NCBI GenBank assembly: GCA_028712695.1
Contig: JAQTQZ010000001.1
Span: 62,001-126,000 of the forward strand
Origin: Methylovulum sp.
GTDB lineage: Bacteria > Pseudomonadota > Gammaproteobacteria > Methylococcales > Methylomonadaceae
Direction of reading: 5' to 3'
DNA length: 64,000 nucleotides
Of the stretch, positions 1 through 64,000 are shown piece after piece; position 1 is the stretch's first letter; every line of letters starts with the position of its first letter. The translations under genes and the position numbers were made by a program. The notes under the pieces are model-generated. The model was not told the origin of the DNA and searched no databases. It was given only the letters and a program-made list of their open reading frames with translations.

Positions 1-1278
1 TCAAAATTTCAAATTGAACGACGCGGTGACCAAGTAATAATTAAAATTGGCAAAATCCCCTGAACTGCTACTGCTGCCTAATTGGTAACTGGCCTGATGG
101 TCATAGTATTCAATACCCGCTTGAAAACTTAAGCGGTTGATTGATTTAATATCGGTAATTTCCTTGCTCAATTTGACGCCACCCGAAATGGCACCAAATC
201 CTGCCAGCCTATAATCACTGGAATAGGCGGAATAATTGGCCAATCGCCTAAAGTCACTGGATAGTTGTCCGTTAAAGGTGGGCTGATAAAAATCGGCGCT
301 ATTTTGCGAGTAATATCTAACGCGCGGGATCAATTGCCAGCCATAGGCGATGGGCTGGTACCAAGCGGCTTCAAAAGTATGGGAATCAACCCCCCAATCA
401 TCCATCGTAAAGCGATAATCTAGATGCAACGCCGCATCATTAAACTGGTCGAAATGGCGGACGTATTGGTTTAGCCAGGCCCATTGGAATTTTTCCCTCG
501 GCCGAAGCTCTTCAATCGGCAAACTAAAGCTGAAGCCCGGCGCGGCGACGGCGACTTCCACCCATTTATAAGGGTCGGTCAAATAGCCTTGGCTATAACT
601 AAAGGTCTGGTTGCTTTGGAATAACGAGTCTTTATCAATAACTTGCGTCACGCCCAGCAAATAGTTCTGGCTAGTTTTGTTTTCATGGATGCGTCCAAAG
701 TCCGCCGTTGTATGCGCCCATGGCGAAATGGACGGGTCGATTTCATCAAACGCCACAGACCCGCCCAGATTGAAAGTCGTCAGTTTCTTTTTGTTTAAGT
801 CCAAGCTTAAATTGGTGCCGACATAACGGGACAGGTAATCATTTTCTTTGGAAACGCCACCGTTCAAGTTAACTGAGCCAGAGTCAAAGAAATAACTCAA
901 GCCAGAGCTGATCGCATCCCGCTGTTCACAGATTGACGCCCCGCATGAACTGTTCGGTGAGGCGGCGCTGATCACTTGCTTGACTTGGCCCTGTGTTTTT
1001 TGGTTATAAACCGGCGAAGCGCCTGAGATGACATCCCGCACCAAATTGAGATTAAGTGTCAACGCCTTGCCAATCGGGGCAGATATCGCCCCTTCAAAAA
1101 TATTGACCTCGATGCGCTTATTGCTTTCCGAATAATGGCCATATTGGAAATCAGCGTTATAGGTTTCTTCAACCCGTCCGGCAGTGGCGGTTTGCATGAT
1201 TCCGGGTAAGGCCAATGCCGCACAGGCCAGACGGGCAAGAGTAGTGTTTTTTTTACGATGTTTCACAGGGATTCTCAT
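1..1278 (-). CDS. DUF3570 outer-membrane protein
   Basis: 425 aa, complete, with its stop codon at the window edge. The N-terminus is basic followed by a hydrophobic stretch and an Ala-rich cleavage region near residue 33, as in a Sec signal peptide. The rest is rich in aromatic residues and alternating polar/hydrophobic strands and ends in NLKF, a C-terminus typical of outer-membrane beta-barrels. It matches my recollection of the DUF3570 family. It is the last gene of a TlpA, DUF4266, DUF3570 minus-strand set, 27 bp after the DUF4266 gene. Its molecular function is not established; export or assembly of something at the outer membrane is inference from context. Confidence 0.8.
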   Translation of the reverse strand: MRIPVKHRKKNTTLARLACAALALPGIMQTATAGRVEETYNADFQYGHYSESNKRIEVNIFEGAISAPIGKALTLNLNLVRDVISGASPVYNQKTQGQVKQVISAASPNSSCGASICEQRDAISSGLSYFFDSGSVNLNGGVSKENDYLSRYVGTNLSLDLNKKKLTTFNLGGSVAFDEIDPSISPWAHTTADFGRIHENKTSQNYLLGVTQVIDKDSLFQSNQTFSYSQGYLTDPYKWVEVAVAAPGFSFSLPIEELRPREKFQWAWLNQYVRHFDQFNDAALHLDYRFTMDDWGVDSHTFEAAWYQPIAYGWQLIPRVRYYSQNSADFYQPTFNGQLSSDFRRLANYSAYSSDYRLAGFGAISGGVKLSKEITDIKSINRLSFQAGIEYYDHQASYQLGSSSSSGDFANFNYYLVTASFNLKF

Positions 1279-1305
1279 TGTTATTCTTTACAGGAACTGA
1301 CGAAT

Positions 1306-1521
1306 TCAGTTGCAGCCACAACCGCCGCCGCCACCGCCATAACCACCCGTACCGGACTCTTTGCTGAACGCCGCATGTTGGCGCAGACTAAATTCCAACG
1401 CATCAGGGGTCAACGCCATTTGCGGCAACGCTAAATTACCGCGTTGCCTGGGCAAAACTTCAGTACAAGCCACACAACTGATAACCGTGCCAATCACCAT
1501 TAACACATTAAAAATTTTCAT
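1306..1521 (-). CDS. DUF4266 small lipoprotein with Gly/Cys tail
   Basis: 71 aa. A hydrophobic signal ends in a lipobox-like VISC/VAC segment around residues 15-19, so an outer-membrane lipoprotein is likely. The middle carries the RQRGNLA and ALTPD segments of the DUF4266 family and the end is GGYGGGGGGCGCN. It sits 9 bp after tlpA and 27 bp before the DUF3570 gene on the same strand, so the three are probably one operon. The C-terminal glycine run with two cysteines could bind metal or be modified, which is only a suggestion. Confidence 0.8.
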   Translation of the reverse strand: MKIFNVLMVIGTVISCVACTEVLPRQRGNLALPQMALTPDALEFSLRQHAAFSKESGTGGYGGGGGGCGCN

Positions 1522-1530
1522 GACGATCCG

Positions 1531-2037
1531 TTATTTCTCTGCCAACAACGCGTTGATTTTTTGCTCAAGGCCGTTGATGTCTTCACTGGTGAAGCCATGA
1601 TGGATCATTTGCACCACACCGTGCTTGTCGATGATAAAAGAGGTGGGCATTGATTCAACCACATACTTATCAGACCATTCACCGTTGGTGTCATGTAAAA
1701 CGGTAAAGTCCACCGGGATTTCTTGCAGGAATTTCTCGCCATTTTCTTTCTTTTCATCAAGGTTTATGGCGACCACTTCAAAACCTTGGCTTTTAAGTTT
1801 CTGATGCAGTTTGTTTAATAAAGGAAAAGAAATTCTGCACGGGGCACACCAAGACGCCCAAAAATCAAGATAAACAACTTTGCCATTGAACTGTTGCAAA
1901 TTAACCGGTTGGCCCTGTTGCAAAGAAGGCAAGGTAAATTGTGGTGCAGGCTGGCCGACATCTACCGCGCTAGCATTAAGGCTAAAAACAGCACCCATCA
2001 AAAAGGCGGCGGTGGTAATAAATGTTTTTTTCTTCAT
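1531..2037 (-). CDS. TlpA-family periplasmic thiol-disulfide oxidoreductase
   Basis: 168 aa, first gene of the set with the DUF4266 lipoprotein and DUF3570 barrel. Residues 1-24 are a signal peptide ending in NASA. The thioredoxin fold carries the redox motif WCAPC near residue 66, preceded by VVYLDFWAS, and a cis-Pro segment (SMPTSF) near residue 132, as in TlpA/ResA reductases. Probable role: reduction of periplasmic or lipoprotein cysteines; the cysteine-tailed lipoprotein encoded next door is an obvious candidate partner, but that is inference. Confidence 0.88.
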   Translation of the reverse strand: MKKKTFITTAAFLMGAVFSLNASAVDVGQPAPQFTLPSLQQGQPVNLQQFNGKVVYLDFWASWCAPCRISFPLLNKLHQKLKSQGFEVVAINLDEKKENGEKFLQEIPVDFTVLHDTNGEWSDKYVVESMPTSFIIDKHGVVQMIHHGFTSEDINGLEQKINALLAEK

Positions 2038-2537
2038 ATCGATACTCTCTCAAGTTAATGTTTCTCCCGCATAGAGCCGGAGGTTTGGGAATAAAATTTA
2101 ATGTGTGCTTTTTATGTTCTGTGGGGTTTGCTGAACTTACAGCTGACTAGATGCGACATCTAACTTGTTGGCTATGGTACGTTAAAAATAAACATTGATA
2201 ATAAAGGGGTTTCTTTAATGCCAAGTAAATCACAGATTTTTTTAATATCGCCCCGTTGTTGGGTGAATACGGACTTTGTTTAGGGTTTTTTATAGATTAC
2301 AGAGACGAGATGAGGGGAAACAGTGGGCTTTGATTAAGATTTGATGAGGATTAGATTAGTCTTTGTAGGGTAATTGACTTGCAACCCAAGCCATTATTAA
2401 TCGCCTTAAAACACGTTCTTAACATTAAAAATGTCCAACGCTTAGATGCTTTGCTGTTCTACTGTGGCAAAACCCGTAGGTAAAATGACGTTTTTTTGTA
2501 TAATCAAGAACTTTTCATTAAATAGTTATTATCTGGC
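2038..2537. other. 500-bp intergenic region between tlpA and nadK
   Basis: Divergent spacer holding the promoters of the tlpA set (minus) and nadK (plus). A perfect TATAAT lies at 2499-2504, just upstream of nadK; no good -35 hexamer is seen at 17 bp. I see no coding frame, RNA gene or repeat in the rest. Confidence 0.5.
2499..2504 (+). promoter_or_regulatory. Candidate -10 element for nadK-recN
   Basis: TATAAT, preceded directly by a T-rich stretch and TG, 33 nt before the nadK ATG. No convincing -35 is visible, so this is a candidate only. Confidence 0.4.
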
Positions 2538-3431
2538 ATGCAGACTTTTTTCAAGACGATTGGCATCATAGGCAAGCCCAGTGACCCTAGCATTGCTGCG
2601 CCGTTAGCTGTCCTTTATGACTATTTGAAACACCATCGCCACAAGGTGATTGTCGCCAAAGACAGCGTGCAATTTATAAATGATGCGGGAGTTGAAAGCT
2701 GTCCGGTGGACACGCTAGGCCAATATTGCGACTTGGTGATTGCGGTGGGGGGGGATGGCACTTTTCTCGCGGCAGTCCGCGCCATTGTCGCTTATGACAT
2801 CCCGATTATCGGCATCAATCTGGGGCGGTTGGGTTTTTTGGTCGATATATCGCCTAAGGACTTGCCCGATAAGTTGCAGCGCATTTTGCAAGGCCATTAC
2901 ACGGAAGAAAAACGCTACCTGTTGCGCACCAAAATTATCCGTGACGGCCAGGTCATCCACGAAGAAACCGCCGTCAATGAAGTGGTTGTCCATCGCTGGG
3001 TAACGCCCAGCATGATTGAGATTGTCACCAAAATTGACAATGTCTTTTTAAATTCGCAACGCTCGGACGGTTTGATCATTTCCACGCCCACCGGCTCGAC
3101 GGCTTACTCGTTATCGGCAGGCGGGCCGATTTTGTATCCTTCATTAAACGCGTTGGTACTGGTGCCGTTAAACCCGCACACCTTGTCCAACCGTCCGATA
3201 GTGATAGCCGATACGGCGGAAATCGAGATAACTTTCTGCCAAACCAAGCAAATCAATGCGTTGGTCACCTGCGACCATATTGAAATACCCAAAGTGTTGA
3301 TCAGCGATAAAATTGTCATCAAAAAAGAACCTAAGCCGATTAGAATCCTGCACCCGGAAGGCCATGATTTTTTCTACATACTCAGAAACAAATTGAACTG
3401 GAGCAGTGGTTACCACACCCCCTTATGCTAA
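2538..3431 (+). CDS. nadK: NAD kinase
   Basis: 297 aa, the usual length. Phosphorylates NAD to NADP with ATP in the cytoplasm. The signature GGDGT lies near residue 72 (AVGGDGTFLAA), the NE motif in AVNEVVVHR near residue 150, and the TPTGSTAYSLSAGGP substrate-binding segment near residue 182. The stop overlaps the start of recN by 7 bp, the common gammaproteobacterial nadK-recN arrangement. Confidence 0.97.
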   Translation: MQTFFKTIGIIGKPSDPSIAAPLAVLYDYLKHHRHKVIVAKDSVQFINDAGVESCPVDTLGQYCDLVIAVGGDGTFLAAVRAIVAYDIPIIGINLGRLGFLVDISPKDLPDKLQRILQGHYTEEKRYLLRTKIIRDGQVIHEETAVNEVVVHRWVTPSMIEIVTKIDNVFLNSQRSDGLIISTPTGSTAYSLSAGGPILYPSLNALVLVPLNPHTLSNRPIVIADTAEIEITFCQTKQINALVTCDHIEIPKVLISDKIVIKKEPKPIRILHPEGHDFFYILRNKLNWSSGYHTPLC

Positions 3432-5101
3432 CTAATCTAAATATCATCGACCTGGCGGTCGTCAAATCGCTCGACCTCGACTTGGAAAAAGGCATGTCGG
3501 TGCTCACCGGCGAAACCGGTGCGGGCAAGTCTATCTTATTAACCGCCTTAGGCTTGGCGTTGGGCGACCGGGCCGATTCCGGTTATGTGCGCCCCCATTG
3601 CAAACGGGCGGAAATCAACCTGGAATTTGCTTTGGCTGATGCGCCCAAAGCCCAACAGTGGCTGGAAGACAATGAGCTGGACAATGGCCAACATTGCATG
3701 ATCCGGCGCATTGTCAATCAGGACGGGCGCTCAAAAGCGTATATAAACAACCGTCCCGTGACGTTGCAGGCGTTGCAGGAACTCAGCGAAAAACTGGTGG
3801 AGATCCATGGCCAACACGCCCATTTGACTTTATTGAACAGTGACGAACAACGCCGTCTGTTAGATGCGTTCGCCAAAAACCAACCGTTGTTGGATAAGGT
3901 CAACACCTGTTACCGGCAGTGGCAGCAAGCCAGTAAAGAACTGGCTAACTTGGTTAAAGCCAGCGCCGACCAGAACGAACGCGAGGAATTGTTGCGCTAT
4001 CAGCTTGATGAATTGCAACAGCTGGATTTGGCGAATTTCAGTTATGCCGCGCTATCAGAGGAACATGGCAAACAAGCCAATCTGGAGCAAATTTTAACGG
4101 CGGGCCAAGCCCAAGTGGACAGCCTTTATGAACACGACTTGTCGGTCTGTTCGATACTCAGCGACAGCATCAGGGTATTGACTGACCTGGCCCGCTTTAC
4201 GCCCGAACTGGAAGAAATTTGTTCGCTGTTATCGGAAGCGCGGATCCAGACCGAAGAATCCGCCTTGCAATTGCGCCGCTTTTTGGAATCGCAAGAAGCT
4301 GACCCGCTGCGATTGACCGTATTGGAAAGCCAGCTTGCCATCATTCAAGACCTGTGCCGTAAACATCACGTTTTACCTGATGAGCTGCCAACTTTGGCCG
4401 GTAAGCTGCAAAGCGAGCTCGACGGATTGGCGCACAGCAGCGAACGCATAGACGCCTTGGCTGTTAGCACCGCCCAGCTGCTCGCCGAATACCACCAACT
4501 GGCGGGGCAATTGTCTGCCCAACGCCAAGAAAGTGGCATGAAATTGCAGCAACAGATTTCCGCGATGATTAAAGAGCTGGGGATGCCACAAGGGGAATTC
4601 TTGGTTGCCTTATCTGCATTCGACAGTGACACGCCAAAACTGAACGGCAATGATAAAATTGAGTTTCTGGTCAGTGCCAATCCCGGCCTGCCGCCGAAAC
4701 CGTTGGCAAAAGTCGCATCCGGCGGTGAGTTGTCACGCATCAGCTTAGCCATCCAAGTGACAACCTCGAACGACAAGACCACGCCGACGATGATTTTTGA
4801 TGAAGTCGATTCCGGTATCGGCGGCGGTATTGCTGAAATTGTCGGCCAAAAGTTACGCGCCTTAAGCCATAACCGGCAAGTGTTGTGCGTCACACATCTG
4901 CCGCAAGTGGCGGCGCAAGCGCATAGCCATTTGTACGTGGAAAAAAACCATCAAACCGACATCACTTCGTCTAATGTCCGGTTATTGGCCAATGAAGAGC
5001 GGGCTGAAGAAATTGCCCGCATGTTGGGCGGCGTCAACATCACCGCCAACACCTTGGCCCATGCCCAAGAAATGTTATCTCAAGCCGTTGCCGACCTTTA
5101 G
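3425..5101 (+). CDS. recN: DNA repair protein RecN
   Basis: 558 aa, close to the E. coli length. SMC-like ATPase acting in double-strand break repair. Walker A GETGAGKS is near residue 29, followed by a long coiled-coil-like middle rich in Gln, Leu and Glu. The ABC signature ASGGELSRISLA is near residue 428 and Walker B MIFDEVDSGIGGG near residue 456. The start overlaps nadK by 7 bp, indicating translational coupling. No LexA box was searched systematically. Confidence 0.97.
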   Translation: MLTNLNIIDLAVVKSLDLDLEKGMSVLTGETGAGKSILLTALGLALGDRADSGYVRPHCKRAEINLEFALADAPKAQQWLEDNELDNGQHCMIRRIVNQDGRSKAYINNRPVTLQALQELSEKLVEIHGQHAHLTLLNSDEQRRLLDAFAKNQPLLDKVNTCYRQWQQASKELANLVKASADQNEREELLRYQLDELQQLDLANFSYAALSEEHGKQANLEQILTAGQAQVDSLYEHDLSVCSILSDSIRVLTDLARFTPELEEICSLLSEARIQTEESALQLRRFLESQEADPLRLTVLESQLAIIQDLCRKHHVLPDELPTLAGKLQSELDGLAHSSERIDALAVSTAQLLAEYHQLAGQLSAQRQESGMKLQQQISAMIKELGMPQGEFLVALSAFDSDTPKLNGNDKIEFLVSANPGLPPKPLAKVASGGELSRISLAIQVTTSNDKTTPTMIFDEVDSGIGGGIAEIVGQKLRALSHNRQVLCVTHLPQVAAQAHSHLYVEKNHQTDITSSNVRLLANEERAEEIARMLGGVNITANTLAHAQEMLSQAVADL

Positions 5102-5130
5102 GCAACCACAACTATAGGAAATCCAAACCA

Positions 5131-6156
5131 ATGACACGTTTTCCAGCCGAATGGGAAAAACAATCCGCCGTCCTGATCGCTTGGCCGCACCACACCAGCG
5201 ATTTCAGCAACCGGCTTGAACCGGTCGAGCAATCCTACCGCTTTATTGCCCACGCGATCAGCCGTTACGAAGGCTTAATCATCGTTTGCAAGGATCAGGC
5301 GCATCAAGACCATATCCAAACCCTGTTAGAAGAAAACAGCGCAATTGAATTCGTGCAGGCTGATGTCAATGATATTTGGGTCAGGGACACGGCTTTTCTG
5401 ACGGTGGAAAAAGACGGCGCCAAGGTGTTGCTCAATTTTAAATTTAACGGCTGGGGCGAAAAATACCCGCATGACAACGATAACGCGCTCAACCATAAGC
5501 TGTTGACAAGCAAACTCTTTGCGGGCATGGCAAGCATTGATGTTGACTTTGTCCTGGAAGGCGGCAGCGTTGAAAGTGACGGCGTCGCCACAATCATGAC
5601 GACCAAACAATGTTTGCTGAACCCTAACCGCAACAAAGGACTGGGGCAAGCGCAAATAGAACAGGTGTTGCAAGCCCATTTTGGCGTAACCCGCGTGTTA
5701 TGGGTTGACCAGCCGAACTTGTCCGGCGACGACACCGATGCCCACATCGACACGCTGGCGCGGTTTTGCAGCGCCGACACCATTGCTTACACCAGTTGCG
5801 ATGACACTCAAGACCCGCACTACGCCAGCCTAAAAAATATGGAAGCCCAATTGCAGGCGTTCCGCACATCCTCAGGCGAGCCTTATCGCTTGATTGCATT
5901 ACCGATGCCCCAGCCCATTTTTGACGAAGAAGGCCAGCGCCTGCCTGCCAATTACGCCAATTTTTTGATGGTCAATGAAGCTGTGCTGGTGCCGGTTTAT
6001 GAGGATGCCAACGATGATGTGGCCTTGCAACGGCTGGCGGGTTGTTTTCCAACACGCAAAATCATCGCCACGCCGTGCCGGCCTTTGGTGCACCAGTACG
6101 GCAGCTTGCACTGCATGACCATGCAGTTTCCAATGATAGAGGGTGCAATTCTTTAA
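5131..6156 (+). CDS. Agmatine deiminase family protein (peptidyl-arginine deiminase fold)
   Basis: 341 aa. Hydrolyses agmatine to N-carbamoylputrescine and ammonia, the entry to putrescine synthesis from arginine. Family features seen: N-terminal PAEWEKQSAVLIAWPH, NDIWVRDTAF near residue 78, LEGGSVESDG near residue 142, the DDTDAHIDTLARF block near residue 200, and the catalytic Cys in GSLHCMTMQFP near residue 328. It lies 29 bp after recN. Exact substrate specificity (agmatine rather than another guanidino compound) is by family resemblance. Confidence 0.85.
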   Translation: MTRFPAEWEKQSAVLIAWPHHTSDFSNRLEPVEQSYRFIAHAISRYEGLIIVCKDQAHQDHIQTLLEENSAIEFVQADVNDIWVRDTAFLTVEKDGAKVLLNFKFNGWGEKYPHDNDNALNHKLLTSKLFAGMASIDVDFVLEGGSVESDGVATIMTTKQCLLNPNRNKGLGQAQIEQVLQAHFGVTRVLWVDQPNLSGDDTDAHIDTLARFCSADTIAYTSCDDTQDPHYASLKNMEAQLQAFRTSSGEPYRLIALPMPQPIFDEEGQRLPANYANFLMVNEAVLVPVYEDANDDVALQRLAGCFPTRKIIATPCRPLVHQYGSLHCMTMQFPMIEGAIL

Positions 6157-6171
6157 GCCATTCCAACCCTA

Positions 6172-6202
6172 GGCTTAGCAGGCGTTAAAAACCTGCTAAG
6201 CC
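6172..6202 (+). terminator. Perfect 11-bp hairpin after the agmatine deiminase gene
   Basis: GGCTTAGCAGG and CCTGCTAAGCC form a perfect 11-bp stem around a 9-nt loop, 15 nt after the stop codon. There is no run of T after it, so it may slow or stabilise transcript ends rather than being a strong intrinsic terminator. Confidence 0.55.
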
Positions 6203-6366
6203 TTAATCCAAAAAGTTATTCTAGGCTAAACTTTAACATTCAAAAATGAATTGCAGCGTCAAAGTTGCGGTATCATTGGCTGAATTGTTAATGAGCAAAA
6301 TATATCTGCAGAAATTGAAAGCAGTCTGATTAAGTACATTGAAACCCCCAGTTTTTGGAATTTAAT

Positions 6367-7614
6367 ATGATTGAAATTAGCACAAAAGACCTAAAGATTG
6401 GCATGTTTGTGGCCCATTTAGATAGGCCATGGCTTGAAACAACTTTTTTGCTTCAAGGATTGCTTATTGAAAATACGAAACAAATCGAGCAACTGCAACA
6501 CTTATGCGAAACAGTTAAAATCGACGAAGAACAAAGTTCGGCGGCAATAACCTTTGAGCCATTTAAGTTTAAGTCATCAGCAGAAAAGCCGAAGGGGGGG
6601 CAACCTTATTCACCTCGTGAGGTGACCAACAATAATAAAAAACGCTTTGAAGAAGAGATGAACGCGGCACGCGATGTTTATGAAAACACGTCGGTTTCAC
6701 TGAACAAAGTGCTGAATAACTTCCGCCTTAAAGAATACATTTCGATACCGGAGGTTAAATCTTCTGTGGAAGCTGTCATTAGTAGCGTTGCGCATAATCC
6801 TAATGCGCTACTATTGTTGACCAATCTGCGTTCAAAGCGACAAGATACGGTCACTCATAGTGTGAATGTCTGTATTTTTTCCACCATGTTTGGGCGTTAT
6901 TTGGCCTTGAATAATGAACAGCTTTCCCAATTGGGCCAGGCGGCGGTGCTGCACGATGTGGGTGAGGCGAAAGTGTCCGATGCGATTTTGGGCAAGCATA
7001 ATTGCGGCCTGACTCTTGAAGAAAGTGCACAGCTACAAATGCATACCCAATACGGTGCAGAGATGTTGGGGAAAATTGAGGGAATGCCTGGTGAGGTTGC
7101 TGAGGTTGCCCTTTCGCATCATGAGCGAGTGGACGGCAAAGGTTATCCACGCCAATTAAAAGGGACTGAAATCAGTTTGTTATCGAGGATAGTCGCGATT
7201 GTTGATGCCTATGAACAAGTCACAAACAATGCCAATCCTGAAATACAGCTCCCCTGTTCTGAGGCGCTTAAATCCATCTATTCTATGCGTGACACATTTT
7301 TTGATGGTGAGCTGGTCGAGGGTTTTATTAAATGTTTGGGGATTTATCCGGTGGGTAGTGTCGTGGAACTCAGTAACCATACGGTCGGCATTGTGATTGC
7401 TGTGAAACAGGATAAGCATTTATATCCGACAGTAATGGTTCTCCGTGATAAAAATGGGGTGATCACTCATCCTCCGCAAATAATAAATCTTGATAGGTTC
7501 AGGGATCACGATGGCAAACCTGTGCTGTTTATTAATAAGGTGATTAATCCTAGCACGGTGGGTATAGACCTTAGTGAATACATTGTCAGGGAGCTTGGCA
7601 TTAACTTGAATTGA
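6367..7614 (+). CDS. HD-GYP domain cyclic-di-GMP phosphodiesterase
   Basis: 415 aa from the ATG at 6367 (a TTG four codons upstream is less likely). Residues 3 to about 140 look like the DUF3391 domain that precedes HD-GYP in many Pseudomonas/Vibrio proteins (TKDLKIGMFVAHLDRPW). The HD-GYP domain follows, with the HD pair in VLHDVGEAKV and the extended motif HHERVDGKGYP, so the catalytic residues look intact. Expected to hydrolyse c-di-GMP in the cytoplasm. Single gene with a 210-bp upstream spacer, convergent with the pseudo-cyclase gene. Confidence 0.9.
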   Translation: MIEISTKDLKIGMFVAHLDRPWLETTFLLQGLLIENTKQIEQLQHLCETVKIDEEQSSAAITFEPFKFKSSAEKPKGGQPYSPREVTNNNKKRFEEEMNAARDVYENTSVSLNKVLNNFRLKEYISIPEVKSSVEAVISSVAHNPNALLLLTNLRSKRQDTVTHSVNVCIFSTMFGRYLALNNEQLSQLGQAAVLHDVGEAKVSDAILGKHNCGLTLEESAQLQMHTQYGAEMLGKIEGMPGEVAEVALSHHERVDGKGYPRQLKGTEISLLSRIVAIVDAYEQVTNNANPEIQLPCSEALKSIYSMRDTFFDGELVEGFIKCLGIYPVGSVVELSNHTVGIVIAVKQDKHLYPTVMVLRDKNGVITHPPQIINLDRFRDHDGKPVLFINKVINPSTVGIDLSEYIVRELGINLN

Positions 7615-7634
7615 GACTAAAGCTTCAGCCTGCG

Positions 7635-8261
7635 CTAAGCCGCTAAACTGGGTTCAGGCGCTGTTTTTTCATTACCGTATATGATGGTAGGTTCCGTTCC
7701 GGCTGTCAGTTTATGCTCGCCTAGATTAATAAAATGTTGGCGTATAGCTTCAGGAAGTCTTTTATAGGCTTCTTGGGAGAGAATGATCTGCTTGCCTAGA
7801 GTGCAACTCAATGCCTGTAAAGATTTTGCATTTTCGGCACTATCGCCCATGATTAGATATTGATAACTTGCCGCGTTGGTGTCCAACAGGGTGCCTACTT
7901 GCACTGAACTGAAATCAATACCAATACTGACTGCAGAAGGCACCGCATTTGTCTTATCAAGCGCAGCACTGTGGGCAATAATAGCCAGTGCTGCTTTTAT
8001 GGCTTGTGCCACCGGTTGGCAGCCAGTTTCCAAGCCAAAAATAGCTAATACGGTATCATCAAAAAATTGATTGATGACCCCCTGATGCGCGTCAATGATC
8101 TTGCTAATATCGGCAAAGTAGCTATTAATAAATAAAATAACCTCAACGGCGGAAGCCGACTGCCAAAAGTTGGCAATACCCCGTAAGTCACAAAATAAAA
8201 TAGCAACATCACAAGTGGTGATTTCTCCGGTCTGTGCTTTGTTGGTCTGTTGGGGATTCAT
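7635..8261 (-). CDS. Class III nucleotide cyclase homologue, probably catalytically dead
   Basis: 208 aa, a stand-alone cyclase domain without a sensor. The first metal-binding Asp is present in LFCDLRG and the second in QFFDDTVLAIFG. Set against the intact cyclase at 38193-40427, the adenine-selecting Lys is Gln, the Thr before MGD is Leu, and the transition-state Asn and Arg (VNLGARL) are Glu and Ser (AENAKSL). It may therefore be a regulatory or ligand-binding pseudo-enzyme. Convergent with the HD-GYP gene, 20 bp between stops. Confidence 0.75.
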   Translation of the reverse strand: MNPQQTNKAQTGEITTCDVAILFCDLRGIANFWQSASAVEVILFINSYFADISKIIDAHQGVINQFFDDTVLAIFGLETGCQPVAQAIKAALAIIAHSAALDKTNAVPSAVSIGIDFSSVQVGTLLDTNAASYQYLIMGDSAENAKSLQALSCTLGKQIILSQEAYKRLPEAIRQHFINLGEHKLTAGTEPTIIYGNEKTAPEPSLAA

Positions 8262-8490
8262 GACAGCAGATTTCCAGACATTATCGCAACGTATTCGCTT
8301 GCTATTTTTAACATGGCTTTTTATTTAGCGATGGCTATAAAGTAGTATTAGTTTAGCAACTAAACGGTTTTTGTGGATTGAAATCTGAAATGCAAGCGAT
8401 GTGTCGAATGGAGGCTAGCGTGTAAGAAATAACTTAAGCTACTATCAAAACACGACTTTTTGATAACGCTTAATTGGGTGGTTTCCTGCA

Positions 8491-8512
8491 ACAGACGCTG
8501 GTTAGCGTCTGT
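8491..8512 (-). terminator. Perfect 9-bp hairpin overlapping a stop codon
   Basis: ACAGACGCT and AGCGTCTGT pair perfectly around a 4-nt loop. The last codons and TAA (8502-8504) of the CDP-alcohol phosphatidyltransferase gene lie inside it. No T run follows on the minus strand. Confidence 0.5.
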
Positions 8513-9098
8513 GCTGCGAAGAAGGGTTTAACACAAACCAGAGTGAACGCACATTAGACTTAGGTTCGGGTAGCAGTAAAGTGAGGACGATTTCTTCAAT
8601 AGCGGCCATCAGGCAGAGTGCCGCAGCAATCCGAAACGGCCAGGCCGGGCCGCCTAGGAATAAGACATATAACGTCATGCCCATCGACGCAGCAGCGAGT
8701 TTTACCGCCCACGTATGGTAACTGGTAAAACAGCCGAATTTGCTGAATCCGGCAAAAGCAGGCAATAAACAACTGGCGACAATCATACTGACATAAAGCC
8801 ATTCTTTTTTCACCACGTCAGGCCATAGCCACCAGCAACAGAGGGCAATGGTCAGATAAAGTGTCACATCCGCCCAGCTGTCAAGAGTGGCGCCAAATTC
8901 GGAAATCATCCCGGTTAACCGGGCGACCCAGCCATCGAGCACATCGGTTAAAAAGCAAACCGCCAAGAGTCCCATGAACATAACGGCTTGGCCTTGCCAA
9001 GCTAACCATAATAGCAATGGCGAAGCCACAAAACGGAAGCTGGTCAGCAGGTTCGGTAGGGTGAACCGGGATTGTTTAGGGTGCGATGAGTTATTCAT
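8502..9098 (-). CDS. CDP-alcohol phosphatidyltransferase family protein
   Basis: 198 aa with about six hydrophobic segments. The family signature DG-x2-AR-x8-G-x3-D-x3-D is intact in DGWVARLTG...GATLDSWAD near residues 54-76. Such enzymes transfer a phosphoalcohol from CDP-diacylglycerol to an acceptor alcohol in the inner membrane. Its start overlaps the stop of the upstream EEP gene by 4 bp. The acceptor (glycerol phosphate, inositol, other) cannot be read from sequence. Confidence 0.85.
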   Translation of the reverse strand: MNNSSHPKQSRFTLPNLLTSFRFVASPLLLWLAWQGQAVMFMGLLAVCFLTDVLDGWVARLTGMISEFGATLDSWADVTLYLTIALCCWWLWPDVVKKEWLYVSMIVASCLLPAFAGFSKFGCFTSYHTWAVKLAAASMGMTLYVLFLGGPAWPFRIAAALCLMAAIEEIVLTLLLPEPKSNVRSLWFVLNPSSQHRR

Positions 9099-9847
9099 AA
9101 AGTAAATGAAGCGACCAAAGGGGCGTGATCGGAAAGCTTATGCCAAGGCGCATGGTTAAACCGCTCACAGGAGACTGGCGTTAAGCCGCGATAATAGATA
9201 CGGTCCATTTGCAAAAAAGGCAGCCAAGCCGGGAACGAACGGGCATAACGCCCATGCGTTTCGTGGAACACTTCCCGCAAGCCCAGATGGGCGTGGAACA
9301 AGTGTTCAGCGTGGCCTAGCCAGTCGTTGAAATCACCGGCGACAATTAACGGGGCGTCGTGTGGCACATGGCTGTCAATGCGGTCGCACAATTTGCTTAT
9401 TTGCAGGCGACGTTCCTTGCCCAGCAAACCAAAATGAATGCAGACGATATGCACATCCTGCTGGCTTGGCGCAAGGCGGATAACCCCATGCAGCATACTC
9501 CGGCTGGCCCATGGAAACGGCGACACGTTGATGTTTTCTGAGCGCTCAAAAGCATGTTTGCTGAGAATGGCATTGCCGTGATGGCCTGCTTCGTAAACTA
9601 CATTTTTCCCATAGGCATAAAAAGGCCAAACGCCCTCGGCGATAAATTCAAACTGCGACTTATCCGGCCAGTTAGCCACTTTGTTTTCACGATGGACGTG
9701 CTCACCTTGCATTTCTTGTAAAAACAGCAAGTCGGCATCGGCGATCCGTAAGGCATCACGAATTTGGTGCAGGACAAAATGCCGGTTGCCGACGTTAAAG
9801 CCTTTATGGATGTTGTACGTTAAAACGCGCAGGGCTTTGCTATTCAT
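9095..9847 (-). CDS. Endonuclease/exonuclease/phosphatase family protein
   Basis: 250 aa. Motifs of the EEP fold: RVLTYNIHKG near the N-terminus, LLFLQEMQGE (metal Glu), IVAGDFNDW near residue 166 and LSDHAPLVASF at the C-terminus (catalytic His). Likely a soluble phosphodiesterase or phosphatase. The 4-bp overlap with the CDP-alcohol phosphatidyltransferase gene and proximity of the CDP-archaeol-synthase-like gene suggest a phospholipid head-group substrate rather than DNA; this is inference. Confidence 0.85.
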   Translation of the reverse strand: MNSKALRVLTYNIHKGFNVGNRHFVLHQIRDALRIADADLLFLQEMQGEHVHRENKVANWPDKSQFEFIAEGVWPFYAYGKNVVYEAGHHGNAILSKHAFERSENINVSPFPWASRSMLHGVIRLAPSQQDVHIVCIHFGLLGKERRLQISKLCDRIDSHVPHDAPLIVAGDFNDWLGHAEHLFHAHLGLREVFHETHGRYARSFPAWLPFLQMDRIYYRGLTPVSCERFNHAPWHKLSDHAPLVASFTL

Positions 9848-9868
9848 AACAATCTTAGTGGCTAAGTA

Positions 9869-10351
9869 TTAATAAGGTTTTTTGCGGATATGCCAGCGAT
9901 AAAGAATTGGCGATACAAATTCTTCAAACAGAAAAAAAATACCTACAATCAGTAGGATGTCGATAGCACTCAAGGTTAATGTGGCCTTTAAAATTAACAG
10001 AGGCAGTAATGATTCCGGCACAGTATCAAAGCCCCGCACTTGACTGCTTTCGCCATAACCTAGCCGACGTTTGCTAAAACTTGCCAGCAAATCCCCGGCC
10101 ATAGCCAAAATGCCAAACCAAAGGCCAGTTAACAGGCCGATATTAAAGGCAACAGCCAAGCCTGTCGTCGCGCAAAGGGCCGATAATATCCCCCGCCACG
10201 TTTTGCTGTCACCAAACAAGCGATAGCCATCTGTCAATTTAAGGCCGTTATCGATTGGATAAGCCCAACGCTTGCCTATTAGCCAGTTGAGCATTATCGG
10301 TGCGCCATTTGCCGCAAGCAACAATATCAGCACTTGGATGATGTAAGACAT
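9869..10351 (-). CDS. CDP-archaeol-synthase-like membrane protein
   Basis: 160 aa from the ATG at 10351 (MSYIIQ); a TTG start at 10372 is possible. Four or five membrane segments. It carries the conserved segments of the archaeal CarS family (DUF46): FGDSKTWRG near residue 46 and GDLLASFSKRRLGYGES near residue 86, followed by DTVPESLLPL. Archaeal members make CDP-archaeol from CTP and unsaturated archaetidic acid; a bacterial member next to a CDP-alcohol phosphatidyltransferase suggests synthesis of an activated CDP-lipid. Substrate unknown. Confidence 0.75.
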   Translation of the reverse strand: MSYIIQVLILLLAANGAPIMLNWLIGKRWAYPIDNGLKLTDGYRLFGDSKTWRGILSALCATTGLAVAFNIGLLTGLWFGILAMAGDLLASFSKRRLGYGESSQVRGFDTVPESLLPLLILKATLTLSAIDILLIVGIFFLFEEFVSPILYRWHIRKKPY

Positions 10352-10379
10352 ACTTACGGCATTGAGCTCCAATTTGTTT

Positions 10380-10907
10380 TTAGACTACAGTGCTTTCGCT
10401 TGCTGCATTGCCAAAAAACAGCCACCCCAACGCCCGGACTGCACCGTAATAAAGGTAAGCCCATAAGAAACCGCTCTCTTTCATGCAGTCAAGAAATAGC
10501 CTGTCGGCCTCTTTTCTTTGCACCCCAGCTTGTTTGCCAAACTGATAAAGCACATCATGAAACAACGAGGCGAAATAGGTTTTTCGCTGCTCCGTCGCAG
10601 GATCAATCACGCCATCAGGTGTGCCCCATACCAGATCTAAAAAGGCGCCTTTGGGGCTGCAACCATCCCAAGCATAACCGTCCGCATTCGGATTTGCACC
10701 TTTGACGGTCAGATTGCCTTCGGCGTCTAAGCGCAACCATTCATTTTCAAATAGCCTGCCTTTGATGGGCGTTTGCCGCGAGACATTTTGATGGATGACA
10801 TACAACCAGAAATAATCATTATCAAGCTTCATGTTCAGCGCTCCTACTTTTAATTTAGGGAGGTGCTGCGGAATATCCACCGCCGACCTAAATTTTTTCT
10901 TCGACAT
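10380..10907 (-). CDS. DUF1353-like protein
   Basis: 175 aa. The central block YAWDGCSPKGAFLDLVWGTPDG, followed by ASLFHDVLYQF and a late ADRLFLDCMKESG, resembles DUF1353, a family common in phage genomes and in bacterial operons. The His-Asp pair in LFHDVLYQ could be catalytic or structural. The start overlaps the upstream membrane-protein gene by 20 bp. Function unknown. Confidence 0.65.
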   Translation of the reverse strand: MSKKKFRSAVDIPQHLPKLKVGALNMKLDNDYFWLYVIHQNVSRQTPIKGRLFENEWLRLDAEGNLTVKGANPNADGYAWDGCSPKGAFLDLVWGTPDGVIDPATEQRKTYFASLFHDVLYQFGKQAGVQRKEADRLFLDCMKESGFLWAYLYYGAVRALGWLFFGNAASESTVV

Positions 10908-11400
10908 GGATGACGGCTTTGTTCAGAATGCCAAGATTTTTTTCTTCACAGATTTGGATGCCCATCACATAAAAAATAGGCATCCACAGCGGATTGATCA
11001 AAATGCCGCCCATCACGCTTTTCCAGGTACGTTTCAGGTTTTTAAAAAAATTGTAAGAATCGACTAACGGCGGCATGGGATGCTCTTTAAAGACCGTGGC
11101 TATCGGATGCAGCGCCATTTTTTCATGTCTGTCCAGTTGTGCCATAGCCTGGTTAAGCTTGGCTTCCATACGCAGGTAATTGTGGCGGGCTAAACCCGAA
11201 GAAATGGCAAAGGTGAGGGCGACCAGCGGTAAAATGACGGTCGGCGGTGCGACTGGGGCAAACGTGGACGACAACATGACCACGCAAAAGCCAAACATGA
11301 GTATATCCTCACCTCGCTCCACATCCCGGTCAATACTTTCAACAATGGCCGCAACGGGGTTTTCAACGGATTCTTGTAAATAAGTGTTTTGTTTTGGCAT
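10888..11400 (-). CDS. Uncharacterised membrane protein
   Basis: 170 aa, not recognised. Two adjoining hydrophobic stretches at about residues 33-70 (ILMFGFCVVMLSS and VILPLVALTFAISSGLA), an amphipathic middle and a further hydrophobic patch near residue 140. A good ribosome-binding site (AAGGAGA, 7 nt before the ATG) supports the start. It overlaps the DUF1353-like gene by 20 bp, so the two probably act together. Confidence 0.6.
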   Translation of the reverse strand: MPKQNTYLQESVENPVAAIVESIDRDVERGEDILMFGFCVVMLSSTFAPVAPPTVILPLVALTFAISSGLARHNYLRMEAKLNQAMAQLDRHEKMALHPIATVFKEHPMPPLVDSYNFFKNLKRTWKSVMGGILINPLWMPIFYVMGIQICEEKNLGILNKAVIHVEEKI

Positions 11401-11487
11401 AACCGATTCTCCTTAAGCATATCGTTTTGATATATCAACAGAATGGGCAAATGTCAAATCAATAGAGTCATGGGTCGCTGTTATAGA

Positions 11488-11970
11488 TTAACCGGCATGA
11501 CGTTGCCAATGCCCCGATTTACCGCCCGCTTTTTCCAGCAATTGCACCGACTGGATCACCATGCCGCGATCCACCGCTTTGCACATGTCATAAATGGTCA
11601 GCAAGGCACAGGATGTGGCGGTCAGCGCCTCCATTTCCACACCGGTTTGCCCGGTTGTTTTAACAGTGGCCTGGCAGCGGATACGGTTTTGGCCGGTTTG
11701 CGCAGTCAGGTCTATTTCAACATGCGTGAGCGGCAAGGGATGGCACAGCGGGATCAGTTCGGCGGTTTTTTTGCTGGCCATAATGCCTGCGATACGCGCT
11801 ATTGCGAGGACATCGCCTTTTTTATGCCCACCGGCAATAATTAGCTGGAGGGTTTCCGGTAGCATTTCAATATAGCCTTCGGTGACGGCAACCCGTTCGG
11901 TGACGGCTTTGCTGCCGACATCAACCATGTGGGCTTCGCCGGATTCGTTAAAGTGAGTAAGTTTGGACAT
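11488..11970 (-). CDS. moaC: Cyclic pyranopterin monophosphate synthase
   Basis: 160 aa from MSKLTHFN; an upstream in-frame ATG at 12048 would add 26 residues unlike the family and overlap moaD. MoaC converts the MoaA product to cPMP in molybdenum-cofactor synthesis. Motifs seen: [15 protein letters not shown] near residue 63, GVEMEALTA near residue 112 and [10 protein letters not shown] near residue 128. Divergent from moaD-moaE with a 70-bp spacer; moaA lies apart at 47.6 kb. Confidence 0.95.
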
Positions 11971-12034
11971 GCGTCGGAGTGATGGAAAAGTGGCGGAAAG
12001 GGGCTTATTATCATCAGTTTTTCTATCGGCGTGA

Positions 12035-12274
12035 ATGATTATGTCCATTAAAGTGCGTTATTTTGCCAGTTTAAAAGAAAGCCTGGACCGCTCGGAAGAC
12101 GAGCTGGCGTTTGGCAAATCATTAACGGTGCGGGAAGTTTGGCAGTGTGCCAATGCCGGAAAACCACTGCCTGCGCATATTCTGGCGGCGGTCAACATGG
12201 ACTATGTGGATTTGGACAGCATCGTACAAGATAACGATGAAGTTGCTTTTTTTCCCCCAGTTACAGGCGGTTGA
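12035..12274 (+). CDS. moaD: Molybdopterin synthase small subunit
   Basis: 79 aa (77 if the second ATG at 12041 is used). Ubiquitin-like sulfur carrier ending in the required Gly-Gly (FFPPVTGG), which is thiocarboxylated and donates sulfur to cPMP within the MoaD2E2 complex. Directly followed by moaE. Confidence 0.93.
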
Positions 12275-12726
12275 CAGTGTCCATCAAAATCAGTGCAACA
12301 GCATTCGACCCTTGGCAGGAAGTCCAAACGTATCAAAAGTCAGCGCTCAGGGCAGGGCAGTTTGGTGCGACCAGCGTGTTTATCGGCACAATGCGTGACT
12401 TTAACGACGGCGCGGCAATCCAAGGCATGATCTTGGAATATTATCCCGGCATGACTGAAAAGCAGCTGGAAAAGATTGTCGGCGAAGCACAGCAGCAATG
12501 GGCCGTGTTGGATGCGCTGGTGATCCACCGGGTCGGTGCGATTTTGCCGAACGAGCCGATTGTGCTGGTGGCGGTCTGGACTGCCCACCGTGGCGACGCG
12601 TTTGACGCCAGCCGCTATATTATGGAGGCGTTAAAGTCCAGGGCGCCTTTTTGGAAAAAAGAATTATTGGGTCCGGAAGATGAACGTTGGTTAGTAGCGA
12701 ATACCCAGGGCTACAAAACGGATTGA
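12271..12726 (+). CDS. moaE: Molybdopterin synthase catalytic subunit
   Basis: 151 aa from the TTG at 12271, which overlaps the moaD stop; a GTG at 12277 is equally possible. The subunit converts cPMP to molybdopterin using MoaD thiocarboxylate. Seen: FIGTMRDFNDG, LEYYPGMTEKQL, HRVGAILPNEPIVLVAVWTAHRG and the conserved Lys region ALKSRAPFWKKE. A decayed copy of its last part lies at 14597-14760. Confidence 0.94.
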   Translation: MTVSIKISATAFDPWQEVQTYQKSALRAGQFGATSVFIGTMRDFNDGAAIQGMILEYYPGMTEKQLEKIVGEAQQQWAVLDALVIHRVGAILPNEPIVLVAVWTAHRGDAFDASRYIMEALKSRAPFWKKELLGPEDERWLVANTQGYKTD

Positions 12727-12851
12727 CTGTGTCACGAATTGGCAACTTCACCCACTCCACACAAAACCCGCGAGCTAACAAACTGATGGACGATGGCTTA
12801 CTGCGGGCCGCGTGACATCAATTAATTATTGCCCCAACTTTCCCCCGAACC

Positions 12852-13661
12852 ATGCCTACTATTTCCCAGCACGGCCACAGCACCAATTTGATTGGCCTGG
12901 CAACCGCCTGCATTGCCAGCCCTGTGTTTAATGATCATCCCAAACCGCTGCATATTGCCGGCACCCGCGAATCGGCATCAGGCCTGTTTGAGCAATTGGC
13001 AAGGCAAACCTCGCCCGAGTCGTGTGGGGAGATATTCCAGGATTATATGTGCGTCGTTTTCGGCTTTGAGACCGAGCAGCGGTTGGCAAACGACGCTTCG
13101 GGCAGGCGGCGTTACCGCAACAGCTATCTAAAATTAATCCAGGATTGGGGGTTGGATTCCAACAATGCCCAAGGCGCGGTTTTTAAAGGCTGGGTCGAAA
13201 GCCGTTTCGGGCTTTACCCTACGTACCATAAGCGGCAGATAGCCAGCTTCATCAGCAGCGACTGGGTGACGTATATCGAAGAAAAGATGAACAGCCGTTA
13301 CCACAACAACTGCATTTACATGCAGCTGGATCTGCTTTACGAATACTGCCAATGGGTTATCGAACGTTTCCGGTTTCCGGCGGCCACGCATAAAACCCTT
13401 TATCGTGGCGTCAGCGCATTGGCTGACCACTGGATAGTCCTCGACGAAGATAAACAGCATAAAATCGTCCGATTCAACAGCATCGTATCGTTTACCGACC
13501 GCCGCAGCATCGCCAGCGAGTTTGGTGCGTATATCCTGGAAGTTGAAGTGCCTATGGTCAAACTGGTGTTTTTTAATGACCTGTTGCCGCACCATGCCTT
13601 GCACGGTGAAGCCGAATATCTGGTGATAGGCGGCGATTATCGCGTTAAAGTGCAACGGTGA
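12852..13661 (+). CDS. draT: NAD+-dinitrogen-reductase ADP-D-ribosyltransferase
   Basis: 269 aa, close to known DraT proteins. DraT inactivates nitrogenase iron protein (NifH) by ADP-ribosylating an Arg when fixed nitrogen or energy changes. Seen: STNLIGLATACIAS at the N-terminus, KTLYRGVSALADH near residue 180, NSIVSFT near residue 211 and the catalytic E-x-E block GEAEYLVIGG near residue 255. Its partner draG follows after 33 bp. No nif structural gene lies in the window; I saw no sigma-54 or NifA site in the 125-bp spacer upstream. Confidence 0.93.
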   Translation: MPTISQHGHSTNLIGLATACIASPVFNDHPKPLHIAGTRESASGLFEQLARQTSPESCGEIFQDYMCVVFGFETEQRLANDASGRRRYRNSYLKLIQDWGLDSNNAQGAVFKGWVESRFGLYPTYHKRQIASFISSDWVTYIEEKMNSRYHNNCIYMQLDLLYEYCQWVIERFRFPAATHKTLYRGVSALADHWIVLDEDKQHKIVRFNSIVSFTDRRSIASEFGAYILEVEVPMVKLVFFNDLLPHHALHGEAEYLVIGGDYRVKVQR

Positions 13662-13694
13662 TGTTCAATTTTTCTAGGGTAGTGGAGGGCTAAA

Positions 13695-14570
13695 ATGACG
13701 GTATTGGAAAAGGCGTTAGGCGCTTACTTGGGTTTTGCTTGCGGCGATGCGTTGGGCGCGACGGTGGAATTCATGTCACCGAAAAAAATCCAGAAACGCT
13801 ACGGCGTGCATCGCGAGATGATCGGCGGCGGCTGGCTAGGCTTAGAAGCAGGCCAAGTCACCGACGACACGCAAATGGCGTTGGCGCTGGGGCAAGCCAT
13901 TATCGACCAGAATGGCTGGAACATCCGCGCGGTTGCCGATAATTTTGTCGCTTGGCTTGACAGCGACCCGCCGGATGTCGGCACCACCTGCCGGCGCGGT
14001 ATCGTGCGTTATCGGGATGACGGCGAACTCTACGGCCTGCCGCGCGAGGATGACGCGGGCAACGGCGCGTGCATGCGCAACCTGCCGGTGGCGCTGGCGA
14101 CGCTGAACCGGCCAGACCATTTTGCAGCATGGAGCCTTGAGCAATGCCGCATCACACACCACAACCCGTTGTCCGACGCGGCAACCTTAACGCTAGGGCA
14201 GATGGCCCAGCATCTAATCAACGGGCAGGGCATTGATGCCTGTAAACAGGAAGCCGAACAGTTGATTAGCCGATACGGCGAATTCGCCTACAGCCCATAC
14301 CCCGGCAAAGCCTCTGGCTATATTGTCGATACCGTGCAGACAGTCCTGCATTATTTTTTCAGCACGGACTGTTTCGAATCCTGCCTAGTGAACACCGTTA
14401 ACCAAGGCGGTGATGCCGACACGACCGGCGCATTGGCCGGTATGCTGGCAGGGGCTAAATACGGCGTCGGGCAGATTCCAGTGCGTTGGTTGGCGCAGTT
14501 GGATCAACAAGTCGCCGGGCAAATACGCCGACAGGTGGCGGCGCTTGTTGGGCTGGCGGGATTGCTGTAA
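13695..14570 (+). CDS. draG: ADP-ribosyl-[dinitrogen reductase] hydrolase
   Basis: 291 aa, family length. DraG removes ADP-ribose from NifH and reactivates nitrogenase. It has the ADP-ribosylglycohydrolase fold with the dinuclear Mn ligands in GQVTDDTQMALALG near residue 56 and NQGGDADTTGALAGMLAGA near residue 236. Ribosome-binding site GGAGGG lies 5 nt before the ATG. Probably co-transcribed with draT. Confidence 0.94.
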   Translation: MTVLEKALGAYLGFACGDALGATVEFMSPKKIQKRYGVHREMIGGGWLGLEAGQVTDDTQMALALGQAIIDQNGWNIRAVADNFVAWLDSDPPDVGTTCRRGIVRYRDDGELYGLPREDDAGNGACMRNLPVALATLNRPDHFAAWSLEQCRITHHNPLSDAATLTLGQMAQHLINGQGIDACKQEAEQLISRYGEFAYSPYPGKASGYIVDTVQTVLHYFFSTDCFESCLVNTVNQGGDADTTGALAGMLAGAKYGVGQIPVRWLAQLDQQVAGQIRRQVAALVGLAGLL

Positions 14571-14958
14571 ATCCCAAATTCCAAGGTCATGGTCAAAACC
14601 GTGTTGGTGGTATTTTACCGAATGGGCAGATTACGTTGAACCGCACCTAACCTACCGTGGCGCTGCGTTTGACGTTTGCCGCTATATTGTGGGCGCGTTA
14701 AAGTCCAAAGCGCCATTTGGATTGGTTTTGGATGATGGGGGATGGTTGTCGGCAAACGACCCTTTGCGGACTTCACTGCCTTAGGCTTTAATGGCCGTAG
14801 TAAACTTTATACCTGCCGTTCGTAAGCATAAAATTGCTTGATTGAGACCCCAGTACCTCATATACTTCAAATCATTTTTACTCCTTTTCATCATCTATAA
14901 TTTGGCATTGACTGTGGTCAATTGATTGGGCATCAAAGCTTACGGGATCTGGACGAAT
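14571..14958. other. 388-bp spacer between draG and the three-gene cassette
   Basis: The first half holds the moaE remnant. The second half (14780-14958) is AT-rich and contains TATAAT at 14896-14901, a possible -10 for the cassette, without a clear -35. No other gene is seen. Confidence 0.5.
14597..14760 (+). pseudogene. Decayed duplicate of the moaE 3' end
   Basis: Two frames together reproduce the last third of the MoaE encoded at 12271-12726. The first part reads NRVGGILPNGQITLNRT and then stops (MoaE: HRVGAILPNEPIVLV). After a frame change the second part reads YRGAAFDVCRYIVGALKSKAP and then GGWLSAND (MoaE: HRGDAFDASRYIMEALKSRAP, RWLVAN). Stops and frameshifts make it non-functional. 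It lies just downstream of draG, in the same orientation as moaE, so draTG is bracketed by moaE sequence. Confidence 0.8.
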
Positions 14959-15654
14959 ATGAGCGATTGGGAAATCATCAGAGAAGAAGCAAGCATCGTT
15001 CTGATTGGGAGCATGAATCCTAAAATATTTCATCCGGAATGGTTTATCCGAAAAGAAATTGTTGAAGAATGGGATTACAGCCAAGACGAAGTTATTAGTT
15101 TGCCTGATTTAGCCCAAGTGGAATTGCCTAACGAACGTAAGCTGACGGTATTTTTGAATAAATTTTCAATCCTTTCACCACTCGCTACCGAATACCAATC
15201 AATAAAGGATTTGGTAATTCATACCTTTTCATTATTGAGCGAAACTCCCATTGTACAAATTGGAATGAATTTTAGTTCTGTTATCAAAATACCGGATCAA
15301 GATAAGTGGAGACAATTCGGACAGAAATTAGCGCCTCAAGAACATTGGAAACAAGCTGCGACCTTATTAAATACGCTGGATGAACAGCAACAAAAAAAAC
15401 TTGGATTGTGGGAGTTAACAATGAATCTTCCTAGACCGGATGACTTAGAAGGTTACATTCGGCCTACAATTATCGTACTTCCACAAGCAGGGCCTTACGC
15501 ACTACAATTTAGCATCAATAATCATGTTGATTTGAAAGATTCAAATGCAACATCCATGATAAAGATTCTTGAAAATCATTGGGATCAGTCGTTAAGTTTT
15601 GCTAAAGAACTGACTGAAAACATCATGGAATCACAACTGAGACAATCGGCATGA
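14959..15654 (+). CDS. Unknown protein A of three-gene MBL cassette
   Basis: 231 aa from the ATG at 14959 (MSDWEIIREE); an upstream TTG at 14926 is less likely. Not assigned to a named family. The N-terminal half alternates beta-like strands (ASIVLIGSMNPKIFHPEWF, LTVFLNKFSIL), then a helix (YQSIKDLVIHTFSLL); the C-terminal part ends in a helical, charged tail. No catalytic motif is evident, so it looks like a binding or immunity-type protein. Codon and base use are AT-richer than flanking genes. ATGA overlap with protein B. Confidence 0.7.
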   Translation: MSDWEIIREEASIVLIGSMNPKIFHPEWFIRKEIVEEWDYSQDEVISLPDLAQVELPNERKLTVFLNKFSILSPLATEYQSIKDLVIHTFSLLSETPIVQIGMNFSSVIKIPDQDKWRQFGQKLAPQEHWKQAATLLNTLDEQQQKKLGLWELTMNLPRPDDLEGYIRPTIIVLPQAGPYALQFSINNHVDLKDSNATSMIKILENHWDQSLSFAKELTENIMESQLRQSA

Positions 15655-16154
15655 GTACTGCTTCAGCAAGCTTATTAAAAGAAAATGATACTACCAATAG
15701 CTATTATCAAGAACCATCCAAATACAGATATGGTAAAGATGGTACCGATATGTTTTCTACAAAAGAACCAGAAATTCGACCTCGTAGCAAGAAACTCCCT
15801 TTCGATGTAATTGATCTCACAAAGCCAAGAGAAGAAATTAGGCAACGATGGCGTGGAGTCGTAGTCAGTTCGAACGAGGAAGAATTAACCGTTCAACTAG
15901 AAGATAGTACCAACTCTGAAAATCCGAATGAATTGGTTGTTTTATCAAGGGACGAAATAGACGCTAAAGATCAAATCCTAATCGAACCCGGTGCATTGTT
16001 CGATTGGTACATAGGCTATAGACAAGGGCAAAAATACAGTAGGGAACGTTTTTCAACTATTCGTTTTCGTCGCCTACCACCATGGACAGCGGCTGAAATT
16101 CGAGACGCTGAAAAATTAGCTGGGGAGTACGCTGATTTTTTTCTCGCCGATTAA
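15651..16154 (+). CDS. Unknown protein B of three-gene MBL cassette
   Basis: 167 aa. The start overlaps the stop of gene A by 4 bp (ATGA). The first 60 residues are polar and probably disordered. From about residue 63 there is a compact beta-rich region (WRGVVVSSNEEELTVQLED) reminiscent of a small barrel, followed by IEPGALFDWYIGYR and TIRFRRLPPWTAAEI. No enzyme motif is recognised. It could be an adaptor or nucleic-acid-binding component of the cassette; this is speculation. Confidence 0.65.
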   Translation: MSTASASLLKENDTTNSYYQEPSKYRYGKDGTDMFSTKEPEIRPRSKKLPFDVIDLTKPREEIRQRWRGVVVSSNEEELTVQLEDSTNSENPNELVVLSRDEIDAKDQILIEPGALFDWYIGYRQGQKYSRERFSTIRFRRLPPWTAAEIRDAEKLAGEYADFFLAD

Positions 16155-17253
16155 AAATACACTGCCGGATATCGCTTGCGCTGAAATATCCCTTTTCGGT
16201 CCAGGAATTGGTGAATGTATAGTACTTAACTTTGGAGAAGGCCGCTGGTTTATCATTGACAGTTGCCTTTGCCCGACTACTAAACAACCAATTGCCCTTA
16301 ATTACTTACAGTCTATTGGGGTAGATGTAAGCCAACAAGTGGTTGGTATCTTGATCACACATTGGCATTCAGACCATATCGAAGGGGCATCAGCCTTGTT
16401 AAAGGCTTGTCATAATGCTAAGTTGTATTGTTCCATCGCTCTATTGAAAAAAGAAGCTTTCCAACTCACGGCACTATATAAAAAAGATATATTCGCCGAT
16501 ACCGACAAGGAAATTCGGGAATTCAGAGAAATTATCGAGTTTCTCAGAGAGACAGGAGATAGAAACCGCTTCGCGCCCGTCAAAAGCAGGCATACTTTTT
16601 TTGATTACAGAAATACGGTATCAACACGTCTGGTTGCATTATCACCTAGCGACGTTGCTGTCACCCAATCTATTGCATCCTTAACTCAATTGGCAGAGAA
16701 ACAAGGTAAACGCCGCGCTAGAAATATTGTACCGACAAGTGAGAATCTCAATGCCGTGGCACTCCATTTTTCTTTCGGCAATCTTTCGGTTCTGTTAGGC
16801 TCTGACCTGGAGGAAACCGGCAATCCACAGACAGGTTGGTCTGCTATTTTCAAAGACCAGATCATTAACGAATTAAGTTTACCTGTCGCTTCATTATTTA
16901 AGGTTTCTCACCATGGCAGTGAAACCGGGTATCACGATAAGATTTGGCAGGAGCTCTTGATTGAATCGCCTTTATCGATGACAACTCCTTACACTCGAAG
17001 CAGCTTACCAACAGCCGATAATATTAATAAGCTACAAAGGTTATCTTCCCAATTTTTAATCACCAGAGATCCTCAAGCAAATAAAAGGATTAAACGAGAA
17101 AATATGGTGGAAAGGGAGCTCCGATCCATTGTCAAAGATAGAAAAACTATTAATGACAAAATGGGCCATATTCAAATACGCATTACCATCGATGGAAATT
17201 TGAATATTTCGGGCAATGAAAATGCGTTTAAATTTACAAGCACAGCCCTTTAA
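16135..17253 (+). CDS. ComEC-like metallo-beta-lactamase-fold hydrolase, no canonical start codon
   Basis: About 372 aa. The metal motif THWHSDH lies at residues 75-81, the bridging Asp in LLGSDLEE near 224 and a ComEC-type HHGSE near 259. The first GTG (16339) would start inside the fold. In-frame coding upstream (CAEISLFGPG, GECIVLNFGEGRWFIIDSC) clearly belongs to the protein, yet from the preceding stop at 16117 to 16339 there is no ATG, GTG or TTG. A good Shine-Dalgarno (GGGGAG, 16122-16127) lies 7 nt before ATT at 16135, which I use as start. A frameshift from gene B at the T7 run (16136-16142) is the alternative. Substrate unknown; nuclease or cyclic-nucleotide hydrolase are options. 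Confidence 0.7.
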   Translation: MFFSPIKNTLPDIACAEISLFGPGIGECIVLNFGEGRWFIIDSCLCPTTKQPIALNYLQSIGVDVSQQVVGILITHWHSDHIEGASALLKACHNAKLYCSIALLKKEAFQLTALYKKDIFADTDKEIREFREIIEFLRETGDRNRFAPVKSRHTFFDYRNTVSTRLVALSPSDVAVTQSIASLTQLAEKQGKRRARNIVPTSENLNAVALHFSFGNLSVLLGSDLEETGNPQTGWSAIFKDQIINELSLPVASLFKVSHHGSETGYHDKIWQELLIESPLSMTTPYTRSSLPTADNINKLQRLSSQFLITRDPQANKRIKRENMVERELRSIVKDRKTINDKMGHIQIRITIDGNLNISGNENAFKFTSTAL

Positions 17254-17603
17254 TGATGTGGTCGATTGGAATGATCATGGGCTGGAAGAAGCCCTTAACT
17301 ATATTCTTTTCCACCTCATGGGCATGTTTGGCGAGAAGATGGCTGCAAAACAAAAGCACCATCCATGCGGTGAAAGCATGCGTCAATGCCTAAGTTTCTC
17401 AAAGCCAGTGTGTGCTAGGGCTGACAGCTTTAAGTTTATCAGCAGCCATGCGCTGAAATCTTTGAGCGTCTCAAACTGGCCGACTGGTATCATTCGTTGT
17501 AGGATAAGTGGCCTACGCTTGGCACACATGACCATTAACAATGTACATAAACTACTCCGATTTACTCAGGCCATAACTCAAACAGAACCACTACCAGCAA
17601 TTG
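17254..17603. other. 350-bp region without a recognised gene
   Basis: Several short open frames on both strands (for example a 131-codon plus-strand frame that starts inside the MBL gene) but none has a ribosome-binding site, a family signature or a plausible protein composition. It may be decayed mobile or coding DNA between the cassette and the HD-GYP remnant. Confidence 0.4.
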
Positions 17604-18008
17604 CTACTTAATCCACATCAGGTTGGTAGTCATCCAAGAATTGCCAGCGTATTGCCGGTAGACCTTTTCGGTGATGAACACATCATATAAATCGGGGGCG
17701 ATGTGTTGGTTGTCTTTTAATTTTTTCAAAATTGCCAAGGCTTCAGAAAGTTTTTTGCCTTGTTTATAAGGCCGGTCTTTGGCGGTGAGCGCTTCAAAAA
17801 TATCGGCAATTGCCATGGCGCGTGCTTGAATGGACATTTGTCCGCGTTTCAGGCCTTTGGGATAGCTGGTGCCGTCCATTTTTCGTGGTGGCCGCCTGCG
17901 TTTCGGGGACGTTTTTTTAGGTGTTTAGGGAACGCTATCTTGTCCAGCATGGCAATGATGGTGTCCTTAAAAGCTTCAACCACTACCCGATTTTGAAACC
18001 ATTGGGTG
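17604..18008 (-). pseudogene. C-terminal remnant of a GAF-HD-GYP phosphodiesterase
   Basis: Reading on the minus strand from the kdpE stop: VVVEAFKDTIIAMLDKIAF, then PKHLKKRPRNAGGHHEK. A frame break follows at a T run (17879-17883, one base short), and the new frame reads MDGTSYPKGLKRGQM, then ARAMAIADIFEALTAKDRPY and DVFITEKVYRQYA. These are the GYP motif and C-terminus of HD-GYP proteins. The HD catalytic core and everything before it are missing here. The matching GAF fragment lies upstream of the kdp operon at 28424-28625 on the same strand. Confidence 0.85.
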
Positions 18009-18704
18009 CTAGACCTTGAGCCGGTAGCCTACACCTGATTCCGTCAATAAATACTGGGGCTGCGTTGGGTTGGTTTCCAGTTTCTGTCTGAGTTGGCTCA
18101 TGTAAATACGCAGATAATGTGAATTATCCTTATACGACGGCCCCCATACTTCCTTGAGAATAGTTTGGTGCGTCAATACCTTGCCGGCATTTTTAATCAG
18201 CACGGACAATAGCCGGTACTGGATCGGCGTAAGATGGACTTCCCTGTCGTCAACAAAGACCTGCCGCTTCAGTAAATCGGCTTTCAACGCGCCGGTAGTA
18301 AAAACGCCAGCCTGATCCTGCACCGGACTGCTTGCCGAATGACGCAGGGCTACCCGGATCCTCGCAAGTAATTCACCTAAACCAAACGGTTTGATCAGGT
18401 AATCGTCAGCACCCGCATCTAGGGCCTCGATTTTATGTTGCTCGGTACTGCGTGCGGACAAGATAATAATAGGTACGATTGACCAGTTCCTTATGGCTTT
18501 GATAACGTCAACACCGTCTATGTCAGGCAATCCCAAATCTAGGATGATGAGGTCAGGTTTTCGCACGCCTGCTTCAATAATGCCTTGCCGGCCATTATTT
18601 GCTTCGGACACTTTAAAGCCATGAGCGCCAAGGCCAGTCCGCAAAAATAGGCGTATCGCAGGATCATCCTCAATGACAACAATAATAGGGCTGGCATTAG
18701 TCAC
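18009..18704 (-). CDS. kdpE: Response regulator KdpE
   Basis: 231 aa from a GTG start that overlaps the kdpD stop by 8 bp. An OmpR-type regulator: receiver domain with acidic pocket (IEDD near residue 12), phospho-acceptor Asp in LIILDLGLPDIDG near residue 55 and Lys in LIKPFGLGEL near residue 104. The C-terminal winged helix carries LTPIQYRLLSVL and TESGVGYRLKV. Activates the kdp operon when phosphorylated by KdpD. Last gene of the K+ island; its stop abuts the HD-GYP remnant. Confidence 0.95.
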   Translation of the reverse strand: MTNASPIIVVIEDDPAIRLFLRTGLGAHGFKVSEANNGRQGIIEAGVRKPDLIILDLGLPDIDGVDVIKAIRNWSIVPIIILSARSTEQHKIEALDAGADDYLIKPFGLGELLARIRVALRHSASSPVQDQAGVFTTGALKADLLKRQVFVDDREVHLTPIQYRLLSVLIKNAGKVLTHQTILKEVWGPSYKDNSHYLRIYMSQLRQKLETNPTQPQYLLTESGVGYRLKV

Positions 18705-21465
18705 GGCTATTCAAAACCTTGGCAACGCATTCTTCCTGTTCCATCATCGGTGGCGCATGATCGAGTGGAATTATGAATGAAAAGACCGCACCGCCAGTTG
18801 GTCGGTTTTGTGCTTGAATGCTCCCGCCATGCACTTCAACGATGGCCTTGCATATTGCCAAACCTAGACCTACCCCGCTTTGCGCCGCCTCGCACTGAAC
18901 CCGATAAAATTTTTCAAACAGCTTGTCTTTAGAGCCTTCGGGAACACCTGGCCCTTGATCGGCTAGCGAAATTTCCACCGCATCAGCCGAGGCTTCCGCC
19001 CTGATTTCCAAAGGGCTTCCATCCCGTGTGTAACGCAGGGCATTTTCCAGCAGATTGATCAAAACCTGTTCGATCATCACCGCATCGACATAAATCATCG
19101 GGGTGCCATCTGGCAATTTAACGGTCACCTGCCGGTTTGCCAGGCGTTTTTGCAAACGCGTCAAGACAGCGCCGATAATTTCCTCAAGCGGATACCATTG
19201 TCTGTCCAGCTTAATGGTACCTGCGTCAAGCCGTGCCATATCCAAGATATTGTTGACCAGGTTCGACATCCGTTGCGCTTCGTCATAAATGGCGCGGCTC
19301 AATTCAAGCTTGTCTTCAGCCTTAAGTGCATGGTCTTCCTCGACTAAGGTGCTGGCTGAACCGACGATGGTCGCCAAGGGTGTGCGCAAATCATGCGAGA
19401 TGGAACTGAGCAACGAGTTCCGCAAGCGTTCGGCTTCCATTTCCACCTGCGTTTTCCTGGCTTGTTCGGTCAACCTGACACGGGTAATCGCTTGGGCAAT
19501 CTGCCCAAGAAAGGTTTCCAGCAATTTCTTTTGTTCTGGCAGAAATATCCTGCGCAAATTAACGGGTAGTAAAACCAGAACACCCAACATGGTTTCTTTG
19601 ATGCTCAGCGGGAAATACACGGCCTCGGCGCCCGGCAAGGTATTGGTGCCTTGGCCGGCAATCTCGTCATGATCAAAAACCCACTGGGCAACGCTCAGGT
19701 CGGCGGCATGCAGTGATTCAGGCAGAACTAGGCTGGTAGGATAAACAATCCTACCGTTGGTGTCAGGAAACAGAATGACGTTAAGGCTGCCGAATTCCGA
19801 ATAGAGATGATGTACCGCCGTGCGCACGATTTCATCCTCGCTCTGGCTTGCCGTCAGATCCTTAGCTATCGCGTAAAGAACCGTCGCGCGCCGCTCACGA
19901 TGCCCAGCCACCTTGGCCTGGGAGCGCACATTAGCCATCAGGTTGCTGATTAACATTGCCACGGTCAGCATCGCCAGCAGCGTCACCAGGTATTGGCTGT
20001 CGGCTACCGTAAAACTGAAAAAAGGGGTTACGAAGAATAGATCAAATATCGCAACACCGAGAAAAGACGCCAAAATGGACGGCCCGCGCCCAAACCGCGT
20101 AGCAATAAAAACGACGCCCAGCAAAAACACCATAATCAGGTTGGCTAGCTCAAATCTGCCGAACATCAGATAAGCCAGCACGGTGCTGGCGATTGTCACG
20201 ACCACTGCCCAGACATAGCCCATCGTGTTTTTTTTTCGCGATGACTGTTTCCTGCTAAGCCCAGGTAACGGGTTTTTCCGATACAGGGAAAGCTCCGGTT
20301 TATCCCCATTACCGTCCTTTCCGGGTCTGGGGCTACCCAACAGATAGAGGTTGATGTTGTGCGCTTCAGTAATCAAAACATCAACCACCGACCCCAGCAG
20401 CAAACGCTTCCAGCCCCGGCGGGTCGGTTTGCCCATGACAATCTTGGTCACATTCCGTTCATTGGAATATTTGATGATGGCGGTACTCATTTCCGGTGCA
20501 CTCAAGGTCGCGGTTTCAGCACCCAATTGTTCCGCTAAACGCAAAATACGCAGCACACCATCCCGTTTTTCCGCTGGCAAGCGTTGCAGTTCGGGCGTTT
20601 CGACATAGACGACTATCCAACTGGCGCGCAGGCTGGTGGCAAAGCGCTTGCCTGCGCGGACCAGACGCTCGGCCAAGGGATTCGGGCCTATGCAAACCAG
20701 GATGCGCTCGCTGACCTGCCAGACTTCACGGATAAAATTATCTTCGCGGTAATCCAGCATCTGCGCGTCGACGCGATTGGCGGTTTGCCGCAGCGCCAGT
20801 TCCCGCAAGGCAATCAGATTGCCTTTACGGAAAAAATTTTTGATGGCTTCCTGTGCCTGTTGCGGCAAATAAACCTTGCCGTCTTTGAGCCGGTCGAGCA
20901 GTTCGTCAGGGGGCAGGTCCACCAATTCGATTTCATCGGCCTCTTCAAACACTGTATCCGGCACGGTCTCCCAGACCCGTATACCGGAAATCTGGCCTAT
21001 ATCGTCATTAAGGCTTTCCAGATGCTGTACATTGAGCGCCGTATAGACATCGATGCCGGCATCGAGGAGCTCTTCGATGTCCTGCCAACGCTTGGGATGA
21101 CGACAACCCTGTGCATTGGTGTGCGCCAGTTCGTCAACCAGAATGATCGAGGGCTTGCGTTTGAGCGCTGCATCCAGATCGAATTCCCGCAAAGTCGTCC
21201 CGCGATATTCAATCCGCTTGGGCGGCAACACCTCCAACCCTTCCATCAAGGCGGCGGTTTCCTTGCGGCCATGGGTTTCCACCAGACCGACAATGATGTC
21301 GATATTTTCAGATCGTCTCTCCCTGGCCGCCAGCAGCATGGCATAGGTCTTGCCGACGCCTGCCGCCGCGCCGAAAAAAATCTTCAGCCGTCCCCGGCTG
21401 GCGCGGGATTGGTCACGCTCGACGCGGGCGAGCAGTTCGTCTGGATTGGGGCGTTCGCTGTTCAT
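18697..21465 (-). CDS. kdpD: Sensor histidine kinase KdpD
   Basis: 922 aa. Order: N-terminal KdpD domain with Walker A GAAAGVGKTYAML near residue 32 and VDELAHTNA near 110; a universal-stress-type domain (about 250-370); basic linker and four membrane segments (about 410-510); GAF-like region; HisKA with phospho-acceptor His in SSISHDLRTPLATIVGSAS near 680; HATPase with NLLENALRYTRDG and GVGLGLAICKAIV. Senses K+ limitation. It lies 37 bp after corA and overlaps kdpE. Confidence 0.96.
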   Translation of the reverse strand: MNSERPNPDELLARVERDQSRASRGRLKIFFGAAAGVGKTYAMLLAARERRSENIDIIVGLVETHGRKETAALMEGLEVLPPKRIEYRGTTLREFDLDAALKRKPSIILVDELAHTNAQGCRHPKRWQDIEELLDAGIDVYTALNVQHLESLNDDIGQISGIRVWETVPDTVFEEADEIELVDLPPDELLDRLKDGKVYLPQQAQEAIKNFFRKGNLIALRELALRQTANRVDAQMLDYREDNFIREVWQVSERILVCIGPNPLAERLVRAGKRFATSLRASWIVVYVETPELQRLPAEKRDGVLRILRLAEQLGAETATLSAPEMSTAIIKYSNERNVTKIVMGKPTRRGWKRLLLGSVVDVLITEAHNINLYLLGSPRPGKDGNGDKPELSLYRKNPLPGLSRKQSSRKKNTMGYVWAVVVTIASTVLAYLMFGRFELANLIMVFLLGVVFIATRFGRGPSILASFLGVAIFDLFFVTPFFSFTVADSQYLVTLLAMLTVAMLISNLMANVRSQAKVAGHRERRATVLYAIAKDLTASQSEDEIVRTAVHHLYSEFGSLNVILFPDTNGRIVYPTSLVLPESLHAADLSVAQWVFDHDEIAGQGTNTLPGAEAVYFPLSIKETMLGVLVLLPVNLRRIFLPEQKKLLETFLGQIAQAITRVRLTEQARKTQVEMEAERLRNSLLSSISHDLRTPLATIVGSASTLVEEDHALKAEDKLELSRAIYDEAQRMSNLVNNILDMARLDAGTIKLDRQWYPLEEIIGAVLTRLQKRLANRQVTVKLPDGTPMIYVDAVMIEQVLINLLENALRYTRDGSPLEIRAEASADAVEISLADQGPGVPEGSKDKLFEKFYRVQCEAAQSGVGLGLAICKAIVEVHGGSIQAQNRPTGGAVFSFIIPLDHAPPMMEQEECVAKVLNSRD

Positions 21466-21502
21466 GATAATTGGTCTCGCGCATCGTGCGTGTAATTTTA
21501 AT

Positions 21503-22510
21503 TTACAGCCAGCCGGCTCTTTTCAGGCGCAGGTACAGCAGCAGACTGCTAAACGCCACGCCGCCGACCACCACAGGATAGCTGTACTCCCAATCCAGCT
21601 CCGGCATGTGCCTGAAATTCATTCCGTACCAGCTGAATACCATGGTGGGTATCGCCAGGATCGCTCCCCAGCCGGCCAGCCGTTTGACGACTTCGTTCTG
21701 CCGCACCGTTTCAAAGGTCAGATGTACCTGCATCGCCGCGACCAACATCTCGCGCATGCCGTGAATCGCTTGATCGATACGTTTGATGTGATCGGCAATA
21801 TCGCGAAAATACACCTGCACATCTTTGGGAATAACTCCGCTATGAAAGCGCATCAGCTCGTTGCAAATATCGATGACCGGATTAATGGCGCTTTCCAGCT
21901 GCAACAACTCGCGCTTTAGTTCGTAAAGGCCTTCTATAGTCTGCTTACTGGGCTGATATTGAAAAATTGCCGACTCCAGCACATCGAACCGCACCTGTAA
22001 GCCGTCAATAACCGGCACATAGTTATCGACGATAAAATCCATGATCGAATACAGCGCAAATCCCGGCCCTTTGGCCAATTGCTGCGGCATGGCCTCGCAA
22101 CGCTCCCTGATTTTGCTGTGACTGCGCGAAGCGCCGTGCCTGACCGTCACTAAAAAACGCGGCCCCAAGAAAATATGAGTTTCACCAAACTCGACCTGAT
22201 CTTCCGCAAGATGGGCGGTATGCAACACCATGAACAGCGATTCGCCGTATTCCTCGATTTTCGGACGCTGATGCGCCACGCAGGCATCTTCGATAGCCAA
22301 GTCATGCAGCCCGAATTCCTCTTGGATTTTAGCTAGCAGCCCGTTGTTCGCCTCGCGCAATCCCAGCCAGACAAAGGTGTCTTCCCGTTTCAACACTTCG
22401 CTGATGTCTTCGATCGTGACATCGCCGATATTGATGCCATTTTGATAGGCTACGCACTTCATGATCATGCGGTTATCGATAGTATCTGTCAAAAACGTTT
22501 CCCTCTGCAT
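21503..22510 (-). CDS. corA: CorA-family magnesium/cobalt transporter
   Basis: 335 aa from the ATG at 22510 (GAGG 8 nt upstream). Large acidic cytoplasmic domain, long helix (FDVLESAIFQYQPSKQ, LYELKRELLQLESAI), then two C-terminal membrane segments with the diagnostic selectivity motif YGMNFRHMPEL between them. Passive divalent-cation channel. Being placed between the K+ channel and kdpD on the same strand is unusual and suggests co-regulation with K+ uptake. Confidence 0.93.
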   Translation of the reverse strand: MQRETFLTDTIDNRMIMKCVAYQNGINIGDVTIEDISEVLKREDTFVWLGLREANNGLLAKIQEEFGLHDLAIEDACVAHQRPKIEEYGESLFMVLHTAHLAEDQVEFGETHIFLGPRFLVTVRHGASRSHSKIRERCEAMPQQLAKGPGFALYSIMDFIVDNYVPVIDGLQVRFDVLESAIFQYQPSKQTIEGLYELKRELLQLESAINPVIDICNELMRFHSGVIPKDVQVYFRDIADHIKRIDQAIHGMREMLVAAMQVHLTFETVRQNEVVKRLAGWGAILAIPTMVFSWYGMNFRHMPELDWEYSYPVVVGGVAFSSLLLYLRLKRAGWL

Positions 22511-22833
22511 GGTCAAGGCCTCACGGATATAGTCACGCCGGACCTCATAAGGCTACCTCTATCTGGTCGCGTTGAACCGCTGAGCTTGAACGTTCTCCTG
22601 AAGGGTGGCGAGAATCTCCCTGCATTGTGAAGAAATCAACCTTATCTTTCCTAGATGGCTCTGCTAACTTGATATTTTGCTCGATTTTATCCATTGCTTG
22701 ATTGTTCACCTTTTCAATATGGGCCTTATCGCATAAAACGTCCATCAAATCATCGTGCAGGCAGAGTAAGGTTCACTAGCCAATCCGTCCATTCATTGGA
22801 GCAGGATATTGCTGGTCGGTTAACAGGCCGGTC
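22511..22833. other. 323-bp spacer between K+ channel and corA genes
   Basis: A 67-codon minus-strand frame (22545-22748) has no family signature and a weak start; I do not call it a gene. The stretch nearest corA contains repeated CGTGA and GC-rich short repeats that could fold in the corA leader, but I recognise no known riboswitch. Confidence 0.35.
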
Positions 22834-23313
22834 TTAGTCGGTGTTCGATGACAACTGCTTCTCCAGCGTCTCCATGCGCTGGTGTAATCGGGCCAGCTCA
22901 GCAAGAATCCGGTCTTCTCCGGTTTGCATGTCACCCGCTTCCTGTTCGATTCGCCGTAAATTACCTCCTATGACATCCATATTCCTGCCAATCAGCGTCA
23001 CCGAAATCAGGGCGGTAAATAAAGAAAAAAATACTAAGCCCAACAAAATCAGTCCCGCCGCGAGCAAACGACCTAAAAAGGAGACCGGCACCACGTCGCC
23101 GAAACCCACATGGGTCATCGTCACCCAGGCGGACCAAATACCATCCAGCGGCGATTTGATATTGGGATCGACCAGGAAAAGCATCAATCCGACAGCTATG
23201 GTCGCCATGATCGCAAGCAAGACCAAGTAACCCAGCTTTCTGGTCTTGAAGAGGTCGCCTCTGAGACTGTTCCCCCATTGGATCGCGTTATTGCATTCTT
23301 CTAAACAGCGCAT
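22834..23313 (-). CDS. Two-helix potassium channel
   Basis: 159 aa. Membrane segment 1 at about residues 30-48, a pore loop with selectivity filter THVGFGDVVP near residue 89 (variant of TVGYGD), membrane segment 2 at about 95-125, then a cytoplasmic coiled-coil-like tail (RIEQEAGDMQTGED, LHQRMETLEKQL). It lacks an RCK domain. GGAG precedes the ATG. Encoded between the PepSY-like gene and corA in the K+ island, so it probably balances Kdp-driven uptake with passive flux. Confidence 0.85.
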   Translation of the reverse strand: MRCLEECNNAIQWGNSLRGDLFKTRKLGYLVLLAIMATIAVGLMLFLVDPNIKSPLDGIWSAWVTMTHVGFGDVVPVSFLGRLLAAGLILLGLVFFSLFTALISVTLIGRNMDVIGGNLRRIEQEAGDMQTGEDRILAELARLHQRMETLEKQLSSNTD

Positions 23314-23336
23314 AAGTTGTTCTCCTCTAAAAACTA

Positions 23337-23639
23337 TCAGAATACATCATCGACCAGCATTTGCTCACGGCTGATGCTCCCGGTTGCCAAATCGCACAAC
23401 ACCAGCCATTCTGAGCCGTCGCGTGCCGCTATCTCGTGCCGCACCGAAAAAGCGCCGTGCCGATGCAGTATTTGCTGTTTCTCGAAGACCCCAGGATGCA
23501 AAAGCAGCGCCTCTCGCCCGCAAGATTCGATGTAAACCTTGCTGGGAGGCAAGGTATAGCGCTCGGCTATGTTTGCATCCGCGCCAGCAGCGGCCGACAG
23601 GGAGGCCGCCAATATTAATAAGCTATAGCTAAGTTTCAT
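23337..23639 (-). CDS. Small secreted PepSY-like protein
   Basis: 100 aa from MKLSYSLL (23639); longer in-frame starts overlap kdpC and lack a signal peptide. Residues 1-23 are a signal peptide. The remainder (VYIESCGREALLLHPGVFE, HEIAARDGSEWLVLCDLATG) has the strand-helix-strand look of a PepSY domain and two cysteines. Located between kdpC and the K+ channel. PepSY domains often inhibit or modulate neighbours; a role in modulating the Kdp or channel proteins from the periplasm is inference. Confidence 0.65.
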   Translation of the reverse strand: MKLSYSLLILAASLSAAAGADANIAERYTLPPSKVYIESCGREALLLHPGVFEKQQILHRHGAFSVRHEIAARDGSEWLVLCDLATGSISREQMLVDDVF

Positions 23640-23653
23640 GACAGATTCCAAGT

Positions 23654-24229
23654 CTAGCGCAAGGCATCTAACGCCAGATTTAAGGTCAGGACATTGACCC
23701 GCGGCTCGCCAAACACACCCCATTGCCGGGCTTCGGTGTGGGCTTCAACCAGGGCGCGGAGTTTTTCCAGGGGTATATGACGCGCCTTGGCGACACGATT
23801 GATTTGATAATCCGCCGCCGCAGGGCTGATATGCGGGTCTAGCCCGCTACCCGATGCGGTAACCAAATCGACCGGAACAGGTGCTTTATTATCGGGATCG
23901 GCTGCTTTTAAGGTGCCAATACGCGCTTTAACGGCATCCACCAGGGCAGGATTAGTCGGCCCCAGATTAGAGCCGCTGGACGCTCCGGCGTTATATGCGT
24001 AGGGGCTGGTGGCGGAAGGCCGTCCCCAAAAATGGTTAGGGTTGCTGAACGGCTGCCCAATCAGGTTAGACCCCGTCGTGTTGCCGCTGCTGCCGGTCAT
24101 CAGGCTGCCGTTGGCCTGATTGGGGAACAGCAACTGCGCCAGGCCTGTGACCACGGCGGGATAAACCACGCCTGTCAACACAGTGAAGATTACAAACAAA
24201 ACAACCGCAGGTTTTAAATGCTTAACCAT
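23654..24229 (-). CDS. kdpC: Potassium-transporting ATPase subunit KdpC
   Basis: 191 aa from the ATG at 24229, which has AAGGAG 6 nt upstream. One N-terminal membrane helix ([19 protein letters not shown]), then the periplasmic domain with [20 protein letters not shown] and the C-terminal [11 protein letters not shown]. KdpC stabilises the KdpFABC complex and raises K+ affinity. 10 bp after kdpB. Confidence 0.96.
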
Positions 24230-24239
24230 TGCCAACTCC

Positions 24240-26312
24240 TTAAACCAGGCCCAGCGTGACCAGAATCTGGTCTATCACTTTAATGCCAATAAATGGGACG
24301 ATTAATCCGCCGACGCCGTAAATCAGCAAATTGTTTTGTAACAGCGTGGCGGCTCCGACGGGTTTGTATTTGATGCCTTTTAAGGCCAGCGGAATCAGCG
24401 CGACGATAATCAGCGCGTTGAAAATCACGGCGGACAGTATAGCGCTGGCCGGTGTCGCCAACCCCATTACATTCAAGACGTTCAGCACCGGATAGGTGGT
24501 GGCGAATGCAGCGGGGATAATTGCGAAATATTTGGCGACATCATTAGCAATTGAGAATGTCGTCAACGCGCCGCGCGTCATCAGCATTTGTTTGCCGGTT
24601 TCGACGATTTCAATCAATTTGGTGGGGTTGGAATCCAGATCGACCATATTGCCTGCTTCCTTGGCTGCCTGGGTGCCGCTGTTCATCGCCACGGCGACAT
24701 CGGCTTGCGCCAGCGCCGGCGCGTCGTTAGTGCCGTCACCGGTCATCGCCACCAGACGGCCCTCGGCCTGGTATTGGCGGATTAATTTCAGTTTCGCTTC
24801 TGGCGTCGCTTCGGCGAGAAAATCATCGACCCCCGCTTCGGCGGCAATCGCCGCAGCCGTCAGGCGGTTATCGCCGGTAATCATGATGGTTTTGATGCCC
24901 ATCTGGCGCAATTCGGCAAAACGTTCTTTGATGCCGCCCTTGACGATGTCCTTAAGCTCGATGACCCCCAGCACGCGCGTGCCTTCCGCCACCACCAGCG
25001 GCGTGCTGCCGCGCCGGGCCACGTCATCAACCACTTTGCGGAACTCCGGCTGAAACTTGCCGCCCAGCCCTTCAATATAAACTCGGATGGCGTCAGCCGC
25101 GCCTTTGCGGATTTGCCGTCCCTCAAGATTAACGCCGCTCATGCGGGTTTGGGCGCTGAAATGCACGAAAGTCGCCCCCAGCGTATGCACATCCCGTTCC
25201 CGGAAGCCGTATTTCTGTTTTGCCAACACGACCACGCTACGTCCTTCAGGGGTTTCGTCAGCCAGTGAAGCCAATTGCGCGGCATCGGCCAGTTCTTTTT
25301 CAGCGACGCCTTTAACGGCGATGAACGCGGCCGCCTGCCGGTTTCCCAAGGTAATCGTGCCGGTCTTATCCAGCAGCAACACGTCGATGTCGCCCGCCGC
25401 TTCCACGGCCCGGCCCGATGTGGCGATGACGTTTTTTTGCATCATGCGGCCTATGCCCGCCACGCCGATGGCGGACAGCAAGCCGCCGATAGTGGTCGGG
25501 ATCAAACAAACCAACAAGGCCACCAGCACGGTGAGGGTGATCGGTTGTCCTGCACCCGCAGTTTCCACGGCGTACAAGGAAAATGGCAGCAAGGTCACGG
25601 TCGCCATCAGGAACACCAGCGTTAAGGCCACCAACAAAATGGTCAAGGCAATTTCGTTGGGCGTTTTTTGCCGCTTGGCGCTTTCCACCATAGCAATCAT
25701 GCGGTCTAAAAAAGCTTCGCCGGGATTGGCGGTGATGCGCACGACCAGCCAGTCCGACAGCACGCGCGTACCGCCGGTCACCGAACTGAAATCGCCGCCC
25801 GATTCGCGGATCACCGGCGCGCTTTCGCCAGTGATCGCGCTTTCATCCACCGAGGCGACGCCTTCAATGACTTCGCCGTCACCCGGCACAAAATCGCCCG
25901 CTTCGATTAAAACCGTATCGCCGCGCCGCAAACTGGAGCCTGCGACTTTGGAATAGTTAGAGCCATAACGCGGCTCATCGAGTTTTTTCGCGGCAATATC
26001 GCGCTTGGCGCTACGCAAAAATGCCGCCTGCGCCTTGCTGCGGCCTTCGGCGACCGCTTCGGCAAAGTTGGCGAACAGCACCGTACCCCATAGCCATAAG
26101 GTGATCGCCAAAATGAAGTTGGCGGGGTCTTTGCCCTCGCCGTTAAGCGCCAGCACCCACAATAGCGTGGTCAGCATACTGCCCAGGTAAACGACAAACA
26201 TCACCGGGTTTTTCCATTGCTGCTGCGGGGCCAGTTTGCGGAAGGAATCCATCAGGGCTGCGCCCAGGATTTGAGTATCGAATAAAGACATCGAAATTGA
26301 TTTATTGCTCAT
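24240..26312 (-). CDS. kdpB: Potassium-transporting P-type ATPase subunit KdpB
   Basis: 690 aa from the ATG at 26312 (a GTG at 26327 is possible). P-type ATPase: phosphatase loop ITGESAPV, phosphorylation Asp in [13 protein letters not shown] near residue 305, nucleotide-binding KGAADAI, and hinge [17 protein letters not shown]. It energises K+ import through KdpA at the inner membrane. Lies 24 bp after kdpA. Confidence 0.97.
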
Positions 26313-26336
26313 TAGGGTATCTCTCACAAATAGTGA

Positions 26337-28136
26337 TTATTTGGACGCTTCAACGCCGATCATCTGCAAATGCTCAACCACCGGCCCCAACGCCAGCGCA
26401 GGCACAAACGTCAGCGCCCCGACCATCAATACAGTGCCGATCAATAACGCCACAAACAGCGGCGTATGCGTAGGCAAAGTGCCAGGCCCCACCGGCACGA
26501 TCTTTTTCGCCGCCAGGGAACCTGCGATAGCCAGCACCGGCACGATCAGCCAAAAACGCGAGAACAACATCGCCACGCCCAACAGCGTGTTATAAAACGG
26601 CGTGTTCGCCGACAGCCCGCCAAATGCGCTGCCGTTGTTGTTGCCTGCTGAGGAGAACGCATACAGCACCTCGCTGAAACCGTGCGCGCCGGGATTGAAG
26701 ACCGAGGCCTTACCGGCAGCAAGCATGACCGCAAGCGCAGTACCGCCCAAAACCATCAGCGGCGGGATTAAAATCGTGACAGCGGCCATTTTCATCTCGT
26801 AGGCCTCGATTTTTTTGCCCAGATATTCGGGCGTGCGGCCTATCATCAAACCGGACACAAATACCGCGACGATCGCAAACATAATCATGCCGTATAGCCC
26901 GGAACCCACGCCGCCGAAGATCACTTCACCCAGTTGCATCAGCCACATCGGCACCAGGCCGCCGATAGGGGTGAAAGAATCGTGCATGGCATTGACCGAA
27001 CCGTTGGACGCCGCCGTGGTGGCAACCGCCCACAGCGCGGAGTTGGCGATGCCAAAGCGCGTCTCTTTGCCTTCCATATTGCCGCCGGACTGGTCTATGC
27101 CCAATGCCGCCAGTGCCGGATTGCCGCTTTGTTCTGCCGGCACCTCAACAAAAACCAGCCCAACCAACACCAGCGTCATCGCCGCCAGTATCGCCCAGCC
27201 TTGGCGGGTGTCGCCCACCATCATGCCGAAGGTGTAGCACAGCGCGCCGGGAATCAGCAGTATCGAGAGCATTTCCAAGAAGTTGCTCAACGGGGTCGGG
27301 TTCTCTAGTGGATGCGCCGAGTTGACATTGAAAAAGCCGCCGCCGTTGGTGCCCAGTTGTTTGATAGCCACTTGCGATGCCGCAGGGCCGACGGCAATAA
27401 CTTGCTGTTTGACTTCGACCGTTTCCATGACCGGATTGCCCTTGGCGTCTTGCAGCGCCACACCGTCCGCGCCCAGTTTAGGCTGTTCATAACTGACGGT
27501 TTCCATCAGCGGTACGGTTTGAGAGGGGTTGAAAGTCTGCACCACGCCCTGTCCGACCAACGCCAACGCCAAAATCAATGACAGCGGCATCAGGATATAC
27601 AATGTGCTGCGGGTCATATCCACCCAAAAATTGCCGATGCTGTCGCTGTTACGGCGGACAAAGCCCCGGATCAACGCGACCAGCACCGCCATGCCGGTAG
27701 CGGCGGAAACAAAATTCTGCACGGTAAGTCCCAGCATCTGGGTCAGGTAGCTCATCGTTGTTTCGCCGCCATAGCCTTGCCAGTTGGTGTTGGTGGCGAA
27801 ACTGACGGCGGTGTTGAAAGCCGAGTCCGGGCTGACCCCGGCCAGATTCTGTGGGTTAAAAGGCAGATAGGCTTGCAGGCTTTGCAACGAGAATACCGCC
27901 GAAAATCCCAATAAGTTAAATATCAGTAAACCTATGGCATAATCCGTCCAGCGCATGTCCTCTTGCGGATTCACGCCGCTTAGGCGATAGATTAATGTTT
28001 CGATGGGAGCCAATAGCCGGTTTAAACCCACCGGCTCATCGGCATAAACCCTAGCCATATACCAGCCCAAGGGTTTTGCCAGCGCCAGCAGGGTAACGAT
28101 ATAAAACGTAATTTGAATAAAACTGTTACTGGTCAT
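26337..28136 (-). CDS. kdpA: Potassium-transporting ATPase subunit KdpA
   Basis: 599 aa, ten or more membrane segments. KdpA holds the K+ selectivity filter; the four family loops are seen as ATNTNWQGYGGETTMSY, GTNGGGFFNVNSAHPLENP, AASNGSVNAMHDSFTPIGG and SAGNNNGSAFGGLSANTPF. The start overlaps the kdpF stop by one base. Confidence 0.97.
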   Translation of the reverse strand: MTSNSFIQITFYIVTLLALAKPLGWYMARVYADEPVGLNRLLAPIETLIYRLSGVNPQEDMRWTDYAIGLLIFNLLGFSAVFSLQSLQAYLPFNPQNLAGVSPDSAFNTAVSFATNTNWQGYGGETTMSYLTQMLGLTVQNFVSAATGMAVLVALIRGFVRRNSDSIGNFWVDMTRSTLYILMPLSLILALALVGQGVVQTFNPSQTVPLMETVSYEQPKLGADGVALQDAKGNPVMETVEVKQQVIAVGPAASQVAIKQLGTNGGGFFNVNSAHPLENPTPLSNFLEMLSILLIPGALCYTFGMMVGDTRQGWAILAAMTLVLVGLVFVEVPAEQSGNPALAALGIDQSGGNMEGKETRFGIANSALWAVATTAASNGSVNAMHDSFTPIGGLVPMWLMQLGEVIFGGVGSGLYGMIMFAIVAVFVSGLMIGRTPEYLGKKIEAYEMKMAAVTILIPPLMVLGGTALAVMLAAGKASVFNPGAHGFSEVLYAFSSAGNNNGSAFGGLSANTPFYNTLLGVAMLFSRFWLIVPVLAIAGSLAAKKIVPVGPGTLPTHTPLFVALLIGTVLMVGALTFVPALALGPVVEHLQMIGVEASK

Positions 28137-28225
28137 CAGAACTTCTCCGGATAGAACAGCGCGGCAATCAGATAAATGAACACAGCCAGCGCCAGTGCGG
28201 CACTTAACAGATAAATCCAGCTCAT
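28136..28225 (-). CDS. kdpF: Potassium-transporting ATPase subunit KdpF
   Basis: 29 aa, a single hydrophobic helix: MSWIYLLSAALALAVFIYLI, ending ALFYPEKF. The C-terminal YPEKF is typical of KdpF, the small stabilising subunit of KdpFABC. The stop overlaps the kdpA start by one base (TGATG), and the start overlaps the stop of the upstream 30-aa peptide gene (ATGA). Confidence 0.9.
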   Translation of the reverse strand: MSWIYLLSAALALAVFIYLIAALFYPEKF

Positions 28226-28314
28226 GACTGCCCCCTTAAAGACTCACAGGCATAAACCAGCAGGGCGGTGGCGGCAAAAAAAACAAGCGTCAAAAGAAGA
28301 TAAATACTGTCCAT
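28222..28314 (-). CDS. 30-aa membrane peptide preceding kdpF
   Basis: 30 codons: MDSIYLLLTLVFFAATALLV, then YACESLRGQS. One membrane helix with a short Cys-containing cytoplasmic tail. AGAGG lies 7 nt before the ATG, and the stop overlaps the kdpF start by 4 bp (ATGA), so it is translated and coupled to kdpF. Similar one-helix peptides occur ahead of kdpF in other bacteria from memory; function unknown, perhaps a second KdpF-like subunit. Confidence 0.75.
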   Translation of the reverse strand: MDSIYLLLTLVFFAATALLVYACESLRGQS

Positions 28315-28400
28315 AAAGTCACCTCTGATAAAACGACCAAAATTAAACCACTGATTACTGAATATTTTTTAAAATAGCAGCTTACAGTCTACTCTGGAAG

Positions 28401-28422
28401 GGTGTAAAAAATCTGTAAAAAT
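28401..28422 (-). promoter_or_regulatory. Candidate KdpE-binding direct repeat
   Basis: On the minus strand this reads TTTTTACA-GAT-TTTTTTACACC, two TTTTTACA units starting 11 nt apart (one helical turn). It closely resembles the known E. coli KdpE target TTTATACTTTTTTTACA. It lies about 90 nt upstream of the first small gene of the kdp operon, in the expected orientation. Confidence 0.6.
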
Positions 28423-28423
28423 T

Positions 28424-28625
28424 GGCGTTGATCAATTGCAGGATGCCGATGGTGTCGTCTTCATGATTTCTCATTTTGTACTGCTGGTGCCGCATCTGTG
28501 TAGATACGGCACAAGGTGCCGCTGTTGGTTTTGGTTTTTTGTAAAATCATTTCTAGCAGAGAATTGATGTTTTTCTCTGACGATAAAGCGGTGCTGATTT
28601 GGATAAGGTTGCCGGCCCCGTTCAT
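28424..28625 (-). pseudogene. GAF-domain remnant of a split GAF-HD-GYP gene
   Basis: Minus strand: a first frame gives MNGAGNLIQISTALSSEKNI, then NSLLEMILQKTKTNSGTL, the start of the GAF domain found in GAF-HD-GYP proteins, and stops at 28461. An overlapping frame gives MRNHEDDTIGILQLINA, the end of that GAF domain. The middle of the domain is deleted and the frame is broken. The C-terminal HD-GYP part lies at 17604-18008, beyond the kdp operon, on the same strand. Confidence 0.75.
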
Positions 28626-28809
28626 CACTGATTTTTTTGGTTGTCCACGATGACCGCTTGCAGAATAAAATGGCCTTGTTTTGATAAGGCGATGATTGCT
28701 GATATTTTAGTGGCGTATTCGGCTATAATTTTTACAGATTGTATGTGGTTGTCCAATAAACTCAGGTGGCAATCACTTTTTTCCAATTCCAAAACGGGTA
28801 AACAACGCT

Positions 28810-29268
28810 ATGATGAATTTAAGAGACTTGCTTGATGATCCAGACTTTGTAAAGTCAGTGCCCTACTGCAAAGAGCATTACAAAGCGCTTGATGTTATTC
28901 TCAATGAAGAAGAAGAAAGCCAGGATGTTTACTTTATTTTAGAGGGTGAAGTGCAAGTAAGCACTACCTTAGGCGAGCTGGGGCATAATCTTGAAAAATT
29001 TGTGCCAGGTTTGGCACGGTTGGTCAAGGGTGATTTTTTTGGAGAATTGTCGATGTTTGATGGCGAGCCGCGTAGCGCCCAAGTGACCGCTGAAACTGAT
29101 TGTGAAATAGCCAAAGTCGACGGCCCACAGATGATTGCTTTTATGGACAGGTTTCCTGAGAAAGGGTATTTCGTGTTGCGCGAACTGTTTATGAATTTGG
29201 TTTTCCGTATGAGGCAGAACAATATCCGCACTAAAACCGTGCTGGAGCTTTATTTGCAGGAAAGATAA
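28810..29268 (+). CDS. Stand-alone cyclic-nucleotide-binding domain protein
   Basis: 152 aa; a second ATG follows at 28813. A single cNMP-binding beta-roll: DVYFILEGEVQVS near residue 39, the phosphate-binding cassette GDFFGELSMFDGEPRSAQVTA near 75-95 with the key Glu and Arg present, then helices (LRELFMNLVFRMRQNN). No DNA-binding or kinase domain, so it is an adaptor-type cAMP/cGMP sensor. Single gene, divergent from the kdp operon. Confidence 0.85.
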   Translation: MMNLRDLLDDPDFVKSVPYCKEHYKALDVILNEEEESQDVYFILEGEVQVSTTLGELGHNLEKFVPGLARLVKGDFFGELSMFDGEPRSAQVTAETDCEIAKVDGPQMIAFMDRFPEKGYFVLRELFMNLVFRMRQNNIRTKTVLELYLQER

Positions 29269-29285
29269 GCGGGGCACTTTGCTTT

Positions 29286-29316
29286 TAGACGTACAAAACC
29301 CGTTTTTGTACGTCTA
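29286..29316. terminator. Perfect 13-bp hairpin between convergent genes
   Basis: TAGACGTACAAAA and TTTTGTACGTCTA pair perfectly around a 5-nt loop, 17 nt after the cNMP-protein stop and before the convergent acyltransferase stop. The A/T-rich inner stem suits a bidirectional terminator. Confidence 0.65.
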
Positions 29317-29372
29317 CTTGTTTGCTGGACAACTTTAGCCTTTCTGTGGTTCAAAGTTCCATTGGGCACTCT

Positions 29373-30425
29373 TCACCAGCCGATAACAAACCGGCTTTTC
29401 TCGCCTAAAACCCATTTAAAGCATGTCGCTATAACTAAAGAGACGGTTATGGCGAGCGTCATTGTCAGCAGGAAAATTAAAAAGTGCGGAAGAAATCTGA
29501 CATGGTCAATGAACGATGACTTGTATAAGAAATAAAGCACCCAAGGATGCAGGAAATAAATCGCAAAACTGGTTGATGCCAGATGTTTTAACAAAGGGAT
29601 TTCTTTATTTTCAAATTGTTGCAGTAGCGATAACAAGAAAAAACACATCAGTATTTTTTGTAGGATCATCGTGTCAATGCCATTAAATGAAAACAGCGTG
29701 ACTTTATTGAAATTTTCGGCATGGCCGTAAATTAACAGTTGCGCCACTGACATTAAAATAACGGCGGCGCCTAAGATAAATGTTTTTCCTGCCAGTAATT
29801 CAAAGAGGCGCTCTTTATGGCTAGAGCAAATGATGCCAAGCATGTAAACAGGGCAAAAATAAACGACGGAATGTATCGGCGACAGGTTGTGCATAGGGCG
29901 TTGGATAACCGTAGCAAGGCACAACAGCAAAATAAACCACCCTAGTTGGGTTTTTATGGGCAGTTCTATCTGCTTGATGAAGACCGGCGAAAGGGCAAAA
30001 ATAAGCATTATGAAGGGCACATACCAATAGGCAGTCAATAGCATGCCTGTCCACCAGTATTGCGCGAAGAGCTTAAGGTATTGCAGAAGGCTGTGAGGTT
30101 GCTGGCCGGTGATAAAAACTTCGGCAAAGGGAGGGTCATTCAAAAACAGCACCAAACAGATAAAAGCTAATAAGCACAGTATGCTGTAGGGCAATAACAC
30201 GTTGGTTGCTTTTTTCATCATAAAGCTTTTATACCGAAATTTAGGGTAAAAAATATGGTGGAAAAAAAAGCCGGAAATAAACACAAAAAAAGCGGTGCCG
30301 CCAGTGATTAGGCTGGCAACAATTTTTTCAAAAAATGAATGGGCGACCCAAGGCCCGTAAGAATGGCCGGCAACGATAAAAACAATGGCCAGACCTCTAA
30401 AATAATCGAATGAATTTAAGCGCAT
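29373..30425 (-). CDS. Acyltransferase family 3 membrane protein
   Basis: 350 aa, about ten membrane segments. N-terminal LNSFDYFRGLAIVFIVAGHS has the conserved R...H pattern of Acyltransf_3 (OafA/NodX-like) enzymes, followed by VFISGFFFHHIFYPKF. C-terminal SFAIYFLHPWVLYFL is also typical. Such proteins O-acetylate or O-succinylate extracellular polysaccharide or lipid sugars. Downstream of tpsB with a 62-bp gap, same strand; co-transcription is uncertain. Confidence 0.85.
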   Translation of the reverse strand: MRLNSFDYFRGLAIVFIVAGHSYGPWVAHSFFEKIVASLITGGTAFFVFISGFFFHHIFYPKFRYKSFMMKKATNVLLPYSILCLLAFICLVLFLNDPPFAEVFITGQQPHSLLQYLKLFAQYWWTGMLLTAYWYVPFIMLIFALSPVFIKQIELPIKTQLGWFILLLCLATVIQRPMHNLSPIHSVVYFCPVYMLGIICSSHKERLFELLAGKTFILGAAVILMSVAQLLIYGHAENFNKVTLFSFNGIDTMILQKILMCFFLLSLLQQFENKEIPLLKHLASTSFAIYFLHPWVLYFLYKSSFIDHVRFLPHFLIFLLTMTLAITVSLVIATCFKWVLGEKSRFVIGW

Positions 30426-30487
30426 GCTGTTTCCTTGCCTAGATGGCTAATATTTATAGATGCTACTTATGTTTGACGGAGGCGAAA

Positions 30488-32086
30488 CTAGAAACGCAAT
30501 ACTATACTAGCATGGATGCGGCTGTCGCCTGCGTGCGTGGACACGGCATTATTAAGTGCGTTAGCAACCGCGATTTTGGCCATGAGATGGTCTTGCCATT
30601 GCCAGTTTGCACCAATCCCCGTGCTGCTAAGGTTCCAATCTTTCAGTCCTGCCGGTAAGGCGGTGTTTTGGTAGCCGTGGCCATAATCATAAAAGGCAAA
30701 GAGACTAATTTTTTGCCAAGAAGGCGTGGTGATTTCAACTTTGACAATTTCTCCCGTGTCGGCACTGGTTTCCCGTTCCTGATAACCGCGCACATCATAG
30801 CTGCCGCCTATACCTAGTTGTTCGCCAGCGATCAGGGAGTCGCCGCTGTACTGGGCGGTGAATTGGGTTTGCACCAGCCATTGGCTGATATTGACGAACA
30901 TATTCGCGCCATAGCGTAATAAGTTCCAATTTTGTTTGGCGTTAAGGCGTGCCGCGCGGTAGTCGGCTTGGCTGTTACTGTCGCCGATGCCGGTGTTGCC
31001 GACCCACTGGACATGGTAGCTGGTGTGGGTGTTTTGCCATGGATATTCGGCTTTATAAAGCACGCTGACCGGCGAACTCCGGACATTGGCACCGACTTGG
31101 GTGTTTTGGAATTGAATGTCGTTGATGAAGTAACGGTTATCAAGCCCAAAGTCCAGCCAGTGTTCGTATTGGCCTAGTTTAGGTAAGAGCTGTTGGTAGT
31201 GCAGGCCTGCCATTTCGCCCGAACCGGTTATTGCCAAATCGGTTGCCACGACGCCGTTGTTGATGTTGGAGTGGGCATAATAGCCGCTGAGCCAGCCTTT
31301 TAATCGGTAGAGCGGCAGGCTGTAACTGGCGCCGTATTGCTCCACTTTGTCCGCATGGTCAGGCGAGGTGGTATAGCTGCCATTTATAATATGGTCTAGT
31401 CCCCATAGGTTGCTGTGCTGTAAGGCGCCGGTCAGACGGAAATTGCCGGTGCCTTTAGTCCCTACTGTGTTTAGCATCACCGATGCTTGGAAGGGGTGTT
31501 GTTCGGCAACATTGATTTTGGCATCGATTTGGTCGTCTGTTTGGCTTTTCTTAAAAGTTAAAGAAATCTGCTTGGCAGGATGTTTGTTGGCGACTTTTAA
31601 GTTTTGGGACAGTTCTTGGGTGTTAGGTGATTTGGCTATGGCAAGCCCCGGCATACTGGCGATGATGTTGTCTTTAGTAAAATAGCGGTTGCCCCCCACG
31701 TCGATTTTGCCGAGGGTAAAAGCAACGATGTGCAGTTTAACCTCGCCACCATCGAGTGTTTGCGGGGGCAAGCTCACCCGATAGAAAGGATGGCCTTGCT
31801 CACGGATGACCGCTTCAAGCCCATTGGCGACTTCCTGTAATTGTTTGAGGTTGTATTGGCGATGTTGTAAAGGCTGTAAATAGCTATCCATTGCTTGTTG
31901 GGACAGCGGCGACGTGCCGTCAACGTTGAAATGGCTAACGGTGAATTTGATTTCTGTGGGCGTGGTGGCGGCTGGGCAGGGCGCCGCGAGCAGGCCTAGA
32001 CTGGTGGTCATGAGCAGCCGGCAGAACAGGCGGGTTGGACGCTCAGGCGTTGTTGTGCTGGCTTTTTGATGGTGATGTGAGGTCAT
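30488..32086 (-). CDS. Two-partner secretion transporter (ShlB/FhaC family)
   Basis: 532 aa. Signal peptide with a long basic N-region, POTRA-like domain (FTVSHFNVDGTSPLSQ, FTLGKIDVGGNRYF) and a 16-strand barrel. The FhaC loop-6 motif VRGY is present in GGSYDVRGYQERE near residue 425, and the protein ends in HASIVLRF, a barrel C-terminus. It exports the TpsA protein encoded at 33662-38128, with which it shares strand and locus. Confidence 0.9.
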   Translation of the reverse strand: MTSHHHQKASTTTPERPTRLFCRLLMTTSLGLLAAPCPAATTPTEIKFTVSHFNVDGTSPLSQQAMDSYLQPLQHRQYNLKQLQEVANGLEAVIREQGHPFYRVSLPPQTLDGGEVKLHIVAFTLGKIDVGGNRYFTKDNIIASMPGLAIAKSPNTQELSQNLKVANKHPAKQISLTFKKSQTDDQIDAKINVAEQHPFQASVMLNTVGTKGTGNFRLTGALQHSNLWGLDHIINGSYTTSPDHADKVEQYGASYSLPLYRLKGWLSGYYAHSNINNGVVATDLAITGSGEMAGLHYQQLLPKLGQYEHWLDFGLDNRYFINDIQFQNTQVGANVRSSPVSVLYKAEYPWQNTHTSYHVQWVGNTGIGDSNSQADYRAARLNAKQNWNLLRYGANMFVNISQWLVQTQFTAQYSGDSLIAGEQLGIGGSYDVRGYQERETSADTGEIVKVEITTPSWQKISLFAFYDYGHGYQNTALPAGLKDWNLSSTGIGANWQWQDHLMAKIAVANALNNAVSTHAGDSRIHASIVLRF

Positions 32087-32150
32087 AATTAATATAACAA
32101 TGTCAATCTGGAATGCTTAAAGGTGGACGCCGCCGTTATTAAACCGTTTT

Positions 32151-33620
32151 TTAGTCGTTATCGCACTGGGGCGCGTTGCTGGAGTTTGTTTCGTAACCCT
32201 CGGCATTTATCGAGTCAATGTCCTGGTAGTCCGGGTGTTTAGCATGGCCGTTATCTGATTGGTACGGATCACGGGTTTGAAAGTCTTGTTGCTTGGCAAG
32301 ACGCCCTATGCCTTTTTTGGGGTCGACATAGCCCGCTTCGTCTTTCCCTAAATTTATGTTGGTATTTTTACGGGTACTGTGACCTTCTTGGTTTAACTGG
32401 ACACGACCTTTATGCACTGCGACATATAAACCAGCAGGTACAGTTTTCTGGCGCGTTGCGCTAAACAATTTTTGCAGATTGGAATGGTCGGCATCGGGTC
32501 TGGGTATGGGCAGGTTGAATAGCGCGGGCGGCAATCCGGGTAGTGTCCACGCATCAGCGTTCCGACTGGCGATGTAATTGCTGTCTGGCATGCTCAGCAG
32601 ATGTTCGCCCGTGTCATTGAGCAAGGCGATTTGTCCTTCCCAAACATGGCTGTATAGCCCTGCCATACGCCCTTGCTGGATTTGTTCTGGCGTTGTTGGT
32701 TGGTTGTTAATGCAAGTGCCCACGCAAGTCAGGTCAAAACCGGTGCCCCTGATGCCGATGGTGCCGACGGGTGTGTCGATTGCAAAGGCCTCTTTGTTGG
32801 TTTTGCCTATGGTGCCGGTCAAGACGCGCATGCCACCAGTGGTCAAACGGTATAAAGCTTGGTCCTTTTCGCTTTTGTGTTGATAACTATAGCGGGCAAT
32901 TTCCATTTTGCTGTCGGCTTGCAGGGTGATTTTTTCCCCATCGCGAAACACCATCAGGGCATAGCTGTCTTTTTTACTTTGCAGATGATCCTTGCTATAC
33001 AGCGGACTGCCTAATGACAAGCGCCGTTCTTTGATAGTGCCGATCTCTTCCGGATTGTCGGCATAAACGTCCCCCTTAATTTCAACGACTCTTGCCACGA
33101 CATCGGGGGCGGTGGAGCCTGCTTCAGTTGTTGTTTGCTGGGCTTGTTCCTGCTGGCAATCATCACGGCAAATGCGCACCGAATAATCAGCCTGCTGTGC
33201 TTTTACGGTGGCCAAATCGGTTTTTATTTGAAAATCTTCGGGATTGTGCCCGGCAATTGCACCGTTGCTGGTGTGAATTCCCCCTTCATGCAGCGCTAGT
33301 TGCGCTTTAGGCGTGCCCGCTTGAAGTTCGTAGTGGTCGATGCTGAAATTGCTATTGGGGCGGACAGTGACTTTGGTGCCGTCGATAAAGTCGATAATGA
33401 CAAAACTGCGTTCCGTTGTTTGGATGTTGTCACCCTGGAAAATTTCTGTGCCTGCGCCGAGGATTCTTGGCGCCGCCCCGGGCTGTTGGGCGGCATTGCT
33501 GCCGCGCGCAAAACTTATTTTGCCGACAACTTGGGATTGGGCGTAGAGGGGCTGCGTCATTGACCCAAGCAAAAATAATAACCCATAGGTTTTAACACGC
33601 TCTGATAATTGGGTGCGCAT
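32151..33620 (-). CDS. FecR-domain periplasmic protein
   Basis: 489 aa with a signal peptide ending near PLYAQ. Two FecR-like modules: GAGTEIFQGDNIQTTERSFV with VRPNSNFSIDHYEL, then LGSPLYSKDHLQSKKDSYAL with LTTGGMRVLTGTIG and DTPVGTIGIRGTGFDLTC. The C-terminal 150 residues are polar. FecR domains of this kind often stand in operons with CHASE2 cyclases and large exported proteins; here it lies between tpsA and tpsB. Role not known. Confidence 0.82.
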   Translation of the reverse strand: MRTQLSERVKTYGLLFLLGSMTQPLYAQSQVVGKISFARGSNAAQQPGAAPRILGAGTEIFQGDNIQTTERSFVIIDFIDGTKVTVRPNSNFSIDHYELQAGTPKAQLALHEGGIHTSNGAIAGHNPEDFQIKTDLATVKAQQADYSVRICRDDCQQEQAQQTTTEAGSTAPDVVARVVEIKGDVYADNPEEIGTIKERRLSLGSPLYSKDHLQSKKDSYALMVFRDGEKITLQADSKMEIARYSYQHKSEKDQALYRLTTGGMRVLTGTIGKTNKEAFAIDTPVGTIGIRGTGFDLTCVGTCINNQPTTPEQIQQGRMAGLYSHVWEGQIALLNDTGEHLLSMPDSNYIASRNADAWTLPGLPPALFNLPIPRPDADHSNLQKLFSATRQKTVPAGLYVAVHKGRVQLNQEGHSTRKNTNINLGKDEAGYVDPKKGIGRLAKQQDFQTRDPYQSDNGHAKHPDYQDIDSINAEGYETNSSNAPQCDND

Positions 33621-33661
33621 AGCTATTCTTCTGGATGAGGATAAAGTGTCATGTGGCGGGA

Positions 33662-36600
33662 TTATTTACATTGTTTAAGCGTTTGGCGTTTGGTTTTCTT
33701 TTCAGAAGCTTCCTCATGATGTTCGTGGCCTTCCTGATGTTCATCAGCCTCATATTCTTCTTTCAACCCCGCTTGGTGTGCCAAAACCACCACGCTGTTT
33801 TGTTCGTCGTCAATCCCTTCGCGTACGGTATCGTCAGCATCCGTCTCTGTCTCTGTCTCCTTCTCCTCTTTGATTTTCAGGTTAGCACCTTTGTAGTTAA
33901 CGCGATAGTTGGTGGTTGCGGCAAGGCTGCCTCGGAGGATAGGGTAGCTGCCGACATCTTTGCCTGCGACCCGGCTGAGCGAGCCAGTGAGTTTATCGCC
34001 CGGCATCAAGCCAGTTGTGTTATAGGTGAATAGTGGGTCAGGCTCATCATCAAATTTACTGGCAGGATTGGCCTTAATATTTAAGGCGCGCGGCGTGATG
34101 GCCCATTCCTTAGCAGATGCCGTATTGTCTTGGATCCGATAGCCTAGCGTGCTGGCCAGGCCGCCGCTATAGGCGACATTATGCTTGCCCACATTGTGAT
34201 AGCCTGCGTCGGACAGGTTGCCGTTGACGGTATAGCTGGCATTACCGGTTATTCCAGAGGCAGGGCCATCGCCATCGATGAAACCCGTTAGCGTCGAGGT
34301 GAAGTTGGCCGGATTGCCATAAACACTGGTCAGCTTATTGGGCGTGACTGACAGTACCGGAATAATATGGTAAAGCAGGCCATTGCCAACGCTTGCCGAC
34401 ACATTGAAAGCGTCATTGCAGGCCATGTTGTAAGCGCAGCCATAATGCTTAAAGTTGGCTGTCAAGCCGCCTAATGAATTGTTGACGGGGCTATCGGAAA
34501 ACACCAGCCAGCGGCCATTAGGTGTGGACAAGGTTGCGCCGATGCTGTTGTTAAAGCGGTTATCGGTAGTTAGGATTAGTGCATCACCTTTGCTGTTGGC
34601 GGTAATGTCACCGGTCAACAGCAGGTCACCGGTTGTGTGTGCGGTAAGCCGGGTGATTGATGGCATGGCCGGTAACCGTAAGGTGGCGCTGGTGTCATTA
34701 ATGTCCAGTGCGCCTGTTGCAAGCAGGGTGCCCGCCGTATAACTGAAGCCGTTGGTGAATTGGAAATCGCCTTTGCCTGCTACGGTGCCGCCAGACCAGT
34801 CGAAGTTTCCTTGGATGTTGAGGTTGTTGGCGTTGTGCAGGGTGCCACCGGACATTACGAGGTCATTTAATGTTGTGGCGGCGGTAAAACTGACCGCAGC
34901 ACCGTCGATGATAGTTTTGGGCGTACTAAACGTGGTTTCGTTATTAAAGCGGTTTGTGCCGTTGACAAAACTGACGGGATTGGCGCTAGTGATGTTGGTG
35001 CCACTATTAAAGATACGTGAACCTGTCCAAAACTGTAATTGTCCGGTGTTGGTGATGTTGTAAAAGCCAGTGTCGTTACCCTTACTGGAAATACGCAAGA
35101 TGCCGCTGGACAGGTTAAGCGTCCCTTGATTATTGAAAACGCCCAGATTAAGTTCCCGTATACCGAGGGGTTCCTGGTTGCTGATGTTAAACACACTGCC
35201 TGGTTTATTGGTTAAGACAATATTGTTGCCAAGTTGGGTTGGGTGGGCTGATTGGCCTTGCCAGTTGATGATGCCGTAATTGTTCCATTGCTTGGCCGGA
35301 AAAGCGGGGGAAGCAGCAAGCTGCGCCGCATTTGCCGGAGCCGATAGTTGGCCTATGCCATAGTTGACAGTGCCAAAGTTATCCCAATTCCTGTTCAGCA
35401 ACGCCTGGCCTTCGGTTAATAAGGTTGTGGCGCCAGCAGGCGTGGTTAGCGAGCCGCCACCGGTAAAGAGGCCGGAATAAAAATTAAGCGCGGTGCTGAC
35501 GACAATGGAATCTGGGCCACGCACAGTGCCGCTGTCAATCGTTAGCAAGGGCAGGGTGATCGTTGTCCCGGTGTTAAATGACACGGTGGCATTATCAATA
35601 AAGGTTTCTGGTGCGCTGTAGTGGCTGCCGTTGGTAAAGTAGTTTTCGCCATTGACAAACTTGAGCGCATTGGCGCTATGAATGCTGGCTCCGTCGCTGA
35701 AAGTGCGGTTGCCGTCCCAAAATTGTAATTGCCCGTTGCCCGTTACGCTGTAGCGTCCGGTATCGATACCGGTACTGGCAATTTTTAGTGTGCCGCCGGA
35801 CAGATGCAAGGTGCCTGTGTTGTTAAATCGGGCCGTGTTGATTTCAAAGTTACTGGCTGGATTTTTATTGTTGATGTTAAGAGTGCCGCCCGCGAAGTTA
35901 TTGAGCACCGTGTTGCTGTCACTGTGACTGATAAGGCCAGCCACACCTTGCCAGTTAATCGTGCCAAAGTTGTCCCAGTTTTTGTCTAAATAAGCGGTTC
36001 CTGAATGGGCCAGTGTGGTCAGCGATCCTGTGGCCGTCGTAAATCGTCCCGTGCCCGCTAGGTTTCCGGATTCAAATTCGAATTCGTCATTAACGGTCAC
36101 AGCACCACTACCCGTTAAAACACCGCCGTCAAGTTTGAGCGCTTTCATCACAAAGTAGGCGTTAACAGTGAGTGTGCCACGGTTATCAAACGAACCGTTA
36201 AAATTAGCATTGGCGCGGTTAATGGTCAGGCTTCCGGTAGGGTCAATAGTGATGGTTTTGGTGGTGTCCAGTAGGCCGTTCAGTTGGCTGTTGGCCGCGC
36301 TTGGAATAGTCACCGCCGCGTTTTTTAGGGTGCTTGAGACGGTGCTGTTCCCAGGTAAGGTCAGCGTGCCCGCATTCAGGTCGACGGGTCTGTTAATGGT
36401 GGTGCTGCCGGAGCCCGAGTTATCGATGTCCGGTTGTAAAGTAAGGTCGAGCTTACCGGCAGAGGCTGTGATAGGGGCGTTGATGGCAATGTCGTTGTGT
36501 GCGTTAAGGCTTAGTTTGGCGTCGCCGCCTGCCGTTTTTGCAATGGCTGATGCGACCGTGATATTGCCCGCTTGGCTATTATCGCCTGCCGTACTGGTGG

Positions 36601-38128
36601 TGACCGTGACCGAGGTGCCATTGTTGAGTGCCGACTGGAGGCTGCCGGTTGTCAGGATGGCCGAATCATTGTTGGCTGTCCAGTTGGGGTTACCATCGAC
36701 ATGGGTGTCGTTGCCGGTGGCTTGGATGGTGATGTCGTTAGGGTCCAGCAACCATTCGCCATTGTTGCCATGCGCCGCTGACGCATTAACTTTTATGTCT
36801 GACGTGTCCAGCCAGCGTCCCGATGTTTCAACAAACCCTCCGTCCCCGCCGCGCTTGCCGCCTTGGGCGCTGATCTGCCCATAAGCGCGGGTTGCCTGTT
36901 CTGACCATGCGATGACCTTGCCGCCGTTGCCGTTGCTTTTGGCATCGGCGGTAATTTGGCTGTCCGCACCGATAGTGGTTGCCTTGGCGTTATGGATGGC
37001 GGGGTTGCCGCCTTGTTTATCACCGCCAATTAAAACCTGCCCGCCGCCTTGGTTGCCGTTGGCGTTGATACGGGCATTGTCCAGCACGCCAACTTGTTCG
37101 CCCAGCAGCGCTATCTCGCCCCCTTTGCCGGTTTGCGTGGCTTTGGCTTCTAGGGTTCCATGCAGGGTGGTGGTGCCGGTTTTGCTGTCAATCTGTATTG
37201 TCCCCGCATCGCCTTGGCTATTGTTGGCGGATAATTTACTGCCTTGGGTCAGGTTGACGTCATTTTGTGCAATCAGTTGGATATGCCCTTGCGCGTCAAC
37301 CGTCACACTGTCGGCGTTAATATCGCCGCTGTGCGTGATAGTGCCGGCAAACACGTTGACTGCGCCGCCTTCGGTCAGCAGTTTGCCCAAATTAAGCACC
37401 GCATTGTCAGGTGCTTGTACGGCATAGCGGATGTCCGGATTGTCCAGACTGGTCAGCAGCAGTTCTTTGCCCGCCGCCAAGGTGATTTGGCCGCCGTCGC
37501 TTTTGATGATGCCGTTGTTTTGGATAGACGGCGCAATTAGGATGATGTTGCCATTTTTACCGGCGCGGATGATGCCTTCATTGACGATAGCGCCAGGTTC
37601 GGTGCCGGAACCGGCGATAAAATGGTAATTGCCGGTGAGAAAATCCTGGTTGCTCAAATTCAGGCTGGAAGCGATTAAGCCTTGGGTATCGACGACGGAA
37701 TTCGCGCCAAAGACAACGCCATTGGGGTTAATCAGAAAAACCTTGCCGTTAGATGCAAGCTGCCCAAGAATGGTGCTGGGGTTTTCGCCAATAATCCGGT
37801 TAAGCACCGCGCTTTGGCTGTTCTGTTGCACAAAACGGGTGGTTTCGTTTTGGGCAATATTAAAGTTTTGCCATTGGATGATGGCATTCGGGCTGTTGGT
37901 GATGGTTGTCACGCCCGGCGTGGCGGTGTCTATGCTGACTTGCCCGTTGATAATATGGGCGCCATTAGGATTGGCCAATAGCGGGGCTGGATGGAGTGCC
38001 GCCAAAATAGCTAGATTGAGTAGCCGACGTAGTGGTCGGTGTGCGCCAAAGAACGGTTCACCGAACGTTGACTGTTGCCAGTGAAGTTGCACAGTGATTT
38101 TTCCTCTGAAATATTTGCGGTTTTCCAT
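33662..38128 (-). CDS. Large exported TpsA protein (filamentous-haemagglutinin type)
   Basis: 1488 aa from the ATG at 38128. Extended signal region, then the TPS domain (HIINGQVSIDTATPGVTTIT, IIGENPSTILGQLASNGKVF, FLINPNGVVFGANS with the NPNG motif). A beta-helix follows. Around residues 730-1150 a long module occurs twice, marked by NWDNFGT, GQLQFW and INWQG. Near the C-terminus are MBG-type repeats (KLTSVYGNPANFTSTLTG; KANPASKFDDEPDPLFTY). The end is acidic, with a His/Glu cluster (HQEGHEHHEE) and a basic tail ending in Cys. Probable adhesin or matrix protein secreted by the TpsB encoded nearby. Confidence 0.88.
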   Translation of the reverse strand: MENRKYFRGKITVQLHWQQSTFGEPFFGAHRPLRRLLNLAILAALHPAPLLANPNGAHIINGQVSIDTATPGVTTITNSPNAIIQWQNFNIAQNETTRFVQQNSQSAVLNRIIGENPSTILGQLASNGKVFLINPNGVVFGANSVVDTQGLIASSLNLSNQDFLTGNYHFIAGSGTEPGAIVNEGIIRAGKNGNIILIAPSIQNNGIIKSDGGQITLAAGKELLLTSLDNPDIRYAVQAPDNAVLNLGKLLTEGGAVNVFAGTITHSGDINADSVTVDAQGHIQLIAQNDVNLTQGSKLSANNSQGDAGTIQIDSKTGTTTLHGTLEAKATQTGKGGEIALLGEQVGVLDNARINANGNQGGGQVLIGGDKQGGNPAIHNAKATTIGADSQITADAKSNGNGGKVIAWSEQATRAYGQISAQGGKRGGDGGFVETSGRWLDTSDIKVNASAAHGNNGEWLLDPNDITIQATGNDTHVDGNPNWTANNDSAILTTGSLQSALNNGTSVTVTTSTAGDNSQAGNITVASAIAKTAGGDAKLSLNAHNDIAINAPITASAGKLDLTLQPDIDNSGSGSTTINRPVDLNAGTLTLPGNSTVSSTLKNAAVTIPSAANSQLNGLLDTTKTITIDPTGSLTINRANANFNGSFDNRGTLTVNAYFVMKALKLDGGVLTGSGAVTVNDEFEFESGNLAGTGRFTTATGSLTTLAHSGTAYLDKNWDNFGTINWQGVAGLISHSDSNTVLNNFAGGTLNINNKNPASNFEINTARFNNTGTLHLSGGTLKIASTGIDTGRYSVTGNGQLQFWDGNRTFSDGASIHSANALKFVNGENYFTNGSHYSAPETFIDNATVSFNTGTTITLPLLTIDSGTVRGPDSIVVSTALNFYSGLFTGGGSLTTPAGATTLLTEGQALLNRNWDNFGTVNYGIGQLSAPANAAQLAASPAFPAKQWNNYGIINWQGQSAHPTQLGNNIVLTNKPGSVFNISNQEPLGIRELNLGVFNNQGTLNLSSGILRISSKGNDTGFYNITNTGQLQFWTGSRIFNSGTNITSANPVSFVNGTNRFNNETTFSTPKTIIDGAAVSFTAATTLNDLVMSGGTLHNANNLNIQGNFDWSGGTVAGKGDFQFTNGFSYTAGTLLATGALDINDTSATLRLPAMPSITRLTAHTTGDLLLTGDITANSKGDALILTTDNRFNNSIGATLSTPNGRWLVFSDSPVNNSLGGLTANFKHYGCAYNMACNDAFNVSASVGNGLLYHIIPVLSVTPNKLTSVYGNPANFTSTLTGFIDGDGPASGITGNASYTVNGNLSDAGYHNVGKHNVAYSGGLASTLGYRIQDNTASAKEWAITPRALNIKANPASKFDDEPDPLFTYNTTGLMPGDKLTGSLSRVAGKDVGSYPILRGSLAATTNYRVNYKGANLKIKEEKETETETDADDTVREGIDDEQNSVVVLAHQAGLKEEYEADEHQEGHEHHEEASEKKTKRQTLKQCK

Positions 38129-38192
38129 CTTATCATCTCTAGGGCACAAACAAAGCCGGTGATAACGGGTTTTGTGATGTCACTCAAGTTTT

Positions 38193-40427
38193 CTACTTGC
38201 TAGTATAAGTGAAAATTCCATCCCATTCACCTGCTGGCGGGGACAATTGATAAAACCGGATACGGTCAAGATAAAGGGCATATAGCCTATCGTCAGGTTG
38301 GGCGGCTGCCAGTTGGGTAAAAATAGCCAATGCGTCCGGCCATTGTTGTTGCCGGTAGTGTTGTAAGCCTTGGTTGAGCAGGCTGAGCAAGTGGGCTTGT
38401 TCAGCGCTGATCTTTGTGTTGTCACCGAGTGGCTCATAAATTGTGATGGGTTGGTGCTTGCCCTTTACCCGCACGGTATCAAGCTCGCGATAGATAAATT
38501 CAGGGGCGGCTTGGCGGGTGGCGGCGCTGACAATGATTTTTACGCCGTATTGCTTGGTCAAGCCTTCCAGACGGGCGCCCAGATTGACGGCATCGCCCAT
38601 AACCGTGTATGCCATGCGGAATTGTGAGCCCATGTTACCGACGCTCATGGTGCCGGTGTTAATGCCTATGCCCATCTCAATAACCGGCCAGCCTTGGGTT
38701 TTAAATTCTTGTTGTAAGAGTGTCATCATTTCCACGATGGCTAGGGCGGAGCGCACGGCATAAGCGGCATGGTTCGGATTGTGCATGGGTGCGCCCCAAA
38801 ACGCCATGACCGCATCGCCAATATATTTGTCGATGGTGCCTTGGGCTTCGTGTATCACCTGTGTCACCGGTGTCAAAATGGCGTTGATCAGTTCACAAAG
38901 GCGCTGTGGGTCCATTGTTTCAGAAATATGGGTAAAGCCGCGCACATCAGAAAAAAGGACGGTCATTTCACGGCTCTCGCCCGTTAAAGAAAATGTCTCA
39001 TCGGATTGGCTCATCTGGGCGACCAGTTCCGGTGGGATATATTGGCCAAATAGGGCGCTTAGCTGCCTTTTCCGGCGGCTTTCCAGAAAAAAGCTGAAAA
39101 AAATCTGTATGCCGTAGAGTAGGGTCAGCAAGATCAGGGGTGATGCTAACAGGGTATCAATGTTCCAGGTAATCCAGCAATATAAGTTACCGATGAGTAT
39201 GGCGCTAAACAATAGGCCAAAAACCAGCGCCGAAGAGACGGCGGAAAGGCGCGGAAAAACCAACACGCCCAGCAGGCAAATCAGCAACAATTCAACCACT
39301 TCCACTGCCAAGATATAGTTAGGGCGGGATTTAAGTGTTTGGTCGAGTAATGCGCTAAGGACATTGGCGTGTATTTCCACGCCCGGATAAACGCTTTGTA
39401 CGGGCGTGGCGCGCGAATCCAGAAGGCCCGCTGCCGTGGTGCCAAAGATGACAATTTTGTCTTTCAGTTTGGCCGGATCGGTGATGCCGTTAAGCACGTC
39501 GGTCGCTGGAATATAATTAAAACTGCCTTGGCGGCCACGAAAAGGCACCAGAATCGCACCATTTTCATCAACCGGTACGGTAAAGCCTTCAATGCGCAAA
39601 CCTTCCAGACGGTTATCGGCTTGATTAAGGCCGTAGTTTTCACCAATGATGAATTGGACGGGAGGCTGGCCTAGCAAGGTTCTGAACAGGGCTAGCGATA
39701 ACGCTTCATAAACTTGGTTGTGGTAATTGACCACTAACGGCAATTTTCGATAAACGCCATCCGGATCAATAGCCGGGTTGTTAAAAAAACCGCCTGACTG
39801 CGCTGCCGTTTGCAGCGGTCCGAGGTTGGCGGTATAGCTTTGCACATTGAACAATGATGTGCTGAACGGCCAATTAGCGACGCTGGCCAACGGTGGGGGC
39901 AGTTTGCCGACTTGTGGCGTTTTTTCCTTAATATGGCTGGTAAAATAACCCATCACCACAGGGCGGTTAGCAAGGCTTTTGGCAAATACCGCATCATAAG
40001 CCAGTTGGGGACGGAGGGTGGCTAATGCCGATAAAAAACCGGTATCCTGTTGTAATGCGCCCGCCGCCAGTTTATCCAGCAAAGTGACGCCCGAGCTGTT
40101 GTCGGGTTCGGCAAACAGGACGTCAAATCCCAAGAGCTTGATGTGGTAGTAATCAAATAGCATATCCACCAGATAAGCCATTTTATCCCGGCTCCACGGC
40201 CAGCGGCCTTCTTGGGCGAGGCTGTCTTCGTCAAGCGTGACAATGACAATGCGCGGGTCTAGCGTATTGGCAACGGTCGCCCGTAGCCGCAAGTCATAGG
40301 AAATATTTTCTATGCGTTGCAACACGGGCATCTTTAGCCAACCGGTGGCGTGCATCATAAAAATCGAGCTAATAGCAATACAGCTTAGAATCCGATAAAT
40401 TTTCAGCCATTGCGTGCTAAAGCGCAT
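38193..40427 (-). CDS. CHASE2-domain class III adenylate/guanylate cyclase
   Basis: 744 aa from MRFSTQW (40427). N-terminal membrane anchor, periplasmic CHASE2 domain (DPRIVIVTLDEDSLAQEGRW, GFDVLFAEPD), three membrane helices (about 335-435), cyclase domain. All catalytic residues appear: VLFSDVRGF, KYIGDAVMAFWG, YTVMGDAVNLGARLEGL. The Lys and Thr favour ATP as substrate. Starts one base after the upstream methyltransferase stop; tpsA follows after 64 bp, so it may signal extracellular conditions to the secretion locus. Confidence 0.92.
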   Translation of the reverse strand: MRFSTQWLKIYRILSCIAISSIFMMHATGWLKMPVLQRIENISYDLRLRATVANTLDPRIVIVTLDEDSLAQEGRWPWSRDKMAYLVDMLFDYYHIKLLGFDVLFAEPDNSSGVTLLDKLAAGALQQDTGFLSALATLRPQLAYDAVFAKSLANRPVVMGYFTSHIKEKTPQVGKLPPPLASVANWPFSTSLFNVQSYTANLGPLQTAAQSGGFFNNPAIDPDGVYRKLPLVVNYHNQVYEALSLALFRTLLGQPPVQFIIGENYGLNQADNRLEGLRIEGFTVPVDENGAILVPFRGRQGSFNYIPATDVLNGITDPAKLKDKIVIFGTTAAGLLDSRATPVQSVYPGVEIHANVLSALLDQTLKSRPNYILAVEVVELLLICLLGVLVFPRLSAVSSALVFGLLFSAILIGNLYCWITWNIDTLLASPLILLTLLYGIQIFFSFFLESRRKRQLSALFGQYIPPELVAQMSQSDETFSLTGESREMTVLFSDVRGFTHISETMDPQRLCELINAILTPVTQVIHEAQGTIDKYIGDAVMAFWGAPMHNPNHAAYAVRSALAIVEMMTLLQQEFKTQGWPVIEMGIGINTGTMSVGNMGSQFRMAYTVMGDAVNLGARLEGLTKQYGVKIIVSAATRQAAPEFIYRELDTVRVKGKHQPITIYEPLGDNTKISAEQAHLLSLLNQGLQHYRQQQWPDALAIFTQLAAAQPDDRLYALYLDRIRFYQLSPPAGEWDGIFTYTSK

Positions 40428-40428
40428 A

Positions 40429-41121
40429 TCACTCGGTCTTTCTGCGGGCAACGATGACGCCATCGCGCGTCGGATTAATGAACGCATCAAACTCAGGGTC
40501 ATTAAAAATCAGTTGATTGTGCGCCATAATCGCTTCAGTCCAGCCCTGAAACACATCCGTGTAATTAGCAACCGCCACCCGCCCACGCCACAGCACGTTG
40601 TCGGCAACATAAAGTCCGCCCGGACGGATCCGGTCTTTAGCCATCAGCCATATTTCTGGATAATCCCCTTTATCCACGTCGTTATAACAAATATCAAACA
40701 GCCCGTCAGTTTCAGCAAAAATGGCCTGTGCCATACCAGCTCTAAAATCCACGCGATCCCACAAACCAGCCGCACGCAGATAGTGTTCGGCTTTTTCCTG
40801 ATTCAATAAATCGGCTTCGCTACAAATGACTTTTCCATTATTCCCTACAGCCTTGGCAAACCAATACGCCGAATAACCATAACCGCTGCCAAATTCAAAA
40901 ATGCGTTGGGCTCCTACGGTTTTTGCCAGGGTTTCAAGGAAAACGCCGACTAGGCGTCCGACAATAGGGAAGTTGTTTTTTTCTGCCAGTGTTTCCATTT
41001 CGGTCAGTACGGGATGGTCAGTCTGCCGCACCAAAGAGTGCATATAGTTTTCAATAGCCGGATTGACTGGAATTAAGGCGTCCGGGTTTACGACGGTAGG
41101 CGATTGCAGTGTATTAGTCAT
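40429..41121 (-). CDS. O-methyltransferase, CCoAOMT-like
   Basis: 230 aa. SAM-binding motif I FEFGSGYGYSAYWFAKAVG near residue 75, followed by VICSEADLL and the metal-site-like ICYNDVDKGDYPEIW near residue 137, NVLWRGRVA near 170. Resembles class I O-methyltransferases of the caffeoyl-CoA type found in many bacteria, whose small-molecule substrates are mostly unknown. Directly ahead of the cyclase gene, so likely co-transcribed. Confidence 0.85.
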   Translation of the reverse strand: MTNTLQSPTVVNPDALIPVNPAIENYMHSLVRQTDHPVLTEMETLAEKNNFPIVGRLVGVFLETLAKTVGAQRIFEFGSGYGYSAYWFAKAVGNNGKVICSEADLLNQEKAEHYLRAAGLWDRVDFRAGMAQAIFAETDGLFDICYNDVDKGDYPEIWLMAKDRIRPGGLYVADNVLWRGRVAVANYTDVFQGWTEAIMAHNQLIFNDPEFDAFINPTRDGVIVARRKTE

Positions 41122-41351
41122 GACAGTTGCTCAAAGGTCAGGGTGGGCGGAGGCAAGTGGTTAGAGTCGGTTCTATCCAGCAGGGGTAATGTAGTTATGC
41201 GTATAGCAAGACCGATTCGATTATAATTACCGCGTGGTTATTCTTCAAATCGGGGGTGATGTTTTACTGATTGGAGAACGGTGCAAAACGCATCAGTGTT
41301 TTTGCTTATGGAAACACGGGTGATTTAATCGGTCGGACACGAGGGGACGAA

Positions 41352-41945
41352 ATGAAAGAGCTTACTAAAAAAGTGTTAAATTATTTTCTGATAGGGATTT
41401 TGGCGGTTATCCCTATTGTCATCATTTTACAGATTATCATTTTTCTAAAACAAATGGTTTCTAATCTGTTTGGTTTTGTTTACGGCTATGCGGACAGTTA
41501 CCTTTATACCACGCTATTTTTTATGGTCAGTTTTGTGATTGTCGTATTTATCGGTTACAAAATTGTCGAAACTGGCCGTCCTTGGGTCATCACGATTTTT
41601 GACTTTATTATTGACAGGATCCCTTTTTTAAACACCATTTATCGGGTGCTTAAAAAAGTCATTAATATGCTTTCCACGCATGATCAGAAAATCTCCAAAG
41701 AAGTGGTTTATGTCGAATATCCCAGCGAGGGCATTTGGGTGCCTGCTTATGTGACTAACCGCCAAGATGACAAATATATCTTGTTTGTCCCTACGTCACC
41801 TAACCCGACCTCTGGTTTTACCGTGATTGTCGATAAGGAAAGGATTGTAAAATCGGGCATGGACATAGAGGAGGCGACTAGCTTTATTGTGAGTGTCGGC
41901 GTTGATTATGAGAAATCATCAGAAGCCAATAGCCTGCCCAGGTAA
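41352..41945 (+). CDS. DUF502 membrane protein
   Basis: 197 aa from MKELTKK at 41352 (GAGGGG upstream); a longer in-frame start at 41271 is unlikely. Two membrane helices (YFLIGILAVIPIVIILQIII; FFMVSFVIVVFIGY), then the conserved IPFLNTIYRVLKKV and FVPTSPNPTSGFTVIV of the DUF502 family, found in bacteria and plants. Function not established. Followed by a small lipoprotein gene, 37 bp downstream. Confidence 0.82.
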   Translation: MKELTKKVLNYFLIGILAVIPIVIILQIIIFLKQMVSNLFGFVYGYADSYLYTTLFFMVSFVIVVFIGYKIVETGRPWVITIFDFIIDRIPFLNTIYRVLKKVINMLSTHDQKISKEVVYVEYPSEGIWVPAYVTNRQDDKYILFVPTSPNPTSGFTVIVDKERIVKSGMDIEEATSFIVSVGVDYEKSSEANSLPR

Positions 41946-41982
41946 TTTAAAGGCCATAACAAATAACAATAGGATAAAGGCA

Positions 41983-42186
41983 ATGAAATCAATCAGCACA
42001 ATGATAGTCCTGCTGGCCGCCATGGTGGCTGTTGGGTGTGATAAAGAAGAAAACCCTACCAAACCACCGCAGCCGACAGTTTTTAAAAAGCAACAAGAGG
42101 CACTGGAAAAAGCAAAGCAGGTTGAAGGGGTTATTCAGGATGCCGATGACAAAAAACGTGCATTAATCGACGAGCAGTCTGAATAA
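41983..42186 (+). CDS. Small lipoprotein
   Basis: 67 aa. Signal peptide with lipobox AVGC near residue 19, followed by a Pro-rich spacer and a charged helix (KKQQEALEKAKQVEGVIQDA). AGGATAAAGG precedes the ATG at 41983. Not recognised beyond being a short helical lipoprotein; likely co-transcribed with the DUF502 gene. Confidence 0.7.
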   Translation: MKSISTMIVLLAAMVAVGCDKEENPTKPPQPTVFKKQQEALEKAKQVEGVIQDADDKKRALIDEQSE

Positions 42187-42196
42187 TCAGCAAGGA

Positions 42197-42225
42197 TAAC
42201 CTTCACGTTAACGTTATCGTGAAAG
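42197..42225 (+). terminator. Weak hairpin after the lipoprotein gene
   Basis: CCTTCACG and CGTGAAAGG pair with one bulge around a short AT-rich loop, 11 nt after the stop. No T run follows. Possible transcript end. Confidence 0.3.
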
Positions 42226-42345
42226 GTGTATTGCCCACTGAGCTCAAGTAAAGCAGGTGGGCTTTGATAAAAGGCAAAATTTCAAAATTGCTCGAAAACG
42301 ATACAATGTCTGTTATCTGCCTCTATTGATCTGGGTTTTCTGTGT

Positions 42346-43104
42346 TCAATGCCCTTGTTTCGCCGGTTTATGTGGAAAGATAAAAATACACGCCGCAATT
42401 AACAAAAGAAGCACCGCCGATGCCGAGTAGCGGCTTAACTCCAAGCCCCCTTTGCTTAAGGGTTTGTCCAAGAAGTCGCCAACCACTGCGCCCAGAGGCC
42501 GGGTAAGGATGAAGGCCGCCCAAAAAAGCACGGTGTGGGAAATGTTTGAGCGGTAGTACGCCCCCGCGATCATTGCCAACATTATCCCAAATACAATCGC
42601 CCCACCGACATAGCCAAGACCGGCGGTATCGGCTGTCCAATCGCCAAGCGCCGTGCCTAAGGTTTGGGAAAACATGATGGTTATCCAATAGAACATTTCT
42701 GATTTCGGCGAGCTGACCGTATCCACAGCGACCGATCCCAAAGTGCGGTACCAAAGGAATAGAGATGCCATTAATAAAGTAAACAATAGCGTCGTACCAC
42801 CCGCATAGCCAATACCAAGGGAACGATCCGCGAAATCCGCCAACGTTGTTCCAACCGTTGTGGTTGCAATAATGGTTGTCCAGTAAATGATAGGATGGAA
42901 TTTCTTCGCGGAAATCTGAATTATCACTGCAACCATAAATAGGGCTGCAAAGATTGCGGTACCGACGAGATAGCCTAGGTTCATGGACATTGAGACAGCG
43001 TCCCCACCCGTTTCACCCAAGGTAGTGGCGAGAATTTTTATGATCCAGAAGACCAAGGTTACTTCGGGGACTTTGCTGAAAATTTCTTGCTGATTCATGT
43101 CCAT
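42346..43104 (-). CDS. COG4705-type repeat membrane protein
   Basis: 252 aa from the ATG at 43104, preceded by AAGGA. Eight or so membrane segments arranged as four repeats, each with a TTxGxxxGD-like signature: IKILATTLGETGGDA, ATTTVGTTLADFADR, MFSQTLGTALGDWTA and ILTRPLGAVVGDFLD. Matches the uncharacterised membrane-anchored family COG4705, which some annotations link to cation or manganese handling without proof. A palindrome sits 18 nt upstream of the start. Confidence 0.78.
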   Translation of the reverse strand: MDMNQQEIFSKVPEVTLVFWIIKILATTLGETGGDAVSMSMNLGYLVGTAIFAALFMVAVIIQISAKKFHPIIYWTTIIATTTVGTTLADFADRSLGIGYAGGTTLLFTLLMASLFLWYRTLGSVAVDTVSSPKSEMFYWITIMFSQTLGTALGDWTADTAGLGYVGGAIVFGIMLAMIAGAYYRSNISHTVLFWAAFILTRPLGAVVGDFLDKPLSKGGLELSRYSASAVLLLLIAACIFIFPHKPAKQGH

Positions 43105-43121
43105 TTTTTCCTTAATACAGT

Positions 43122-43137
43122 TTGGTATGAATACCAA
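43122..43137. promoter_or_regulatory. Operator-like palindrome TTGGTATGAATACCAA
   Basis: Perfect 7-bp arms around a 2-nt centre, just upstream of the COG4705-type gene (start 43104). Size and symmetry suit a dimeric repressor such as a GntR or TetR type; the regulator is not in the window. Confidence 0.4.
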
Positions 43138-43207
43138 TTAAATCAAATGTATTGCTTATCAGTTTTTAGGATTGGGTGGAGGTAACCAAGCAAGCTTTAA
43201 CATACGC

Positions 43208-44212
43208 TTAGTCTTCGAGGTGATAACTGACAATGCGCTCGACTTCTTTTTTCGAACCTAAAATCACCGGTACGCGCTGATGGATGCCGGCCGGTTTGAT
43301 GTCAAGGATACGCTCACGGCCCGTAGAACAGGCCCCGCCCGCTTGCTCAATAATAAAAGCCATCGGGTTGGCTTCATACATAATGCGCAGTCTGGCCGGT
43401 TTTTTAGGGTCACGGTTATCTAAAGGGTATAAGAAGACGCCGCCACGCGTGAGTATCCGATAGACATCGGCAACTAGCGAGGCAACCCAACGCATGTTGA
43501 AGTCTTTGCCGCGCACGCCTTCTGTGCCTTGCACACATTCATCAATATAACGTTGCACGGGGGGCTCCCAAAACCGTTGGTTTGACATGTTAATTGCAAA
43601 CTCAGTGGTTTCTTCAGGTATCCTCATGTCTGGATGGGTCAGGATAAATTCGCCCACATCTTGGTCGAGGGTGAAGCCATTCACGCCATGCCCTGTGGTG
43701 AGCACCATCAGGGTCGATGGGCCATACAGCACAAAACCGGCGCAGACTTGCTCAACCCCTTTGCGCAGAAAATCTTCGACCTCAGGCTGTATGCCTTCAC
43801 GGCAGCGCAGGATGGAGAAAATAGTGCCTACCGTCAGGTTAATGTCAATGTTTGACGAGCCGTCCAACGGGTCAAATAAGGCCAAGTATTTGCCCTTAGG
43901 ATATTGGGCGGGGATGGGAATAATATCGTCAATTTCTTCCGATGCCATACCGGCGAGTTGCCCCGTCCAGTTTAGCGCGTTGATCATGATATCGTTGGTG
44001 ATAATATCCAGCTTTTTTTGCACTTCACCTTGCACATTTTCAGACTCGGCGCTGCCTAGGACATTGATTAACTGACCGCGATTCACTTTATGTGATATTT
44101 GTTTGCAGGCGGTCACGATATTGTTCAGCAGCAGGCTAAACGTGCCAGAGGCATCGGGTAAGCCGCGCTGTTGTTCAATAATGAACTGGGTTAAGGTCAC
44201 TTTGTTCGTCAT
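43208..44212 (-). CDS. fbp: Fructose-1,6-bisphosphatase class 1
   Basis: 334 aa, family length. Hydrolyses fructose-1,6-bisphosphate in gluconeogenesis and, in methylotrophs, sugar-phosphate recycling. Metal-site motif [20 protein letters not shown] near residue 108, and the C-terminal [10 protein letters not shown] and [14 protein letters not shown] substrate-binding blocks are intact. Single gene, minus strand. Confidence 0.96.
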
Positions 44213-44317
44213 ATAAATTGGGTCTCTTGGGTTTTTTGTAAGTGTTTGCCGAATGCGTGATAGGGTGGAACCGATTGGACTTTATGATGGACGACAAGTA
44301 ATAAGCACGCTGGCGCG

Positions 44318-44590
44318 TTAATTTTTCTTGAACACCGTGTTGTAAATTTTAAAGGAAAGTATGGAGGCGGCTAATATAAAGGTGATGGCATTGGCAATTA
44401 TAATTGCCTTATTACTTAGATACACGCCGTAAATAAGCCAACAGAGGACGCCTAAAGTAAATAAGGTGTACATGCTGAGCGATAGCGAGTCGGTATCTTT
44501 GGTTTTTATTGTCAGTATTGCTTGAGGTAGGAATGAAGCCGTAGTCAGAGCCGCTGCCAGATAGCCAATTAGGTCAGGCGAAATGTTCAT
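44318..44590 (-). CDS. SemiSWEET-type sugar transporter
   Basis: 90 aa from MNISPDLIGY (44590). Three membrane helices forming one triple-helix bundle: DLIGYLAAALTTASFLPQAI with the PQ motif, LSLSMYTLFTLGVLCWLIYG and AIIIANAITFILAASILS. SemiSWEETs dimerise to conduct sugars through the inner membrane. Confidence 0.88.
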   Translation of the reverse strand: MNISPDLIGYLAAALTTASFLPQAILTIKTKDTDSLSLSMYTLFTLGVLCWLIYGVYLSNKAIIIANAITFILAASILSFKIYNTVFKKN

Positions 44591-44687
44591 AGATAGTGAG
44601 TAGGTGTGGCATAAGCGGTTATGCACAAGGGGCAGTTAGAGGTGTTTTCAGCGGATTAGTCTAGTTGACTCGCTATTGGCATGTCAA

Positions 44688-44723
44688 CTTGCCAGGCTTA
44701 GGACAAGCCTGGCAAGATTTTTT
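44688..44723 (+). terminator. Strong intrinsic terminator with no upstream plus-strand gene
   Basis: CTTGCCAGGCTT and AAGCCTGGCAAG form a perfect 12-bp stem with a 5-nt loop, followed by A and T6 (44718-44723). The T tract orients it to the plus strand, yet the nearest plus-strand gene ends at 42186. It may end an unrecognised small RNA or be a leftover of lost genes. Confidence 0.7.
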
Positions 44724-44749
44724 GCAGTTAAAATCAGACGGCTCCTATT

Positions 44750-44944
44750 TTAGCCTGAGTTCGGGGTAAGCGAGCAAAGCGCTGGTTTACCATTGACGAT
44801 GCGGTTATAAGCATCTGGCGGGATGTTGGTTAGGGTTGTTTTATGATTATAAACCACGGTGGATTTGTCGCTTTTGTGGGCGAACTTCATTTGGGTGACG
44901 TAAAAATCCGCGTCTGTGAGGTCGTCTAAATCTGATGTGTCCAA
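44750..44944 (-). pseudogene. C-terminal scrap of a type ISP restriction-modification helicase
   Basis: 64 codons. DADFYVTQMKFAHKSDKSTV, then VYNHKTTLTNIPPDAYNRIV and NGKPAL closely resemble the C-terminus of type ISP restriction/helicase proteins (FYVxKMRF, DKSTIIYN, ITLTxIPxxAYxYVVNGKPA). The frame then departs into SLTPNSG and stops. The rest of the enzyme (nuclease, helicase, methylase) is absent here. Confidence 0.7.
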
Positions 44945-45119
44945 CGTTACCGCTGCCTGTAATCATGCGGTGGTCTGATCGAGAAGATAGTTGGTGTTAA
45001 ATGGGATGTATGGCTGTATACCGCACATGGGTGGACAATAAACGGCGGAATCTGGCATCATGCCCTTTCAAGACACCTTGTATTCCACAAGGTTGAGATA
45101 ATTCTATTAAAGGTAATAC

Positions 45120-45461
45120 ATGAGTAACCTACCAAAATGTCCGGCTTGTGGTTCAGAGTTCACTTACGAAGATGGCAGTATGTATGTTTGCCCTGAATGC
45201 GCGCATGAATGGCCGCAGGATGGAGCTGCCGTGGACAGTGCTGATGAGCGGGTTATTAAGGATGCAAATGGCAACGTCCTGCAAGATGGCGATACCATTA
45301 CGGTAATTAAGGACTTGAAAGTCAAGGGCTCGTCATTAGTGGTTAAGGTGGGCACTAAAGTTAAAAATATCCGCTTGGTCGATGGCGATCATGACATTGA
45401 TTGCAAAATAGACGGTATCGGTGCAATGAAGCTTAAGTCAGAGTTTGTTAAAAAAATCTGA
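45120..45461 (+). CDS. yjdM: Zinc-ribbon protein YjdM (PhnA family)
   Basis: 113 aa. N-terminal zinc ribbon [21 protein letters not shown] with four cysteines, then an SH3-like domain ([39 protein letters not shown]). Historically named PhnA but not required for phosphonate use; function is unclear. Ribosome-binding site AAAGG lies upstream of the ATG. Confidence 0.92.
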
Positions 45462-45542
45462 TGGCGTGATGGCTCGAAATCCCAGCAGATAAAGGACGGG
45501 CTTGGTTACATCAGCCCAGTCTACAAAATTCCGAAAAATGGG

Positions 45543-45616
45543 CTTAGGGTTTAGCTAAAAATAACTTATCGACGCTATCATCGAATCCAGCAAGTTATTT
45601 TTGAACAAACCCTAAG
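45543..45616. repeat. Long imperfect inverted repeat, possible miniature element
   Basis: Arms of 25 nt (45543-45567 and 45592-45616) begin CTTAGGGTTT and share AAAAATAACTT; only the 4 nt between these blocks differ. They flank a 24-nt centre. The whole could fold into one hairpin between the yjdM and chorismate-mutase genes, which converge here. No similar copy was noticed elsewhere in the window. Confidence 0.6.
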
Positions 45617-45636
45617 AGATGATTTAAGGCCGGTTG

Positions 45637-46224
45637 TTAGGGATTAATGGGTTGGAGTAATGGGTCAGTGGCGGTGGCAATTGTGGTGGTGTTGTAATCC
45701 GGTTCCTTCAGTTTTGCTCCGACAAGCTGTCCAATCTTGCTCTTGCACGCCGGATTTTGCAGCTGCGGCCAAGCATCAGCAAGCGCGTTGATGAGTTGCA
45801 TTGTTAGCGTGTCAAGTTTGGGGCGGGTCACTGTAGGCAGGTCGGGCACGTTGTCGAATTGGCCCGATTGTATTTGCCGCCAGTGGCTAAACAATGCCTT
45901 TTGTATCTGTTTGGATGCGTCGATCTGGGCGCGGAAAAACCGTTCCGCCCAGGTCACCGGCAATCCTTGTTGAACTGCTTGTTGTCCCAGGCTGGCGATA
46001 ATCGCCTGTTCCCGCGCTAAATCTTCGATTTTTCCCTGTGTATTCCATTTGTAACGCGCAACATCCGTTGCCAATTTAAGCCGATAGTCCATCAAGGAGA
46101 GTATCCTGCCGACGGGTTGGGTGCTACATGACAAGGCTTGATGGACGGGCGTGTTTGCTGGTACGGCAACGGGATGCACGCTGGCCAAGGTGCTTGCAAT
46201 CAGGGGGATTAGTGCTAATTTCAT
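45637..46224 (-). CDS. Secreted chorismate mutase, AroQ gamma class
   Basis: 195 aa from MKLALIPLIASTLASVHPVA (46224), a signal peptide; longer in-frame starts run into the helicase gene. Helical domain with ILSLMDYRLKLATDVARYKW (Arg and Lys of the active site), DLAREQAIIASLG and FFRAQIDASKQIQ. Converts chorismate to prephenate, here in the periplasm. The physiological role of periplasmic mutases is still open. Follows the rhlE-type gene by 4 bp. Confidence 0.85.
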   Translation of the reverse strand: MKLALIPLIASTLASVHPVAVPANTPVHQALSCSTQPVGRILSLMDYRLKLATDVARYKWNTQGKIEDLAREQAIIASLGQQAVQQGLPVTWAERFFRAQIDASKQIQKALFSHWRQIQSGQFDNVPDLPTVTRPKLDTLTMQLINALADAWPQLQNPACKSKIGQLVGAKLKEPDYNTTTIATATDPLLQPINP

Positions 46225-46228
46225 CGGG

Positions 46229-47527
46229 TTACCGGCTCCGGCGTTTCTCACCTTGTGGTTTGCGTTTTTGGTCTTGCGCCGGTTTAGAATTTTTAGCATT
46301 ACGGTCAGGTTTTTTAGTATGGCGGAAGTCTTTTTTGCCGGTGTTTTTGTTAGGTGTGTGCTTTTTGGGCGCGTCAATGACTTTTAACGATACGGGTTCA
46401 TAACCCGTATCAGCGACACGCGGGATTGCCCGCTTTAGTAATTTTTCAATCTCTGCCAGCGCGTAAGCTTCTTCCGGACAAACCAGCGACAAGGCTTCAC
46501 CCGACGCGCCCGCGCGGCCAGTGCGGCCGATGCGGTGGATATAATCTTCGGGCACTTGCGGCAAGTCAAAATTGACGACGTGTGGTAAGTCGTCAATGTC
46601 CAGGCCGCGCGCGGCAATATCGGTGGCGACCAAGACCGACACTTTGCCCGTTTTAAAGTACTCCAATGCTTTATTGCGGGCACCTTGGGTCTTGTCGCCA
46701 TGCAATGCGGCGGTGCGTATGCCATCTTCAATCAACTGTTTTTCCAGACGGTCGGCGCCGTGTTTGGTGCGGACGAAAACCAGCACCTGTTTCCAGTTGT
46801 TGCTGCCGATTAAATAGGACAGTAAGGCGCGTTTATATTCCTTGTTGATGCCATAAACCCGTTCCGAAACATTGTCGGCAGTGGCATTTTGCTTTGCGAC
46901 TGCAATTTCCACCGGGTTGTTTAGCAGTTGCGCGGCGAGGGACTTTATTTCATTGGCGACGGTTGCGGAAAATAACAGGCTTTGCCGTTGCTTGGGGATG
47001 AGCGCCATGATCTTGCGGATGTCAGGCAGAAATCCCATATCGAGCATGCGGTCCGCTTCATCCAGCACCAGTATTTCCACTTGTGACAGGTTAATGTTGC
47101 GTTGTTCGACATGATCTAACAGACGCCCTGGCGTAGCCACCACGATGTCACAACCGTGGCGTAAGTTGCGGATTTGCATGTTGATGCTCGCACCGCCGAC
47201 TATCGCTTCTACCCGAAAGGGTAAATGTTTGCCGTAGGTTTGCACACTTTCAACGACCTGCAAGGCCAGTTCGCGGGTCGGCGCCAAAATCAGCGCACGA
47301 ATCCGACGTGATTTTTGATGAAGGTTGATGCTTTCAAAAAGACGTTGCAACAATGGCAACGTAAAACTGGCGGTTTTGCCAGTGCCTGTTTGCGCGCCTG
47401 CCAGCACATCTTTGCCGTCAAGAATAATGGGGATAGCTTGTTGCTGGACGGGCGTGGGTTTGCTGTAGCCTTGTTCGGCAACGGCTTTAAGGAGTTCTTC
47501 GGTTAAACCGAGTTGGTTAAAAGACAT
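46229..47527 (-). CDS. rhlE: DEAD-box RNA helicase, RhlE type
   Basis: 432 aa from MSFNQLGL (47527). Q motif [14 protein letters not shown], motif [18 protein letters not shown], motif [15 protein letters not shown], motif [12 protein letters not shown], motifs [18 protein letters not shown] and [12 protein letters not shown]. Basic Lys/Arg-rich tail (about 380-432) for RNA binding. Acts in ribosome assembly or mRNA turnover. The chorismate mutase gene follows after 4 bp. Confidence 0.93.
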
Positions 47528-47639
47528 TAAAAACCTCTGGTTGTTTTGTAGATTGGATTTGTTGATAGGGTGTGGCAACTGCGTGAGCAGCCCTATCTCA
47601 AGGGATGGTTAAGAACGCGTTTTAAGAAATTTACGGCGT

Positions 47640-48647
47640 TCATCCGCCGGTCATGTTCATATAACGCAAGATAACGGGTTGTTCATGGATATTAAACTCA
47701 TGTTTTTCAGGCTTGATGAGCATGGCATCAACAATGGCCTGTTTTAAGATGGTCATGTCGCCTGGATGGGTTCTAAGCACCTGCTTTAAATCGACCGAAT
47801 GCTCATTGCCCAAGCATAGCAATAACCGGCCTTCAACCGTCAAACGCACCCGGTTGCAGGTGCTGCAAAAGTTTTCGCTGTGCGGGGAAATAAAACCAAC
47901 CCGTGTTTGGGTGCCTGCCACAGCAAAATAATTTGCCGGGCCGCCGGTTTTCTCAGGGCTGGCGGTTAGGGTGAAATATTGGCCTAAGTCGGCTTTGATC
48001 AGGTCGCTAGAATAATAGGCGTCAGAGCGGTTGTGTTGGTTGACTACGCCCAGCGGCATTTCTTCGATAAAGCTGATGTCTATGCCGTTGTCGACGGCAA
48101 ATTGCACCAGCTTGCAGACTTCCTGATGGTTTCTGTTTTTAAGGATGACGGCATTGATTTTTAAGCGGGCAAACCCCACTGATTTAGCGGTTTGGATACC
48201 TCTGATAACCTGGTGCAAGTCGCCGGTACGGGTGATGGCTTTAAACTTATCGGCATCCAGGGTATCCAGACTGATATTGATACGTTTTACCCCGGCGGCT
48301 TTTAATGCAGTCGCCATGGTGTCGAGTTGCGAGCCATTGGTTGTCAGCACCAGTTCCTTCAGACCGTTAATCCGGCCTATGTTTTGTAATAATTCCAACG
48401 CACCTTTCCTGACTAAAGGCTCCCCGCCGGTAATCCGTATTTTTTTTACGCCCAATTCAGTAAATGCCCGCGCCAGGGTATAAATTTCTTCCAATGTCAA
48501 AATCTGCGCGCGCGGCAGAAAGGTCATGTCCTCCGCCATGCAATAGACGCAACGGAAATCGCAGCGGTCGGTGATAGAAATGCGCAAATAATCTACCGTC
48601 CTACCGAAACGGTCTATTAATTGGGTGGGGTGGAGTGGCTGGGTCAT
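47640..48647 (-). CDS. moaA: GTP 3',8-cyclase
   Basis: 335 aa from MTQPLHPTQ (48647). Radical SAM enzyme: first 4Fe-4S cluster in CDFRCVYC near residue 24, second cluster in FCSTCNRVRLT near 257 with the later LLLCLG, and the essential C-terminal Gly-Gly (YMNMTGG). Converts GTP to the precursor used by MoaC (encoded at 11.5 kb). An in-frame ATG at 48680 is less likely. Confidence 0.95.
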   Translation of the reverse strand: MTQPLHPTQLIDRFGRTVDYLRISITDRCDFRCVYCMAEDMTFLPRAQILTLEEIYTLARAFTELGVKKIRITGGEPLVRKGALELLQNIGRINGLKELVLTTNGSQLDTMATALKAAGVKRINISLDTLDADKFKAITRTGDLHQVIRGIQTAKSVGFARLKINAVILKNRNHQEVCKLVQFAVDNGIDISFIEEMPLGVVNQHNRSDAYYSSDLIKADLGQYFTLTASPEKTGGPANYFAVAGTQTRVGFISPHSENFCSTCNRVRLTVEGRLLLCLGNEHSVDLKQVLRTHPGDMTILKQAIVDAMLIKPEKHEFNIHEQPVILRYMNMTGG

Positions 48648-48948
48648 AGGGCCGTGAGAAAAAGTCATCAATATTAACATATTATGACGTGTGCTGATGG
48701 GTAGGTGTTAGGGAAATTGATGGCCGCGCGGGTTGCCGCATGAGTATAAAGTCAGGCTTGAATAGGTTTTTTCATGATTTGGTAATTAAACTGACATGAA
48801 ACCGACTTAAAACGTCAGTAGAGTTAGTGGGTGGACTCAGTCCACTTATAGAAATCTGCCCACTATTCACCTATTTGCTGTAGCTGTTTTAGGGAATGGG
48901 CAGGCTACCCGAAAAGTATTTTTGTTAACTTAATATTTGGATAATATC
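48648..48948. other. 301-bp spacer upstream of the GDPD gene
   Basis: Contains three 7-mers spaced every 11 nt (CTGACAT 48791, CCGACTT 48802, CGTCAGT 48813), reminiscent of a Pho box, and a palindrome GTGGACTCAGTCCAC at 48831-48845. No coding frame. Confidence 0.4.
48791..48808 (+). promoter_or_regulatory. Possible Pho box
   Basis: CTGACAT-GAAA-CCGACTT fits the two-repeat layout of the PhoB consensus CTGTCAT-N4-CTGTCAT (first unit 6 of 7, second 4 of 7), 141 nt before a secreted phosphodiesterase gene for which phosphate control would make sense. Confidence 0.3.
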
Positions 48949-50157
48949 ATGCGATTTATGAGAACCTTATTGGCAGTTGCTGCGGTAGCGGCGGCGCTGT
49001 CTTCTGTTGCTGTCCATGCCGATGAAAATGTGCAGTTAGGGCCAAGACCTTTTTTCTTGGTTGATGATATGGAACAAAGCCCACTGAAAAGGAAACTGCA
49101 ACAGTGTTCAAAAGGCCCATTTTATAAAACCAACTTTGCTATTGGCCATCGTGGTGCAGCATTGCAGTTTCCTGAAGAAACTAGGCAATCAATAGAAGCT
49201 GGCGCGAAAATGGGAGCGGGTATTCTTGAGTGTGACGTCACTTTCACTAAAGATAAAGAATTGGTTTGCCGTCACTCACAATGTGATTTGCACACCACAA
49301 CTAACATCATAGATACGCCATTAGCAAGCAAATGTACTGTGCCACCTGATCTGAGCAGCGCCACGCCTTACGCCAATGTCCAGTGCTGCACCAGCGACAT
49401 TACTTTGGCTGAATTCAAAACGTTGCGCGGCAAAATGGACGGTGCAAACGCCAGTGCCAAAACGGCTGCTGATTATTTGAACGGCACACCAAACTTCCGC
49501 ACTGATACTTATGCGGGCAATGGCCAAGTCATGACACATAAAGAGTTCATCGCTTTAGCCAAAAAATTGCACGTAGCAATGACCCCTGAGTTAAAAGAAG
49601 CTTTGGTGCCGATGCCGTTTAATGGCTTTACGCAAGAACAATATGCTCAAAAAATGATTGATGAGTATAAAGAGGCGGGTGTTAATCCTAAACGGGTTTG
49701 GGCACAATCATTCCATATTGAAGACATCCGTTATTGGCTTGCCAATGAGCCTGAATTTGGCAAACAAGCGGTTTCTCTGGAAGATTTGAACACACCAGAA
49801 GACGTGGTTGCCGCGACAGCAAGAATCCCTAGTTTAGTTGCCGAAGGCGTCCAAATTGTTGCGCCACCGACTTGGGCTCTAGTCACACTGAATGCTAACA
49901 AGAAAATCGTCCCATCTGCTTATGCCAAAGCACTAAAAGCCGCTGATTTGAAAATCATCACTTGGACATTGGAACGGTCTGGCCTGTTGAAAAATGGCGG
50001 CGGTTATTACTACCAATCTGTCACTGACGGCATCAAAACTGATGGTGACACAATGGTGATGTTGGATGTCTTGGCAAAAGACGTCGGCGTTATCGGCGTT
50101 TTTTCTGATTGGTCTGCTACTGTCACTTATTATGCAAACTGCATGGGCTTGAAATAA
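48949..50157 (+). CDS. Secreted glycerophosphodiester phosphodiesterase family protein
   Basis: 402 aa from the ATG at 48949. Signal peptide to about residue 24 (SSVAVHA). GDPD TIM-barrel motifs: [15 protein letters not shown] near residue 65, [20 protein letters not shown] with the catalytic Glu-x-Asp, and [12 protein letters not shown]. Extra cysteines ([16 protein letters not shown]) suggest disulfides. Hydrolyses glycerophosphodiesters in the periplasm or outside to free glycerol phosphate. Confidence 0.88.
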
Positions 50158-50253
50158 GCGCATTGCCTGGTTTTCCCCGCTACACCTCCTCGTCAGCTAG
50201 AGAAGTTCAGCCCCCTATCTGCGGTTAGTGTCAACTGCTGGCAGATTGCATTG

Positions 50254-50280
50254 GTGGATAGGTTCTTGGCACCTATCCAC
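50254..50280 (+). terminator. Perfect 10-bp hairpin after the GDPD gene
   Basis: GTGGATAGGT and ACCTATCCAC pair around a 7-nt loop, 96 nt after the stop codon; only a short T-containing tail (TGTCTT) follows. Confidence 0.5.
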
Positions 50281-50384
50281 TGTCTTATGCTAGATTAATG
50301 GTGTTGTTGATTTTACTTTGCAATCGCCCAGTGCGGTTGTTTGGTTTGGTGATTTGTAACACCCTAAGCGTAAGGCATCCAGTC

Positions 50385-51362
50385 ATGACCCACTATATTA
50401 TCCGTCGATTTTTATATGCACTCCCGCTATTAATGGGGGTCAATATTTTAACGTTCGTGCTGTTTTTTATTGTCAACAGTCCTGATGATATGGCGAGGAT
50501 GCAGTTAGGCCAAAAGCATGTCACCGAGCAGGCAATCACTAATTGGAAGCAGCAGCATGGTTATGATGTGCCGTTGCTTTGGAATACGCAGGCAGCGGGC
50601 GAAGAAAAACTGACCCGGACTATTTTTTATCAAAAATCAGTCGGCTTGTTTTTGTTTCGCTTTGGCGTGTCCGACAGCGGCAGAAATATCGGTGCGGATA
50701 TTAAAGAGCGGGCGTTGCCTAGCCTTGCCGTTGCGTTGCCGACATTAATGCTGGGTTTGCTGGTCAATATTTGTTTTGCGTTGATGATGGTGTTGTTTAG
50801 GCGCACTTATCTGGAATATGCCGGCTTGGTTTTGTGCGTGGTTTTAATGTCGGTTTCATCCCTGTTTTATATTATCGGCGGGCAGTTTTTTATTGCCAAG
50901 TTATTGAAGTTGGTGCCTATCTCCGGCTATGACAGCAGTTTTTCGGCAATTAAGTTTTTGGTGTTGCCCGTGTTGATTGGCGTATTTTCAGGGATAGGCT
51001 CCGGTGTCCGTTGGTACCGCACCTTATTTTTGGAAGAGGTTGAAAAGGATTATGTGCGCACGGCGCGGGCGAAGGGGCTTAGCGAGACGCAAGTGCTGTT
51101 CCGGCATGTCCTGCAAAATGCCATGATCCCTATTTTAACCGGCGTTGTGGTGGTGTTGCCGTTGTTGTTTATGGGCAGCCTCATCATGGAATCGTTTTTT
51201 AGCATTCCAGGGTTGGGCAGTTATACGATTGATGCGATCAACAGCCAAGATTTTGCCATAGTCCGTGCGATGGTTTTTCTCGGTTCGGTGCTATATGTCA
51301 TCGGTTTGTTGTTGACGGATATTTCCTATACGCTGGTCGATCCTAGAATCAGATTATCTTAA
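50385..51362 (+). CDS. ABC transporter permease, DppB/OppB type
   Basis: 325 aa from MTHYIIRRF (50385). Six membrane helices. N-terminal IIRRFLYALPLLMGVNILTF is typical of DppB-type permeases, and the EAA loop is VRTARAKGLSETQVLFRHVLQNA near residue 225. Belongs to peptide/nickel-type importers, but no DppC, ATPase or binding-protein gene is adjacent, so partners must be elsewhere. The DUF1415 gene follows after 3 bp. Confidence 0.85.
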   Translation: MTHYIIRRFLYALPLLMGVNILTFVLFFIVNSPDDMARMQLGQKHVTEQAITNWKQQHGYDVPLLWNTQAAGEEKLTRTIFYQKSVGLFLFRFGVSDSGRNIGADIKERALPSLAVALPTLMLGLLVNICFALMMVLFRRTYLEYAGLVLCVVLMSVSSLFYIIGGQFFIAKLLKLVPISGYDSSFSAIKFLVLPVLIGVFSGIGSGVRWYRTLFLEEVEKDYVRTARAKGLSETQVLFRHVLQNAMIPILTGVVVVLPLLFMGSLIMESFFSIPGLGSYTIDAINSQDFAIVRAMVFLGSVLYVIGLLLTDISYTLVDPRIRLS

Positions 51363-51365
51363 GCC

Positions 51366-51926
51366 ATGAATAATATAACCCCTACAGACCAGCACATTAT
51401 TGATGCAACCCAGGCGTGGTTAAAATCATTTATTATTGAATACGCTATTTGTCCCTTTGCAAAGCGCGAAATGGAGCAGGGCACGATTGCTTTTCGCGTT
51501 AATCACGACAGCGAAGTGGCTGATTGTTTGCTGGATTTGATGCTTGAATGTGACCGGCTGGACACCGATCCAGAAATAGCAACAACATTGCTTATTTATA
51601 CGGATGCCTTCCCAAGCTTTGATGGCTACCTTGATTTTCTTGAGTTTGCCGAAGCATTGATGGTTGATCGGGGTTATGAGGGCGTTTACCAGCTAGCCAG
51701 TTTCCATCCTGATTACTGTTTTGAAGGTGAGCTGCCGGACGACCCTGCTAACTATACTAACCGGTCGCCTTATCCTATGGTGCATTTGTTGCGGGAAAGC
51801 AGTATCGAACAGGCTGTTGCCAGTTATCCGCAGCCAGAAGAGATCCCTCAACGCAATATTGAGTTAACCCGCCGCTTGGGCTTAGCCAAAATGCAGGCTT
51901 TATTGGCTGCGTGCCATATAGGTTGA
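51366..51926 (+). CDS. DUF1415 family protein
   Basis: 186 aa. ATQAWLKSFIIEYAICPFAKRE at the N-terminus with a single Cys in ICPFA, DAFPSFDGYLDFLEFAE in the middle and ASFHPDYCFEG with SPYPMVHLLRESSI near residue 130 match DUF1415, a proteobacterial family without known function. Placed 3 bp after the permease gene. Confidence 0.85.
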   Translation: MNNITPTDQHIIDATQAWLKSFIIEYAICPFAKREMEQGTIAFRVNHDSEVADCLLDLMLECDRLDTDPEIATTLLIYTDAFPSFDGYLDFLEFAEALMVDRGYEGVYQLASFHPDYCFEGELPDDPANYTNRSPYPMVHLLRESSIEQAVASYPQPEEIPQRNIELTRRLGLAKMQALLAACHIG

Positions 51927-51942
51927 ACAGATGTTTAGCCAT

Positions 51943-51976
51943 CCAAAATGGCAGATTTTTTCTGCCCTTATTTTGG
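51943..51976 (+). terminator. Hairpin after the DUF1415 gene
   Basis: CCAAAAT-GGCAGA pairs with TCTGCC-(CTT)-ATTTTGG, a 13-bp stem with one 3-nt bulge and a T5 loop. Likely ends the permease-DUF1415 transcript before gspE. Confidence 0.5.
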
Positions 51977-52113
51977 CTTGGTTGATTGCTTTGTAGCAAA
52001 AATGTTAACCAGTACTGAGCAAGTAACAAAATTTGTCAGGCTGTTATGGTAAAATCGCCGCTATTTACAGGCGCTGTCTGCCAAATCACCGCATTACACA
52101 TCGAAACTTAATA

Positions 52114-53799
52114 ATGGCTTATGAATCATTGCTAAAAACTTTACAAGATAAGGGGAAGCTTTCTTCCGCAGAACTTAAAAAAGTTGAACGTGTTAAAAAA
52201 ACCTCAGTTTCAGAGAGTTTGCCACAGTTGTTGGTTAAACTAGGATTATGTTCTGAGCTTGATGTCGCTAATGCCTTTGTTGAATCTGGCCAGTTTGAAA
52301 AAGTCCTACCAGACAGCTATCCGGTAGAAATGCAGTTGCCGGAAAGTGTGTCGTTGCGGTTTCTCAAGCAATTCCATGTGATTGGTTTAGATCATGATAC
52401 GCAGGGCGTGACGGTTGCCATGATGGATCCGGAAGATCAGTTTGTGCTGGATGCGTTGAAACTGGCGACGGGAAAACAGGTGTTTGCCAAGGTGGGTTTG
52501 CTGTCGGAAATTGACACGGCGCTTGAAGTCCAATACGGTGAAGGGCGTTCGCAGATGGACAAGTTGGTGGACGGCCTGACGATGGAAGATATTGGCGAAG
52601 AAGACCTCGAACATCTAAAAGACCTGGCCAGCGAAGCACCGGTTATTAAAATGGTTAATTTGATTATGCAACGGGCCATTGAGACCAAAGCGTCGGATAT
52701 TCATATCGAACCGTTCGAGCAGGCGTTAAAGGTCAGGTTGCGTATCGACGGGGTGCTGAAAGAAATTGATGCGCCGCCCGTCAAATCGACGGCGGCGGTC
52801 ATTTCCCGTATCAAAATCATGGCGAAGCTGAATATAGCCGAACGGCGTTTACCGCAAGATGGCCGTATCAAAGTGCAGATGCTGGGTAAGGAACTGGATT
52901 TGCGGGTTTCAACGATACCGACGATGTACGGTGAAAGCGTGGTGATCCGTTTGCTCGATAAGGAAAATACCGTGCTGGATTTTGCCGCACTGGGCTTTGC
53001 CGGACGGCATTTGCAACTGTTTCTTGACGTTCTCGCGCTGCCGCATGGCATTATTTTGATTACCGGGCCTACCGGTAGCGGAAAATCAACAACGATGTAT
53101 GCCGCATTAAAGCAACTGAATACATCGGCCCGTAAAATTATCACCGTTGAAGACCCCGTGGAATATCAGATGGAAGGCATCAACCAGATCCAAGCAAAAC
53201 CACAAATCGGTTTGACGTTTGCATCGGCCTTGCGGTCTATTGTCCGGCAGGATCCTGATGTCATCATGATCGGTGAAATGCGTGATTTGGAAACTGCACG
53301 GATTGCCGTGCAATCAGCGCTGACGGGGCATTTGGTGTTGTCAACCCTACATACCAATGATGCGGCTGGCGGGGTCACACGGCTGCTGGATATGGGGCTA
53401 GAAGAATATCTGCTCACCTCAACCGTTAATGGCATTCTTGCGCAGCGCTTGGTCAGGAAACTGTGTCCGGCTTGTAAAGAGGGCTCTGTTGCTGAGCCTG
53501 AGCTAATTAATAGTTTACGTTTAAGGCGCTATGTGCCGGATGGCGATATTGTTTTATACAAGCCTGTCGGCTGTAGTGCGTGTGGCGGCATGGGCTATCG
53601 TGGACGTTTGGCGATTATTGAATTCCTGCCAATGACCGATCCGATCCGTAAACTTATTATGGCGCATGAAGAAGCCGGCGCCATTCAAAAACTCGCTGTT
53701 ACCGAAGGTATGCAAACACTTTATGAAAATGGGCTGGTTAAAGTCGTACAAGGTATCACCACGCTGGAAGAAGTGATGCGGGTCACCTCGGAAGCCTAA
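52114..53799 (+). CDS. gspE: Type II secretion ATPase GspE
   Basis: 561 aa from MAYESLLK (52114); the longer frame from 52033 starts with TTG. N-terminal N1/N2 domains, Walker A GPTGSGKSTTMYAAL near residue 320, Asp box EDPVEYQMEG, Walker B IMIGEMRDLETA, and the tetracysteine zinc site CPAC...CSAC. Cytoplasmic motor of the T2SS. First gene of the gsp cluster; one base separates it from gspF. Confidence 0.96.
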   Translation: MAYESLLKTLQDKGKLSSAELKKVERVKKTSVSESLPQLLVKLGLCSELDVANAFVESGQFEKVLPDSYPVEMQLPESVSLRFLKQFHVIGLDHDTQGVTVAMMDPEDQFVLDALKLATGKQVFAKVGLLSEIDTALEVQYGEGRSQMDKLVDGLTMEDIGEEDLEHLKDLASEAPVIKMVNLIMQRAIETKASDIHIEPFEQALKVRLRIDGVLKEIDAPPVKSTAAVISRIKIMAKLNIAERRLPQDGRIKVQMLGKELDLRVSTIPTMYGESVVIRLLDKENTVLDFAALGFAGRHLQLFLDVLALPHGIILITGPTGSGKSTTMYAALKQLNTSARKIITVEDPVEYQMEGINQIQAKPQIGLTFASALRSIVRQDPDVIMIGEMRDLETARIAVQSALTGHLVLSTLHTNDAAGGVTRLLDMGLEEYLLTSTVNGILAQRLVRKLCPACKEGSVAEPELINSLRLRRYVPDGDIVLYKPVGCSACGGMGYRGRLAIIEFLPMTDPIRKLIMAHEEAGAIQKLAVTEGMQTLYENGLVKVVQGITTLEEVMRVTSEA

Positions 53800-53800
53800 G

Positions 53801-55018
53801 ATGCCATTATTTACTTATAAAGCGATCAATACGGTTGGCGAAACCGAAGAAAGCGTAAGGGATGCTGTTGACGAAGCGCACTTGATTGCCGCTTTGCAGG
53901 CGGAAGGCTATATCCCCATTCGGGTGGCGCCTGCTAGCGCCCGTTCATTTTTAGGCGCTGGGTTAGGCGCTAAAAAAAGCCGCTTGTCGCAAAAAGACAT
54001 CGGCTTGTTTACGGGGGAATTGGCAACGTTACTGGAATCCGGGTTGCCATTGGATAAATCCCTGTTAGTGCTGATGGATTTGACGGAAGACCATGAACAG
54101 CTGACCAAACTTATCGCAAAGGTTCTGGAAAAAGTGAAAAGTGGTTCTTCACTGGCCGATGCGCTGGAGTTGCAGGCAGGTATTTTTAGCAAATTTTATC
54201 TGAACATGATACGTGCCGGTGAGGCGGGCGGCAGTTTAGGTGAGGTATTGACGCGTTTGTCTGAATACCTTGAAAGCTCGCAGGAGTTAAAAGATACGGT
54301 TAGCACGGCGTTAATTTATCCGGCCATTTTGCTGGTCATGTCGTTGGCCTCCCTGTTTGTTATGCTGACATTTGTGGTGCCGCAATTTACCGAAATGTTT
54401 GAAAGCGCCGGTAAAGCGCTGCCAGTATCGACACAGATTGTCGTGGCGTTGGCTGAATGGTTGCAAAGTTATTGGTGGCTATTGATAGGCAGCTTTATTG
54501 GCCTTTCCAGTTACATGAAGTTTCAGATGGCTGATCCGGTGAGAAAGAAGGTTTGGGACGGCCGTTTTTTGAAAATGCCCTTGTTCGGGACGATTCTGCT
54601 CAACAAGGAAACGGCTAACATTAGCCGCACCTTGGGAACTTTGTTGGGCAATGGGGTTTCCATAATCCCGGCTTTGGTGATAGTGCGTGAAACGGTCGAC
54701 AACTTGGTTGTTGCGGCGGCTATTGCTGATACTGAAGAGCAGTTAAAGCAAGGACGGCACATGTCGGATGCGTTGCTTGAAAAAGGCATATTTCCTAAAA
54801 TGGCGATGCAAATGATAAAGATGGGCGAAGAAACGGGGCGTTTGGAAGAAATGTTGCTGCGGGTGGCGACTATTTACGATAAGCAGCTGAGAGTGGCTAT
54901 ACAACGGATGCTGGCTTTTTTGGAGCCGGTCTTAATTATCACTCTTGGATTGATGATAGCGGGCATTATCGTCTCAATTTTGTTGGCTATTTTGAGCGTT
55001 AACGACCTTGCTTTTTAA
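53801..55018 (+). CDS. gspF: Type II secretion platform protein GspF
   Basis: 405 aa. Two T2SSF domains, each with a GExSGxL-like motif: TGELATLLESGLPLDKSLLV with IRAGEAGGSLGEVL, and TLGTLLGNGVSIIPAL with IKMGEETGRLEEML. Three membrane helices, including a C-terminal one (PVLIITLGLMIAGIIVSILL). Inner-membrane platform working with GspE. Confidence 0.95.
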   Translation: MPLFTYKAINTVGETEESVRDAVDEAHLIAALQAEGYIPIRVAPASARSFLGAGLGAKKSRLSQKDIGLFTGELATLLESGLPLDKSLLVLMDLTEDHEQLTKLIAKVLEKVKSGSSLADALELQAGIFSKFYLNMIRAGEAGGSLGEVLTRLSEYLESSQELKDTVSTALIYPAILLVMSLASLFVMLTFVVPQFTEMFESAGKALPVSTQIVVALAEWLQSYWWLLIGSFIGLSSYMKFQMADPVRKKVWDGRFLKMPLFGTILLNKETANISRTLGTLLGNGVSIIPALVIVRETVDNLVVAAAIADTEEQLKQGRHMSDALLEKGIFPKMAMQMIKMGEETGRLEEMLLRVATIYDKQLRVAIQRMLAFLEPVLIITLGLMIAGIIVSILLAILSVNDLAF

Positions 55019-55046
55019 GATTAAAAACAATTGGATACAATAAATT

Positions 55047-55475
55047 ATGAAACAAATGAAAAAGCATGTGGAATCGGGTTTTACGTTACTTGAATTATTG
55101 GTCGTATTGGGCATCATCGCCATGTTGGCCGGTATCGTCGGGCCACAAGTAATGAAACACATGGGCGAATCTAAAACTAAAGCCGCTAAGGTGCAGGTTG
55201 AAGACCTTGCCGCCACACTGGATATGTATAAACTTGATTTAGGCCATTATCCAAGCAGTGAAGAAGGCTTAAACGCCCTCATCGAATCGCCTGACAGCGC
55301 CAAACGTTGGAATGGCCCTTATCTGCAAAAAAACAAGATTCCCTTGGATCCTTGGCAAAATGAATACCATTATGTTTCCCCTGGCGAGCATGGCAAATTC
55401 GATCTGTTTTCCTACGGTGCTGATGGTAAGGAAGGCGGCGAAGGCGAAGACCAAGATTTAGTCAGCTGGCAATGA
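55047..55475 (+). CDS. gspG: Major pseudopilin GspG
   Basis: 142 aa. Prepilin peptidase site G^FTLLELLVVLGIIAMLAG with Glu at +5. C-terminal DPWQNEYHYVSPGEHGKFDL is the calcium-binding region typical of GspG. Main subunit of the pseudopilus. The gspH start overlaps its stop by 4 bp. Confidence 0.96.
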   Translation: MKQMKKHVESGFTLLELLVVLGIIAMLAGIVGPQVMKHMGESKTKAAKVQVEDLAATLDMYKLDLGHYPSSEEGLNALIESPDSAKRWNGPYLQKNKIPLDPWQNEYHYVSPGEHGKFDLFSYGADGKEGGEGEDQDLVSWQ

Positions 55476-55996
55476 GTCATCAGGCACAACGTATCCGCAA
55501 AACATCCCGATGTTTTTGCCCAATACCTTGTGCCTTAAAGGCAAACAAAGGTTTTACGCTGATTGAGCTAATCGTTGTGTTGGTTATTATGACCTTAGGT
55601 ATGGCGGCAGTCGGCGTTAATATTTCATCAGGTAGTGATTCGACCGAACTTAAAGCGGCGGCACGGGATATTGTTTCGGCGCTGCGTTATGCCAGAGGCG
55701 AAGCTTTAATGGCCCGTGAAGAAATGACGGTTGCTTTTGACCTTGAAGATAATAGCTACACGGTCAGCAACCGGGACAAAATCTATACCATCCCCAATAC
55801 GATAGACCTTACCGTCGTGACCGCACAAAGCGAATTGACCGGACAGGGGCAGGGCAGCATACGGTTTTTTGCCGACGGTTCCTCAACGGGTGGACGGGTG
55901 ACACTGGAACGCGGCCATAGCAAATGGCAGATCGACATAAATTGGTTAACAGGCCAGATTGAACTTGATGATACCCTTCAGGACAGTGCAAATTAA
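55472..55996 (+). CDS. gspH: Minor pseudopilin GspH
   Basis: 174 aa. An unusually long leader (about 27 residues) precedes the G^FTLIELIVVLVIMTLG cleavage and helix region with Glu +5. The C-terminal beta domain includes IRFFADGSSTGGRVTLERG, typical of GspH/FimT. ATGA overlap with gspG. Confidence 0.93.
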   Translation: MSHQAQRIRKTSRCFCPIPCALKANKGFTLIELIVVLVIMTLGMAAVGVNISSGSDSTELKAAARDIVSALRYARGEALMAREEMTVAFDLEDNSYTVSNRDKIYTIPNTIDLTVVTAQSELTGQGQGSIRFFADGSSTGGRVTLERGHSKWQIDINWLTGQIELDDTLQDSAN

Positions 55997-56378
55997 ACAA
56001 CAAGGGTTTTCATTACTGGAACTCCTCATAGCGTTTTCTATTTTGGCGCTGTCGTTGAGCATTTTGCTGAAGATATTTTCCAGCGGTGTTAATACGGCAA
56101 TCGTTGCCGAAGACTATACGGTCGCCGTGCAAATAGCCGAATCCCTGATGGCAAAGGCGGGTGTGGAAACGCCGTTGCGGGTAGGGCAAATTTCCGGTGA
56201 GGAAAATGGAAACTATCATTGGCTGGTTGAAACCAACCCTTATCAATTCAACCCTGAGGGGCTTGCTCTGCCAACCAAGGTTGAGTTTTTTAAAGTCAAT
56301 GTCACAGTCAGTTGGGGCGATGGTAACGAAAGGCAGCTTGAATTGAGCACAATAAAGCTGGTTAATAAAAAATCATGA
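55968..56378 (+). CDS. gspI: Minor pseudopilin GspI
   Basis: 136 aa from the ATG at 55968, overlapping gspH by 29 bp. Short leader, then G^FSLLELLIAFSILALSLSI with Glu +5. The C-terminal VSWGDGNERQLELSTI is typical of GspI. Overlaps gspJ by 4 bp. Confidence 0.93.
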   Translation: MIPFRTVQIKQQGFSLLELLIAFSILALSLSILLKIFSSGVNTAIVAEDYTVAVQIAESLMAKAGVETPLRVGQISGEENGNYHWLVETNPYQFNPEGLALPTKVEFFKVNVTVSWGDGNERQLELSTIKLVNKKS

Positions 56379-57139
56379 GGAAAAATAAAATACCTGGCGT
56401 ACCGTTACACGCCTTTATGCCCCAGCGGTTGTATGGTCATGCAGTCGCCGGTTTTACGTTGATTGAAGTGCTTATCGTCATGACGCTGTTAAGCGTTATG
56501 GTCGTCCTGTTGTTTGCCAGTATGAAAATTTGTGCGGATAGCTGGGAGAAAGGCGAAAGTAAAATAGCGGATGTTAATGAAGTCGCTGTGGTTTATAGCT
56601 TTTTTCAACGGCATTTATCGGCGGCAAAACCGTTGTGGGATGATTTTTCGCAGCCGGAAGAACGGGTTTTTTCCTTTCAGGGCAATAGCGATGCCTTGCA
56701 GTTTGTCGCAGATTTTCCGGCGAGTGCGGGCAGGGCGGGATTGCAGCTTTTCTCTTTGCAATTGAAACGGGACGATCAGCAGCAGTATATCGAAGTGACG
56801 ATCACCCCTTTTTTTCCGGCAGCTGAAGGCGATACGCTTTCTTCTGAAAAAGTGACTTTAATTAAGCACGTCAGTGTGTTTTCTGTGGCATATTTTGGTA
56901 GTGAAGATGGCACTAGTGAAGGTTCTTGGCAGCCGCTGTGGCAAGACAGGGAAAGGTTGCCGCAACTGGTCAGGATAACTATCGGTTTGGAGAGCGGCAT
57001 TTTTTGGCCTGATATGGTTATTGCCCTTAAGAATATAGGTATGCCGGATAATGCTGATTTTGCCCAGGATGCCGATGATGACGAACCTAATCCAGACGAA
57101 AACATTAATGAAGAGGATATTAATGAGGATGTTGAGTGA
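56375..57139 (+). CDS. gspJ: Minor pseudopilin GspJ
   Basis: 254 aa. Leader of about 26 residues, G^FTLIEVLIVMTLLSVMVVL with Glu +5, then a beta-rich domain (LQFVADFPASAGRAGLQLFS, LPQLVRITIGL). Unusual acidic C-terminal tail (QDADDDEPNPDENINEEDIN) not needed for the fold; it could bind calcium or GspK. GTGA overlap with gspK. Confidence 0.92.
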   Translation: MRKNKIPGVPLHAFMPQRLYGHAVAGFTLIEVLIVMTLLSVMVVLLFASMKICADSWEKGESKIADVNEVAVVYSFFQRHLSAAKPLWDDFSQPEERVFSFQGNSDALQFVADFPASAGRAGLQLFSLQLKRDDQQQYIEVTITPFFPAAEGDTLSSEKVTLIKHVSVFSVAYFGSEDGTSEGSWQPLWQDRERLPQLVRITIGLESGIFWPDMVIALKNIGMPDNADFAQDADDDEPNPDENINEEDINEDVE

Positions 57140-58131
57140 CATTTTTAAACGAATCACTCAGACGGTCAGGTTTTGCCCTCATTTTGGTGTTATGGGTGCT
57201 AAGCTTGCTGACCATTATGGCGGGAAGTTTCGCGCTCAGTATGCGGCGGGAAACGTCAATTATAGAGACCATTAAGAATAATGCCGAAGCGCTGTCCATC
57301 GCTGAATCAGGCATTGCCATTGCCGAAATGATGCTATTGTTGCCCGATAAAACGAAGCGTTGGCGCACCGATGGCAGCATTTACCAGATAGACACCGCTA
57401 ATGCCCAGATACGTTTACGGCTGCTGGCAGAAAACGGCAAGATAGACATTAATCATGCGGAACAAAAATTATTGGAAAGCCTGATGGCATCCGCGCCTCT
57501 AAGTGATAGCAAGCAGAAAACCCAATTGGTTGGCGCTATTCTTGATTGGCGGGACGAGGATGATCTGATCCATATAGAAGGCGCTGAAAAAAAAGAGTAC
57601 CGCGAAGCAGGGTTAAATTATCAGCCGCGTAACAAGCCTTTTCAGAGCATTGGCGAATTGCAGCTGGTATTAGGCATGGATGAAGCTATTTATAAATGGC
57701 TGGAGCCACTAATCACTGTTTATTCAGGCCAGCCCACCGTCAATTTACAGCAGGCAACTAAAGAGGTCTTGCAAGTATTGCCTGATCTGGATGCCAGTTT
57801 GATAGAAGACTATATGGCCGCCAGATTAGCCAGTGCAAAACAGGATCTGCCGGCCCCGCCTTTTCCTGCAACCGGTTTGGCGCAGACCGCCCAAGGTGGC
57901 CAAAGTCAAGTATTTACTGTCACCTCTGAAGTGTTGCTTGATGATGGCGCTGCTGCAACACTAAGCGCGGTGATACAAAGCGCACCCTCAGCAACCGCAC
58001 CCTTCGTAATAATCGATTGGCAGCGTAATAAGGGGGAGGGCGAATCCTTGTTTGCCGATATTCTGGCCGACACAGACACACTAAGCGATTTAATAGTAAA
58101 ACACTATGATGAACCTGAATTCAACAATTGA
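57136..58131 (+). CDS. gspK: Pseudopilus tip protein GspK
   Basis: 331 aa from a GTG start. SG^FALILVLWVLSLLTIMAGS lacks the Glu +5, as is normal for GspK. The large domain contains NGKIDINHAEQKLLESLM, GAILDWRDEDDL and YQPRNKPFQSIGELQLVLGM. Caps the pseudopilus with GspI and GspJ. Overlaps gspL by 26 bp. Confidence 0.94.
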   Translation: MTFLNESLRRSGFALILVLWVLSLLTIMAGSFALSMRRETSIIETIKNNAEALSIAESGIAIAEMMLLLPDKTKRWRTDGSIYQIDTANAQIRLRLLAENGKIDINHAEQKLLESLMASAPLSDSKQKTQLVGAILDWRDEDDLIHIEGAEKKEYREAGLNYQPRNKPFQSIGELQLVLGMDEAIYKWLEPLITVYSGQPTVNLQQATKEVLQVLPDLDASLIEDYMAARLASAKQDLPAPPFPATGLAQTAQGGQSQVFTVTSEVLLDDGAAATLSAVIQSAPSATAPFVIIDWQRNKGEGESLFADILADTDTLSDLIVKHYDEPEFNN

Positions 58132-59230
58132 TATGGATTTTAAGGCGTTTCTCCGCTGGTGGAGACGTGAACTTAGTTTTTTGGTGCCTGAAAAAATAAG
58201 TCAGTTTGTTAATGACCGGCATGGTTTTGTTATAGTCAGCCCTGAAGCGGGCAAGTTGCGTTTAACCTATACGGATAATGGGCATTCACCTGATTATTTA
58301 GTGACGCTAGACAGGAACGAAGCCGGTTTAGCGCATTATCAGCGCATGTTGGAGCAGGATGAAAGGCTGGCAAAAGCGACGGTCATACTCAGGCTGACTG
58401 GAACAGATGCGTTGGTAAAAGAGCTGATGTTGCCGATTGCCGCCAAAGAAAACCTGCATCAGGTGGTCGCTTATGAACTTGACCGCTATACCCCATTTAA
58501 AGCAGACCAAGTGTATTTTGCCGTAAAGCCGGTGGGTGGTGAGCCGGAGCCTGGGCTGATTAAAGTGATGTTGATACTCACAACCCGGGAACTGCTTGAT
58601 AACTTATACGAAGATGTCAAATCCATGGGGTTGTCGCCGTTATTTGCCGATTATGAGGGCGCTGCTAATTCTATTGATTTACAACATAATTTTTATAATC
58701 TGTTGCCGGAATCGCTAAGACAAAAAACAGCGAAAGCACCGCGCTTGATTCATTTCGGCTTAATCATCTCGATTATCATTCTGTTGTGTGCAGTTTTGGT
58801 CATGCCGGTTTGGTTTGAATCCCGGACGATTCAAGTGTTGGAAGAAAAAGTTAAAACGATAGAAAAAGATGCTAAGAAAATTAAAGCCTTGCAATCAGAA
58901 ATTGATGCGGTGATCAACGAGACCCAAAAATTGTTGGACGAGAAAAAATCAACCCCAGCCATGGTGGTGGTGTTGAATGCCTTAAGTAAAATAATAAAGG
59001 ACGACACCTCATTGGCATATTTGCAATATGCCGATGGGCATATCCAAATACAAGGCGAATCGCCAGCCGCTTCAACATTAATCGGGGTGTTGGAAGACTC
59101 CGAAATATTCACTAATGCCCGGTTTGTTTCGCCGGTTACCCAAGACAATGTCAGTAAGTTGGAGCGCTTCCAGATTACAGCCGACATCACTAAAGCAGGA
59201 GGACTCGGTGGAACTACCCAAACTGAATGA
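58106..59230 (+). CDS. gspL: Type II secretion protein GspL
   Basis: 374 aa; an ATG at 58133 just after the gspK stop is an alternative start. An actin-like cytoplasmic half (LPIAAKENLHQVVAYELDRY, TPFKADQVYFAV) resembles PilM/GspL. One membrane helix (LIHFGLIISIIILLCAVLVM near residue 215), then a coiled coil and a periplasmic ferredoxin-like domain. Anchors GspE to the membrane. Overlaps gspM by 23 bp. Confidence 0.88.
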   Translation: MMNLNSTIDMDFKAFLRWWRRELSFLVPEKISQFVNDRHGFVIVSPEAGKLRLTYTDNGHSPDYLVTLDRNEAGLAHYQRMLEQDERLAKATVILRLTGTDALVKELMLPIAAKENLHQVVAYELDRYTPFKADQVYFAVKPVGGEPEPGLIKVMLILTTRELLDNLYEDVKSMGLSPLFADYEGAANSIDLQHNFYNLLPESLRQKTAKAPRLIHFGLIISIIILLCAVLVMPVWFESRTIQVLEEKVKTIEKDAKKIKALQSEIDAVINETQKLLDEKKSTPAMVVVLNALSKIIKDDTSLAYLQYADGHIQIQGESPAASTLIGVLEDSEIFTNARFVSPVTQDNVSKLERFQITADITKAGGLGGTTQTE

Positions 59231-59807
59231 TCAGCAGAAACAGCGGTTGCTTGCGGTAGGCTTATTGCTGGTGGTGATATTGGTTATCGGTCTGGTTTTG
59301 GTTATGCCAGTGGTGAACAAGGGGCTGGAACTGAATGAGACTAAAAACACCTTGGCTTTCCGGTTGCAGCAGTATCAAAAAATATTGGCCAAGAAGGATT
59401 CGGTTGTGGCCAGTATGGCCAATGTAAAAGAACAGCATGACGGCCAAGGCTATTTTAACAGCCAGGAAACCGATGCCTTGGCTTCGGCGGAAATGCAGGA
59501 GTTTATAAAAAAGACCATTGTTGATGCCGGTGGGCAATTGAGCAGCACGCAGGCGATACCTGTCACGACCAAAGATGATTTTAGCCGCATCACTGTCCGG
59601 GTCAGGATGACTGGTGATAGTGAGGTCTTGCGCGCCGTGCTTTACAAAATAGAAACATCAACGCCATTGATTATTATCAACCAGATAGACATAAGGCCAA
59701 TGCGTGGGCAACGTAATCCCGTGACCCGGACAATTGACCCAAGCAATCAATTAAATGTTAACTTTCAGGCTGTCAGTTTTATGAGAAAGCAACCGAATGA
59801 ACAATAA
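59208..59807 (+). CDS. gspM: Type II secretion protein GspM
   Basis: 199 aa from a GTG at 59208, chosen because AGGAGGA lies just upstream; the longer frame overlaps gspL too far. One N-terminal membrane helix (LLAVGLLLVVILVIGLVLVM), a helical linker and a periplasmic domain (FSRITVRVRMTGDSEVLRAV; LIIINQIDIRP). Inner-membrane assembly partner of GspL. Confidence 0.88.
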   Translation: MELPKLNDQQKQRLLAVGLLLVVILVIGLVLVMPVVNKGLELNETKNTLAFRLQQYQKILAKKDSVVASMANVKEQHDGQGYFNSQETDALASAEMQEFIKKTIVDAGGQLSSTQAIPVTTKDDFSRITVRVRMTGDSEVLRAVLYKIETSTPLIIINQIDIRPMRGQRNPVTRTIDPSNQLNVNFQAVSFMRKQPNEQ

Positions 59808-60453
59808 ACTGATATCCGTATTGGCGGGCGTGGCGGCAGTGCTGGTTTTAATTGTTATTGGGGAATGGTGGTACGCCCAGCAGGTAAAGGCCTCGCTTTT
59901 GAACGCGGTGGTCACCCCACAAAAGCACACCGTTGAAGATGCGATGCCTAGCATAGACCTGACAGGGCAACGTGAAGAGGACTATGTCGATTTGGTTGAC
60001 AGGCCCTTATTTATTAAAGGTAGAAAGCCGGTAGACGAACCCGATCCTAAGCAAACACAAGCCAGTGCGGTTGCGGTCAAGTTCGACTGGGCGTTAAACG
60101 GTGTTTATACGACTAAAAAGGGTTTGTCGGCTTTATTTAGTCGGGCGACTATGAAAGTGCCCAAGGATAATTTCCGAAAGCTATCTGAGGGTGGCGACCT
60201 GGATGGTTGGAAGCTAACTGAAATTCATTATGACCATGTTGTCCTTACCCAAGATTCGACTGAAAAAGAGCTTTTGCTTAGAAAGCCAAAATTAAAACAA
60301 CTACCAACTACCAAAGCCAATAATGCGCCCCAGCCACCGGGCCAGGGCAAAGATATTCCACAACCGCAACCAGAACCCGAGCCTGAAGTTGAACCTGAAG
60401 CTGAACCTGAACCTACAGATGAGTCCATCGAGAACCTTGAGAATGATGAATAA
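59797..60453 (+). CDS. GspN/GspC-like T2SS linker protein
   Basis: 218 aa. One N-terminal membrane helix (LAGVAAVLVLIVIGEWWYAQ), then a GspC homology-region-like domain (DLVDRPLFIKGRKPV, FDWALNGVYTTKKGLSALFS, GWKLTEIHYDHVVLTQ). It ends in a Pro-Glu repeat (PQPEPEPEVEPEAEPEPT) in place of a PDZ domain. It probably does the GspC job of linking inner membrane to secretin; the Pro-Glu tail could span the periplasm. The gspD start lies inside its last codons. Confidence 0.78.
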   Translation: MNNKLISVLAGVAAVLVLIVIGEWWYAQQVKASLLNAVVTPQKHTVEDAMPSIDLTGQREEDYVDLVDRPLFIKGRKPVDEPDPKQTQASAVAVKFDWALNGVYTTKKGLSALFSRATMKVPKDNFRKLSEGGDLDGWKLTEIHYDHVVLTQDSTEKELLLRKPKLKQLPTTKANNAPQPPGQGKDIPQPQPEPEPEVEPEAEPEPTDESIENLENDE

Positions 60454-62620
60454 CTTTAAAAAAATAACAACAGCCTCGTATTTTGTTGCGTTGGGGTTGT
60501 CGCTTACAAGCTGTGAGCTTTTAGGTCCTAAACAAAACCAGCTTTTGCCTTTGCCACCGGTTTCCAAGCAAGGTTTAAATGAAAAAACGGATGTCCTTTT
60601 CAAAGAATTGCAAAACAAGGGCCCAGGGTCTGAGGAGAGGCCAAAAGCAGAAGTTTATCCGGGTACAGACCGGTTTATAGCCGGTACGCAACCCCAATAT
60701 AATAAGGGTGCCAGCAAGACAGGCTCATACAGTCTAAATTTTGATGAAGCCGATCTAGGGGAAGTCGCCAAAGTTATTTTAGGTGACATACTTGGGCAGA
60801 ATTATGTGTTAAGCCCTAAAGTCGCCGGTAAGGTGACCTTACAAACGACCGAGCCCTTGACCAAAGATGAGTTGTTGCCAACGTTGGAAATGGTGTTAAG
60901 TATGAATAATGCCGCATTGGTGAAAGATGGCAGGATTTATCATATAGAACCAGCGGCGGATGCGTTATATACCTCCGACATATCAACAGGCGGCGGCAGG
61001 GATGGCTACCAGACCCGTGTTATTCCGATAAAAAATGTCGCCGTTGAAGATATTGCCGAAGTTCTTAAACCCTTGGTGCACGAAAAAACCATACTGCATG
61101 TCGACGGCCCCCGCAATATTTTGGTTGCCTCAGGCACGCCCGATGAAATGGCTAGGATCATGGATATGGTCAGCACGTTTGACACGGATGTGTTGCGAGG
61201 GCGTTCTTTTGGTATTTTTCCACTGACGCATACCGATCCGGAAACCATCATCACAGAGCTTGAAGGTGTATTTAACAAAAATGACAAGGCGGATGAGTCT
61301 GATTTTTTTCGGTTTATTCCGATTGAACGGTTAAATGCGGTGATGGCAATAACCCATCAAGCGCGATATTTACGTGATATTGAAAGCTGGGTATTCAGGT
61401 TGGATAAGGCGAACACCGCCACGGGTGGCGGGGTTAACGTTTATAAAGTCCAGCATGCCGACGCTGAAGATTTGGCAGGCACCTTGAATGAAATTTTTAC
61501 GGGTGCACAACCGGCGGACAAATCGGCTAAAGTTTCGCCTGGAAAAAAAGCCGCCGAAATAACCAACAAATCAGCTACTGATAGCACGTCTAGCACTAAA
61601 GCCCCATCTGCCAAGAGTAGCCGTAAGACCAGCGGTTCTGGTGGGACAGGGACGGCGACAGTAGCCAACGTCGAGGATGTCAGGATCATTGCTGATAAAG
61701 CCAATAATTCATTGGTTGTTGTTGCTACGCCGCGCGAATACGAAATTATTCTTCCTGTTATCAAGCAATTGGATCTTTTGCCATTGCAAGTGTTGATTGA
61801 CGCGACCATCGTATCGGTCGATTTAAAAGACGATTTAAAATACGGCATACAATGGTTTCTGGATCATAAAGGTAGCAGCATAAGTAGCGGTGCCGGTGCC
61901 GCCACGTTAGGCAAGGTGGCCAATGCCGCAGCGGCCGCTGTGACATCAGGCGGCTTGACTGCGGTCTTCAATTCGGGTGTGGTCAATGCCTTATTAAGCG
62001 CACTGGCCACAAAAGGTAATATCAACGTCATTTCTTCACCTTCCTTAATGGTGTTGAATAACCAGGAAGCCACTATAGAGGTGGGCACACAAATCCCTAC
62101 GTTATCGAGCACGCTATCGGGTGCAGGTATTGGTAGCGGTACAGGCACCGGCAGTACAGGATTGGTGACCAACAGCCAGATACAATACAAGGATACCGGT
62201 GTTAAATTAGTAGTGACACCACGCGTCAATGCCAACGGCATGGTTATTATGGAAATCAACCAGACGGTGAGTGACCCTGTGGAATCGACCATAGGGGTGA
62301 CGTCTTCGGCAGCTATTGCCAAAAAAGAAATTGACAGTTCTGTTGCCGTGCAGGATGGTGAAACCATTGTCTTAGGCGGTTTGATTAAAGAAAATGACAC
62401 CTTTAATAAAGCTGGCATTCCCTTTTTTCATGAAGTGCCGTGGGTAGGGCCATTATTCGGAAATACGACTAATAATAAGGATAGGACCGAACTGGTTGTT
62501 TTGATTACGCCGCGTGTAGTAAAAAGCAAGCTGGATTCCAGGCTGATTTCAGATGAGTTCAAGCGTAAATTAACGGGCATTTACCGGGATGTTCCGGCTG
62601 TTTCAACTTATAGAAGATAG
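60443..62620 (+). CDS. gspD: Type II secretion secretin GspD, lipoprotein form
   Basis: 725 aa from the ATG at 60443 inside the end of the preceding gene. Signal peptide with lipobox SLTSC near residue 24, so the secretin may pilot itself as a lipoprotein. N0 domain (LNFDEADLGEVAKVILGDIL), N1-N3 modules with a Ser/Lys/Thr-rich insert (about 375-400), then the secretin core (VLIDATIVSVDLKDDLKYGI, VISSPSLMVLNNQEATIEVG, VVQDGETIVLGG-like VAVQDGETIVLGGLI). Last gene of the cluster. Confidence 0.95.
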   Translation: MMNNFKKITTASYFVALGLSLTSCELLGPKQNQLLPLPPVSKQGLNEKTDVLFKELQNKGPGSEERPKAEVYPGTDRFIAGTQPQYNKGASKTGSYSLNFDEADLGEVAKVILGDILGQNYVLSPKVAGKVTLQTTEPLTKDELLPTLEMVLSMNNAALVKDGRIYHIEPAADALYTSDISTGGGRDGYQTRVIPIKNVAVEDIAEVLKPLVHEKTILHVDGPRNILVASGTPDEMARIMDMVSTFDTDVLRGRSFGIFPLTHTDPETIITELEGVFNKNDKADESDFFRFIPIERLNAVMAITHQARYLRDIESWVFRLDKANTATGGGVNVYKVQHADAEDLAGTLNEIFTGAQPADKSAKVSPGKKAAEITNKSATDSTSSTKAPSAKSSRKTSGSGGTGTATVANVEDVRIIADKANNSLVVVATPREYEIILPVIKQLDLLPLQVLIDATIVSVDLKDDLKYGIQWFLDHKGSSISSGAGAATLGKVANAAAAAVTSGGLTAVFNSGVVNALLSALATKGNINVISSPSLMVLNNQEATIEVGTQIPTLSSTLSGAGIGSGTGTGSTGLVTNSQIQYKDTGVKLVVTPRVNANGMVIMEINQTVSDPVESTIGVTSSAAIAKKEIDSSVAVQDGETIVLGGLIKENDTFNKAGIPFFHEVPWVGPLFGNTTNNKDRTELVVLITPRVVKSKLDSRLISDEFKRKLTGIYRDVPAVSTYRR

Positions 62621-62805
62621 GTGGCTTACATGGCTAAAATAATGCCCCATTCGCTTGCCGGCTAATCATGCTTGATCTCTTGGATTCGCATGCTGGCAGG
62701 ACAGGTTGCAGGGTGTCTGTAAGCATGTAAAAAATGGCCATAGTCTTCTGATATAAAGGCTTATTTTTTTAATAAGAGCCTATTAGTAGGTTGTAATACA
62801 TCGTG

Positions 62806-62811
62806 TATAAT
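62806..62811 (+). promoter_or_regulatory. Candidate -10 element for the aminotransferase gene
   Basis: TATAAT, 36 nt before the ATG at 62847, with a poor -35 (TTAGTA) 17 bp upstream. Confidence 0.45.
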
Positions 62812-62846
62812 CCTCGCCATTTTACATTGATTTTATACGGCAAAAT

Positions 62847-64000
62847 ATGAACATAAAACTTTCTGACAGAGTTCAAGCAGTTAAACCTTCCCCTACCTTA
62901 GCGATTACTGCCAGAGCGGCGGCGATGCGTGCTGCGGGTAAAGATATTATTGGTTTGGGGGCGGGTGAGCCGGATTTTGACACGCCTGATCATATTAAAG
63001 CAGCGGCCAAACAAGCCATAGACAATGGTTTCACCAAATACACCGCTGTTGATGGCATTCCTAGCTTAAAAAAAGCCATTATTGCCAAGTTTAAAAATGA
63101 TAACGGGCTCGATTACCAACCCAAGCAGGTTCTGGTGTCTTGCGGCGGCAAACAAAGCTCGTTCAATTTGACCCAGGCTTTGCTGAATGCCGGTGATGAA
63201 GTGATTATTCCCGCGCCGTTCTGGGTGTCTTATCCGGATATGGTGTTATTGGCGGACGGTGTGCCGGTCATTATCGAAACCACCCAAGCACAGAATTTTA
63301 AAATCACGCCTGAACAACTGCGTGCCGCAGTCACCGACAAAACCCGTTTAATTTTCATCAATAGCCCGTCTAATCCATCCGGCGTGGCGTATACATTGGA
63401 AGAGCTTAAAACCCTCGGCGATGTGCTGAAAGATTTCCCCAATATCGTTATCGCCACCGACGATATGTATGAACACATCCTGTGGGAACAAGGCACGTTT
63501 GTGAACATTCTCAATGCCCACCCCGAATTTTACGACCGTACTGTCGTCATGAACGGCGTATCTAAAGCCTATTCAATGACCGGATGGCGTATCGGCTATG
63601 CCGCAGGCCCTGCCGATCTGATTGAAGCGATGTGCACCATCCAGTCACAAAGCACCTCTAACCCGACCTCAATCTCCCAAGTTGCGGCAGAAGCGGCGTT
63701 GACCGGCGACCAAAGTTTTATCACCGATATGTGCGTGGAGTTCAAAAAACGTCATGATTTCGTGGTTGCGGAATTAAACAGCATCGACGGTGTTGAGTGT
63801 TTGCCTACTGACGGCACTTTTTACGTTTTCCCCAATGTGGAAAAACTGATTGCCCGTTTAGATGGTATCAACAACGATTTGGAGTTTTCTGACTATTTGA
63901 TTGAAAAAGCGGGCGTGGCGTTAGTGCCGGGTTCTGCATTTGGTACAGAAGGCCATATCCGTATTTCAATAGCGACCAGCATGGCTAACCTGGAGAATGC
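62847..64000 (+). CDS. Class I aminotransferase (aspartate aminotransferase type), 3' end outside window
   Basis: 384 codons visible; the gene runs off the right edge. PLP-dependent fold type I: N-terminal ARAAAMRAAGKDIIGLGAGE, SCGGKQSSFNLTQALLNAGD, FINSPSNPSGVAYTLEEL, the Schiff-base Lys in NGVSKAYSMTGWRIGYAAGP near residue 238, and the substrate Arg in GHIRISIATS near residue 375. Closest to prokaryotic aspartate aminotransferases of subgroup Ib, which may also accept prephenate. Single gene after the gsp cluster. Confidence 0.92.
   Translation, partial: MNIKLSDRVQAVKPSPTLAITARAAAMRAAGKDIIGLGAGEPDFDTPDHIKAAAKQAIDNGFTKYTAVDGIPSLKKAIIAKFKNDNGLDYQPKQVLVSCGGKQSSFNLTQALLNAGDEVIIPAPFWVSYPDMVLLADGVPVIIETTQAQNFKITPEQLRAAVTDKTRLIFINSPSNPSGVAYTLEELKTLGDVLKDFPNIVIATDDMYEHILWEQGTFVNILNAHPEFYDRTVVMNGVSKAYSMTGWRIGYAAGPADLIEAMCTIQSQSTSNPTSISQVAAEAALTGDQSFITDMCVEFKKRHDFVVAELNSIDGVECLPTDGTFYVFPNVEKLIARLDGINNDLEFSDYLIEKAGVALVPGSAFGTEGHIRISIATSMANLEN

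Follow-up and report, generated by a model that had tools for sequence, protein, structure and literature searches.

A kdp operon probably replaced the middle of a GAF-HD-GYP gene in a gammaproteobacterial methanotroph

The kdpFABC-kdpDE operon encodes a K+-transporting P-type ATPase and a two-component system, and it has been met in acquired DNA before. In Methylobacter KS41, Kdp clusters with that of Methylovulum, in conflict with the species tree (PMC6119699). That study puts forward acquisition for the urea genes, with Kdp showing the same grouping; its accessible part describes no insertion site for the KS41 Kdp. In staphylococci, kdp is carried by ACME types IV and V (PMC7029739). As far as the accessible text of these reports goes, the likeness to the locus described here is that kdp behaves as an accessory block, whereas ACME is a mobile element of its own and nothing of the sort was seen at our locus. 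Among the papers listed in our literature searches, none described the present insertion.

We analysed a 64-kb stretch of DNA, the window, from a genome (G000) split in 110 contigs. The nearest genome found, G016, belongs to the same GTDB genus, probably that of Methylovulum. The window contains the island that the original prediction described, with kdpFABC, a K+ channel, corA and kdpDE (Table 1). Every core gene of the known operon has an open frame here, and a KdpE-type box precedes them, but the island has extras between kdpC and kdpD (a small protein, the K+ channel, corA and a sensor remnant). Among 32 other loci compared, corA was found in the kdp stretch only in G033. By its gene families the island is a kdpFABC-DE operon, for which K+ transport and K+-dependent induction are predicted. 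It lies in the remains of a GAF-HD-GYP gene. Unlike GAF-HD-GYP proteins of the c-di-GMP phosphodiesterase type, the window copy is a split pseudogene: the kdp unit divides it, the frames are broken, and no open reading frame in the window runs through both domains.

Table 1. Features of the kdp island and of the gene around it (window coordinates)
Feature	Position	Strand	Remarks
cNMP-binding gene	28810..29268	+	conserved on the right of the intact gene, in G016 and others
5' remnant of GAF-HD-GYP gene (start region and part of GAF domain)	28424..28640	-	frames broken, ~260 bp missing inside
KdpE-type operator box AATTTTTACAGATTTTTTACACC	28401..28423	-	taken by us to resemble the E. coli KdpE box; boundary between gene homology and kdp homology at 28423
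30-aa membrane ORF, upstream of kdpF	28222..28314	-	
ORF of 29 aa, presumably kdpF-like	28136..28225	-	read by eye
kdpA	26337..28136	-	over NCBIfam cut-off
kdpB	24240..26327	-	over NCBIfam cut-off
kdpC	23654..24235	-	over NCBIfam cut-off
102-aa protein	23337..23645	-	no family match; also adjoins kdpC in several relatives
K+ channel (Ion_trans_2)	22834..23313	-	
Remnant of 4HB_MCP-like sensor gene	22562..22727	-	whole between kdpC and kdpD in G022 (L067)
corA-like transporter	21503..22516	-	just under NCBIfam cut-off
kdpD	18697..21465	-	best match PRK10490, under cut-off; Pfam KdpD domain
kdpE	18009..18704	-	best match PRK10529, under cut-off; Pfam response regulator
kdp downstream stretch, contains TTTCAAAATCGG	17984..18008	-	TTTCAAAATCGG also follows kdpE in L065 and L067; no terminator-like site called here
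3' remnant of GAF-HD-GYP gene (HD-GYP C-terminus)	17604..17971	-	frame broken, ~123 bp missing between GACACCA repeats

The two GAF-HD-GYP fragments predicted to flank kdp are both there, on the minus strand and in the right order. The HD-GYP piece holds a 91-aa ORF that matches Pfam HD_5 (E 4.6e-17). In tblastn against the window (E<0.5), this piece and the GAF piece were each matched by the proteins of 14 of 14 relatives, which had been picked by the HD-GYP half. Matches to the GAF piece were strong only with G016 (E 2e-9 and 3e-5) and weak with the most distant relatives (0.36 for L018, 0.099 for L019). Residues 15-53 and 145-161 of the G016 protein match 28607-28503 and 28474-28424, respectively, and residues 401-517 match 17995-17646. 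When the GAF half alone was searched as DNA against 61 genomes, with the best 12 candidates scored in most of them, four non-self genomes matched (G016, G034, G014 and G009), each time inside the same orthologous gene. Each half thus leads independently to the same orthologue family, which has GAF and HD-GYP domains, and not to different subfamilies. The intact G016 member has GAF and HD_5 domains, with HDCGK and HHEKMDGTGYP, which we take to be HD-GYP motifs. Both pieces derive from one 527-codon GAF-HD-GYP gene.

In G016 this gene stands whole at the same place, and kdpA found no match in that genome, which is 99% complete. Insertion with replacement is supported because the uninterrupted allele occurs there without a kdpA match. 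On one side the whole gene is collinear with the window (the cNMP gene, an acyltransferase and two further genes); on the other side moaC/moaE lie further out. The original prediction had expected the genes at 14.9-17.3 kb of the window to stand to the left of the intact gene. That position is taken in G016 by molybdate-type genes, and the 14.9-17.3 kb genes are a separate difference between the two genomes. The GAF-HD-GYP gene is full or near-full in nine of the 20 genomes of the genus, so the whole form is ancestral. The only hits to it in G000 are the remnant. Six other genomes of the genus have both kdpA and this gene (G001, G007, G009, G010, G014 and G019), and each carries one full or near-full copy, not the pair of intact genes that would have spoken against a single disrupted one. 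This copy and kdpA are on different contigs in five of the six and 0.65 Mb apart in G019.

We compared the edges of the island with the intact gene. DNA homology to this gene and its upstream region extends from 28840, the edge of the stretch compared, down to 28423, and within the GAF part ~260 bp are replaced by 15 bp. On the right the junction can be placed at a single base, 28423, where the KdpE-type box starts as predicted and where kdp homology ends in 6 of 14 relatives' loci. The left junction is placed between ~17984 and 17971, or within a shared CAAAA-CGG, a short stretch being readable as either partner. The first 15-25 bases past the kdpE stop resemble the sequence after kdpE in relatives, and the gene homology begins at ~17971 or 17995, not at 18008 as had been proposed. 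Because the nearest genome keeps the gene uninterrupted, the right junction falls at a known base of an operator and the remnants can still be read, this gain and loss is unusually well polarised.

The reading we favour with good confidence is that a complete kdp transcription unit of ~10.4 kb replaced ~0.6 kb of one GAF-HD-GYP gene, whose remnants decayed afterwards, much as originally proposed. The unit would have arrived after the G000 lineage split from that of G016, and would have comprised the operator, kdpF-A-B-C, the small protein, the K+ channel, corA, kdpD-E and the stretch after kdpE. It would have entered the intact gene in the same orientation as the gene; comparison with the G016 allele indicates that ~600-615 bp, from codon 159 to about codon 359-364, were swapped out and the gene killed. 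The remnants, whose losses are visible in the same comparison, would later have shed further pieces, one of them between short repeats, and gained frame-breaking indels. The most likely route of entry would be illegitimate recombination with incoming DNA from a related methanotroph. By family membership, the gain would be high-affinity K+ uptake under its own KdpDE control and the cost one signalling gene of c-di-GMP-phosphodiesterase type. The locus is a further example of kdp as an accessory trait in methanotrophs.

The incoming unit need not be foreign. Possibly, though we doubt it, the genome's own old kdp operon was moved here by rearrangement and nothing came from outside. Consistent with this, kdp is present in 13 of the 20 genomes of the genus, gene order is poorly kept among them, and monophyly of the genus in the kdp tree is not rejected (p 0.33). 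However, the kdp tree, which took in 18 of the best 80 KdpA loci, rejects a grouping of G000 with its expected relatives G008 and G017 (AU p 3.6e-5), and kdpA found no match in G016, G002 or G018. The GC3 offset leans the same way: GC3 of G000 kdpA exceeds that of polA by 0.13, versus 0.02-0.06 in nine other members of the genus. Of 50 ORFs selected from the window, kdpA and kdpB rank highest in GC3. Other observations weigh against an outside origin. Leaving G000 out does not bring the kdp tree into line with the species topology (p 0.012), and a position of G000 like that in the kdp tree is not rejected by polA+rpoB (p 0.097). Large offsets occur in two genomes of other genera as well (0.12 in G020 and 0.17 in G022), and GC3 of G000 kdpD (0.607) and kdpE (0.522) is ordinary. 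Taken together, the kdp tree and GC3 tilt, short of proof, towards another methanotroph as the source. No close donor was found, the best KdpA identity being 89% (G015) among the 61 genomes and at most 88% among the best 80 loci listed from genome contigs.

A second alternative, which we hold to be just as doubtful, is that the GAF-HD-GYP gene was already decaying and that kdp then settled in dead sequence. Landing there costs nothing, and the interval between moaE and the cNMP gene is a mosaic in which one or more other gains and a loss have taken place. Against prior decay, substitutions in the remnant are still mostly silent (dN/dS 0.10 on 34 changes in all, versus 0.06-0.15 in four neighbours), which places the gene under constraint during most of the period after the split.

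The original prediction had also called kdp a movable K+ cassette. In its strict form, with kdp carried by a specific mobile element of which the present site is one insertion, this is very unlikely. kdp neighbours do differ in nearly all relatives examined (kdp stretches came from 14 of the other genomes in which kdpA found a match, 26 in all): a flank gene is common to only 2 of 105 pairs of kdp loci. Within the genus, however, housekeeping polA is equally unstable (1 of 45 pairs versus 2 of 45 for kdp), though over all pairs polA keeps a flank gene in 11 of 105. We rejected changing neighbours as proof of mobility: because polA behaves alike, surroundings that differ in almost all genomes do not testify to mobility in this genus. 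Sharing was commoner for the GAF-HD-GYP gene, at 11 of 66 pairs, 36 of which are between nine members of the genus; ten of the 11 fall among G016, G010, G003, G001 and G002. All flank counts are rough, since some loci lie so near a contig end that one side has few flank genes or none. The common first base of kdp homology in 6 of 14 loci could mark an element end, but it is the operator, which selection would keep in any case. Repeats at the junctions do not appear to stand clear of chance: close to the junctions the longest shared word, of 9 bp, falls within gene sequence (a length reached in 8 of 500 shuffles), and in a wider search it has 10 bp (reached in 53 of 200). No recombinase or transposase was found among the main ORFs of the island scanned. 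At four kdp loci, short ORFs are weakly like the N-terminus of IS110 transposases, with scores under the Pfam cut-off; none was seen among the island ORFs of G000. The cassette idea as a whole has partial support and goes further than the data. The disruption is clear and of a familiar kind, and no signs of a new mobile element were seen.

Two further explanations can be dealt with briefly. An assembly or binning artefact might be suspected in a genome of 110 contigs, but it is highly implausible: it needs two false joins that both hit one gene with order and orientation kept, and the G016 gene lacks the indels that the pieces carry. That the fragments, each short and broken, come from two unrelated genes is hardly conceivable, since the two match a single orthologue in the right order, each with its best hit in the same genome.

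Beyond the replacement itself, we offer an unlikely but broader idea: kdp in gammaproteobacterial methanotrophs may travel as a bare operator-to-terminator unit that reaches new sites by illegitimate recombination with no element of its own, here coming to lie behind the old GAF-HD-GYP promoter region. In that case a c-di-GMP signal may have been exchanged at the new site for K+ uptake that has an additional promoter.

Three candidate traces of mobile DNA were rejected. For a plasmid origin, 18000-25999 matches 699 plasmid records (645 at 60-80% identity, 54 at 80-90%), none covering 80% of the query, which is generic kdp similarity. A putative insertion sequence beside the left fragment (17130-17625) matched nothing in 25 other genomes and nothing but itself in G000, and its ORF has neither a Pfam nor a PADLOC match. 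Finally, GGTAGTGGTT occurs in the window only twice, at 17987-17978 and 17595-17586, on either side of the HD-GYP remnant; one of 100 shuffles yields two copies. Taken as a possible element end, it was not enriched over the fetched sequences (8 distinct contexts, versus 0-15 for 40 shuffled words). In G008, GGTAGTGGTT once abuts kdpE.

The pieces flanking the kdp operon are the C-terminus of an HD-GYP protein on the left (HD_5, E 4.6e-17) and, on the right, the start of a GAF domain with broken frames. The HD-GYP piece had matches in 26 of 61 genomes, its own included (E up to 1e-8), and close matches lay in open frames of 529–559 codons in 12 genomes, headed by G016, the nearest genome found (91%). 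When the proteins of 14 relatives were used in tblastn, both fragments were matched by the same proteins and in the expected order; matches were strong with the nearest relatives and weak with the most distant. Because this protein set had been picked via the HD-GYP half, we searched the GAF half separately as DNA against the 61 genomes: four non-self genomes matched, all within the same gene. Both halves thus lead to one gene, and the single-gene origin put forward in the original prediction came through the attempt to refute it. No second copy was found in the window's own genome, G000 (3.79 Mb in 110 contigs; window G000:C19:62001-126000), where both matches were the HD-GYP remnant.

The whole gene stands in G016, encoding 527 aa with GAF and HD_5 domains and the motifs HDCGK and HHEKMDGTGYP; that genome (99% completeness) gave no kdpA match. 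On one flank, a cNMP gene, an acyltransferase and two more genes, presumably TpsB-like and FecR-like, are collinear with window 28530-36384; farther away on the other, moaC and moaE are collinear with 10886-12745. In 9 of the 20 genus genomes the gene has full or nearly full length, so the uninterrupted state is ancestral and the state split by kdp is derived. With this allele, the missing kdpA match and readable remnants, the predicted insertion of kdp into the gene stands: the disruption by an accessory operon is real and well polarised. Another genome, G006, carries an N-terminal match (residues 1–70, 59%, open frame of 174 codons) that is perhaps another shortened copy; its kdp lies at another place.

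At the right join, gene homology abuts kdp homology at base 28423 with no filler. This base is the first of AATTTTTACAGATTTTTTACACC, a KdpE-type box, and kdp homology ends there in 6 of 14 relatives' loci. At the left join, TTTCAAAATCGG follows the kdpE stop and recurs 3' of kdpE in L065 and L067, with a looser version in L066 (stretches fetched from other genomes). The GAF-HD-GYP gene itself has CAAAACCGG at base 1077 and GCTTTTAAAG a little further on, at 1092, which places the join within a short stretch readable as either partner. About 600–615 bp of the gene (base 478 to 1077–1092) are missing between the joins. Both remnants decayed further: 15 bp replace ~260 bp in the GAF part, ~123 bp were lost between two GACACCA repeats in the HD part, and small frame-breaking indels occur. 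Most substitutions in the remnants are still silent (dN/dS 0.10 from 34 changes; four neighbours, 0.06–0.15), so the decay is recent relative to the split from G016. GGTAGTGGTT flanks the HD-GYP remnant on both sides, occurs nowhere else in the window and abuts kdpE once in G008 (L070, about 8535); across all the sequences fetched it showed no enrichment.

The box is followed by a 30-aa membrane ORF, a kdpF-like ORF, kdpA, kdpB, kdpC, a 102-aa protein, a K+ channel, the remnant of a 4HB_MCP-like sensor gene, corA, kdpD and kdpE. The main genes have open reading frames; kdpD, kdpE and corA score below their own NCBIfam cut-offs, yet those models fit best. Gene content between kdpC and kdpD varies among relatives.

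Between relocation of the unit and its transfer from a related methanotroph, we judged transfer to be roughly twice as likely. In a kdpABCDE tree G000 fell within methanotrophs but not in the group formed by the other nine genus members included (89%); it lay beside the long branch Pavin48_27 (76%). Grouping G000 with G008 and G017 was rejected (AU p 3.6e-5); genus monophyly was not (p 0.33). In polA+rpoB, G000 adjoins G016 (94.5% identity), grouped with G002, G018, G008 and G017 (support 0.994 in one analysis, 91% in another), and the kdp-like alternative was not rejected (p 0.097). The kdp data minus G000 were still at odds with the polA+rpoB species topology (p 0.012), so the history of kdp is untidy in other parts of the genus as well. 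GC3 of kdpA and kdpB was the highest of 50 ORFs picked in the window, that of kdpD and kdpE unremarkable. The kdpA-minus-polA difference was 0.13 in G000 versus 0.02–0.06 in nine other genus members; it was also large in G020 (0.12) and G022 (0.17).

A study of acid-soil methanotrophs (PMC6119699) is reported to group KdpFABCD of Methylobacter KS41 with Methylovulum, not Methylobacter, with a like grouping of its urea transporter genes, for which acquisition was proposed; in another (PMC7029739), kdp is carried by staphylococcal ACME types IV and V. Block-wise gain of kdp is thus already known. No description of this insertion site, its junctions or its broken target turned up in the literature searched.

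The original prediction also called kdp a movable K+ cassette. No recombinase was found among the main ORFs of the unit. Almost every one of the 14 relatives fetched has kdp among different neighbours (flank genes are common to G009 and G010, one IS110-like ORF to G001 and G019), but polA behaves alike within the genus. Same-genus pairs shared a flank gene in 2/45 cases for kdp and 1/45 for polA, so changing neighbours fail as a mobility argument within the genus, where gene order is poorly kept; over all pairs the counts were 2/105 and 11/105. The longest word shared near the junctions was 9 bp, inside gene sequence (at least 9 in 8/500 shuffles), and over 600-base zones 10 bp (at least 10 in 53/200). 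The cassette label is premature and should wait for more junctions with common ends. Short ORFs (120–136 aa) in or directly after the kdp operons of four relatives weakly resemble the N-terminal DEDD part of IS110 transposases (17.5–22.4 bits; cut-off 29).

The interval from moaE to the cNMP gene is a mosaic. Compared with G016, it is without a solute-binding protein, a porin and a TOBE-domain regulator, and has an extra dRAT-dRAG pair, then a degenerate second moaE 3' end, and an extra low-GC3 block; on each side of the HD-GYP remnant lies a separate difference. dRAT occurs in 6 of 20 genus genomes, G016 not among them, and the pair looks as if recombination at moaE had brought it in. In short stretches of five other genomes, no moaE was found next to dRAT. 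The last low-GC3 ORF is an MBL-fold protein weakly matching PADLOC RTasMBL (E 5.8e-6) and LmuA (E 1.5e-5), and the block is possibly a defence-type unit.

Coordinates of features at the kdp insertion and in compared genomes
Feature	Position	Strand	Remark
dRAT-dRAG pair and degenerate moaE 3' end	12852-14757		pair absent at G016 locus
Degenerate second moaE 3' end	14597-14757		
Low-GC3 ORFs (n=3)	14926-17253	+	GC3 0.29-0.39, lowest of 50; absent at G016 locus
GGTAGTGGTT	17586-17595; 17978-17987		
HD-GYP piece	17604-17879		open ORF; homology reaching ~17995
4HB_MCP-like sensor gene remnant	22562-22727	-	whole in G022 (L067:13572-14489), between kdpC and kdpD
GAF piece	28607-28424		
Whole GAF-HD-GYP gene, G016	L049:9840-11423	-	
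N-terminal match, G006	G006:C49:7210-7419 (L178)		
IS110-like short ORFs	L061:531-905; L068:5047-5457; L063:727-1089; L066:17160-17522
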